A DNA stretch of 36,383 bases from positions 1 through 36,383 of the IMG/VR virus record IMGVR_UViG_3300009786_000035. One strand, 5' to 3'. This DNA comes from a virus. Shown piece by piece: positions 1 to 36,383 of the stretch; position 1 is the first letter of the stretch, and every line of letters begins with the position of its first letter. A program made the translations under genes and the position numbers. The notes beneath the pieces were generated by a model, which was not told the origin of the DNA, searched no databases, and saw nothing but the letters and a program-made list of their open reading frames with translations.

Positions 1-247
1 CCCTTGTGAGGGTGGTTCTTGCGTCACCGTTCTGACGTTGCCTGAGCGAGAGAGCCGATGCCCACCGGTATCGTGGGTCGGTTCCTTGCGTCCCTTGCGG
101 GTCATCTGTCAGGTCGTCCGGTTCTGCTGTTCCCAGTCCCCAGTTGCGGAGGGGGTGGGTATCCGGGGTGCCTGTGCGGCTCCCGTTCGGCACCGCTGCT
201 TCTGTAGTGGTGCTACGCAAGTATGGGCCTATGGTGGTTCTGTGCCC

Positions 248-288
248 ACGTAGAAACCACGTAGAGAGTACGTAAACCGAACTACGTA
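248..288. repeat. Helically phased ACGTA box array
   Basis: ACGTA occurs at 248, 259, 270 and 284, so the spacings are 11, 11 and 14 bp. Two copies sit in the self-complementary hexamer TACGTA (269-274 and 283-288). Boxes about one helical turn apart are what a cooperatively binding protein would use, so an operator or origin site is plausible. No family is identified. Confidence 0.5.
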
Positions 289-331
289 GTCTGAGGGGCA
301 CAAGGGCACAGGTGACTACCTCAGAGACTAC
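286..331. repeat. Imperfect inverted repeat
   Basis: GTAGTCTGAGG (286-296) is nearly complementary to CCTCAGAGACTAC (319-331), with a 2-nt bulge and a loop of about 22 nt. It lies directly after the ACGTA boxes. It could form an RNA hairpin or be a protein-binding site; no role is established. Confidence 0.3.
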
Positions 332-402
332 TTCCCATGGTGACTATCGTTGGGCATGCCCGATCGGCAGATCAGATCAGCCGGCAAGGGTCAGTGGGCC
401 AG

Positions 403-473
403 TACGTCAGATGCTTGGAGTGTCTGCCTGTGGGCAATGACTAAGGCCAAGGGCAAGGCCTATACGTCAGATG
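403..473. repeat. Two direct copies of TACGTCAGATG, 60 bp apart
   Basis: The 11-mer TACGTCAGATG is exact at 403-413 and 463-473. The core TACGTCAG recurs inverted at 994-1001, inside the promoter-proximal palindrome, and at 18509-18516, ahead of the scaffold-gene promoter candidate. That distribution suggests a regulator-binding motif; this is inference. Confidence 0.45.
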
Positions 474-743
474 TATGTCCTACCTAAGACATGAAACCGT
501 ATATAGGCGGGTGCTGATGGTGTGGCGTGCTTGGTGGTGGTGGGTGGGCTAGTCATGGCCTAGTTCCCTCCTCCTCAGCACCGCGTCGGTGGCAGGTATT
601 TCCGTCGAGGGGGGACTGGGGGTGCCCCACGTTTCGGTGGCTTCTTCGTGCGAAAGGGATACAGGCATCTCCGTTTCAGACACTCTCTCCCGCTACGTCG
701 CTAGTAGTATCTGTGGGTACTTGGCTGGTTGGAGATCGACCAC

Positions 744-782
744 GTCGTAGACCAGAGAGGTCTTACCTGTCTGGTCTACGAC
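744..782. repeat. 39-nt near-perfect palindrome (strong hairpin)
   Basis: The 13-nt arm GTCGTAGACCAGA (744-756) is fully complementary to 770-782. After one G.G mismatch the inner part continues AGGT-CTT-ACCT (758-768), leaving a 3-nt loop. No T-run follows on either strand, so it is not a standard intrinsic terminator. It may be an origin hairpin, a dimer operator or a structured RNA element. Confidence 0.75.
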
Positions 783-838
783 CTCGGCTGTTGTCTGTGA
801 GGTTTCACAGTCGGACCACTCTCTGGAGACCGTGAACT

Positions 839-874
839 CACTGGCCTAACTGGCCTCACTGGCCTGACTGGGGG
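839..874. repeat. 9-bp tandem repeat (iteron-like), about 3.5 units
   Basis: Successive 9-bp units are CACTGGCCT (839-847), AACTGGCCT (848-856), CACTGGCCT (857-865) and the degenerate GACTGGGGG (866-874). Short tandem units next to palindromes, with a more AT-rich stretch beginning near 937, resemble initiator-binding iterons. No initiator is identified in this window. Confidence 0.6.
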
Positions 875-883
875 GAGGCACTA

Positions 884-901
884 GTTCTCTCCAGAGAGAA
901 C
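884..901. repeat. 18-nt palindrome GTTCTCTC-CA-GAGAGAAC
   Basis: Two perfect 8-nt complementary arms flank a 2-nt centre (892-893). It lies just downstream of the 9-bp tandem repeat and upstream of the first promoter candidate. The size and symmetry suit a homodimeric repressor or initiator site. Confidence 0.5.
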
Positions 902-958
902 GGACACATAGGCAAAGGGTAGGACAGTAGTACGAGATGGACACTATCTATACAGCCT

Positions 959-986
959 TTGAACGTAGACTCTTCCTATATAGGCT
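959..986 (+). promoter_or_regulatory. Promoter candidate P1 upstream of the SpoVG-like gene
   Basis: TTGAAC (959-964), a 16-bp spacer and TAGGCT (981-986) match the TTGACN/TANNNT pattern of housekeeping promoters. The palindrome at 988-1005 would cover the start point, suggesting repression there. The spacing is acceptable but the call rests on consensus matching only. Confidence 0.4.
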
Positions 987-987
987 T

Positions 988-1005
988 GGGGTACTGACGT
1001 ACCCC
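988..1005. promoter_or_regulatory. Operator-like palindrome GGGGTAC-TGAC-GTACCCC
   Basis: Two perfect 7-nt arms flank TGAC, immediately downstream of the P1 -10 element. It contains the inverted form of the TACGTCAG motif also found at 403 and 463. This is a good position for an operator that blocks P1, or for a 5'-end stem-loop on the transcript. Confidence 0.45.
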
Positions 1006-1043
1006 GTCTAGGAAGTCATCTAACTAGGCTCTTAGCCTTACGA

Positions 1044-1072
1044 TAGACAGGCCGAAAGCACTGTGCTACATT
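1044..1072 (+). promoter_or_regulatory. Promoter candidate P2 with extended -10
   Basis: TAGACA (1044-1049), a 17-bp spacer and TACATT (1067-1072), preceded by TGC at 1064-1066 (extended -10). The spacer contains the small inverted repeat AGCAC-T-GTGCT. The predicted start near 1079 leaves a leader of about 70 nt before the AAGGAG site and TTG start at 1150. Confidence 0.5.
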
Positions 1073-1149
1073 GGCCCAGCACAGATGGTTCTCAGAGCAG
1101 GGCCGGTGGAGCACAGTGAGTCGGTCACCCGGCTCAGAAGGAGAGCATC

Positions 1150-1539
1150 TTGGCTCTAGTAGTACGCATCGTCACCACGTTCGCCCGTGGCGAGAGGACT
1201 CCCGCATCCATCCTCTGGGAGGGTGTGGTCGAGGTCCAGAACCCGGACAAGGTCGTTCCCGAAGGCCAGCCCGGTGGTGGCTACCCGGAACGCATCATCA
1301 AGGGCCAGATGAAGTTGGTTCGCCGCAACGACGGTGGCACCTTCATCGGAACCCCCAGCCGCAAGACGGAGGATGGTCGTTACTTCAACTTTTACGACCT
1401 TGGTCAGTCCCTCCAACGCCTCATCATCCCCGTCCTTGAAGCAGAGGTCGGGAAAGACCCCGCACCAGCCATCACGCCCGCAGTGGCCGAAGCATCCGCA
1501 GAGACCGCCAGCGACGAGTTTGCTGACATAGCCTTCTAA
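1150..1539 (+). CDS. SpoVG-like small nucleic-acid-binding protein with SSB-like acidic tail
   Basis: 129 aa. The start is TTG at 1150 with AAGGAG six bases upstream. Residues 57-85 (LVRRNDGGTFIGTPSRKTED and what follows) resemble the SpoVG core, in which a G-x-F-[VI]-x-x-PS-[RK] stretch is followed by a K-T-x-D-G turn; SpoVG proteins bind DNA or RNA. The C-terminus (about 101-129) is an Ala/Pro-rich linker ending SDEFADIAF. This mimics the acidic, Phe-terminated tail by which SSB and T7 gp2.5 recruit replication partners. It is the first gene after the control region and lies upstream of the RecA-like ATPase, which fits a replication or recombination role. The fold match is by eye, and an unrelated ssDNA-binding fold is possible. 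Confidence 0.5.
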   Translation: MALVVRIVTTFARGERTPASILWEGVVEVQNPDKVVPEGQPGGGYPERIIKGQMKLVRRNDGGTFIGTPSRKTEDGRYFNFYDLGQSLQRLIIPVLEAEVGKDPAPAITPAVAEASAETASDEFADIAF

Positions 1540-1783
1540 GCCCACCTCCGACCCTAGCCCCTCCCTCCATGACTCAACATGAGCGGAGCGTGCCTTTATC
1601 GAGAGTGTCCAAACGGTTCTCGTAGCGTAGGGGAACCTGTCCCCACACTCAGCCCTCGTCATAGCCCTTCCCTCCAGTGGGGCATTGACGGGGGCTTCCT
1701 GATGTCCGGCGGGGAAGGACTGTGGGGAAGGGGCGTGGTACACTTCCATCAGAACCACATCGCAGTGAAACTGGAGGCACCGC
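1540..1783. other. Intergenic leader before the ATPase gene
   Basis: 244 nt without a convincing gene. It holds a short hairpin GGGGA-ACCTG-TCCCC (1630-1644) with no T-run, so termination there would be weak, and the extended -10 element at 1736-1744. The open frame at 1579-1812 lacks coding character and runs into the ATPase gene in another frame. Confidence 0.5.
1736..1744 (+). promoter_or_regulatory. Extended -10 promoter candidate (TGGTACACT)
   Basis: TGG followed by TACACT forms an extended -10, with no recognisable -35 at 16-18 bp. The same TG-N-TACACT appears at 18533-18541 before the scaffold gene. Predicted transcripts would start near 1751 and carry the GGAGG site used by the ATPase gene. 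Confidence 0.4.
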
Positions 1784-3139
1784 TTGACTGGCGAACAGAT
1801 AGGGGCGTTTGACCCTGACGCACGTACCGACTTCATGGATGGCTACGAGGACAACGAGGCTCGCCGCAAGGAAGTCGATGACGAGGTGTTGGCACGAGCC
1901 ACCGCAGAGGCCGCAGGCCCGCTTGTGATGCTCGACTACCTTGGGGTTCCGGTTCCAGAGGCACCGCTACTCAACGAAGGCGAGGACGCCTCATCCCTCG
2001 TCCTAGCACCCGAAGGCACGCTGTTGGAGATGTTCCAGCGGGACGGGGCACCAAGAGAGAACACGGCATGGGGTTGCTGGAATGTCTGGAAGCCGGGGGC
2101 ACTGACCCTCGTCGTAGGCACGCAGCAGAGTTTCAAGTCGTGGAGCATGTTCGACCTTATGCTCAACGCCGCTGAGGGCAAGGACTGGCTGGGGAACGCC
2201 CTCGGGCACTTCGACAGCATCGTCTATGTCAGCAACGAGAAGTCGCAGGCTGCGGTGTACGAGCGGCTGTGGAAGGTCTTTGAGGGGCATAACAAGGCCG
2301 CATCGAAGGTCTACATCCGGCACCGTGGTGACCGCATCCACTTCGCTAACTCGGCGTGGAACGAACTGGTCCGCTTCCTCAAGCAAGACCTAGAGAACCA
2401 GCGGGTGCTGCTCATCCTAGACACCCTGACCTCTCTCGCCCCTCCCGGCTACGACGAGAACAGCCTGACGCACGTCAGCGTGGTCCTCGACGCCATCCGT
2501 GACGTACAGGACGAGGCTCGCATCGACGTGATGCTGCTCCACCACCTGAACGCCGCAGGGGCACGTCCACGAGGGCACACGGCTCTGGACGGCGAGGTGG
2601 ACGGGTTCGTCCGCATGAGCCGAAGGGGCCGGGACGTAGACGAGGTGATGGTCACCTTTGAGCCGAAGGACGGCATGCCGAGCACGGGAGCGTTCGCCTT
2701 CCTGCCCGAGTCAGGCACGTTCAAGCGGTCGAGCGGGCGGGCACTGCACGTCGGCAACCTCGTGAACCTCATCCAGTGGTATCAGGACCGTAACTCTGGT
2801 GAGGGCATCACCATCAAGGAACTGCGGGACACCTTCTACACCGCACATCGCTACGACAAGGTCGAACAGGAAGTCACACGGGGCGTGGAAGAGTTGAAAT
2901 TGAAGCGGGAGTTCCGCCGCAGCATGCTCACCAACCGTGAGGCCAACCTCGTCAGTGTCCTCACGGATGACGAGCGTAGGGCCATCAAGGACCGCAAGGC
3001 CCGTGACGGCGATATCGTCCGTGACGTAGCCGTGAAGCACGACGCTGAACTGGCGTTGGTGGACCGAGCCGAGAGAGCAGCCGGATACCTGCCGCCTGAC
3101 ACGGACGAGGACGACGGAGGACTCGATGGTCTACTGTAG
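1784..3139 (+). CDS. RecA/RepA-like (AAA_25-type) ATPase, putative replicative helicase or recombination ATPase
   Basis: 451 aa, TTG start at 1784 with GGAGG six bases upstream. The P-loop lies at residues 112-119 (GTQQSFKS, with K118 and S119). The usual second glycine is replaced by Phe, a variant known in phage AAA_25 proteins of the GxPxSFKSW type. Walker B is LLILD ending at D213. A downstream HH (253-254) followed by RPRGHTALDGEVDG resembles the RepA/AAA_25 motif that senses nucleotide in hexameric ATPases. About 90 N-terminal residues are acidic and lack a motif; the C-terminus is charged and ends in an acidic stretch. It sits between the SpoVG-like gene and the packaging module, so DNA unwinding during replication is the likeliest role. 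No primase was found beside it. Confidence 0.75.
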   Translation: MTGEQIGAFDPDARTDFMDGYEDNEARRKEVDDEVLARATAEAAGPLVMLDYLGVPVPEAPLLNEGEDASSLVLAPEGTLLEMFQRDGAPRENTAWGCWNVWKPGALTLVVGTQQSFKSWSMFDLMLNAAEGKDWLGNALGHFDSIVYVSNEKSQAAVYERLWKVFEGHNKAASKVYIRHRGDRIHFANSAWNELVRFLKQDLENQRVLLILDTLTSLAPPGYDENSLTHVSVVLDAIRDVQDEARIDVMLLHHLNAAGARPRGHTALDGEVDGFVRMSRRGRDVDEVMVTFEPKDGMPSTGAFAFLPESGTFKRSSGRALHVGNLVNLIQWYQDRNSGEGITIKELRDTFYTAHRYDKVEQEVTRGVEELKLKREFRRSMLTNREANLVSVLTDDERRAIKDRKARDGDIVRDVAVKHDAELALVDRAERAAGYLPPDTDEDDGGLDGLL

Positions 3140-3144
3140 TAGCG

Positions 3145-3687
3145 ATGCCGAACCAACCCGCATGCCTCCCCTGCAAGAACCCGTTGGCTCAGGAGTATCT
3201 GACCGAGCGTATGGGTCAGATGGCGGACTTGAAGACCATCCGGCACGAGTTGGCGTCGGCCTACCGAAAGCGGACGATGGGCTATGGCAAGGCCCCTACG
3301 CTTTCTATGTTGGTGACCCATCAGAAGTCACACATCGGGACAGTCGGCATGGCCTCGGCCCACCTGCCTACCTTCTCTGGCGAGGATGACACTACGTCCA
3401 GTGCGTCTGCGGACGATGGCACTGCTCGCGGGAACGACGTGGCAGCGGCTATCCAGCAGAGGGCTTTACAGGCCCTAGCGGATGGCGAACTCCGAGTCAC
3501 GGCCCAGCACGGGCTGAAGGCTCAGGAGATGATCGACAAGCGTGCGGAGCGGGCACAGGACCGGGAACTCACCGTGTTCCTCGCTCGCATGATGACGCAG
3601 GCAATCCCACCCCCGGCCTTGATGCTTCCTGACGATGCGATCGAGGCTGAGTACACAGAGGTAGAACTCAGTGAAGCAGCAGACTAA
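3145..3687 (+). CDS. Zinc/HTH DNA-binding protein, candidate terminase small subunit
   Basis: 180 aa, ATG start five bases after the ATPase stop. The N-terminus has C7-x2-C10 and, about 50 residues on, H59-x3-H63 (THQKSH), with a helical basic stretch between them. This CxxC-HTH-HxxxH layout occurs in small phage DNA-binding proteins, including terminase small subunits that read the packaging site. The rest is helical and charged (about 100-160), suitable for oligomerisation, and the C-terminus is acidic. Its place two genes upstream of the large subunit supports the packaging role. An overlapping frame starting at 3126 has a better-placed GGAGG but no coding character. A transcriptional regulator is the main alternative. 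Confidence 0.5.
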   Translation: MPNQPACLPCKNPLAQEYLTERMGQMADLKTIRHELASAYRKRTMGYGKAPTLSMLVTHQKSHIGTVGMASAHLPTFSGEDDTTSSASADDGTARGNDVAAAIQQRALQALADGELRVTAQHGLKAQEMIDKRAERAQDRELTVFLARMMTQAIPPPALMLPDDAIEAEYTEVELSEAAD

Positions 3688-3856
3688 CGAGTACATCGCC
3701 ATCCAGTTGGACAACTACGCCAAGCACCTGCAACAGCAGTGGAGCGAGGTGAAGGGCACCCCTCAGGCGTTCGCTTTCAAGCAGACCATCACCCACCTCA
3801 TCGAAGCGGCCATGTGGCTGCGGCGGGAGCCTGACTCTCTGCCCGACAAGCCGTAA
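3671..3856 (+). CDS. Small Acb2-like (DUF7681-type) protein, possible anti-CBASS sponge
   Basis: 61 aa, GTG start at 3671 inside the end of the upstream gene (17-bp overlap, different frame), so translation is probably coupled. The protein is two predicted helices. The second carries FKQTITHLIEAAMWLRRE, which resembles the C-terminal signature of phage Acb2-type proteins (T-x-L-E-E-A-x-M-W-x). Those form compact oligomers that sequester cyclic nucleotides made by CBASS and related defence systems. The match is a short pattern seen by eye, and the gene's place between terminase genes is not typical of defence antagonists. It could instead be a small packaging accessory protein. Confidence 0.35.
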   Translation: MKQQTNEYIAIQLDNYAKHLQQQWSEVKGTPQAFAFKQTITHLIEAAMWLRREPDSLPDKP

Positions 3857-3858
3857 CT

Positions 3859-5532
3859 ATGGTCCTGAGTGCCAAGGATGAAGCACGGGCGGTCAAGGCA
3901 GCCAAGACGTTCGGCTTCAACCTGTCCAAGGCGAGGTGGGACACCCCCACCTACGCCCGCCTGCTTGGCATCGAGGTCCACCCCGGTCAGGTCCGGTTCT
4001 TTCAGCAGGTGCTCGCACGGGCACCCGACGCCGTCAAGCCTGCCTACCTGAACCTCGCTCTCTCGTCTGGGAACCGTGCAGGCAAGACGCTGGCCCTGAC
4101 CATCGCCGTCCTGCAACACGCTCAGTTCAAGATCGGGCTGCCCCCACCCGGTGACGACAGCGAGACCGCCCTGACCAAGTGGCGGAAGCACCCGTGGCAC
4201 GGCTACCACTTCGGCGTCCAGCAGGAGGTGGCGGACCTCATGTGGCAGGGCGCGGTGATGCTGTTCGACGGCACCCACCCCGGCCAGAAGGGGAGGGGCT
4301 GTCCGCTGGTGGACTTCCTCGGGCGGAAGATCGTCGAGACCGGTAAGAAAGAGCGTGGCGAGTACCGGTGGATCGTCTTCAGCGAGCAGATGGGTGGCGG
4401 GGAAATCCACTTCCGCACGACCAACGAGAAGGCCGTGGGTCAGTTGGGCAAGGACATGAACCTCATCACGTACGACGAGTGCGGGTTCGACCCGAACCTG
4501 ACGTGGATCGTGAATGAGGTGCTGCACATGCGGCGGCTCTCGACCTCAGGCCAACTCATCCTCATATCTACCCCCTCCGAGTCATTCCAGCAGTTCTCTG
4601 ACGAGTGGGCACGGGGAGACCCCGAGTCGCCTGACCGCCAGCCTTACCATATGAGCATTCGCATGAGCACCCGAGACAACATCGGCTTCGGCATCGAGAA
4701 TTCCGCCTTCGCCCGCATCGTGGCCTCTATGCCCAAGCACCTCGTCGCCCAGAACATCGACGGGCACTTCATCGAGGGACGCAACGCTTTCTTCAACGCG
4801 ATCAGCGTGGACGCCTGCTTCGACCCGGACATGCCGCTTGTCACGGAAGCGGAGGCGGACCACATGTACGTGCAGGGCATCGACCCGGCCATGACCCACG
4901 ACGCCACATGGAGCATCACCCTCGACTACACCAACCCCAAGGTGGTGCTGGGAGTGAGGGCAGAGCGGCGTGAGGGTAAGCAGTCCATGCCCCGGCTGGT
5001 GGCTCTCATCAGCGAGGTCCACTACGCCTACAACGAGAACAAGGCCCGAGCCATGACGGCCTGCGATACGAGCGGCATGGGCGGCAAGGTCTTCAAGGAA
5101 GCCCTCTCAGTGCTCCACCCCTTCCGGGCCGTGGAGTTCGGTGGTGTCAAGAGCCGCAAGATGAAACTGCTCATCGACCTGAAGGGCTACATCGAGAGCG
5201 GCATCCTGAAGTTCCCCAAGCAGGGCGTGTGGCTGGGCCTCCGCAAGCAGTTGCTGGCGTACCGGCTGGACGACAGCAGGCTGGACACGGACGCAGTGAT
5301 GGCACTGGCGGTCGCGGTCAAGCAGTTGGTGGCGGGCACTGCTTCAGTGGCCGTGAGCGAAATCGCCATCCCGTTTGACATGTACGACGAGACCCCATCG
5401 GGTGGCGGGCTGGCCTCCATCCCGAAGAAGGACCAGCGACCTGACGCCAAAGAGATGGTCTACACTGATGCTACGACCCCCGGAGAGGTCGGACGACGCA
5501 TCCGTGCCGGTGCGAACTACGAGGTGCTTTAG
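3859..5532 (+). CDS. terL: Terminase large subunit (packaging ATPase and nuclease)
   Basis: 557 aa, ATG start two bases after the previous stop. The N-terminal ATPase has the Walker A loop SSGNRAGKT (69-77, K76, T77) and Walker B NLITYDE (D206, E207). The C-terminal RNase H-like nuclease shows acidic positions at D342 (QGIDPA), D403 (ACDTSG) and D478 (LDTDAV), as expected for TerL. The length is normal for the family. The enzyme cuts concatemeric DNA and drives it into the procapsid through the portal encoded next. The downstream portal gene begins immediately after the stop, so the two are co-translated. Confidence 0.93.
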   Translation: MVLSAKDEARAVKAAKTFGFNLSKARWDTPTYARLLGIEVHPGQVRFFQQVLARAPDAVKPAYLNLALSSGNRAGKTLALTIAVLQHAQFKIGLPPPGDDSETALTKWRKHPWHGYHFGVQQEVADLMWQGAVMLFDGTHPGQKGRGCPLVDFLGRKIVETGKKERGEYRWIVFSEQMGGGEIHFRTTNEKAVGQLGKDMNLITYDECGFDPNLTWIVNEVLHMRRLSTSGQLILISTPSESFQQFSDEWARGDPESPDRQPYHMSIRMSTRDNIGFGIENSAFARIVASMPKHLVAQNIDGHFIEGRNAFFNAISVDACFDPDMPLVTEAEADHMYVQGIDPAMTHDATWSITLDYTNPKVVLGVRAERREGKQSMPRLVALISEVHYAYNENKARAMTACDTSGMGGKVFKEALSVLHPFRAVEFGGVKSRKMKLLIDLKGYIESGILKFPKQGVWLGLRKQLLAYRLDDSRLDTDAVMALAVAVKQLVAGTASVAVSEIAIPFDMYDETPSGGGLASIPKKDQRPDAKEMVYTDATTPGEVGRRIRAGANYEVL

Positions 5533-7503
5533 TTGTCGGGACAGGGTGGGCCAATCAAGGTTCTGTACGAGGAAGATAACGCCGGGATGGCGGGTGACCC
5601 CGAGACAGCAGCCGTGTTGCGTGAAATCCTCCGACGCAAGGACTCCATCCGTAGTGCCCACGATCGCTTTGTGGAGCAGTGCAACCGGTTCGACAATCTG
5701 TACTACGCCAACGTCATCACCTCTGGCGGTGCGGACCACTGGCCGGAAGACCCCAACCGAACCATCGTGGGCAAGGCCCACGTCAGCCTCAACGTGCATC
5801 CGACCTACGTAGATGTGCCTGCGGCCCTCCAGTCCGTCGTCCCCATCGAGAACATCGTGCCCCCGGAGAGTAACCCTGAAGCCAAGGCGGTCGCTGCGGC
5901 GGTCGAGCGGTTGTACTTTGTGTGGAAAGATGAGGACCAGTTTGAGACCAAGAGCCACAAACTCGCCACGGTCAAGAGCCTCTACGGCCTTGCCTACGGC
6001 AAGGTGGTCTGGAACGAAGACCTCGGTCGCCCCGAACTCCTGCCGGTAGAGCAGCCTCGCAACCTGTGGGCTGGCTACAGCAGCAGCGACTACACCAACT
6101 TGGAGTGGGCGGTCTACTCGTACTTCATCACGCCGACGCAGGCCATCGAAGACTACGGGCTGGACATCAGCGAGGGCATCGAAGAGGGCGACATCGCAGA
6201 GGGCGACACCCGATATGTGTACGTCACGCAGCCCCTCAACCACAACACTCACGACCCTCAGACCCTGAGCAACCGGGATTGGCTTCAGACCCCTCAGTGG
6301 GGCATGCTTCAGGTCAACGACTACTGGTGCCGCAAGCCCAAGGGCAACATCGTCCGTGGCAAGAAGACTGAGATGGAGACCGTCAACGTAATCACCGTGG
6401 GCAACTACGTCGTGTACGACGAGGCCCACCCGGAGTACGAGGGTCGCCTGCCGTACGTGCCCGTCTTCAACACGTTCATCCCCGGCGTTCCTGAGGGACG
6501 GCCTGACCTCTACGACGTTGAGCAGTTGCTTCGTGAGAAGGACGAGCGAGTCTCCGCAGGCGGCACCATGGTGGGTAAACTGACCGGCAAGCAGTTCTGG
6601 CAGTTGACCGGCCCCGAGTCCCCTGACCGAGTCCCGAGCGGCCTCCGTCCCGAGCCTGACAAGGTCGTGGCCCCCGGTGCTGGCAACCGCATCGAACCCA
6701 TCACCCCATGGATGCCTGAGTTCCAACTGGAGCAGTACCTTGCGCGGCTGGACCGTGAGTTGCAGGATGTCTCTGGCTTGAATGACTTGCTACGCGGACT
6801 CGCTCCTAGTCAGGTGTTGAGTAGCGGCAAGGCCATCAACGCCCTCGTGGCGAACTACGAGGCACGCATCACGCTCAGGCGACAGATGTTCTACCAGTGG
6901 CGTATCGACACTTGGGGTCTCACCAAGTTGGTGTGGGGCAACAAGGTCACCGAACTGAAGGCCATCTTTGAGAACGCAGGCAAGTTGGTCGTGAAGTCCC
7001 CGAGCCTTACGCCCCGCGACGACCTTGAGCAGAGCACCCTCGCCATGAATATGCTCAACAGCAAGATTTGGTCTCAGGTCCGAGCGATGGATGCCACTGG
7101 CGTCGAAGACCCCGAAGACGAGCAGAACGAAATCCGCAAGGAACGTCAGGACGCGGCTCTCTTCCCGGCAGACGTGCAGGCACAGGCAGCCCTCATGGCG
7201 ATGATGCAGCAGATGCAGATGCAGGAGCAGCAAAACGCCGCGCAGCAGGGTGCTCCGGGTGCAGGCCCGCTAGACGAAGAGGGTGCCATCGACGCCGAAG
7301 AGGCCCGGCGGAAGGCAGGCGACGAGGCCGCTGGCGAAGGCCAAGAGCAACTACAGGAACCGGGCGAGCAGCCTGCAAGTGGCCCGTCCGCCTTCTCCGG
7401 TCAGGGAGACAACGAGGCAGTGAACCAGTCCATGATCCACGAGGGCGAGGTCAAAAGCCGCATGCTCACCCAGCAGCCGCTGACGGTTGAGGGGCAGGGC
7501 TAG
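5533..7503 (+). CDS. Portal protein
   Basis: 656 aa, TTG start directly after the TerL stop, with GAGGTG six bases upstream inside the terL end. The body (about 30-530) has the mixed helix and wing layout of large podovirus-type portals, with conserved-looking stretches such as SLYGLAYGKVVWNE and a stem region ending in DVSGLNDLLRG before residue 430. The C-terminal 130 residues are low complexity: a Met/Gln run (AALMAMMQQMQMQEQQNAAQ) followed by Ala/Gly/Glu-rich sequence, probably flexible. Twelve copies would form the vertex ring for DNA packaging and connector docking. The call rests on context (directly after TerL) and overall composition. Confidence 0.85.
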   Translation: MSGQGGPIKVLYEEDNAGMAGDPETAAVLREILRRKDSIRSAHDRFVEQCNRFDNLYYANVITSGGADHWPEDPNRTIVGKAHVSLNVHPTYVDVPAALQSVVPIENIVPPESNPEAKAVAAAVERLYFVWKDEDQFETKSHKLATVKSLYGLAYGKVVWNEDLGRPELLPVEQPRNLWAGYSSSDYTNLEWAVYSYFITPTQAIEDYGLDISEGIEEGDIAEGDTRYVYVTQPLNHNTHDPQTLSNRDWLQTPQWGMLQVNDYWCRKPKGNIVRGKKTEMETVNVITVGNYVVYDEAHPEYEGRLPYVPVFNTFIPGVPEGRPDLYDVEQLLREKDERVSAGGTMVGKLTGKQFWQLTGPESPDRVPSGLRPEPDKVVAPGAGNRIEPITPWMPEFQLEQYLARLDRELQDVSGLNDLLRGLAPSQVLSSGKAINALVANYEARITLRRQMFYQWRIDTWGLTKLVWGNKVTELKAIFENAGKLVVKSPSLTPRDDLEQSTLAMNMLNSKIWSQVRAMDATGVEDPEDEQNEIRKERQDAALFPADVQAQAALMAMMQQMQMQEQQNAAQQGAPGAGPLDEEGAIDAEEARRKAGDEAAGEGQEQLQEPGEQPASGPSAFSGQGDNEAVNQSMIHEGEVKSRMLTQQPLTVEGQG

Positions 7504-10500
7504 TGGCACGCTCAGGTAGGTTCGGCTCACTCCCCGGTTCGTCCCCGGACCTCACGTCCACCATCGCTGCTCTGCTGGAGCAGTACGAGAACGCCCGTGA
7601 CCGGAACATCTATTCGGCATGGCTGAATGGCGGCAAGTTTGAGGGCAAGAAGGTCACCGACCAGAGCCTGATGGCGTTCTACAAGATGCGTCGTTCGCAG
7701 TACACCAAGGACGACCCCGAGTACGACTACTGGAACCAGCAGCACTCGCAAATCGACTACCGCATCGGTGAGTCCAAGATGCTCCTGCGGTTTGAGCGGA
7801 ACAACATCAAGGAAGGCGGTGCCGCTGCGTGGTACGCCTCCAATGCAAAGCGTTTTCCCAAGAACAGCGAGGTGTGGCGTGAGGCTATGCGTAACGCCGC
7901 TCGCTTCCAGAAGGCGGCTCAGGAAACTCGCAAGTCCTCGACGGCCACCATGAGCGACAGCGAGAAGTACGCCAAGGCCAACGACCGTATCTACCTCCAG
8001 CGGATCGCCCCGATGGAGGCAGCCGTCGCCGCATGGGAGAATGCCCTAGACCGCAACAACATGTCCGACGAGGCCGACTCGTTTATGACCCTCGGTGGCG
8101 ACAAGATGGCCAAGGACGCCGAGATGCGGCAGTTCATGCGGACTCATGCGGGCAAGTCCTACGGCAAGGCGTTCAAGAAGGCCACTGGCCGAAACTTTAC
8201 CTACAAGGCGTTCAAGCAAGTGCTGCGTCGGGGCCAGCAGGGTTACCGCCAGCAGGCAGGCAACGCCAAGCGGTTCGGCTTCCTCTCCTACGTGCCCGGT
8301 CTCAACCAGAAGGCCGCTGGTGTCGGGCAGTACCGGACGCAGTTGCACGTCTTCGTAGACGACATCTACGAAGACTACGACCGCGAGTTCGTGCGGTTCG
8401 ATGACGAGATGGACGACGCTGAGAACGCTCTGGAACGTCAAGCCGTGCGGGACTCGTTCAAGGGTATCTTCACGAAGATTGCCAAGCGAGCAGCCAAAGG
8501 GAAGCGGGGCGACCACGTCCTCGCCGCGTCCATCGACAACACCCAGAACGCCATCGACGGCAAGAAGGGCGTCACCTCAGCCCGTAACGAGTTGATGGCC
8601 GGTGGCAAGTCAGGCACCTCCAAGGCCGCTGCCAGCACCGACCCCGTATACGAGACCGTCCGCATCACCAACCCCGATGGCACCCAGACGGAAGTCAGCA
8701 CCTCCGTCCTCGACCTTTCACAAGGTGGAGACATCGAGGACATCCTCATCTCGGCCATCAACGACAAAGAGAAGATCATCCCCGGCTATGAGTCGGATGA
8801 GTGGATGTTCGTCAAGGCCTACGACGGCACGCTGGTCGAAGTCGAGACCGCTGAGTGGCGGAAACGGCACTCGTTCCTTCCCGGCTCGTCCGCACGAGAC
8901 AACGACTTCATCGAGAACACGGTCGTACTCGCTGGTGGCGTGAAGGCCAAGGTCATGCTTCCGGTCCAGACGGCGATGCTCCACTTGGGCATGGTAAATA
9001 CTGACCCCATGCCCGTCGAAGCAGTCTCGTACAAGACGGTCCACGGAGACATCCGCTACCAGTACGTCGGCCCTGAGGGTTGGATGCAGGACACCGCTGC
9101 CCACCCGCTGGACTGGGCCAACAACTTCGATGATGGCGAGGAGCGAACCGAGACCGGTCATTGGTACGACGAGGTCAATCATAAGATTGTCAAGGTGGTC
9201 TCCGACGCAGACGACCAAGGCAACATGCGGGTCAATGCCCAGTTCGCTGCCTATGTGTGGGGCAAAGCCATCGTTATCTACGCCGAGAAGAACGGCTTCA
9301 CGCTAGACCCCTCGACAGACGTCTACATAGACAAGAACGGGAAGCCGGTCGAGGTCTCGCAGGCGGACGTGATGCCCACGTTCAAGAACATGCTGGTGGC
9401 CCACGGCACGACCTTCGATGAAGACGGCTCCCCCATCATCCCCGGTGGCGACCTTGTCAAGACCGTGCAGGTGGCGAACCCCGCCTTCAGCAAGGCTCAG
9501 GCCCCCGGCTCCGTCAGGCCCGACAAGGATGGCGGTGCTCTACCCAACCGCTACAAAACCATCGACTACCTCGCAGGCGGGCGTACAGCGTACGACGCCA
9601 TGTCCGAAGAGGACCAAGCGGCGATCCAAGCCGCTGCGTTTGACCTGAACGAGAACGAAGACATCTCCCCAGCGACCCAGCACCTCGTCAATGCCCGTGA
9701 AGAGTTGGGCTATGCGTACGAGGATGGCACGTTCATCGACGCCTCCCGAGCAGACGCAGAGGGCGTAGTCGCAGAACTGCCAGTGGCACAGCAGGGTCCG
9801 TCGGGTTTGGTTCGTCTAGGCGCAGCCCCGACGGCTCCAGAAGTCGGGCAGGCCGGAGCGGTAGGCCCATCGCAGGCGGTCACCGCGCAGGATCGGTGGC
9901 AACCGCCTTCAGGAAGAGGACAAGCATCTCTGGACCTATGGGTCCGCGGCCTTGAGGGTTCGGACGTGCAGGCCCCTGAGGCCACCCGCATCCCTGAGAC
10001 CATCGACAAAATCATCACCCTGAACGCTGTCCTGACGGAGGCTGGCTCGACGCTGGATACCTCAGGCCGCATCGCTCAGTATCAGGGTACGGTCGGCCGC
10101 AGGGCAGCCGCCGCACTGACCGCTGAGGAACGCCACGAGATCGTCATCGAAATCGCTGTTGCCGAGGGCAACGGCGATAACCCGGATTACATCTATGTAA
10201 TCGCTGGTGAACTCGACGCTCTCGCCGCAGCCGGTGACGCCGGTCTGAGCGAGCGTGAGTTTTTCGACCTGACTGGCTCGATGTCGAAAGATGAGAGGTA
10301 CCGTGCCATCCAGCAGTCGAAGCGGCTCCGTGCGAGCAGCCCTGACAGGAACCGGGCCACGCAGGACTTCCTCTCCGAGACCCTGTTGGACGACCTCCGT
10401 GACGCCAAGTGGAGCGATGCGCAGATCGAAGAGTCCTACCCCGTCATGTTCGCTGAAGAGAAGAAGGTCAACTTAGCGAAGCAGTCTTCCGCCCGTCGCT

Positions 10501-10982
10501 TCAAGGCTGGCTACGGCCCCGACCCGGCACTGGCCGCACTGGGACCGGCTAGTGGAGCCGGGTCTCCGATCATCGACAACGCTGCACAGACGCTGAAGAA
10601 CGCCATCTCTGGCGTCCAGATGGCAATACCGACCGCAGCCATGCCGATGACGCCCGCTTCTGCCTCAGGGAACATCTATGCTGACTTCGCGCGCACCAAC
10701 CGCCGCCTCGTGCTCCCGACCGCCACGACGGTGAAGCCGCTTGTGGCACAGCAGGGTCCATCGGGTTTGGTCCGTCTAGGTGCAGCCCCGACGCTGGCCG
10801 CAACGAAGCCGCTGACCGCCCCCCGGTCCACGCTTCGCCCGACGCTGGACGACGGGCCTTTCCCCTCGCCGTCGCCACAGAGGGGCCTTGGCCTTGGCGA
10901 TGTCATCCCTCCCCTTACGATAGGCCGAACGCCATTCGGTGTTGAGAACGCCTCTGAGGGCAGCAAGGAGTACGACTACTAG
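7503..10982 (+). CDS. Large virion-associated protein with duplicated 17-residue motif
   Basis: 1159 aa. GTG start overlapping the portal stop (TAGTG), with GAGGGG upstream in the portal end. The N-terminal 330 residues are helical, charged and tyrosine-rich. The middle (about 370-730) is mixed alpha/beta with acidic patches and no recognised enzyme motif. The last 400 residues are low in complexity (Ala/Pro/Ser) and contain VAQQGPSGLVRLGAAPT twice, at 761-777 and 1081-1097. It lies between portal and scaffold, a position where some phages encode internal or ejected proteins. An ejection or portal-associated protein is the best guess; no family is recognised. Confidence 0.55.
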   Translation: MARSGRFGSLPGSSPDLTSTIAALLEQYENARDRNIYSAWLNGGKFEGKKVTDQSLMAFYKMRRSQYTKDDPEYDYWNQQHSQIDYRIGESKMLLRFERNNIKEGGAAAWYASNAKRFPKNSEVWREAMRNAARFQKAAQETRKSSTATMSDSEKYAKANDRIYLQRIAPMEAAVAAWENALDRNNMSDEADSFMTLGGDKMAKDAEMRQFMRTHAGKSYGKAFKKATGRNFTYKAFKQVLRRGQQGYRQQAGNAKRFGFLSYVPGLNQKAAGVGQYRTQLHVFVDDIYEDYDREFVRFDDEMDDAENALERQAVRDSFKGIFTKIAKRAAKGKRGDHVLAASIDNTQNAIDGKKGVTSARNELMAGGKSGTSKAAASTDPVYETVRITNPDGTQTEVSTSVLDLSQGGDIEDILISAINDKEKIIPGYESDEWMFVKAYDGTLVEVETAEWRKRHSFLPGSSARDNDFIENTVVLAGGVKAKVMLPVQTAMLHLGMVNTDPMPVEAVSYKTVHGDIRYQYVGPEGWMQDTAAHPLDWANNFDDGEERTETGHWYDEVNHKIVKVVSDADDQGNMRVNAQFAAYVWGKAIVIYAEKNGFTLDPSTDVYIDKNGKPVEVSQADVMPTFKNMLVAHGTTFDEDGSPIIPGGDLVKTVQVANPAFSKAQAPGSVRPDKDGGALPNRYKTIDYLAGGRTAYDAMSEEDQAAIQAAAFDLNENEDISPATQHLVNAREELGYAYEDGTFIDASRADAEGVVAELPVAQQGPSGLVRLGAAPTAPEVGQAGAVGPSQAVTAQDRWQPPSGRGQASLDLWVRGLEGSDVQAPEATRIPETIDKIITLNAVLTEAGSTLDTSGRIAQYQGTVGRRAAAALTAEERHEIVIEIAVAEGNGDNPDYIYVIAGELDALAAAGDAGLSEREFFDLTGSMSKDERYRAIQQSKRLRASSPDRNRATQDFLSETLLDDLRDAKWSDAQIEESYPVMFAEEKKVNLAKQSSARRFKAGYGPDPALAALGPASGAGSPIIDNAAQTLKNAISGVQMAIPTAAMPMTPASASGNIYADFARTNRRLVLPTATTVKPLVAQQGPSGLVRLGAAPTLAATKPLTAPRSTLRPTLDDGPFPSPSPQRGLGLGDVIPPLTIGRTPFGVENASEGSKEYDY
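9783..9833 (+). repeat. Direct repeat copy 1 (51 bp)
   Basis: Encodes residues 761-777 of the 1159-aa protein. It differs from the copy at 10743-10793 at only three positions, all third-codon and synonymous. The copies are 960 bp apart, so recombination between them would delete exactly 320 codons in frame. Confidence 0.9.
10743..10793 (+). repeat. Direct repeat copy 2 (51 bp)
   Basis: Second copy of the segment at 9783-9833, encoding residues 1081-1097 of the same protein with an identical 17-aa sequence. The flanking residues differ between copies, so the conserved unit is the peptide itself. Confidence 0.9.
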
Positions 10983-10987
10983 GCTGG

Positions 10988-10993
10988 TAGACT
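10988..10993 (+). promoter_or_regulatory. Leaderless-type -10 element (TAGACT) for the 2500-aa gene
   Basis: TAGACT, then six bases, then the ATG at 11000, so the start codon would be the transcription start. No Shine-Dalgarno and no clear -35 are visible. The larger string GCTGGTAGACT recurs at 31874-31884. Confidence 0.45.
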
Positions 10994-10999
10994 GGGCCT

Positions 11000-13900
11000 A
11001 TGACATACGATCCGGGGTACAGGCCGTTTGAGGACGAGCCTGAACGTCAAGGGCTGAATGGTCAGTACGGACCTTCCCCAGCCAGTCCTCTCGACTCCCG
11101 TTACGGCGGACCAGACCCGTGGGAGAAGGGGCTACGGGCTTACACCGACCTCGGCAAGCCCAACTATGGCTCCCGTCCGTTTGAGGGGCTAGGCAAGACC
11201 AACGTCGCCACCTCCCTCCCGTTCGCACCCTTCGATACCCGTGGCCGCGATCAGGCCCCGACTCCAGTGGGTGCCCCGCAGCCCGGTCTGTTCCAAGCCT
11301 TCGGGCAAGGCTTGACCCAGTTGGCGATGAACACCGTCATCCCTCTGGATATGATTACCGAGCACCTGTTCGGTTCGTCCACGGGCGAAGACATCGAGAA
11401 GGGCATCGCAAATGGCATCGGTGCCATCGGTGGGGCCTTCGACGGTATCCTCGACTTCATGCCCACGTTCGACTTTCTGCCCGGTGGCGGGGACATCGAA
11501 GGCACCTTCGACGCCCTCCCTGAGGACGAGTTGAAGCGGAGTTTCGACGTGATGATCGCCCAGAACCCAACGGCACGCCTCGAATACATGAAGCAGTTCC
11601 TCGACAGCCGTGGTCCTGACATCGCACGCATGTACGGATTTAGTGGGGACATGGGCGAACTGGCCGGTCCCAGTGCGAGTTTCAGTGAGCAGTTGCGGCG
11701 TATCGTCTTCGGGGGCATGACTGTCCTCGGGAACCAGACCGCAAAGGCGTATGTGAACTCGGCCATGCGGGACATCGACGGGACCGTCTTCAACGCTGAT
11801 ATGGGGGGCCTGCCTGAGGAACTTCAGGCCATCCGCAAGCGTGTGGAGGGCGGGGAGATCACCCGTGAAGAGGCGATTGACGAAATCTCAGCAGGCCAGT
11901 TCCGGTGGACCCACGACGAGGGACCGGGCGGCATGTTCATCAACCTCACGCTAGACATCCTCACTGACCCTCTCATCTGGGCCTCGTTCGGGCTGGGTGG
12001 ATTTGCCAAGGCCGGTGCTAACGGTGCCGTCCGCATGGCGCAGATTAGGACCGCCCAGTACCTGAAGAAGAACGGTGCCCTAGAGGGTCGCATGATTGCG
12101 GACCTCAGCAAGAAGTTCAAGTTGCCGTCTGAGGCCATCATCAAGAGCCAGAGAGATGACATCGTCAAGGCCAAGTACGACTGGGCCGTGAAGTACGCCC
12201 CGACCGAGCATGCACAGGCCATCGGCAGCCTCGGGCGTACGCAGAAGACGCTCTTCAAGTTGGATCACATCATCCAGCCAGCGGCTATGGTCGCCAACGA
12301 GATCGACACCATGTTCGGTATGTTCGGTGCGACCCATGTCGGTCGTCGCCTGTCCGCCTTTCGTGGGGAGAAGCACGTCGAAGGCATCGCCCGAGCGGTG
12401 GGCGTCAAGCGAGTGCAGCGGGTCCAGAATTTCTTTGGCCCCGAGAAGTTCGATGAGTTCACCGCCTACTTCGGCATCTTCTCAGCCAACCAGTCAGCCA
12501 AGATGGCACAGAAGGTCGAGGTCAGTCAACTGTTGGGTGCTGACCGTGCCGTGGACTCCACCGGCAAGCGTATCAACCCTGTCGTGGACGCCCCCGAGCA
12601 CACGCCGACACAGTCCGCCCGAGGCACCATCAACAGCAGCATGGAAGAGGCCCTGCCCAAGGAAGCCGAGCAGGCGTTCCTTGAGTACATGGAGGTCTTC
12701 CTCCCACACGGTGCCCAGTCCGCTGAGGCCGTCGCATCCGCCATGAAGCAGGCCAAGGCAGCCATGGCCCGAGACCTCGCCGCAGCCACCGGGAAGACCG
12801 AGCAGGCAGCCCTGAAGTTCCTTGAGGGAGCCGACCGACGTGAGATGTCCTTCATCCACGCCATCCTCTATGGCCGTCAGGTCCAGATGTTCAACGAGGC
12901 CAAGGTGCAGCACGTCGCTGCGGTGCAAGGGCACCTCGACGCCGCCATCAAGAAGGGTGACGCCGCTGAGGTCACACGCCTCACCGAAGAGTTGTCCAAC
13001 GTCAACCGCCTGACCCTCGTCAGCGAGAACATGCTGACGAGGACGGACGCCGCACGGGTGCTGCACGACATCAACGCCCCCGGACAGAAGGGCATCGACG
13101 CAGCCAAGGATGCCGTAGATCGCTACGACCAGTTGGACATCAACTGGGGCAAGGACACGCCCGGAGGCACCCTCACGGGTGCCGAGTTGGTCACGACGCT
13201 CACAGCACACCTAGACGCCCTGCTGAAGGCTGGCGGTGCCCTGACGGACGTGGTGAGCACCAGCAAGTTGAACCCACGCATCGCAGCGAGCCTAGACAGC
13301 CGCTACCGGGTCGGAATGGCCCCTACTGACGTGTGGGGCATCACCCGTGAAGTGGACGGGAAGATTATCGGGGTCAACCCATTCGTGGAGGCCCTGAGCG
13401 AGAACACCAAGAGCCTGAGCCGGGGCCTGACGTGGTACGACCGCATGAAGCAGGGTCTTGCCGGTCCCATCAGCGGCTCCCGGCTGCACGCCGAAGCCAA
13501 GATGCGGATGCGTGTCATCGGAGCGTCCGAGTTCGGGATGCGTCGAGCCGACACCGATGCCCTCTTCTCGGCCATCAACAGGGAGAGCATCACCCGACAG
13601 AAGGGTGCCCGCTCGTTCGGTGCGGAGGAACTACAGAAGATCGCTGACGCCGCTGGCGTCAAGGTGGACGACACCATTCAGGCCAAGTACGGTGGCCGTG
13701 CCCTCCTACACATGGTGCTGAAAGCCTACGAGGGTGAACTCGCCATGATGGGCGTCACTTCTCGGTCCACCTCCCGGCTCAAGAGCGTCGTCGGACGGCA
13801 GCCACTGGGCGACAACATCATCGGCAAGATCTCGGAAGACCTCTACCCCCGCCTGAGGTTCGCCCTCTCGCCCATCTTCCTCGCCATGGAGTACGTCGAG

Positions 13901-16900
13901 GGTCCGTTCTTCGGCATCCTCCGGGGCATCAAGCCGGGGTGGCGATACGGTAGAGATGATGTAAGCCTGAACTCTATCCTTGAGTACATCCAGCCCGAGT
14001 TCACCGAGCACGGTGCGGGCATCGGTCGTGCCCAGTTGGCCTACGCTGACAGTTTCGGTGCGAAGACCGTGACCGAAGCCTCGTTCGCCACGAAGACGTG
14101 GAACAAGGTGATGCCAGCTAAGTTCGCACGCAACGCTGTCCGCATCCGTGGGCCTCGCTGGTACAACGTCTACGAGATGAAGAAACTGCTCTACGTCCGA
14201 CAGGCCGGTAAGGAAGCGGGCCTGAACTGGAAGCGGACCATGGAGGTCGAGTTCCCTGAGGCCTACCGCTATTGGCAGATTGCCGCCGACAGCACCGACC
14301 CGACCAAGGTCTTCATTGCGTTCATGGAGGAACGAGGTGCGTTCAACCCTGAGGCTCGACACGCCGTCCACATGTTCGATGCGATGAAGCCCGACAGCAT
14401 GGGGCTGGAGCGTATCCGCATGGGCGACGTGGCTGCGTGGCAGGGCTTTGAGACCCGTGCCGCACTGCGTGAGGCCATCGACAACGGCAGTTGGACCCGA
14501 GACCAGTTCATCGCCAAGTACACCGACATCGGTGGCAACCGCAAGTACGCCGAGCGGGCGTGGCAGGTTGCGGACGGCTTTACGGAGGGCGAGTGGAACG
14601 CAGCCCTCGTTGACGCACTGGGCAAGGAAGCGGCAGAGGGTGCCATGAACTTCCACCAGTGGATGGCGAACGCACAGGGCGTGACCATCGAAGAGTTCCT
14701 GAACCGGGAGTACGGACAGGTCGCAGCGAAGGTGGACAAGGCACGGCAGGTACCCGGCGTGGCCCTGAAGCAGACCGTGCGTGCCAGCCTTGAGGGTATC
14801 GGGGCCACCGTTCACGAGCGAGGCAGCCGCCTACACAACGCCGTCAAGGAACGGTCCAGTTCCTACCTCCCTGAGTCCACCCGCAAGGAGTCCGCCACCA
14901 CGGCAGCCATCACCGCTGTCGAGCAGGCCAAGACGACCGGCGACGGGGCTGCATGGAAGGCCGTAGACGACGAGGGCTTCAACGCCAAGGTGCAGGGCTT
15001 CCTCGACGCTGAGGGCGGCAAACTCCCCGGCAAGAAGAAGGGTGGAGGCACGGTCAAGTTGACCAAGGACTCCGGTGCCCGCACGTACTATTACTACGAC
15101 CCGGCCACGGGCCTGCGAGTGGGCTACGTGTCGCTCGACGTGAACGGTCTCGTCGCCTCCATGGAAGTGCTCCCGTCCGCTCAGGGCAAGGGCCTCTCCA
15201 AGGGCATGCTCGACGCCGTCAACCAGAAGGAGAAGGGCAAGTTGGAGCAGGGGTTCAACAGCCCCGCTGTCTCGTTCACTGAGGCTGGCAAGGCCACCGC
15301 CCTGAAGTGGCTCCGTGAGAAGGAAGTCACCATGGGTGACGCAGGCTCTGCCCTGACCGAGTCCATCGACCAAGCCCAGCGAGCGGTAGCCGCAGGCAAG
15401 GGCCGGCCACCGGGCATGTCCCCGGAGCGAGCCGGCATGCTCTCGGACCTCATCGAGGAACGTGAGGCCGTGTACTCCGACATGTACGCCACCATGCGTC
15501 ATGCCTTAGGCAGCAGCGACGACAACATGAAGGCCGCTGCGAACTGGTACGACGAGATGACGACCATGTTCCTCGGGCTGGTAGAGAAGATGCCTGACTC
15601 GATGATGGACGCTCTGATGAAGCAGTGGGATGAGTCCGCTGCCTCGGGCACCCTGAAGCGTGCTGACGGTGCCACCACCAAGGCCCTGAAGGACATGACG
15701 GCCGAAGAGAAGCAGGTTGAGTTGGCCGCACGGCTGAACATCGCCTTCTCGGGCAGCCAGATGAACACCTCCGTCTTGGACGGCATGAAGTACGTCGCCA
15801 AGATGCTGGACGAAATCTTCGAAGACAAGTCACCTGCCCGACTGGCAGACGAGGCTGAGTTCCGGCTGAAGGAGTCCGGTTCGAAGAAGGGTGCGAGGTA
15901 CTGGGACGAGTTGAAGGACGAGACCCTGTCCGCCGAGCGTCGGAAGGAAATCCTCAAGGACTCCAAGGGCGAGCACCTGTACGCCGAGTTCATTGACGAG
16001 GCGACCACGGATGCCCGTCGCAAGGAAATCGTCCAGTCCAAGGTCGAGACCCGCTACGGCTTCAAGGTCGTGGGTCGCCGCATGGAAGACCTCCTGCGTG
16101 ACTTCGGCAACATGGACCCCGAGAAGATTGCCCAGAAACTGTCCGACTTCAACGACAACCTCGCTGGTCGGTACACCCGCACGTCCTCACCCGTGAGCAT
16201 CAACGGCGTGGCCCTCCAGCCTGCCGCCATGGACATCTGGATGAAGCGTATCTTCGGTCACGGCGACGAAGCCTATCTGGGCTACCTCGCTGACGACTAC
16301 ATGCGTGTCAACAAGTTGGACCCGACCGACGCCAACCGGCTCATCGCTGAAGAGGCAGTCATCGAGCATCAGGGCTGGGGACCAGAGGCCCGCACTGAGG
16401 GCGATGCCCCGACCGAGATGCAGTACGAGTGGATGCTGGAGCGGACCAACGAGTTCAAGGACTGGCTCAACAAGGAGGACATCCCCGGACCTAACGGCGA
16501 GTGGGCGGCTCACGAAATCCAAGCGTTGCTGTGGGTCGGTGAGCAGAAGCGACTCCAGTACGAGGGCACGCCGACGTTCGGCACCCTGACGCAGACCGGT
16601 GCCCAGTTGGTGACCGAGCCGCAGAAGACCCGCATCAACCCCAACGTGCTGGAGTTGATGGTGGAGCACGGCGACGAGGCCGGTCAGGTCATGGCTAACA
16701 TCCAGCGAGACATCAACACGCCCCTGATGGCATCCATTGCAGAGAACACGGGTGTCGTGGCTCTACGGACCCTTGACGGGTCTGGTACGGGCAGCACGAA
16801 CGTGGTCTTCGCCAGCAAGGACGCCTCCATGCGTGCGGCAGGGGCTATGGCCGTTGCTCTGGACGAGCCGGTCATCCGCATCGGTAACGGCAGCACCCAC

Positions 16901-18502
16901 CACACGGTGGATGTTGCGTTCGACCCTGTGATGACGCAGGCCGACGTGAAGCCCTATCTCACCCTGCTCTCGGACTTCGTTGCGGAGTACATCCCCGACG
17001 AGTTCACCCACATGAGCACGGCCCTGCTGGACGACAACTCGTTTGCTGTCCGCAGCATCACAAAGAAGAACATCGCCGGGACCAAAAAGGCCCCGCTCGA
17101 CTTCGACTCGCTCCCACCCAATATCGTTGCGGCACTGGAGGACGGCTCGTGGGTCAAGGCGTTCGACCCTGACGCACAGGCCATGCCGGTCCACATCGAA
17201 CGTCGGCGTGTAGATTTCAGCCGTATCACCCCAGAGGAAGGTCGCAATCTTGTCAACTCAGCAGAACTGGTCAATCAGTACAGGGAGGGAGTTGTCGGGT
17301 CAGCGGAACGGGCTTACACCCACCACGCTCCCGAGTCGTCGGTCGCCTCTGAAGGGCGAGCCGCCCTTGCAGACGGGGCAACCCGAACCCAGCGAGTCCG
17401 AGTCCCCGCAGGAGGGAAGCCGGGTGGTGTACGAGCCGGGTTCAAGCCTCGGGCCGACGCTTCCCGTGCAGACCTCACAACCGCCACCCGAGCAGAGCGG
17501 GCAGCCCTCTACTTCGTCAACAATGCCACCGACGCAAGCACCGGAGTCCACGAGGCCTTCCACCTCTTCGCCCGCCTCATTGACGACTCCGCAAAGCGTG
17601 AACTCCTTGACGCCTACAATGTCGCCCACAATCTCACAGGACGTAGGGTCAAGCGTTCCTTCGGAGTCATCGAAGAGTGGGTAGCCGAGCAGTTCGAGGG
17701 CTTCGCAGCGGGCGACCTCCCGCCCAACGCCACCTACACGGCGACGTTCAAGTCGTTTGCCGAGTGGGGCCAGAGGAACCCCGGCATCAAGGCGGACGCT
17801 ACGGTGGTGCCTGTCTTCCAGAGGGTGCTGGACTCATGGAGCGACGTACCCGGTGGCTTCTCGTCACTGGACGAACGCCGCATCTGGGAGTCAGCCCGCA
17901 TCGGCCTGCTGAGGGCAGAGGAAGAGGCTCACTCGACGGCCTACTATCGGCGTTCCCCCAACTGGATGGGACGCACCATCAACCACCCGTACCTCGGGAT
18001 GTACCCGGCTAACTACATGTGGGGCAAGGTGCTTCCTGAACTGACCCGCTTCATGTTGAGGCGACCCTTCGGACTCAAGGCTCCGATGGGCGGGATGTTG
18101 ATGTATAACCACGTCCATCGTGCCCTCTCTGAGGAACTGGCTACCAACCCGGACCTGTCGGGCTTCATCGAAGACCACCCGGACACCGTCCGCTTCCTCA
18201 CGATGATGCTCCCCGGCAACCCTGTGGAGATGCCGGTCAACTTGCCCGTGGTGGCCCGCCGAGCCATGGAGCACGACGCTGAGAACCGTGTCCGCCGCAT
18301 GCAGGGCGTGAAGGAGGAACCCTTTGAGTTGGCAGCCAGCGTGGGGGACATGATTTCCTACAGCGTCGGGTTCGCCAACCTGCCTGAGAGGGTAGGAGAC
18401 ATGCTGGGCGAGTTCGCCGGGGACGACGGACCCAACGCCGGGAAGACCCAAGTGGTCGGACGGCTAACCCCCACTCCATCGGCAGCCGAGTTCATCAGGT
18501 AG
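11000..18502 (+). CDS. Giant multidomain virion protein with GNAT-like and HExxH metallopeptidase-like segments
   Basis: 2500 aa, ATG start with TAGACT at the leaderless position. It fills a fifth of the window. Hydrophobic glycine-rich segments near 130-150 and 310-345 could interact with membranes. Residues about 1335-1440 resemble a GNAT acetyltransferase: a YVSLDVNG strand, then VLPSAQGKGLSKGML with the Q1395-x-x-G1398 acetyl-CoA loop. After a low-complexity linker (about 2090-2170) comes HEAFH (H2184, E2185, H2188) with EEWVAE (2225-2230), the pattern of a zinc-dependent gluzincin peptidase. The C-terminal 180 residues are hydrophobic and aromatic (HPYLGMYPANYMWGK). Its place before the scaffold suggests an internal, ejected protein acting in the host or on its envelope. 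The domains are read from motifs only. Confidence 0.6.
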   Translation: MTYDPGYRPFEDEPERQGLNGQYGPSPASPLDSRYGGPDPWEKGLRAYTDLGKPNYGSRPFEGLGKTNVATSLPFAPFDTRGRDQAPTPVGAPQPGLFQAFGQGLTQLAMNTVIPLDMITEHLFGSSTGEDIEKGIANGIGAIGGAFDGILDFMPTFDFLPGGGDIEGTFDALPEDELKRSFDVMIAQNPTARLEYMKQFLDSRGPDIARMYGFSGDMGELAGPSASFSEQLRRIVFGGMTVLGNQTAKAYVNSAMRDIDGTVFNADMGGLPEELQAIRKRVEGGEITREEAIDEISAGQFRWTHDEGPGGMFINLTLDILTDPLIWASFGLGGFAKAGANGAVRMAQIRTAQYLKKNGALEGRMIADLSKKFKLPSEAIIKSQRDDIVKAKYDWAVKYAPTEHAQAIGSLGRTQKTLFKLDHIIQPAAMVANEIDTMFGMFGATHVGRRLSAFRGEKHVEGIARAVGVKRVQRVQNFFGPEKFDEFTAYFGIFSANQSAKMAQKVEVSQLLGADRAVDSTGKRINPVVDAPEHTPTQSARGTINSSMEEALPKEAEQAFLEYMEVFLPHGAQSAEAVASAMKQAKAAMARDLAAATGKTEQAALKFLEGADRREMSFIHAILYGRQVQMFNEAKVQHVAAVQGHLDAAIKKGDAAEVTRLTEELSNVNRLTLVSENMLTRTDAARVLHDINAPGQKGIDAAKDAVDRYDQLDINWGKDTPGGTLTGAELVTTLTAHLDALLKAGGALTDVVSTSKLNPRIAASLDSRYRVGMAPTDVWGITREVDGKIIGVNPFVEALSENTKSLSRGLTWYDRMKQGLAGPISGSRLHAEAKMRMRVIGASEFGMRRADTDALFSAINRESITRQKGARSFGAEELQKIADAAGVKVDDTIQAKYGGRALLHMVLKAYEGELAMMGVTSRSTSRLKSVVGRQPLGDNIIGKISEDLYPRLRFALSPIFLAMEYVEGPFFGILRGIKPGWRYGRDDVSLNSILEYIQPEFTEHGAGIGRAQLAYADSFGAKTVTEASFATKTWNKVMPAKFARNAVRIRGPRWYNVYEMKKLLYVRQAGKEAGLNWKRTMEVEFPEAYRYWQIAADSTDPTKVFIAFMEERGAFNPEARHAVHMFDAMKPDSMGLERIRMGDVAAWQGFETRAALREAIDNGSWTRDQFIAKYTDIGGNRKYAERAWQVADGFTEGEWNAALVDALGKEAAEGAMNFHQWMANAQGVTIEEFLNREYGQVAAKVDKARQVPGVALKQTVRASLEGIGATVHERGSRLHNAVKERSSSYLPESTRKESATTAAITAVEQAKTTGDGAAWKAVDDEGFNAKVQGFLDAEGGKLPGKKKGGGTVKLTKDSGARTYYYYDPATGLRVGYVSLDVNGLVASMEVLPSAQGKGLSKGMLDAVNQKEKGKLEQGFNSPAVSFTEAGKATALKWLREKEVTMGDAGSALTESIDQAQRAVAAGKGRPPGMSPERAGMLSDLIEEREAVYSDMYATMRHALGSSDDNMKAAANWYDEMTTMFLGLVEKMPDSMMDALMKQWDESAASGTLKRADGATTKALKDMTAEEKQVELAARLNIAFSGSQMNTSVLDGMKYVAKMLDEIFEDKSPARLADEAEFRLKESGSKKGARYWDELKDETLSAERRKEILKDSKGEHLYAEFIDEATTDARRKEIVQSKVETRYGFKVVGRRMEDLLRDFGNMDPEKIAQKLSDFNDNLAGRYTRTSSPVSINGVALQPAAMDIWMKRIFGHGDEAYLGYLADDYMRVNKLDPTDANRLIAEEAVIEHQGWGPEARTEGDAPTEMQYEWMLERTNEFKDWLNKEDIPGPNGEWAAHEIQALLWVGEQKRLQYEGTPTFGTLTQTGAQLVTEPQKTRINPNVLELMVEHGDEAGQVMANIQRDINTPLMASIAENTGVVALRTLDGSGTGSTNVVFASKDASMRAAGAMAVALDEPVIRIGNGSTHHTVDVAFDPVMTQADVKPYLTLLSDFVAEYIPDEFTHMSTALLDDNSFAVRSITKKNIAGTKKAPLDFDSLPPNIVAALEDGSWVKAFDPDAQAMPVHIERRRVDFSRITPEEGRNLVNSAELVNQYREGVVGSAERAYTHHAPESSVASEGRAALADGATRTQRVRVPAGGKPGGVRAGFKPRADASRADLTTATRAERAALYFVNNATDASTGVHEAFHLFARLIDDSAKRELLDAYNVAHNLTGRRVKRSFGVIEEWVAEQFEGFAAGDLPPNATYTATFKSFAEWGQRNPGIKADATVVPVFQRVLDSWSDVPGGFSSLDERRIWESARIGLLRAEEEAHSTAYYRRSPNWMGRTINHPYLGMYPANYMWGKVLPELTRFMLRRPFGLKAPMGGMLMYNHVHRALSEELATNPDLSGFIEDHPDTVRFLTMMLPGNPVEMPVNLPVVARRAMEHDAENRVRRMQGVKEEPFELAASVGDMISYSVGFANLPERVGDMLGEFAGDDGPNAGKTQVVGRLTPTPSAAEFIR

Positions 18503-18532
18503 TAGACTCTGACGTAACACCTCACGATGCGG

Positions 18533-18541
18533 TGATACACT
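18533..18541 (+). promoter_or_regulatory. Extended -10 promoter candidate (TGATACACT) for head genes
   Basis: TGA followed by TACACT, matching the element at 1736-1744 except for one base. An inverted TACGTCAG (18509-18516) and a TAGACT (18502-18507) lie upstream. A start near 18548 would give a very short leader before the TTG at 18559. It would drive scaffold and capsid genes up to the terminator at 20166. Confidence 0.4.
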
Positions 18542-18558
18542 AAGAAAGCGAGACCTAC

Positions 18559-19107
18559 TTGGCAGAAGACGAGAGTCAGCAGTCCTCCACCGAAGACAAG
18601 TCCACCGACACCGGCAGTGATGCAGGCGAGTCGCAGGACGAGGGAAGCGGCGAGAGCACTCCTGCGGACATCGAAGCCTACTGGAAGAAGCGACAGTCCA
18701 ACTCCGACAAGGCGAACGCAGCGGCGATGAAAGTCCTACAGGGCCAACTCGACGTAGCACAGGCACCGAAGACCACCGAGAGTGGTTCCACGGACGGGGG
18801 CAGTCAGGCCAACGCACGAGCCGATGCCGCTGAGAGGCGTGCAGACGAGGCGGAAGCGAGGGCCACGGCGAGTGACCTAGCAGCGAAGTACCCCAACGCC
18901 AGCAAGGCAGTGGGACGTGCAGTCGTCGTCATGGGTGAGCCTGAACTGGCAGCCTTGGAGACTACGCTTGACTTCGATGCAACCGCACCTCGTATCACTG
19001 ACAAGAACAATCCCGCCCGCACGACTGGAGAGTCCAGCAAGTCTGTCGAGGACATGAGCCTCGCTGAGTTGCAGGAGCACTTCAAGTCAATCCCCTACGA
19101 AGGGTAG
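18559..19107 (+). CDS. Capsid scaffolding protein
   Basis: 182 aa, TTG start with a weak GCGAG site. The protein is highly acidic and Ser/Glu/Asp/Ala-rich. The first 35 residues are disordered, and a helical, likely coiled-coil stretch (about 85-120, ADAAERRADEAEARATASDL) follows. The C-terminus ends in a short amphipathic helix (SLAELQEHFKSIPYEG) that could touch the capsid protein. Composition, size and position immediately before the capsid gene are typical of phage scaffolds, which guide procapsid assembly and are then removed. The sequence itself is not family-specific. Confidence 0.75.
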   Translation: MAEDESQQSSTEDKSTDTGSDAGESQDEGSGESTPADIEAYWKKRQSNSDKANAAAMKVLQGQLDVAQAPKTTESGSTDGGSQANARADAAERRADEAEARATASDLAAKYPNASKAVGRAVVVMGEPELAALETTLDFDATAPRITDKNNPARTTGESSKSVEDMSLAELQEHFKSIPYEG

Positions 19108-19131
19108 CGGCCAAGCAGAAAGGCCAATCCA

Positions 19132-20112
19132 TTGGCTAACGACACCTCCACCACGAACTTCGGTGGAACGGTGCAAACGCTCATCTCAAAGGGCGTTGCA
19201 GAGAACCTGCGAAACAACCTTATCTGGCTTCAGGAAGGCTCATTCCTGAAGGCGAGCATCGTCGCCGGGACCAATCAGGCCCGCTTCGTTGCCTACGGTG
19301 ACCTCACGATTGATGCCTCTGCGGTGTCGGTCGAGGGAGTGGCTAACTCCCCCGAAGAGTTCGCCATCGGCTACCAGACCCTGACGGTCGCCCAGCGGAT
19401 GCGTTCCATCCGTCTGACCGATGTGGTCATGGATGAGAGTCCCCACGCACTGATGACCGAAGCCGCCGAACGCATCGCGTTCAACGCCTCGGCTGTCGCA
19501 GACTTCGTGACGGCAACTGCTGCCGAAGCCATCACCGCCACCTCGTGGGCGGACGCTGTCGCTAACCGTGCCGCTCTGACCACGGGCGGCGTCCTGAATG
19601 GCGATGAGGTCAAGCGTGTGGTCGCTGAGATGAAGTCCAACAACATCCCAACTTTTGCGGATGGCTCCTACCACGCCATCGTGTCACCTCTGGCGGTCTA
19701 CGACCTCCAGTCCGATACGGCGGTCGGTGGCTGGATCGAGGTCTCGAAGTACGCTGCCTCGGGCAACCTCCTAACGGGCGAGATTGGCAAGTATGCCGGT
19801 GTTCGCTTCATGGAGAGCAACCTCGGCACCCAGCCCGACTCCACGGGTGGTGTTGCGGATGCCTTCCCCGTCTACCGGACCTATTTCTTCGGTCCTGATT
19901 GGTTCGCCTTCGGTGACCTCCAGAGCATCCAGTCCTACCTCGTCACCCCCGGTGGTGACCATGATGACCCTGCTGCTCAGGCGGCTCTGGTCGCTTGGAA
20001 GGGCATGTACGGCATCGAAATCCTCGGTGACAGTGCAGAGGCTTCATATGGCACCGTGAGCGGCGGCACCAAGTACCGCGTCCTCGAAACCATCGGCACG
20101 CTTACCTACTAG
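19132..20112 (+). CDS. Major capsid protein, N4-gp56-like (HK97 fold)
   Basis: 326 aa, TTG start at 19132 with AAAGG eight bases upstream. The arrangement is that of N4-gp56/P22-type coat proteins: an N-terminal arm, a helical 'spine' region near 100-140 (MTEAAERIAFNASAVADFVT), YHAIVSPLAVYDLQSD near 180-195, and IGKYAGVRFMESN near 218-230. This is the HK97-like fold that builds the icosahedral shell. It follows the scaffold gene by 24 nt, and the unit is closed by a strong terminator after the stop. Confidence 0.85.
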   Translation: MANDTSTTNFGGTVQTLISKGVAENLRNNLIWLQEGSFLKASIVAGTNQARFVAYGDLTIDASAVSVEGVANSPEEFAIGYQTLTVAQRMRSIRLTDVVMDESPHALMTEAAERIAFNASAVADFVTATAAEAITATSWADAVANRAALTTGGVLNGDEVKRVVAEMKSNNIPTFADGSYHAIVSPLAVYDLQSDTAVGGWIEVSKYAASGNLLTGEIGKYAGVRFMESNLGTQPDSTGGVADAFPVYRTYFFGPDWFAFGDLQSIQSYLVTPGGDHDDPAAQAALVAWKGMYGIEILGDSAEASYGTVSGGTKYRVLETIGTLTY

Positions 20113-20118
20113 ACCTCA

Positions 20119-20150
20119 GGGGTTGGTAACCCTTAGGGAGTCAGTCTCCC
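20119..20150 (+). other. Two tandem hairpins after the capsid gene
   Basis: GGGTT-GGT-AACCC (20120-20132) and GGGAG-TCAGT-CTCCC (20136-20150) lie in a row just after the capsid stop and before the terminator. They may protect the 3' end of the abundant capsid mRNA from exonucleases. Each stem is only 5 bp, so their effect is uncertain. Confidence 0.45.
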
Positions 20151-20165
20151 GCGATCAAGCGAGGT

Positions 20166-20193
20166 GGCCCCGGCAAAAGCCGGGGCTTCTTCA
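20166..20193 (+). terminator. Rho-independent terminator after the capsid gene
   Basis: The stem GCCCCGGC (20167-20174) pairs with GCCGGGGC (20179-20186) around an AAAA loop, extendable by one G-T pair, and is followed by TTCTTC. It separates the head module from the tail module. Confidence 0.85.
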
Positions 20194-20195
20194 TG

Positions 20196-20201
20196 TAGAA
20201 T
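20196..20201 (+). promoter_or_regulatory. Leaderless-type -10 element (TAGAAT) for the connector gene
   Basis: TAGAAT lies six bases before the ATG at 20208 and directly after the capsid terminator. No Shine-Dalgarno site is present. The context is almost the same as at 30749-30754 (GTAGAATG). Confidence 0.5.
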
Positions 20202-20207
20202 GACCTC

Positions 20208-20849
20208 ATGGCCTATACGCAACCCACGCTTGTCCAACTGCGGGACTCCATCGAGTCGAAACTGCGGGACACCGCCAACGAAGCCTTCTCGGCTGCGGAG
20301 GTGGACGCTCTCTTGAACGAGGGCATCGTGGAGGTCAATCGGCTCTACCCCCTCATGGTCATCGAGGACGTGGATGTCGTAGACACCGACGAGGATGGTA
20401 ACATCGACCGGGAGTACACAGTTGCGTCAACAGAAGTGTCTCGTGCTGAGGTTTGGCGGGAGTCCGCCTTCCGCTCAGTCATCCCTCAGATGGACGGCGA
20501 GGCTGACTCAGGCTGGGACTTGTGGGGCACGACTTTCACCGTCCCGAACTTCGTTTCGCTCGATGAAGACCTAGACACCGTTCGCCTCTACGGCTATCAG
20601 GACCGTGACGTGCTGGACGATGACGCTGACGTGCTGGAGTCCGACGCTGAGGCCGAGTACGCCATCCGCTCCTACGCCGTGCTGATGGGCTACCAGCGGC
20701 TTCAGAACGACCGCAGCCTGTACCAGCAATGGCTCAAGGCCCCCGGCAACAACGAGATGTCCCCGAACCAGTTGGACTCCATGGTCAACACCTACATCGC
20801 ACAGTGGGAGCGGCTGCGAGGGCACCTCCGTCGCATGCGGCGAGCCTAG
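20208..20849 (+). CDS. Head-tail connector (adaptor) protein
   Basis: 213 aa, ATG start with no Shine-Dalgarno and TAGAAT at the leaderless position. The N-terminus (LVQLRDSIESKLRDTANEAF and AEVDALLNEGIVEVNRLYPL) has the helix pattern of gp6/gp4-type adaptors that ring the portal. A middle acidic beta region (55-140) is followed by a helical C-terminus ending in a basic patch (LRGHLRRMRRA) that could contact DNA. It is the first gene after the capsid terminator, as expected for a connector. The next gene overlaps its stop (TAGTG). Confidence 0.65.
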   Translation: MAYTQPTLVQLRDSIESKLRDTANEAFSAAEVDALLNEGIVEVNRLYPLMVIEDVDVVDTDEDGNIDREYTVASTEVSRAEVWRESAFRSVIPQMDGEADSGWDLWGTTFTVPNFVSLDEDLDTVRLYGYQDRDVLDDDADVLESDAEAEYAIRSYAVLMGYQRLQNDRSLYQQWLKAPGNNEMSPNQLDSMVNTYIAQWERLRGHLRRMRRA

Positions 20850-21757
20850 TGGACCTCGCCCGCCCTATCACGTTCCGCACGGTCGATGTCAACAGTATCC
20901 TGACCCTCGCCCCGGAGCAGGCCATGTCCGGGTATCTGGTCAACGATGTCCGCTGGCTGGACGTGGAGGGTTGGGGCTACAAAGAGAAGCGGTCGCAGGG
21001 CGACGGCTACGATGCCTCACGGGTTTACCTCGGCATCAGGCGGCTCCAACTGCGGGGCACCATCTACGCACGCACGGCTCCCGAACTGCACGACAAGGTC
21101 CGCACGCTGCGGGCACTGTTCACGCCGACCCTGTGCTACAACGAAGACCCCAGCGTCTTCGGGTTCCTGCCCCTGACGTTCGACATCCCCACTGAGGACA
21201 CGGCCACATGGGCGACAGGCTACATCCCCGCCAAGTTGCTGTGTAGGCCCGTTGACCAGCCGGGAGGCATGTTCATCCGTGAAGAGGCCTTCGGTAAAAC
21301 CACAGGGGGCTTCAGTGCGGTGTTCGACGTGACCCTAGAGGCCGTGGACCCCCGCATCTACCTCCAGACGACCACGGACATCGCTGCGACCACCACGACC
21401 GCCTCCAGTAGCGTCACCAACGACGGCAACTACCCGGCTCCCTTGCAGGCCCTGCTCGCCCTGACGGCAGCCGACGATACGGGTTCCCGCTCCCTCACCT
21501 TCACTGGCATGGGGACCGTGATGACGGTCACCATCCCGGCCTCGGCCAACGACCGTCAGGTGAACGTAGACTCGGAGAAGAAGGTCTGCACGCTGGTAGA
21601 CAACGGTATCGAGACTCTACGAATGGACCTCATCTCGTTTGCGGCTGGCTTCACATGGCCCCTCGTTCAGCCCGGTGCCAACTCGTACGACTGGACGACG
21701 GTCGGCGGTGCCCCTTCGACGGGGGCGAAGTTCTGGTTCTATGAGACTTTCGCCTAA
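20849..21757 (+). CDS. Distal tail (Dit)-like protein
   Basis: 302 aa from the GTG at 20849, which overlaps the connector stop (TAGTG). The open frame extends further upstream but that part overlaps the connector gene. The pattern fits the Sipho_tail/Dit family: an N-terminal beta domain with DGYDASRVYLGIRRLQLRGT, a helix TAPELHDKVRTLRALF, then VTLEAVDPRIY near residue 160 before a second beta domain. Dit proteins form the hexameric ring at the tail tip that carries the hub and fibres. No tail-tube, tail-terminator or tape-measure gene lies between this gene and the capsid, which is unusual for a Dit. The C-terminal galectin-like half is not diagnostic. Confidence 0.55.
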   Translation: MDLARPITFRTVDVNSILTLAPEQAMSGYLVNDVRWLDVEGWGYKEKRSQGDGYDASRVYLGIRRLQLRGTIYARTAPELHDKVRTLRALFTPTLCYNEDPSVFGFLPLTFDIPTEDTATWATGYIPAKLLCRPVDQPGGMFIREEAFGKTTGGFSAVFDVTLEAVDPRIYLQTTTDIAATTTTASSSVTNDGNYPAPLQALLALTAADDTGSRSLTFTGMGTVMTVTIPASANDRQVNVDSEKKVCTLVDNGIETLRMDLISFAAGFTWPLVQPGANSYDWTTVGGAPSTGAKFWFYETFA

Positions 21758-21760
21758 GCC

Positions 21761-21817
21761 GTGAAAGACACCGACCTCGCTTCGTTGGCCCTGAACCATC
21801 GTGGGGTCGAAGCCTAA
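21761..21817 (+). CDS. Possible 18-codon coupling ORF
   Basis: GTG at 21761 opens an 18-residue frame (MKDTDLASLALNHRGVEA) whose TAA overlaps the ATG of the next gene (TAATG). It fills the 60-nt gap between two tail genes. It may serve only to carry ribosomes to the next start. There is no protein-level evidence, and it may be chance. Confidence 0.25.
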   Translation: MKDTDLASLALNHRGVEA

Positions 21818-24402
21818 TGAGCACCAAGCAACTCACCCTCGTCGCGGACAACACCTCACGTAAGAAGTTCAACGGCACCGATCACAAGGGCCGTGGAACC
21901 AACGACCGCCTGCTCATCGGCAAGGTCAAGATCGAAGGTGTCTGGTGGCGTATTCGGTCCTTCGTCAAGTGGACTACGGACGACACCCTGTGGGATGGCG
22001 TGGAGGTCATCACCTCTGCCACCCTGACGCTGACGGTCGCCTCCAACGCGGGTGACACTGAACTCGCACCTCCCTCGGGCGGACGCTTCACGGCCAAGCG
22101 GCTAAAGAAGTCGTTTAGCGAGGGAGGCAGCGGCGACTGGACGACAGGCAGCAAGGAATGGCCTCCTGCCAACAACCTCGTCAAGCGGACGGGCACGGGC
22201 GGGGCCACCCCCGGCACGACCATCACCATCGACGTGATGAAGTTCATCCAGTTGTGGGCACCCAGACGCATCTCGTTCCAATACGCCACGGGCAAGCCGG
22301 TCAACGGCAAGGGCCTCGCCAACTACGGCCTGATGCTCAAGGGCCGCAGCGAGACCTCGTCAGCGGACGCCACTGAGGTCTGGTCGCAGGAACACGGCAC
22401 TGCCAGTGAACGGCCCACCCTCGACATCGTCTACGAACAGGTCAACACCGCACCGACCGCAGCCATCGTGGCCCCAAGTGGCAACGTAACTGCTGACTTC
22501 GACGTGGACGGCACGTTCACCGACATCAATACCTCCGACTACATGTCTCAGGTTCGGGTCCAGATCGAGAAGGACTCGGTCGGGAACTGGAACACGCCGA
22601 TGGTCAACCGCCTCTTCAGCCGCGAGGTCTCCATCGTGGACGACCAGTGGCACGTTGAGGACGGCGACTTCGACAAGTCGATGCTCCGCAAGGGCGTCCT
22701 CTACAAGATGCGGGTCAAGGTCTGGGACAAGCACGCCAAGGCCTCAGCGTGGACCGCTGACAAGACGTTCACCATCACCTCCGACGCTCCGACCGTCACC
22801 TCTGAGGACTTCGGCAGCATCGCTGTCATGGACGGGGTCATGCTGGGCGGGGCCTTCACGACCGACTCCCTCACCTCGGCCCTCATCGTGGACGTGCAGG
22901 TACACATCAGTGGCGGTGCCCTCCAGTGGTCAGCCTCCTATCCAATCACTCAGGGTGAGAAGGACTCTGACGTGGTGGCAGTCGAGTACGGAGGTCCATC
23001 TCTTGCAGCAGGGTCGTACACGTACCGCATCAGGGTTACGGACAAACTACTGGGTCAATCAACGTGGGATGAGGGCACGTTCGTTCTCACGGCTGCGGAG
23101 CCAGATGACGACGCAGACCTCACCAACATCACCGGCTACAACCCCATCACCCCCGTCACCCGCATCGTTCTCTACAGCCTCGACACCGCCAACCGGGGGC
23201 CGAAGGATGTCGTAGGCATCATCGAGGACGCCGCCAACATCGGGGTTTCGTGGTACGCCAACGCACCCGGCCAGTTGTACTTCACGCTCCCGGTCACGCA
23301 CCCCCAGATTGGGGTGGCCGAACCTCTGGTCACGCACTATCAGGTGCAGCAGTTCCGACGTGGCCGTTGGAAGATGCTGGCAGCGGGCCTGCTCTACGAC
23401 TTCGACGCACGAGAGAACGACGCCATCTTCTTTGGGATGGACTACCTCGGCCTGCTCTCGTGGAGCATCGAAGCAGCCAAGCAGCCCAGCAACAACCACA
23501 AGAAGAAGATGGGCACCAAGGTGAGCAGCCTCAGCGGCTCCCGCTACTTCAAGAAGACCATCAAGTACATCATCAAGGACCAGTTGCGACGTGCTCGGTA
23601 TCAGGACAGCAACAGCCCGGTCAAGTTCATCAGCCACAGCCTCGGCATCATCGGGGACTTCTCGACCAAGGTGACCATCTACGCCTCGTACGCCCAGCGG
23701 CTCGACTTCATCCGTGGCCTCATCGACAGCCACAAGGGTGCCATCGCTACCGGTGGTGGTGAGCGGCGTAGCAGGTTGCGTGTGAGATACCGGAAGGACA
23801 AGCATCAGTGGGTGTTCGATGCTCTCGACGCCGTGGGTTCAGACCGAGACAACATCCGGCTCATGTATGGCAGCGTGCTTCAGGGCTACAACGTCATCGC
23901 CATGGGTGAATACGCCAACCTGATTTACGGGTCAGGTCACGAGCCGAACAAACTCAAGCCCCACTTCGCCAAGGCCTCGGCTCCGGGCGTATCGCAGTCC
24001 GACTGGGGCAGCATCGGGTCCGCCCGCTTCTGGCCCAACATCACCGACAACCAAGACCTGAACCGCCGCAGCCGTGCGGAGGCCATCAAGGCGAGCCGCA
24101 TCGGCAAGAAGGTGGCCCTCGGTATCCGGGTCCACGGGCTGGGCATCTGGGACGGCTACGAAATCCTTGACAACTTGCCCATCGACATTGACGACGGTGC
24201 GGTGGACACAGGCAACTACGGCTCCGGGTACTGGACTATCTGGGGTGGAGAGTACCGAGTCTTCCCTGATGGACACGATGAGACTACGCTTATCGTCCGC
24301 CCCAAGGGCGATGGAGCCTCTATCGATACCGACCTAATCAACACAGACCCCATTCATGCTCAGGCCGAGTGGAAGTGGGGGGCAGGAGTACCTAGTGGCT
24401 AA
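21817..24402 (+). CDS. Tail-tip hub protein with N-terminal DNRLRE-type domain
   Basis: 861 aa, ATG start at 21817. Residues 1-208 form a beta-rich DNRLRE-type (carbohydrate-binding-like) domain ending RPTLDIVYE, paralogous to the N-terminus of the fibre at 26576. Two FN3-like domains follow (about 210-320 and 325-425). The C-terminal half (about 440-860) matches the hub/tail-associated fold common in actinophages: FTLPVTHPQ, LVTHYQVQQFRRGRWKMLAAGL, then FFGMDYLGLLSW. It probably trimerises below the Dit ring and opens the channel to the cell. No peptidase motif was seen, so lytic activity is not claimed. The next gene starts 8 bp inside its end. Confidence 0.65.
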   Translation: MSTKQLTLVADNTSRKKFNGTDHKGRGTNDRLLIGKVKIEGVWWRIRSFVKWTTDDTLWDGVEVITSATLTLTVASNAGDTELAPPSGGRFTAKRLKKSFSEGGSGDWTTGSKEWPPANNLVKRTGTGGATPGTTITIDVMKFIQLWAPRRISFQYATGKPVNGKGLANYGLMLKGRSETSSADATEVWSQEHGTASERPTLDIVYEQVNTAPTAAIVAPSGNVTADFDVDGTFTDINTSDYMSQVRVQIEKDSVGNWNTPMVNRLFSREVSIVDDQWHVEDGDFDKSMLRKGVLYKMRVKVWDKHAKASAWTADKTFTITSDAPTVTSEDFGSIAVMDGVMLGGAFTTDSLTSALIVDVQVHISGGALQWSASYPITQGEKDSDVVAVEYGGPSLAAGSYTYRIRVTDKLLGQSTWDEGTFVLTAAEPDDDADLTNITGYNPITPVTRIVLYSLDTANRGPKDVVGIIEDAANIGVSWYANAPGQLYFTLPVTHPQIGVAEPLVTHYQVQQFRRGRWKMLAAGLLYDFDARENDAIFFGMDYLGLLSWSIEAAKQPSNNHKKKMGTKVSSLSGSRYFKKTIKYIIKDQLRRARYQDSNSPVKFISHSLGIIGDFSTKVTIYASYAQRLDFIRGLIDSHKGAIATGGGERRSRLRVRYRKDKHQWVFDALDAVGSDRDNIRLMYGSVLQGYNVIAMGEYANLIYGSGHEPNKLKPHFAKASAPGVSQSDWGSIGSARFWPNITDNQDLNRRSRAEAIKASRIGKKVALGIRVHGLGIWDGYEILDNLPIDIDDGAVDTGNYGSGYWTIWGGEYRVFPDGHDETTLIVRPKGDGASIDTDLINTDPIHAQAEWKWGAGVPSG

Positions 24403-24793
24403 GTCAACCGCCATTCGCGACGATGTCCTCGACGCCATCCTCGGCACAGTGCAGACGCTGTCAGCCTCGACGCTCTACCTCGGCCTTTACACCGTGGCCC
24501 CCACGGAGGACGGTGGAGGCACTGAGGTGACGGGCGGGTCGTATGCACGGTTGTCTGTGAGCAACGTAGACGCCACGTTCCCGGCTGCGAGCGGCGGGAG
24601 CAAGGCTAACGGCATCACACTCGCCATGGTCACGCCTACGGCCCCGTGGGGCGACGTGCTGGCCTTCGCACTGCACGACCACCTGACCAACGACAGCATC
24701 ATCCTCTGGGGCCTGCTCGACAGCACCGTCACGGTGGACACCTCGGATCCGGTCCAGTTCGCCGCTGGCGACCTGACCTTTGACGAGGAATAA
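24395..24793 (+). CDS. Small beta-rich tail protein
   Basis: 132 aa from the GTG at 24395, with GGAG (24385-24388) six bases upstream; an upstream in-frame ATG at 24356 lacks this. It has the pattern of a widespread small phage tail/fibre-associated domain: LYLGLYTVAPTEDGGGTEV, YARLSVSN, a WGDVLAFALHDH strand and LLDSTVTV near the end. This suggests a beta-sandwich that decorates the tail tip or fibre base. It overlaps the hub gene, and the next gene overlaps its stop (TAATG), so the three are coupled. Confidence 0.55.
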   Translation: MAKSTAIRDDVLDAILGTVQTLSASTLYLGLYTVAPTEDGGGTEVTGGSYARLSVSNVDATFPAASGGSKANGITLAMVTPTAPWGDVLAFALHDHLTNDSIILWGLLDSTVTVDTSDPVQFAAGDLTFDEE

Positions 24794-26169
24794 TGCAGGC
24801 CACCATTGTCCACTCCGCTCAGGGGTTCTTCAACCTCGACGTGGAGGCGGACCCACCTGAGGATGGGCAGACTGACGTAGACGCAGGCCTCTACTACATC
24901 GACACAGAGACCGGCATCGGCTACACCCGTGACGCCATCGACGGGGATGACGCAGCGGACGGCTCATGGACAGCGAGGGGCAAGGTGCTCCCGTTCGTCG
25001 GTGACCAAGGTGCCCCCGGCGCACCCACGGGGCTGGCCGTGGTCGCCACCATCGTGGAGAACGAGGACGGCACGCAGGTTCCCGGCTTCACCATCGACTG
25101 GGACGCCAACAGCGAGGACGACCTACTCGGGTACGTCATCCACATCGAGGCCACCACTGCCACATGGGCCAACCCCATCGAGGTGCTGGTCGGCATCCGC
25201 AACGCCATCCTCATCCGAGAGGGCTTCGTTAGCGGCCTCGGCTACGACTTCCGCATCGCCGCCCGTGACGCAGAGGGTTACACCTCAACGTGGAGTCCCA
25301 CTGTCAGCGGAACAGCAGCATCAGATGGAACAGCACCCGCCGTACCGGGCAACGTCACACTCATCTCGGGCTACCGCCAGTTGGGAGTTACGTGGGACCG
25401 TGCCGCTGAGGCGGACTTCGCCTTCTATCAGGTTCGACGCCACCTGACCTCCGACGCAGAGACTGCGGTGGTCATCGAGACCAAGTCCAACCACATCATC
25501 CTCGCGGGCCTGACCGAAGACGTGGGCTACGACGTGGACGTGCGGGCCATTGACCTGGGCGGCAACGTCGCCACCTCGGACGTGGACCTCACCGGCCTGC
25601 CTCACCTAGAGAACCCGGACACGGGTTGGTCAGTGGTGGTGGCCGAGACCCCGACCCTTATCGGGTCAGCGGACATCGTCGCTGGCTCAGTGGTCACCAA
25701 CTTCCTGAGCACTGGCACCCTCTCGGCGGACCAGATTGACTCGGGCGACCTCAGCGTCGGGCGGGTCGGAGACCCCGGCACCATCGAGATGTTCGATGCA
25801 CAGGGCCGCTCCATCGGCACGCTCTCAGTGAATGGGCTGGTCCTCATCAACCCGGACAACACGCAGGAGGCCATGTGGCTGACGGCAGGCGTCCTCAAGT
25901 TCTCACAGGTGTACGACGGCGACGTGGACACCACGACGTGGACGACAGCCCTCAACGCTGACGGCCTGAACGCCTCGGCCATCACCTTCGGCACCATGGG
26001 AGGCGGTAGCAACAGCATCCCCAACGCTGGCTTTGAACTGTCGGTGTACGCCGTCCTGACCTCGGGTCTCTGGACGGCCTCTGCTGGCTCCCCCTCATGG
26101 GACGATGCGACCGACATGGTCAATCTCGACATCTCCGGTGCGGACTTGACCATGACCAGTGCCAGTTAG
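24793..26169 (+). CDS. FN3-repeat tail protein, probably C-terminally truncated
   Basis: 458 aa, ATG start in a TAATG overlap. The N-terminal 70 residues are a small beta domain. Two FN3 domains follow (about 75-172 and 180-270; TIDWDANSEDDLLGYVIHIE and GVTWDRAAEADFAFYQVRRH). Residues 285-400 form a fibre-shaft region (VTNFLSTGTLSADQIDSGDL). The end, GGGSNSIPNAGFELS and onward to W-x(6)-SPSW, reads like the first strands of a carbohydrate-binding domain that normally runs 130-150 residues but stops after about 50. A homing endonuclease gene begins 11 bp before the stop, so the missing part may have been lost on insertion. Confidence 0.6.
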   Translation: MQATIVHSAQGFFNLDVEADPPEDGQTDVDAGLYYIDTETGIGYTRDAIDGDDAADGSWTARGKVLPFVGDQGAPGAPTGLAVVATIVENEDGTQVPGFTIDWDANSEDDLLGYVIHIEATTATWANPIEVLVGIRNAILIREGFVSGLGYDFRIAARDAEGYTSTWSPTVSGTAASDGTAPAVPGNVTLISGYRQLGVTWDRAAEADFAFYQVRRHLTSDAETAVVIETKSNHIILAGLTEDVGYDVDVRAIDLGGNVATSDVDLTGLPHLENPDTGWSVVVAETPTLIGSADIVAGSVVTNFLSTGTLSADQIDSGDLSVGRVGDPGTIEMFDAQGRSIGTLSVNGLVLINPDNTQEAMWLTAGVLKFSQVYDGDVDTTTWTTALNADGLNASAITFGTMGGGSNSIPNAGFELSVYAVLTSGLWTASAGSPSWDDATDMVNLDISGADLTMTSAS

Positions 26170-26572
26170 CCCATTGAACATGGCCTATGCGGCTGGCGTG
26201 CTGGACTCAGACGGGAGCCTCGGGGCCTACATCAGCAAAGAGCGACAGATACTGAAACTGGTCATCACCGTGGCCGTGCTGGACCATCGGATGCCTCTCT
26301 GGTTTCAGGAGCGGTGGGGTGGCATCAAGAGCAGGTTCGTGGACAACCGGGACAACAACTCACGCACACTGTGGCGGTGGCAAACCCACGGCATCAAGAG
26401 CGGTCCTTTCGTGCGGGACGTTCTGCCATACTTGGTCATCAAGGGTGAGCAGGCAAACCTCTACCTCGCACTGGCCGACACTATGACGGCAGGTGGCTTC
26501 AGGGTCACGCCTGCCACCAAGGCTCTGCGGCTAGAACTGGCGGCAGAACTCAAGCGATTGAAGTGGGTATAG
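26159..26572 (+). CDS. LAGLIDADG-type homing endonuclease
   Basis: 137 aa from GTG at 26159; in-frame TTG (26174) and ATG (26180) are equally possible, and no good Shine-Dalgarno is present. A single LAGLIDADG motif variant (YAAGVLDSDGSLGAYI) supplies the dimer helix and catalytic Asp. The C-terminal VRDVLPYLVIKGEQANLYLA matches the end of compact single-motif (LAGLIDADG_3-like) enzymes, so the protein looks full length and would act as a homodimer. Such enzymes cut alleles lacking the gene and spread by repair. It overlaps the end of a tail gene that appears truncated, which marks the likely insertion point. It lies among structural genes to which it is unrelated. Confidence 0.8.
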   Translation: MPVSPLNMAYAAGVLDSDGSLGAYISKERQILKLVITVAVLDHRMPLWFQERWGGIKSRFVDNRDNNSRTLWRWQTHGIKSGPFVRDVLPYLVIKGEQANLYLALADTMTAGGFRVTPATKALRLELAAELKRLKWV

Positions 26573-26575
26573 TTC

Positions 26576-29500
26576 GTGGCTAACGTAACCATCTACGCCA
26601 ACAAAGAGCACAGCATCGGCAAGACCGATGCCTCGGTCGAAGTAGGCACGTCCAAAGAGAAGCACGGTCCCATCGGTGAGGGCAACTCCGGGTGGGAATG
26701 GCGGGAACTCATCAAGTTCCCCATGTCCGTGTCGGACTTCGGTGGCCTCACGCAGATTACGTCAGCGGTCATCAAGTTCAAGACCACGGGTGCGGTCCAC
26801 GCCACCAACGACAGCGTTGACATCCTCGTCAAGCGGCTGACCTCATCGTTCGCTGCCACGGGTGGCGGTGCCAATGACGCATCGGACTCATGGAGGACTG
26901 GGGCCGACCCCAACTGGGGCGGTAGCCCTTCGACCAGCGTCACGGGTGCAGGCAGCAAGACGTGGAACCCCTCCGACAACACCGTCTACGAAATCGACAT
27001 CACCGAACTCGTGGAGTTCTGGTTGCCCGCCAGTATCAAGAAGTCGGACGGGTCGGACGGCAACAACGGCAGCAACTACGGCGTGATGATGCGGTCGGTC
27101 GATGAGACCGACAACTCCAGCATGGAAATCCAGACCATCAGGAACTCTTACTCGCCACGCATCGTCGTCACCGGCACCACGGTGCCCACGCCTGAGCCTC
27201 CTGACACCTTCCTCATCACCGGCCAGCAGACCTCCATCCCGGCGAGCACCGGCTTCGGCTGGGACGGGGACGCAGGCGACGAGTCCCCCCTGACGGCATG
27301 GGACATGAAGATGTCGGAGTCCAGCCTGTTCACCGATATCGGCGGTGGTCCGGCCCTGAGCAACGAAGAGATCGTGGACATCACGGATGCCATCTCGGGC
27401 ATCAGTGGCGTGGACGTGGCCTCTCCTACGTTCTCATTCGACACGGCTCTGGAGCGGGGCAAGACGTATTACTACAACACCCGGCACGAGAACTCGGAGG
27501 GTGAGAACGGTGACTGGTCTGCCATCCAGACGTTCACCATCCCAGACGTGCCCGACATCCCGACGCTCACCAACCCGACCGTCGCCAAGCCCCTCTGCGA
27601 AATCTTCAACCTCGACGCTGCTGAAATCTGGACCGGCTCAGGTGACGAGGCCTACCCCGTCCTGAAGTGGCAGTACAACCATCCTGAGGGGCTAGCGATG
27701 GCTGGCTACATGGTGGAGTGGGACTCGACCGAGTACGAGACCATCCTCACTGAGAACATCCCAGACGGGACGACGATGGAGGTCCGTGGCCCGACCAAGG
27801 CACCACGCAACTCGGCAGAGACCTACCGGGTCAAAGCCAAGGACACCAACGGTAACTGGGGTGCGTACACCGCCTCTGTCTCAGCCATCGTGCAGTGGGC
27901 ACAGGGCATCTTCAACTACGACCACGGTGCAGGTGCGGGAGCGTTCGACTTCGCCTACGCAGGCGTGGTGGGCGGCGAGGTCGCCTTCCAGTTCCGTGAG
28001 GCCGAAGTGCCGGGTGTGTGGAAGGACACCATCGGTGAGGTGACGACCGACGAGCAGGTGGACATCCTCGTGCGACTTGCTACGGATGACTCGACTTCTA
28101 ACCCAACTCTGCCCGACATGACCCTGTCGTACCTCGGGTCAGGATCGCTGCCCCCAGACCAGTGGGAACTGTTCGGCTCCAACGGCACGCTCGTGCTGGA
28201 CGACAGCCGCCGCCGCTTTGGTCGCCGCTCGGCCAAGGTCACCCTCGGAGATGACGACTGGACCTTTGTCGCTCCGACGTACGGTGGCACCGACCCCTAC
28301 ATCATCGTCACGCCGGGTGAGAAGTACACCTACAGCATCCATATCCTCACGAGCGTGGCCCTGACCGACCTCAAACTGAAGTTCTTAGATGACGCCAGCA
28401 ACAACCTTCAGGAAGAGGACAAGGTAGAGGGTGAGGACACGGGCGGCGAGTGGGTCCGCATCACCTCCACCATCACCGTCCCAGACGGCATCACCCGGCT
28501 CCGACCGGTGGTCGTCTTCAACGTGGACGACGCAGGCACCGTCGTGTGGCTGGACTCGGCCCAGTTGGAAGAGGGCGAAATCACTACGCAGTGGCGTCCG
28601 GGCGGCATCGGCACGGCGGTCTCCATTGACGTGGGTGGCGTCCAGATTGATGCATCCAAGGGTGGCGTGTTCCGGCTGAACACCAGCAACGGGAACGTCA
28701 TCACCCTCAGCACCGACACGCTCAAGTTGGACGACGGGCAGTTGGGCCTGAAGTATCAGGGCGCATGGCAGGCGGGCACCTACATCAGGGACGACCTAGT
28801 CAAGTATTCGACCGACTTCTATATCTGCACGGCAGTGACGACCACGGGCGAGCCGTCCATCTCAGGTGACTGGCTGGTCTTCTCGGGAGTTGGTGCAACA
28901 GGTGCCGATGGGAATGTCTGGTTCGTCCAGAGCACCAGCCCGACAGCACTCAACACGGGCGACCTCTGGCTGGACACCGACGATGGCAACGTGTACTCGT
29001 GGAGCGGGTCCGCATGGGGCACGTCCGACATGGACCTCACAGGTCCAACAGGCTCAACTGGTAGTCAGGGCAGCCAAGGGGACCAAGGCGACCAAGGCAT
29101 CCAAGGTGACACGGGGTCGCAGGGCATCCAAGGTGACACGGGTGCTCAGGGCATCCAAGGGGTCCAAGGGGACGAGGGTCCAGCGGGTGCCGTGGACGGC
29201 TGGACTACAGCAGCCGCAGCCTACGACTTCGTACCCACCTCATCCGGCAGGAACGTGGGCAGTGCGTCCTTGCCCATCGGTGAACTCCACGCCAACGCCA
29301 AGGCCATCATCTCGGGCGACCTTGATGTGCTCCCGTCCTCGGGTGCCACGCTCCGCATCGACGGGACCAACTTCAACATCACTGACGACGGGGTCAACGA
29401 CACCGACGCCGTTCGTGTCTTCAGCAACTCGGGCCACCTGTACCACCAGATGGGCGACGGGGATCAGGTCTTCACTCGCTCTAAGGCGGGCGCGATCGTC

Positions 29501-30676
29501 CACACGATCGACAACGACGGCACCGTAACCCTGACAGGCCCGCTGGTCACGAGCAGCACCGTGAGTTCCAAGTCGTTCATCGCTCCTGTGCAATCCGACC
29601 ACACGCAGCGTTGGTATCGGATCGCTCAGATCGAACTCGACGGCACCAACGAGGCGTCAGCCGGTTCGGTCCTGATCCAAGCCTCCGACCTGAACAACGT
29701 CGAGAAGCCGGCCGGCATCCTCGTGTTCAATATCCGTAATGCCGGCTCCGGTGTCGATCCTACGTCGTTCATCAAGTTGATCCCGTTCAACGACGCGACC
29801 GAACTGGATGATGTCGCCTTCGTCGTCACCAACAACGTGACCACGACCGACGTTTCGGTCTACGTCATGTCCGACAACTCATGGACGAAGTGGCACTTCC
29901 AACCGCTCATCACGGGCGACAACGATGACCCCGACGCAAGCCCCGTTTGGGAGGACGCGACAGCGGGCGTCACGTCGCTGCCAGCAGGCACGCAGTTGGA
30001 CGTAGAGTGGGGTGGCCCGCGATTGCCGGTCATCAACACGTACACGGCCAACAGCACATGGACCCTGCCGACCGCCAACATCCCCCGGTACCTCATCATC
30101 GAGGTTCAGGGCGGCGGCTCTGGCGGTGGTGCCCCTGATACTACCGGCTCTGGCGAGCACGCCGCTGGCGGTGGCGGCGGTGGTGGGGGCTACTCCAAGA
30201 AGATGATCGACCCGAGCGACCTCTCGTCTGACATCACTATCGTGATCGGCGCAGGCGGTGCGGGCGGTACATCCGGCAACCCGGCTGGTTCTGGTAGCGT
30301 CGGTGTTGCTTCGACTGCCGCTGCTACGGGTATGACCACTGTAACGGGTAGTGCGGGTACTGGTGGGTCAAAGAGCAACGACACGTCCGGCAACACCACC
30401 GCGAGCGGCGGTACCGGAGGGGCCTTCTCCGGCGGCGATAGCGGCAGGAACGGCGATGACGGGGGCAGCGGCGGTGTTGCCGCTGGCGGTCGTATCGCAG
30501 GCGGCTTCGGGGGTGGCACCCAGTTCGCAGGCCAAAGAGAGCCGGGGTTGGGCAACGGCAAGACCGGATACACTTACGGTGGCGGCGGCTCCGCGGGTAC
30601 GCACAGCGGCAGCACGAGCGGAACGACCGGGGGCGCGGGCGCAGCCGGTGTTGTCATCATCACTGAGTATTACTAG
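26576..30676 (+). CDS. Large tail fibre / receptor-binding protein with collagen-like and polyglycine tip regions
   Basis: 1366 aa, GTG start at 26576. In order: a DNRLRE-type domain (1-200), FN3-like domains (about 205-445), a beta domain (450-525), a CBM-like sandwich (530-670, ending GEITTQWRPGG), a shaft, a CBM5/12-like element (YQGAWQAGTYIRDDLVKYST, about 725-775), 17 collagen-type Gly-X-Y triplets (823-873) and further beta domains. A glycine-rich C-terminus follows (about 1155-1366) with runs such as GGGGGGGG. That last part resembles the polyglycine sandwich tips of phage adhesins that hold receptor-binding loops. No depolymerase motif was recognised. It is the last gene of the tail module. 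Confidence 0.8.
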   Translation: MANVTIYANKEHSIGKTDASVEVGTSKEKHGPIGEGNSGWEWRELIKFPMSVSDFGGLTQITSAVIKFKTTGAVHATNDSVDILVKRLTSSFAATGGGANDASDSWRTGADPNWGGSPSTSVTGAGSKTWNPSDNTVYEIDITELVEFWLPASIKKSDGSDGNNGSNYGVMMRSVDETDNSSMEIQTIRNSYSPRIVVTGTTVPTPEPPDTFLITGQQTSIPASTGFGWDGDAGDESPLTAWDMKMSESSLFTDIGGGPALSNEEIVDITDAISGISGVDVASPTFSFDTALERGKTYYYNTRHENSEGENGDWSAIQTFTIPDVPDIPTLTNPTVAKPLCEIFNLDAAEIWTGSGDEAYPVLKWQYNHPEGLAMAGYMVEWDSTEYETILTENIPDGTTMEVRGPTKAPRNSAETYRVKAKDTNGNWGAYTASVSAIVQWAQGIFNYDHGAGAGAFDFAYAGVVGGEVAFQFREAEVPGVWKDTIGEVTTDEQVDILVRLATDDSTSNPTLPDMTLSYLGSGSLPPDQWELFGSNGTLVLDDSRRRFGRRSAKVTLGDDDWTFVAPTYGGTDPYIIVTPGEKYTYSIHILTSVALTDLKLKFLDDASNNLQEEDKVEGEDTGGEWVRITSTITVPDGITRLRPVVVFNVDDAGTVVWLDSAQLEEGEITTQWRPGGIGTAVSIDVGGVQIDASKGGVFRLNTSNGNVITLSTDTLKLDDGQLGLKYQGAWQAGTYIRDDLVKYSTDFYICTAVTTTGEPSISGDWLVFSGVGATGADGNVWFVQSTSPTALNTGDLWLDTDDGNVYSWSGSAWGTSDMDLTGPTGSTGSQGSQGDQGDQGIQGDTGSQGIQGDTGAQGIQGVQGDEGPAGAVDGWTTAAAAYDFVPTSSGRNVGSASLPIGELHANAKAIISGDLDVLPSSGATLRIDGTNFNITDDGVNDTDAVRVFSNSGHLYHQMGDGDQVFTRSKAGAIVHTIDNDGTVTLTGPLVTSSTVSSKSFIAPVQSDHTQRWYRIAQIELDGTNEASAGSVLIQASDLNNVEKPAGILVFNIRNAGSGVDPTSFIKLIPFNDATELDDVAFVVTNNVTTTDVSVYVMSDNSWTKWHFQPLITGDNDDPDASPVWEDATAGVTSLPAGTQLDVEWGGPRLPVINTYTANSTWTLPTANIPRYLIIEVQGGGSGGGAPDTTGSGEHAAGGGGGGGGYSKKMIDPSDLSSDITIVIGAGGAGGTSGNPAGSGSVGVASTAAATGMTTVTGSAGTGGSKSNDTSGNTTASGGTGGAFSGGDSGRNGDDGGSGGVAAGGRIAGGFGGGTQFAGQREPGLGNGKTGYTYGGGGSAGTHSGSTSGTTGGAGAAGVVIITEYY
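29042..29194 (+). repeat. Collagen-like Gly-X-Y repeat in the fibre
   Basis: 153 bp encoding 17 consecutive Gly-X-Y triplets rich in GDQ, GIQ and GDT, with near-repeats of a GIQGDT block. Such segments form triple helices in phage fibre shafts and vary in length by slippage. Confidence 0.85.
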
Positions 30677-30761
30677 TTGACAGGTACGTCCTAGTCGTCT
30701 GCTTCTAACTGGTGCCGCAGGTTACTGTCTGGTCATTTGTTACTAGCGTAGAATGTGGGCC
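30677..30761. other. Gap between fibre and lysis genes
   Basis: 85 nt without a gene. A perfect TTGACA (30677-30682) directly follows the fibre stop, but no -10 lies 16-19 bp from it. TAGAAT at 30749-30754 lies seven bases before the next ATG and is the better promoter candidate. Confidence 0.4.
30749..30754 (+). promoter_or_regulatory. Leaderless-type -10 element (TAGAAT) before the lysis genes
   Basis: TAGAAT, seven bases, then the ATG at 30762. There is no Shine-Dalgarno. It may start the late lysis transcript. Confidence 0.45.
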
Positions 30762-30872
30762 ATGGAACTGACACTCGTCTTCCTCACCGGCATGCTGATT
30801 GGAGCCTTGCTTTGGGCCACCGTTGGTGAGTACCTAATCCGTTTGCTGGCAGCCCACCTCATCACGTCCTAG
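30762..30872 (+). CDS. 36-aa single-span membrane peptide
   Basis: 36 aa. ATG start with TAGAAT at the leaderless position. Residues 4-24 (TLVFLTGMLIGALLWATVGEY) form one hydrophobic span, followed by a second weakly hydrophobic stretch and a short C-terminus. It sits directly before a two-span holin-like gene, so it may be a lysis regulator (antiholin- or pinholin-like). Its stop codon TAG is the first half of the TAGACT element of the next gene. It is short, and coding is inferred from the clean start, the hydrophobic content and the tight spacing. Confidence 0.5.
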   Translation: MELTLVFLTGMLIGALLWATVGEYLIRLLAAHLITS

Positions 30873-30875
30873 ACT
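30870..30875 (+). promoter_or_regulatory. Leaderless-type -10 element (TAGACT) overlapping the previous stop
   Basis: TAGACT begins with the TAG stop of the 36-aa gene and lies six bases before the ATG at 30882. No Shine-Dalgarno is visible for that ATG. Confidence 0.4.
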
Positions 30876-30881
30876 GGGGTC

Positions 30882-31100
30882 ATGGGACGCCACGACAGAG
30901 ACAGCCATGAACTAGAAGACACCATTCGCATCGTCGCGGCTGTTGTCATCGTTGTGCTGCTCGTCTTCATCGTCCTCACTGCTGTCATTCTCCCTGTCGT
31001 GTTTGAACGCACCGCAGAGACCACTCTCATCCTCGGTCTGGTGGGAGCACTCGTAGGTGCCCTACTACCGGTGCTCGCCGTCATCCGCATCAAGAACTAG
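30882..31100 (+). CDS. Holin-like two-span membrane protein
   Basis: 72 aa, ATG start with TAGACT at the leaderless position. A charged N-terminus (GRHDRDSHELEDT) precedes a long hydrophobic span (about 17-41). After FERTAETT comes a second span (about 48-66), ending in IRIKN. Size, two spans, charged ends and the cysteine-peptidase gene immediately downstream suit a class II holin. The peptidase gene's GGAG overlaps this gene's end. Confidence 0.65.
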   Translation: MGRHDRDSHELEDTIRIVAAVVIVVLLVFIVLTAVILPVVFERTAETTLILGLVGALVGALLPVLAVIRIKN

Positions 31101-31109
31101 GAGCACACC

Positions 31110-31886
31110 TTGCCTTACTGGCCCCGGCACCAACCACAACTCGGGCGTGGACCCACGTCCTCATTCGACTGCGGACCCCGTGCGTTCCAGACCGCCATGG
31201 ATGACGCCACCGAAGGCCGCATCCGTCCCGGTCCTGAGAAGACCCGTGCCATCTTGCGTGACAAGGACGAGACCAACTACTCACAGTGGGACGAGGTCGC
31301 TGACCAACTGGGTGCCCGCTTTGGAATACGTGGCGACTCGACCAACGACATCGACGCCCTTCGGGACCACCTGAAGCGAGGCGGTGGTGCTGTTGTCGCC
31401 GTGGACTACGGGGTACTCCGACGTGCCGCCCCAGCCAAGACTGGGAGCGAGTCCTTCAACGGAGGTCACGCTCTCTTCCTCAAGGGCTGGCGTAAGCAGA
31501 ACGGTGTCCGGGTCACCCGTGACTACGACTCGCTGAACGATGGCCGCTACCTTGGCTGCCCCAAGGGTCCGGTCTGGATGCAGTGGAACCGGCTGAAGCG
31601 GGCCATGCTCGCCCTGTCCTCAGAGGGCAACGTGTTCGTCACCCTCATCATCCGACCCAAGGACATCGCCTCAGGTTACGAGCCTCACGACCTCCTGCCC
31701 GCCATCGACAACGCACAGTCCCTCTTCTCTGTCCTCGCTGACCTCCGCGAGGCAGCCGATGACATCTCGTGCGACGTGTGCCTCGACGGTGCCATCGCTG
31801 AACTGGAGGCCGTCATCGGACTCGACCAGTTGGACGATGACGACCAAGCGACCATCGCTGACACCATCACCGGGCTGGTAGACTAG
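31110..31886 (+). CDS. C39-like cysteine peptidase, putative endolysin
   Basis: 258 aa, TTG start with GGAG six bases upstream. The papain/C39-like triad is visible: C21 in SFDCGPRAFQ, H120 in NGGHALFLKGW and D138 (or D140) in TRDYDSLN. The spacing fits the C39 family, in which phage members cleave peptidoglycan cross-links or act as virion lysins. The last 60 residues are acidic and helical, containing two cysteines (SCDVC), with no recognisable wall-binding domain. It lies between two holin-like genes, which supports an endolysin role. A virion-processing peptidase is the alternative. Confidence 0.65.
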   Translation: MPYWPRHQPQLGRGPTSSFDCGPRAFQTAMDDATEGRIRPGPEKTRAILRDKDETNYSQWDEVADQLGARFGIRGDSTNDIDALRDHLKRGGGAVVAVDYGVLRRAAPAKTGSESFNGGHALFLKGWRKQNGVRVTRDYDSLNDGRYLGCPKGPVWMQWNRLKRAMLALSSEGNVFVTLIIRPKDIASGYEPHDLLPAIDNAQSLFSVLADLREAADDISCDVCLDGAIAELEAVIGLDQLDDDDQATIADTITGLVD

Positions 31887-31914
31887 CCCGCAACACGTAA
31901 TAGGGGACGCAACC

Positions 31915-32142
31915 TTGGACCGACTCAACCCGCTGTGGCTCCCGCTCGGGAGCATCCGCAGCATCATCGCTCTTACCTTCTCAGCCGCTGGGATCATCGC
32001 CATGTTCACGCTGTCGAGCGTGCCTGAGTGGTTCGCCCTTCTCTTGGGCGTCGTCATCCGTGACTACTTCGCCGTCCGTGCGGAGTCCCAGCCACGTCCA
32101 CCTGTAGACCCGAAGGTCGAGTACACCTACTCAGGCACCTAA
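31915..32142 (+). CDS. Second holin-like membrane protein
   Basis: 75 aa, TTG start at 31915 with a GGGGA site upstream. The span at about 16-35 (IIALTFSAAGIIAMFTLSS) is followed by PEWFALLLGVVIRDYFAVR, which may be a second membrane helix. The C-terminus is Pro-rich, ending KVEYTYSGT. It lies directly after the peptidase gene and, with the gene at 30882, gives a two-holin-like layout. The last 30 nt of its coding region lie in a 40-bp unit that is exactly duplicated downstream. Confidence 0.6.
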   Translation: MDRLNPLWLPLGSIRSIIALTFSAAGIIAMFTLSSVPEWFALLLGVVIRDYFAVRAESQPRPPVDPKVEYTYSGT

Positions 32143-32192
32143 GTCGGAACATAAGGTCGAGTACACCTACTCAGGCACCTAAGTCGGAACAT
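32113..32192. repeat. Perfect 40-bp tandem duplication
   Basis: Positions 32113-32152 and 32153-32192 are identical. The first copy contains the last codons and stop of the holin-like gene (KVEYTYSGT); the second repeats the same codons and stop outside any gene. Complete identity implies a recent slippage or recombination event, or an assembly artefact. Confidence 0.95.
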
Positions 32193-32197
32193 AGAGT

Positions 32198-32222
32198 GAC
32201 CACTCCCATGCTCGGGGTGGTC
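32198..32222 (+). terminator. Hairpin after the lysis cassette, possible terminator
   Basis: GACCACTCC (32198-32206) pairs with GGGGTGGTC (32214-32222; nine pairs including one G-T), followed by ATTCTAT. The short T-rich tail makes it a plausible intrinsic terminator or mRNA end. It lies between the duplication and the next Shine-Dalgarno site. Confidence 0.55.
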
Positions 32223-32249
32223 ATTCTATCGACCAGACAGGAGAACATC

Positions 32250-32627
32250 TTGGACTCAATCAACGAGCAGAAGGCCAACACCCGACGCATCTTCGTCATC
32301 GGTGTGATCCTGTCGCTGCAAGGCGACGACGCCAACGTCATCATCGGCATCGCAGGTGCCACCGAACTCTCCCCGGAGAACATCATCGACGCAGCGGAGT
32401 CGCTAGGCTACAGCATCCACACTGCGGAGGCCTTCGCACAGGCCATCATCGACGCTGGTGTCCTCTTCAGTGACAAGTTGCCTGTTTCGTACGAGGAAGA
32501 GGTCGAGGAAGCACCTCCCGCTGACGAGAGAGAAGACGAGCCGGAAGGCTCCGACCCTGAGACTCAGGACGAGGACAAGGCTGAAATCGAGCGGCTGTTC
32601 GCAGACGCCGCCATCAACAAGGACTAG
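32250..32627 (+). CDS. Acidic protein of unknown function
   Basis: 125 aa from TTG at 32250 with AGGAG six bases upstream; the open frame extends back to 32196 but that part overlaps the hairpin. The N-terminal 75 residues are mixed alpha/beta (RRIFVIGVILSLQGDDANVI, then helices). Residues 80-110 are strongly acidic and disordered (YEEEVEEAPPADEREDEPEG), and a short helix ends the protein. No family is recognised. It precedes a very basic protein with only three bases between them, so the two may pair by charge. Confidence 0.65.
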   Translation: MDSINEQKANTRRIFVIGVILSLQGDDANVIIGIAGATELSPENIIDAAESLGYSIHTAEAFAQAIIDAGVLFSDKLPVSYEEEVEEAPPADEREDEPEGSDPETQDEDKAEIERLFADAAINKD

Positions 32628-32630
32628 CCG

Positions 32631-33293
32631 ATGCCCCGAGTGGGCCACTTCAGAGTCGAGTACGACCCGGACGAGCGGATTAGCCTCCCTCGTCCGTTTC
32701 AGTTGGGCGGGGAGGGCAAGACCCAGAAGGCTCAATACCTCCATGGTGCTGCACGCACCAAGAAGTTGGACATCCCCACGGCAGAGCAGGCCAACAAGTT
32801 GCGGCTCTATCCCAACCAGTGGCTGAAGAACTTGCCCCACAAGGCCAAGAACATCGCCAAGCGGAACGCCGTGGTGAACCCGAAGGAATACAACAAGGCC
32901 ATGGCCCGTGCCCTGACTGGCAGGAAGAACGCTCGGGCTGGCTTCTACATCAAGGTCAGGGTCGGTGAGCAGTGGGCCGGTGAACTCGGTCGGATGGTCC
33001 CCATCTTTGAGTGGGACTACGTGCCCAACGACATCTACGACATCCTCTCCCGTGGTGGTGAGTCTCAGTACGCTCAAGACCCACGCAAGTTGCTACCCGC
33101 CCTGAAGTTCCTCTACAAGTACGGCTACGACAAGTCCTACCGGGAACTCGCACTCAAGGTGAAGCGGAGGGTCAACGAAATCCGCAGGGGCGACACCGAT
33201 GAGTGGCGGAAGTGGGCTGCCCGCTACAACGCTTGGCGAGACGAGATGCTCAAGGCCAACCGCGACGACCGCAACCGCTGGAACGTGTCCTAA
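32631..33293 (+). CDS. Basic protein of unknown function
   Basis: 220 aa, ATG start three bases after the previous stop. The protein is rich in Lys and Arg with many aromatic residues. It has helical stretches (about 75-110 and 160-215, e.g. YDKSYRELALKVKRRVNEIR) and no signal peptide or membrane span. Nucleic-acid binding is plausible from charge alone. It is the last rightward gene and faces the leftward operon, with the terminator at 33331 between them. Confidence 0.65.
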   Translation: MPRVGHFRVEYDPDERISLPRPFQLGGEGKTQKAQYLHGAARTKKLDIPTAEQANKLRLYPNQWLKNLPHKAKNIAKRNAVVNPKEYNKAMARALTGRKNARAGFYIKVRVGEQWAGELGRMVPIFEWDYVPNDIYDILSRGGESQYAQDPRKLLPALKFLYKYGYDKSYRELALKVKRRVNEIRRGDTDEWRKWAARYNAWRDEMLKANRDDRNRWNVS

Positions 33294-33330
33294 CCCCAAA
33301 GAACACAACGAATACCCGGACACAAAGAAA

Positions 33331-33358
33331 GACCCCCCGTCCCGAAGGACGAGGGGTC
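33331..33358 (-). terminator. Terminator between convergent operons
   Basis: The 12-nt arms GACCCCCCGTCC (33331-33342) and GGACGAGGGGTC (33347-33358) pair with one mismatch around a CGAA loop. On the minus strand the stem is followed by TCTTTCTTT, so it is a good intrinsic terminator for the leftward operon. The plus side lacks a T-run but the stem may slow rightward transcription too. Confidence 0.75.
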
Positions 33359-33387
33359 GTGCGTGTGTGGAGCACTGCTCCAGTGTA

Positions 33388-34131
33388 CTACCCCGGCTCG
33401 TTGTCGGGGATGGAGTCGAATGGGTTGCCGTCGTCCTCATCATCCGGCGTCATGCCGATGAACTCAGTGGGGTCTGGGGCCACGAACACAGGTGCCGGTC
33501 TGACACTGCCACGAGGTGGCTTCTCGTCACAGGTGGACTCGGAGCACACCGTGAAGGCCGGGTATGGCTTGCCCTTGCGAGCACCATGCTTGCTGATGCC
33601 AGCAGGCACGACCTTAGAGCCACCGTGCATGGGACAGGCCCACGAACCCGTGACATGTGCCACTGGAACACCGCCTGACCCGCTATGGGCCTCTGACGGG
33701 GCTGTTGGGGCACGAGAGCGAGGTCCAGCCGCCTTCGACGCAGCAGATGCCGAGTCGTAGAGGTCTCGACCGATGCCCCAGAGGACACCAGCACGCTTCA
33801 TGGCGTCCGAGTGCTCGCCTTTGACAGGCTCCATGGTCGAGGGAGTTCCAACGTCCCACTTCCACACCCACTCACCGGAGGTGATGGTCGTGCCATCTGC
33901 CGATACCGACACCCGCTTGCAGTAGATGCCGATGCCTGCACGCAGACCCGACGCATCCCGGCTGAACTGGGACTGCCAGTTCTCTCCCCCGACACACTTG
34001 TCCAGCGTGTCGAAGTGGTAGCGGGCATCGACGTAGGACAGCATCATGCCGCCCGGTCCTGCCCGTTGCTTGACCTCTTCAGGGGGAGTGTCCCTCTGTA
34101 GAAGTTTGACTTGCTCCGCAGATGCGGCCAC
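33388..34131 (-). CDS. Rad52-family single-strand annealing protein
   Basis: 247 aa, GTG start in a TAGTG overlap with the upstream gene. Residues 8-130 match the Rad52/22-type annealing core: MLSYVDARYHFDTLDKCVGG ENWQSQF (29-56), then EWVWKWDVG and GEHSDAMKRAGVLWGIGRDLYD (105-126). After a disordered linker, C166/H169 and C196/C201 (WACPMHG and VCSESTC) look like a small zinc site. The tail ends DDEDDGNPFDSIPDNEPG, acidic with a Phe-containing tip like SSB tails. It would anneal complementary strands in phage recombination, working with the RecB-like nuclease two genes upstream. Phage Rad52-type proteins substitute for RecT or lambda Beta. Confidence 0.8.
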   Translation of the reverse strand: MAASAEQVKLLQRDTPPEEVKQRAGPGGMMLSYVDARYHFDTLDKCVGGENWQSQFSRDASGLRAGIGIYCKRVSVSADGTTITSGEWVWKWDVGTPSTMEPVKGEHSDAMKRAGVLWGIGRDLYDSASAASKAAGPRSRAPTAPSEAHSGSGGVPVAHVTGSWACPMHGGSKVVPAGISKHGARKGKPYPAFTVCSESTCDEKPPRGSVRPAPVFVAPDPTEFIGMTPDDEDDGNPFDSIPDNEPG

Positions 34132-34307
34132 TAGAAGCCTCCCTTGGTTCTGATGTCGTGATAGTGATGAAGGGCTTTATCCCGCTCGTCGAGGATGTCG
34201 AGCAGCACCTCATCGCTCAAGTCCATTGGCGTGCGGAGGATGATGCGTTGATACTTGTGGTACTGGCGGTGCCAGTACCAAAATTTGAGCCTGTCGATTG
34301 GCCCCAA
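34131..34307 (-). CDS. 58-aa protein between the nuclease and Rad52-type genes
   Basis: 58 aa from TTG at 34307, directly after the RecB-like stop (TAGTTG). AGGAAG lies eight bases upstream. Its own stop overlaps the GTG of the annealing gene (TAGTG). The sequence starts MGPIDRLKFWYWHRQYHKYQ, is basic and aromatic, then has an acidic helix (DLSDEVLLDILDERDKAL) and ends RTKGGF. No family is recognised. The clean stop-to-start junctions on both sides support it as a real gene. A nuclease or annealase accessory protein is possible from position only. Confidence 0.65.
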   Translation of the reverse strand: MGPIDRLKFWYWHRQYHKYQRIILRTPMDLSDEVLLDILDERDKALHHYHDIRTKGGF

Positions 34308-35117
34308 CTATTTCACTTCCTGTCTGCTACTACGGACGACGACTTCAAGGGTCTCGATGGTGGGGAAGTCCACCATCCACCTTGCCAGCACTGCCTCGGC
34401 CTTGAAGGCCTGAATGAGGCGGACTGAGATGTCCACGTCGTGGTAGGTCCAGCCAGCACCCACGCCCGGATGCAGGTGGAGGATGGCTACTCCTGACGCT
34501 TCTTTGAACGCGGCGGTCTCCGGGTGCAGCACCTTGTTGTCAGCACCGATGAACTCGCCCATGAGATACGCCATGCCCTGAAGGGCGTGGTCAGAGTACG
34601 TGCCCTTCCCCGTCTTCAGGTCGATCACGGTCTTCTTGCCTGCCTTGGCTCGCACCGATGCGAACAGGTCGAATGACCCTGCGTAGCCGTAGGTATCGTT
34701 GAACACCTGCTGCTCGGTCAGGATGGGCGAGATGCCCAGAGCGATGACCGCTGAGGCGTAGGACTCCATGAAGGGCTGGAGTTCAAGGTCGAGGTCCGCC
34801 ATCGGGATGCCCTCGCTGATGGCCTCGTGAACTGCCGTGCCTCTCTCGGCACTTACGTCACGGGACTCCATCGACAGCCGTCCGACCCGCCCGCGAATGT
34901 TGGCGTCGGTCTCGGGCTTGCCCTTCTTCTCACCTCGGTCGAGGACTGCCGGGTTAGCCATCACCACGTCGAGCAACTGCTTCATGCTCCAACGGTGGAG
35001 GTTGTACGGCATGCCCAGCACCTTGCGGAGGCTGGTCACGCTGAGGTAGTCACGCTTTTGGAACGTGTACCACCTCAGGTCGTTCTTATCCGACCACGCA
35101 TCCTGAGGGCTGGTCAC
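34308..35117 (-). CDS. RecB/Cas4-like PD-(D/E)XK exonuclease
   Basis: 269 aa, GTG start at 35117; no Shine-Dalgarno is visible before it. The RecB-family pattern is complete: H97 (ERGTAVHEAISEG), D150 (GYAGSFDLFA), D166-L-K168 (VIDLKTGKG) and Q180-x3-Y184 (HALQGMAYLMG). It would make single-stranded tails for the Rad52-type protein encoded downstream. The preceding ORF lies in the same frame and ends with a TGA only three codons upstream (TGA GTA TCT GTG). That TGA is the only one used as a stop in the window, so a readthrough fusion is possible. Confidence 0.8.
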   Translation of the reverse strand: MTSPQDAWSDKNDLRWYTFQKRDYLSVTSLRKVLGMPYNLHRWSMKQLLDVVMANPAVLDRGEKKGKPETDANIRGRVGRLSMESRDVSAERGTAVHEAISEGIPMADLDLELQPFMESYASAVIALGISPILTEQQVFNDTYGYAGSFDLFASVRAKAGKKTVIDLKTGKGTYSDHALQGMAYLMGEFIGADNKVLHPETAAFKEASGVAILHLHPGVGAGWTYHDVDISVRLIQAFKAEAVLARWMVDFPTIETLEVVVRSSRQEVK

Positions 35118-35123
35118 AGATAC

Positions 35124-35759
35124 TCAGCCAGCAGGCAGGCTGCTCCCATGGATAGTAGGAAGAGGTTGAGAAGGCTTAGGCGTAGCAGTTCCTGTGGAGG
35201 ATGTAGCAACTTGCGGCTCCTGTTCTCCGACATCCCACGTACTGGCGGGGTAGTCGAGTTCGATGATGGTGCTGGCCGGGATGAGGTCAGCCTCGGGAAT
35301 GTCTCGGAAGTGGGGGCGGGTGTGCTCCCGGTCCCGTACTAGGTCGGGGATGATGTAGCCCATGACCCAGTAGACGAGGTCGCTGTCTCGATACACTCCC
35401 CAGTGGAAACGGGCGGGGTTCTTGTCGATGTCCATGTCGGAGATGGACAGGACTCGTGCGTAGTCTGTGGTCTTGACCTCGATGCCGGTCGGGCCGAGTA
35501 GCGAGTCAGGCGTGAAGTCGGCATCCATGCCCTTGAAATGTCGCAACTTGGGTTCCCAAGGGATGCCCCACGTCAGGGCGAAGGCGACCTCACCGGCCAC
35601 CCCCAGCACGTCCATCGAGAGGGCATGCTTCTTGTCTTTGGCCTCGGTGCGTGAGTCTTTGCGACCCACGACCCAGCCGTCCATGTGCCGGTCCATCGCC
35701 ACCGTCTTTATCCAGTAGCGAACGGCCTCAGTGAACGGCGGGGCCTTGAGTGCGGGCAC
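35124..35759 (-). CDS. Putative PD-(D/E)XK endonuclease
   Basis: 211 aa from GTG at 35759, chosen because it forms a TAGTG overlap and has GAGGAG upstream; an upstream GTG at 35783 would add eight residues. The core has GVAGEVAFAL (E57), then GMDADFTPDS (D79/D81) and, 13 residues on, GIEVKTT (E94, K96). This E...D...ExK layout is seen in restriction-like and Holliday-junction nucleases. The last 35 residues are Pro/Thr/Ser/Gln-rich and resemble an interdomain linker. The stop is TGA, in frame with the RecB-like ORF. Whether it resolves, nicks or processes DNA is not clear. Confidence 0.6.
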   Translation of the reverse strand: MPALKAPPFTEAVRYWIKTVAMDRHMDGWVVGRKDSRTEAKDKKHALSMDVLGVAGEVAFALTWGIPWEPKLRHFKGMDADFTPDSLLGPTGIEVKTTDYARVLSISDMDIDKNPARFHWGVYRDSDLVYWVMGYIIPDLVRDREHTRPHFRDIPEADLIPASTIIELDYPASTWDVGEQEPQVATSSTGTATPKPSQPLPTIHGSSLPAG

Positions 35760-36037
35760 TAGCGGACGGCTCCTCTCATCCACACGGTGAGCAGGAGAAG
35801 GGCGACGAAGCCCACCATCCCAAGGCCTGCACTGGCCGTGAAGCCAGCGAGCAGACCAAGGGAGATGGCTACCAGCAGAAAGACAGGGTAGATGAGGGTG
35901 CCACGTCGGGCGTTCTCACCTGTCATCACCTCATCGACTCGCTCCATACCCACCTCCACATACGTGGTGATGCGACCGTGAAGGTCCGACTCGGTGATGG
36001 TCCCCTTGATGACGTTCTCTTCCGTGGTGGTGACCAC
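35759..36037 (-). CDS. Small membrane protein
   Basis: 92 aa from GTG at 36037 in a TAGTG overlap; a longer frame from 36088 overlaps the upstream gene. A soluble N-terminal half (VTTTEENVIKGTITESDLHG) is followed by two hydrophobic spans (about 52-69, YPVFLLVAISLGLLAG, and 74-88, MVGFVALLLLTVW). The C-terminus is basic (MRGAVR). No family is recognised. Its role in a recombination operon is unknown; membrane anchoring or superinfection control are guesses. Confidence 0.6.
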   Translation of the reverse strand: MVTTTEENVIKGTITESDLHGRITTYVEVGMERVDEVMTGENARRGTLIYPVFLLVAISLGLLAGFTASAGLGMVGFVALLLLTVWMRGAVR

Positions 36038-36383
36038 TAGAGGCCGGGGACTTCCTCGACCGCCTCGTGGTCGGTGGTCGGGTGACACTTGTCGGGGAAC
36101 GCCTCGATGGTGACGTGTCCGTCCGGGTCCGTCGAGGCAACGATGGTCCCTTCAAAACTGGGGTCATTGTGCTCAGGGCTGGCCTCGATTCGGAGTCCTT
36201 GTTCCGTCTCGGTCGCGATGTACTCAGGGCTGGCCTCGATGGCAGCCTCTTGTTCCGCCTCGGTCGCGATAGCGTCGGCCAGCATCGCGTTGATGACGCC
36301 TGCCCGAAGCCCGTTCATGCGGAGGATGAGTCCATCGACTTCGGCATTCATGCCCAAGGTCTCACCGGCTGCCTCGTACTCGC
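36037..36383 (-). CDS. Acidic repeat protein, 5' end cut by the window edge
   Basis: At least 115 residues. The frame is open to the right edge. The first TTG (36357) has no Shine-Dalgarno and lies in continuous coding sequence (EYEAAGETLGMNAEVDG), so the true start is probably outside the window. A 17-residue unit is repeated (IATEAEQEAAIEASPEY then IATETEQGLRIEASPEH), encoded by a 51-bp tandem repeat. The C-terminus has a GHVTIEAFPDKCHPTTDHEA segment. No family is recognised. The stop overlaps the next start (TAGTG). Confidence 0.6.
   Translation of the reverse strand, partial: EYEAAGETLGMNAEVDGLILRMNGLRAGVINAMLADAIATEAEQEAAIEASPEYIATETEQGLRIEASPEHNDPSFEGTIVASTDPDGHVTIEAFPDKCHPTTDHEAVEEVPGL
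36172..36273. repeat. 51-bp imperfect tandem repeat in coding sequence
   Basis: Two 51-bp units (36172-36222 and 36223-36273) share a long identical start (CTCAGGGCTGGCCTCGAT) and a conserved end (CTCGGTCGCGAT). They encode two 17-residue repeats of the partial acidic protein. Confidence 0.8.

What the first reader, a model, noticed from the sequence alone, without database searches (positions are those of the whole stretch)
11000..18502. 2500-aa virion protein combining GNAT-like and zinc-peptidase-like segments
It has an acetyl-CoA loop pattern (Q1395-x-x-G) and, far downstream, HEAFH with EEWVAE, plus hydrophobic ends. Placed between portal and scaffold, it resembles a package of enzymes delivered with the DNA. 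An ejected acetyltransferase or protease acting on host targets would be a new kind of takeover factor.
Basis: partly seen in the sequence, partly recalled or inferred. Interest (0 to 1): 0.65.

Follow-up and report, generated by a model that had tools for sequence, protein, structure and literature searches.

The report
Modular giant phage head-locus protein
An uncultured phage carries, among its head genes, a 2,500-residue protein built on a shared framework whose middle holds an exchangeable enzyme (here an acetyltransferase-like domain, in relatives an ADP-ribosyltransferase, a nuclease-like domain or a DNA methylase), followed by a conserved zinc-peptidase motif, so it is probably a package delivered into the host with the DNA, a known strategy in a previously undescribed family.

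Summary
A single 2500-aa ORF (11000-18502, +) has a GNAT-like segment around Q1395 and HEAFH at H2184 with EEWVAE downstream. The zincin is well supported: HExxH occurs in 40 of 51 related loci, H2184/E2185/H2188 are invariant in the 19- and 24-member alignments, and the profile aligns in register with the HExxH domain of phage N4 virion RNA polymerase, above all shuffles. The GNAT call is moderate: the only Acetyltransf_7 match in the record (E=2.9e-5), but below Pfam's cut-off and with Ser in the third motif position. The closest relative lacks the segment, so it is an insertion; homologues carry ADP-ribosyltransferase, ParB-like, C5-methylase or another GNAT domain instead. Gene order (terminase, portal, 1159-aa protein, this protein, scaffold-like, capsid, tail) is conserved. 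A short N-terminal motif, RPFxx(L/I/V)GK, may be a packaging signal. There are no clear transmembrane segments. Best reading: a virion-packaged, ejected 'polyvalent' protein with a swappable payload and a C-terminal zincin, laid out like N4 vRNAP or P1 DarB. It is a new family of a known kind, not a new kind of takeover factor. Packaging, ejection and both activities are inferred.

The parts
11000..18502 (+). 2500-aa giant protein ORF
   Evidence: identical in a second contig (L001); homologues in about 50 loci
11174..11206 (+). N-terminal motif R59-PFEGLGKTNV-69, candidate capsid-targeting signal in a Gly/Pro-rich tail
   Evidence: same pattern near the N-terminus of 16 family ORFs, 2 other hits in 874k residues of six-frame ORFs; function inferred from the P1 DarB precedent
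11177..14869 (+). conserved N-terminal block, residues 60-1290, function unknown; most conserved part at residues 900-1000
14873..15373 (+). payload insertion (residues 1292-1458) absent from the nearest relative L015
   Evidence: occupancy 24-33% at residues 1351-1500 against 0.8-1.0 in most of the conserved N- and C-terminal regions
15101..15250 (+). GNAT-like core with the QGKGLS acetyl-CoA loop (Q1395)
   Evidence: PF13508 E=2.9e-5 for the record, below curated cut-off; four GNAT Pfam models are the only hits of the isolated segment; AF2 beta-beta-beta-alpha order at low confidence
15992..16795 (+). shared middle region, residues 1665-1932, unknown
   Evidence: blastp matches in L015, L019, L020, L023, L024
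17477..17734 (+). zincin-like metallopeptidase domain, HEAFH 2184-2188 and Glu 2225/2226
   Evidence: similarity to the N4 vRNAP HExxH region and to a crAss-like virion protein; AF2 pLDDT about 70-90 around the two motif helices
17957..18079 (+). C-terminal signature with NHPYLGMYPANYMWGKVLP (predicted helical C-terminal domain)
   Evidence: conserved block used to find the loci
7503..10982 (+). 1159-aa companion ORF, conserved neighbour upstream
5533..7503 (+). portal protein
   Evidence: PF05133 E=0.0011, below cut-off; synteny
3859..5532 (+). terminase large subunit
   Evidence: PF03237 E=0.0017, below cut-off; synteny
18559..19107 (+). putative scaffold, by position
   Evidence: synteny; no domain hit above cut-off
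19132..20112 (+). major capsid protein
   Evidence: phrog_1357 major head protein, E=3e-29

Best explanation
This is a giant polyvalent-type phage protein, most likely packaged in the head and pushed into the host with or ahead of the DNA. Proposed steps: (1) a disordered N-terminal tail with the RPFxx(L/I/V)GK motif targets it to the procapsid (inferred); (2) the roughly 1200-residue N-terminal block serves packaging or passage through the tail and envelope (inferred); (3) the central bay carries an exchangeable effector, here a GNAT-like domain that would acetylate host proteins early in infection (domain moderately supported, activity inferred); (4) the C-terminal zincin, followed by a helical domain as in N4 vRNAP, processes the chain itself or releases or regulates the payload, and may cut host proteins (domain well supported, role inferred). 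Shown here by computation: the ORF, the homologous family, the conserved gene order, payload exchange between homologues, and the zincin motif with N4 and crAss-like relatives.
For: 51 loci from one family scan, including the window's own duplicate contig, share N- and C-terminal blocks. Gene order terminase, portal, p1159, giant ORF, scaffold-like, MCP, adaptor and tail proteins is kept where the flanks are held, with some inserted ORFs and local swaps downstream. Zincin: HExxH in 40 of 51 loci; invariant H2184, E2185, H2188; hhalign score 31.5 against N4 vRNAP and 39.1 against a crAss-like virion protein, versus shuffle maxima of 24.4 and 22.6. Payload: GNAT E=2.9e-5, the only Acetyltransf_7 match in the record; over 46 family records the Acetyltransf_7 hits (2), ADP-ribosyltransferase hits (5, of which 4 over cut-off) and ParB_N hit (1) lie in reading frames whose lengths equal the giant ORF; a DNA methylase lies in L044's giant ORF; L015 lacks the GNAT and has ParB at another site. 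Precedents: polyvalent proteins, P1 DarB packaging signal, N4 vRNAP with HExxH and helical CTD.
Against: No virion proteomics and no cultured relative: no tblastn match to the giant protein, terminase or portal in 50,697 phage records. The GNAT is below Pfam's gathering score and has Ser in the third motif position; its AF2 model has pLDDT 54 and Foldseek found no significant match. The zincin model's Foldseek search was also inconclusive. Eleven distant loci lack HExxH, some of them cut at the 5' end, so the peptidase is not essential to the whole family. No payload was recognised in most members. No clear transmembrane segment.
Confidence: 0.65

Rival explanations
1. It is a head-assembly factor: the zincin is a maturation peptidase acting inside the procapsid and the protein or its fragments stay in the head or are lost, with no host effector role.
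For: Fixed position directly upstream of scaffold-like and capsid genes; P1 DdrB, annotated a possible metallopeptidase, is a head component that aids DarB addition to the capsid.
Against: ADP-ribosyltransferase, ParB-like, methylase and GNAT domains exchanged in the middle have no evident assembly role; some related loci lack HExxH.
Confidence: 0.15
2. It is mainly an ejection-channel or internal structural protein; the enzyme-like domains are degenerate and not catalytic.
For: Long conserved N-terminal block of unknown function; GNAT motif with Ser and a sub-threshold score.
Against: HExxH is invariant among members at about 25-50% identity to the window protein, as expected under catalytic or metal-binding constraint; no membrane segment.
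Confidence: 0.13
3. The zincin, not the GNAT, is the main effector and cleaves host proteins after ejection (a variant of the delivery model).
For: The zincin is the recurrent enzymatic motif of the family; such a role is one option named in PMC5512222.
Against: Self-processing explains equally well why the zincin is constant while payloads change; no substrate known.
Confidence: 0.2

Closest known systems
Phage polyvalent proteins (Iyer et al. 2017, PMC5512222)
   Same: Giant multidomain protein in a portal-terminase phage next to virion genes, combining a zincin-like metallopeptidase with a protein-modifying enzyme; GNAT, ART and ParB domains are all on the published list.
   Different: Pfam PF18818 (MPTase-PolyVal) and PF18857 (LPD38) do not match 20 family records (no control genome rang over the cut-off, so this is weak); the N- and C-terminal framework has no convincing Pfam or PHROG match in the members scanned.
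Phage N4 virion RNA polymerase gp50
   Same: Giant virion protein with N-terminal block, central enzyme, HExxH domain and helical C-terminal domain (paper); the zincin profile aligns in register to its HExxH region, score 31.5 against a shuffle maximum of 24.4.
   Different: No RNA polymerase domain recognised here; the central payload is a GNAT-like segment; no sequence similarity found outside the HExxH region in that comparison.
Phage P1 DarB and DdrB
   Same: Giant or large head proteins; DarB is packaged, thought to enter the cell, and has an N-terminal packaging signal; DdrB is annotated as a possible metallopeptidase.
   Different: DarB is annotated as a DNA methylase and helicase; DdrB scores no better than shuffles against the zincin profile.
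Giant virion protein of crAss-like phage cr273_1
   Same: Homologous-looking HExxH...EE segment, hhalign E=1.3e-4.
   Different: 5794-aa protein of a Crassvirales phage; similarity seen only over the peptidase segment.

Membership tests
Phage polyvalent proteins | Two or more unrelated enzymatic domains in one polypeptide | tested here: met
   Zincin and GNAT-like segment; the GNAT is below the curated cut-off
Phage polyvalent proteins | Encoded among virion genes of a portal-terminase phage | tested here: met
Phage polyvalent proteins | Packaged in the virion and delivered to the host | not testable with these tools
   needs proteomics of virions and infected cells
Zincin metallopeptidases | HExxH plus a downstream Glu ligand | tested here: met
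   H2184, E2185, H2188 invariant; Glu 2225/2226 conserved in the closer members
Zincin metallopeptidases | Zincin fold with zinc bound | tested here: inconclusive
   Motif helices predicted at pLDDT about 70-90, Foldseek without a significant match
Pfam MPTase-PolyVal (PF18818) | Match to the curated profile | tested here: not met
   No match in 20 family records at E up to 10; not filed as a member
Pfam LPD38 (PF18857) | Match to the curated profile | tested here: inconclusive
   No match in 20 records, but nothing rang in the control genomes either
GNAT acetyltransferases | Profile match to a GNAT family | tested here: inconclusive
   PF13508 19.9 bits, E=2.9e-5 for the record, curated cut-off 27; four GNAT models are the only Pfam hits of the segment
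GNAT acetyltransferases | Acetyl-CoA loop [QR]xxGx[GA] | tested here: not met
   QGKGLS: Ser in the last position; called GNAT-like, not filed as a curated member
GNAT acetyltransferases | GNAT fold | tested here: inconclusive
   AF2 gives beta-beta-beta-alpha order but mean pLDDT 54; Foldseek not significant

The most novel reading that the evidence does not exclude
The gene is a fixed payload bay: a constant framework with a portable N-terminal head-targeting motif and a C-terminal zincin, into which unrelated enzymes (GNAT, ADP-ribosyltransferase, ParB-like nuclease, DNA methylase) are swapped by recombination, much as polymorphic toxins swap their ends, making the family a natural, modular phage protein-delivery system.
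Probability: 0.4. Interest if true: 0.7.

Novelty: new member of a known kind. Interest (0 to 1): 0.45.

Why it matters
It adds a family found in about 50 uncultured phage contigs, with no match to the window's giant protein, terminase or portal in the held collection of 50,697 phage records, to the small set of phages thought to inject multi-enzyme proteins. The same framework carrying different enzymes in different genomes makes the delivery-versus-payload question directly testable, and the conserved N-terminal motif offers a candidate packaging signal comparable with that of P1 DarB.

Tried and rejected
Whole-protein searches of the phage records (tblastn), the PDB sequences and PHROGs found nothing; terminase and portal also had no match in the phage records, nor did one distant member's giant protein. 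A scan of genome contigs with the C-terminal alignment found no host or prophage copy. The GNAT segment alone found only the window's own sequence in viral contigs and nothing in phages. AF2 models were too weak for Foldseek. P1 DdrB was tested as a zincin relative and did not exceed shuffles. A GNAT in L021 was considered and not claimed (PF13527 E=0.22). An ADP-ribosyltransferase-like stretch seen by eye in L010 got no Pfam or PHROG support and is not claimed. Membrane-spanning ends were considered and rejected.

Full report
Observation. The window is itself a virus record. It holds one uninterrupted 2500-aa ORF at 11000-18502 (+), identical in a second contig. HExxH is expected 0.054 times per shuffled copy of the protein; the bare [QR]xxGx[GA] pattern is expected 4.7 times, and the actual site, QGKGLS, does not fit it strictly. 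The highest 19-residue hydropathy mean is 1.24, away from both ends, so hydrophobic ends in the sense of membrane segments are not supported. A 1159-aa ORF lies between the portal and this gene.

Family. The whole protein found no relative in 50,697 phage records and only its own duplicate in viral contigs. The zincin stretch alone found two relatives, and an alignment of the three found 51 loci in viral contigs, the duplicate included. BLASTP shows conserved N-terminal (about 60-1290) and C-terminal (about 2030-2470) blocks, while the middle is shared only in part. The C-terminal signature around NHPYLGMYPANYMWGKVLP is the best conserved stretch. Gene order terminase, portal, p1159, giant ORF, scaffold-like gene, major capsid protein, then adaptor and tail genes is kept in the loci where the flanks are held, with insertions and local swaps downstream of the capsid gene in some.

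Zincin. HExxH lies upstream of the C-terminal signature in 40 of 51 loci; 11 loci lack it, several of them cut at the 5' end. In the 19- and 24-member alignments both histidines and the glutamate are invariant. The Pfam MPTase-PolyVal profile does not match. A profile comparison with the N4 virion RNA polymerase aligned its HExxH region in register, score 31.5 against a shuffle maximum of 24.4; a crAss-like giant virion protein scored 39.1 against 22.6; P1 DdrB did not exceed shuffles. The crAss-like sequence had been picked because it was the best weak hit, so its E-value is somewhat flattered.

GNAT and payload exchange. The segment at about residues 1358-1444, scanned alone, hits four GNAT models and nothing else, all below their cut-offs; in the whole record it is the only Acetyltransf_7 match, E=2.9e-5. 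The predicted structure has the expected strand-strand-strand-helix order but low confidence. The closest relative, L015, aligns on both sides but lacks residues 1292-1458 and carries a ParB-like domain at another site. Alignment occupancy falls to 24-33% over residues 1351-1500, against 0.8-1.0 in most of the conserved N- and C-terminal regions. Elsewhere in the family the giant ORF carries an ADP-ribosyltransferase (L033, L034, L038 by Pfam scan; five records by genome search), another GNAT over one Pfam cut-off (L024) or a DNA methylase (L044; one member of its alignment has a C5 methylase, E=3.4e-34). Over 46 records the Acetyltransf_7, ADPrib_exo_Tox and ParB_N hits all lie in reading frames whose lengths equal the giant ORF.

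N-terminus. A motif of the form RPFxx(L/I/V)GK lies near the N-terminus of 16 family ORFs, with degenerate forms by eye in others, and has only two other matches in 874,000 residues of six-frame ORFs from the same loci. The pattern was written from these sequences and they are homologous, so the count shows specificity and conservation, not function. In P1 DarB the first 30 residues suffice for packaging, which makes a targeting role testable.

Mechanism and comparison. The best-supported reading is a virion-packaged, ejected polyvalent protein with a swappable enzyme and a constant zincin. Shown by computation: the ORF, family, synteny, payload exchange and zincin motif. Inferred: packaging, ejection, catalysis, host targets and the role of the zincin (self-processing is favoured because it is the recurrent enzyme while payloads differ). 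The concept is known: polyvalent proteins of phages combine zincin, GNAT, ART and ParB domains (PMC5512222), and N4 vRNAP has an HExxH domain followed by a helical C-terminal domain (PMC12633501). This is therefore a new family of a known kind.

Noticed in passing
window 33388-34131 (-): ORF that looks by eye like a Rad52-type single-strand annealing protein; not tested against any library.
   Followed up: no
window 34308-35117 (-): ORF that looks by eye like a PD-(D/E)XK (RecB-like) nuclease; not tested.
   Followed up: no
window 31110-31886 (+): ORF with a 'NGGHALFLKGW' stretch that looks by eye like a papain or C39-type peptidase; not tested.
   Followed up: no
window 7503-10982 (+): The 1159-aa companion protein contains the stretch VAQQGPSGLVRLGAAPT twice; its homologues sit in the same place next to the giant ORF in many loci.
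   Followed up: partly
window 26159-26572 (+): HNH endonuclease (phrog_5046, E=1.1e-17) between tail genes.
   Followed up: no
L012 14599-15600: Reading the crAss-like giant ORF with the standard code meets stops; genetic code 15 reads it open there.
   Followed up: partly
L010 residues 1380-1500 of its giant ORF: A stretch resembling an ADP-ribosyltransferase by eye; no Pfam or PHROG support.
   Followed up: partly
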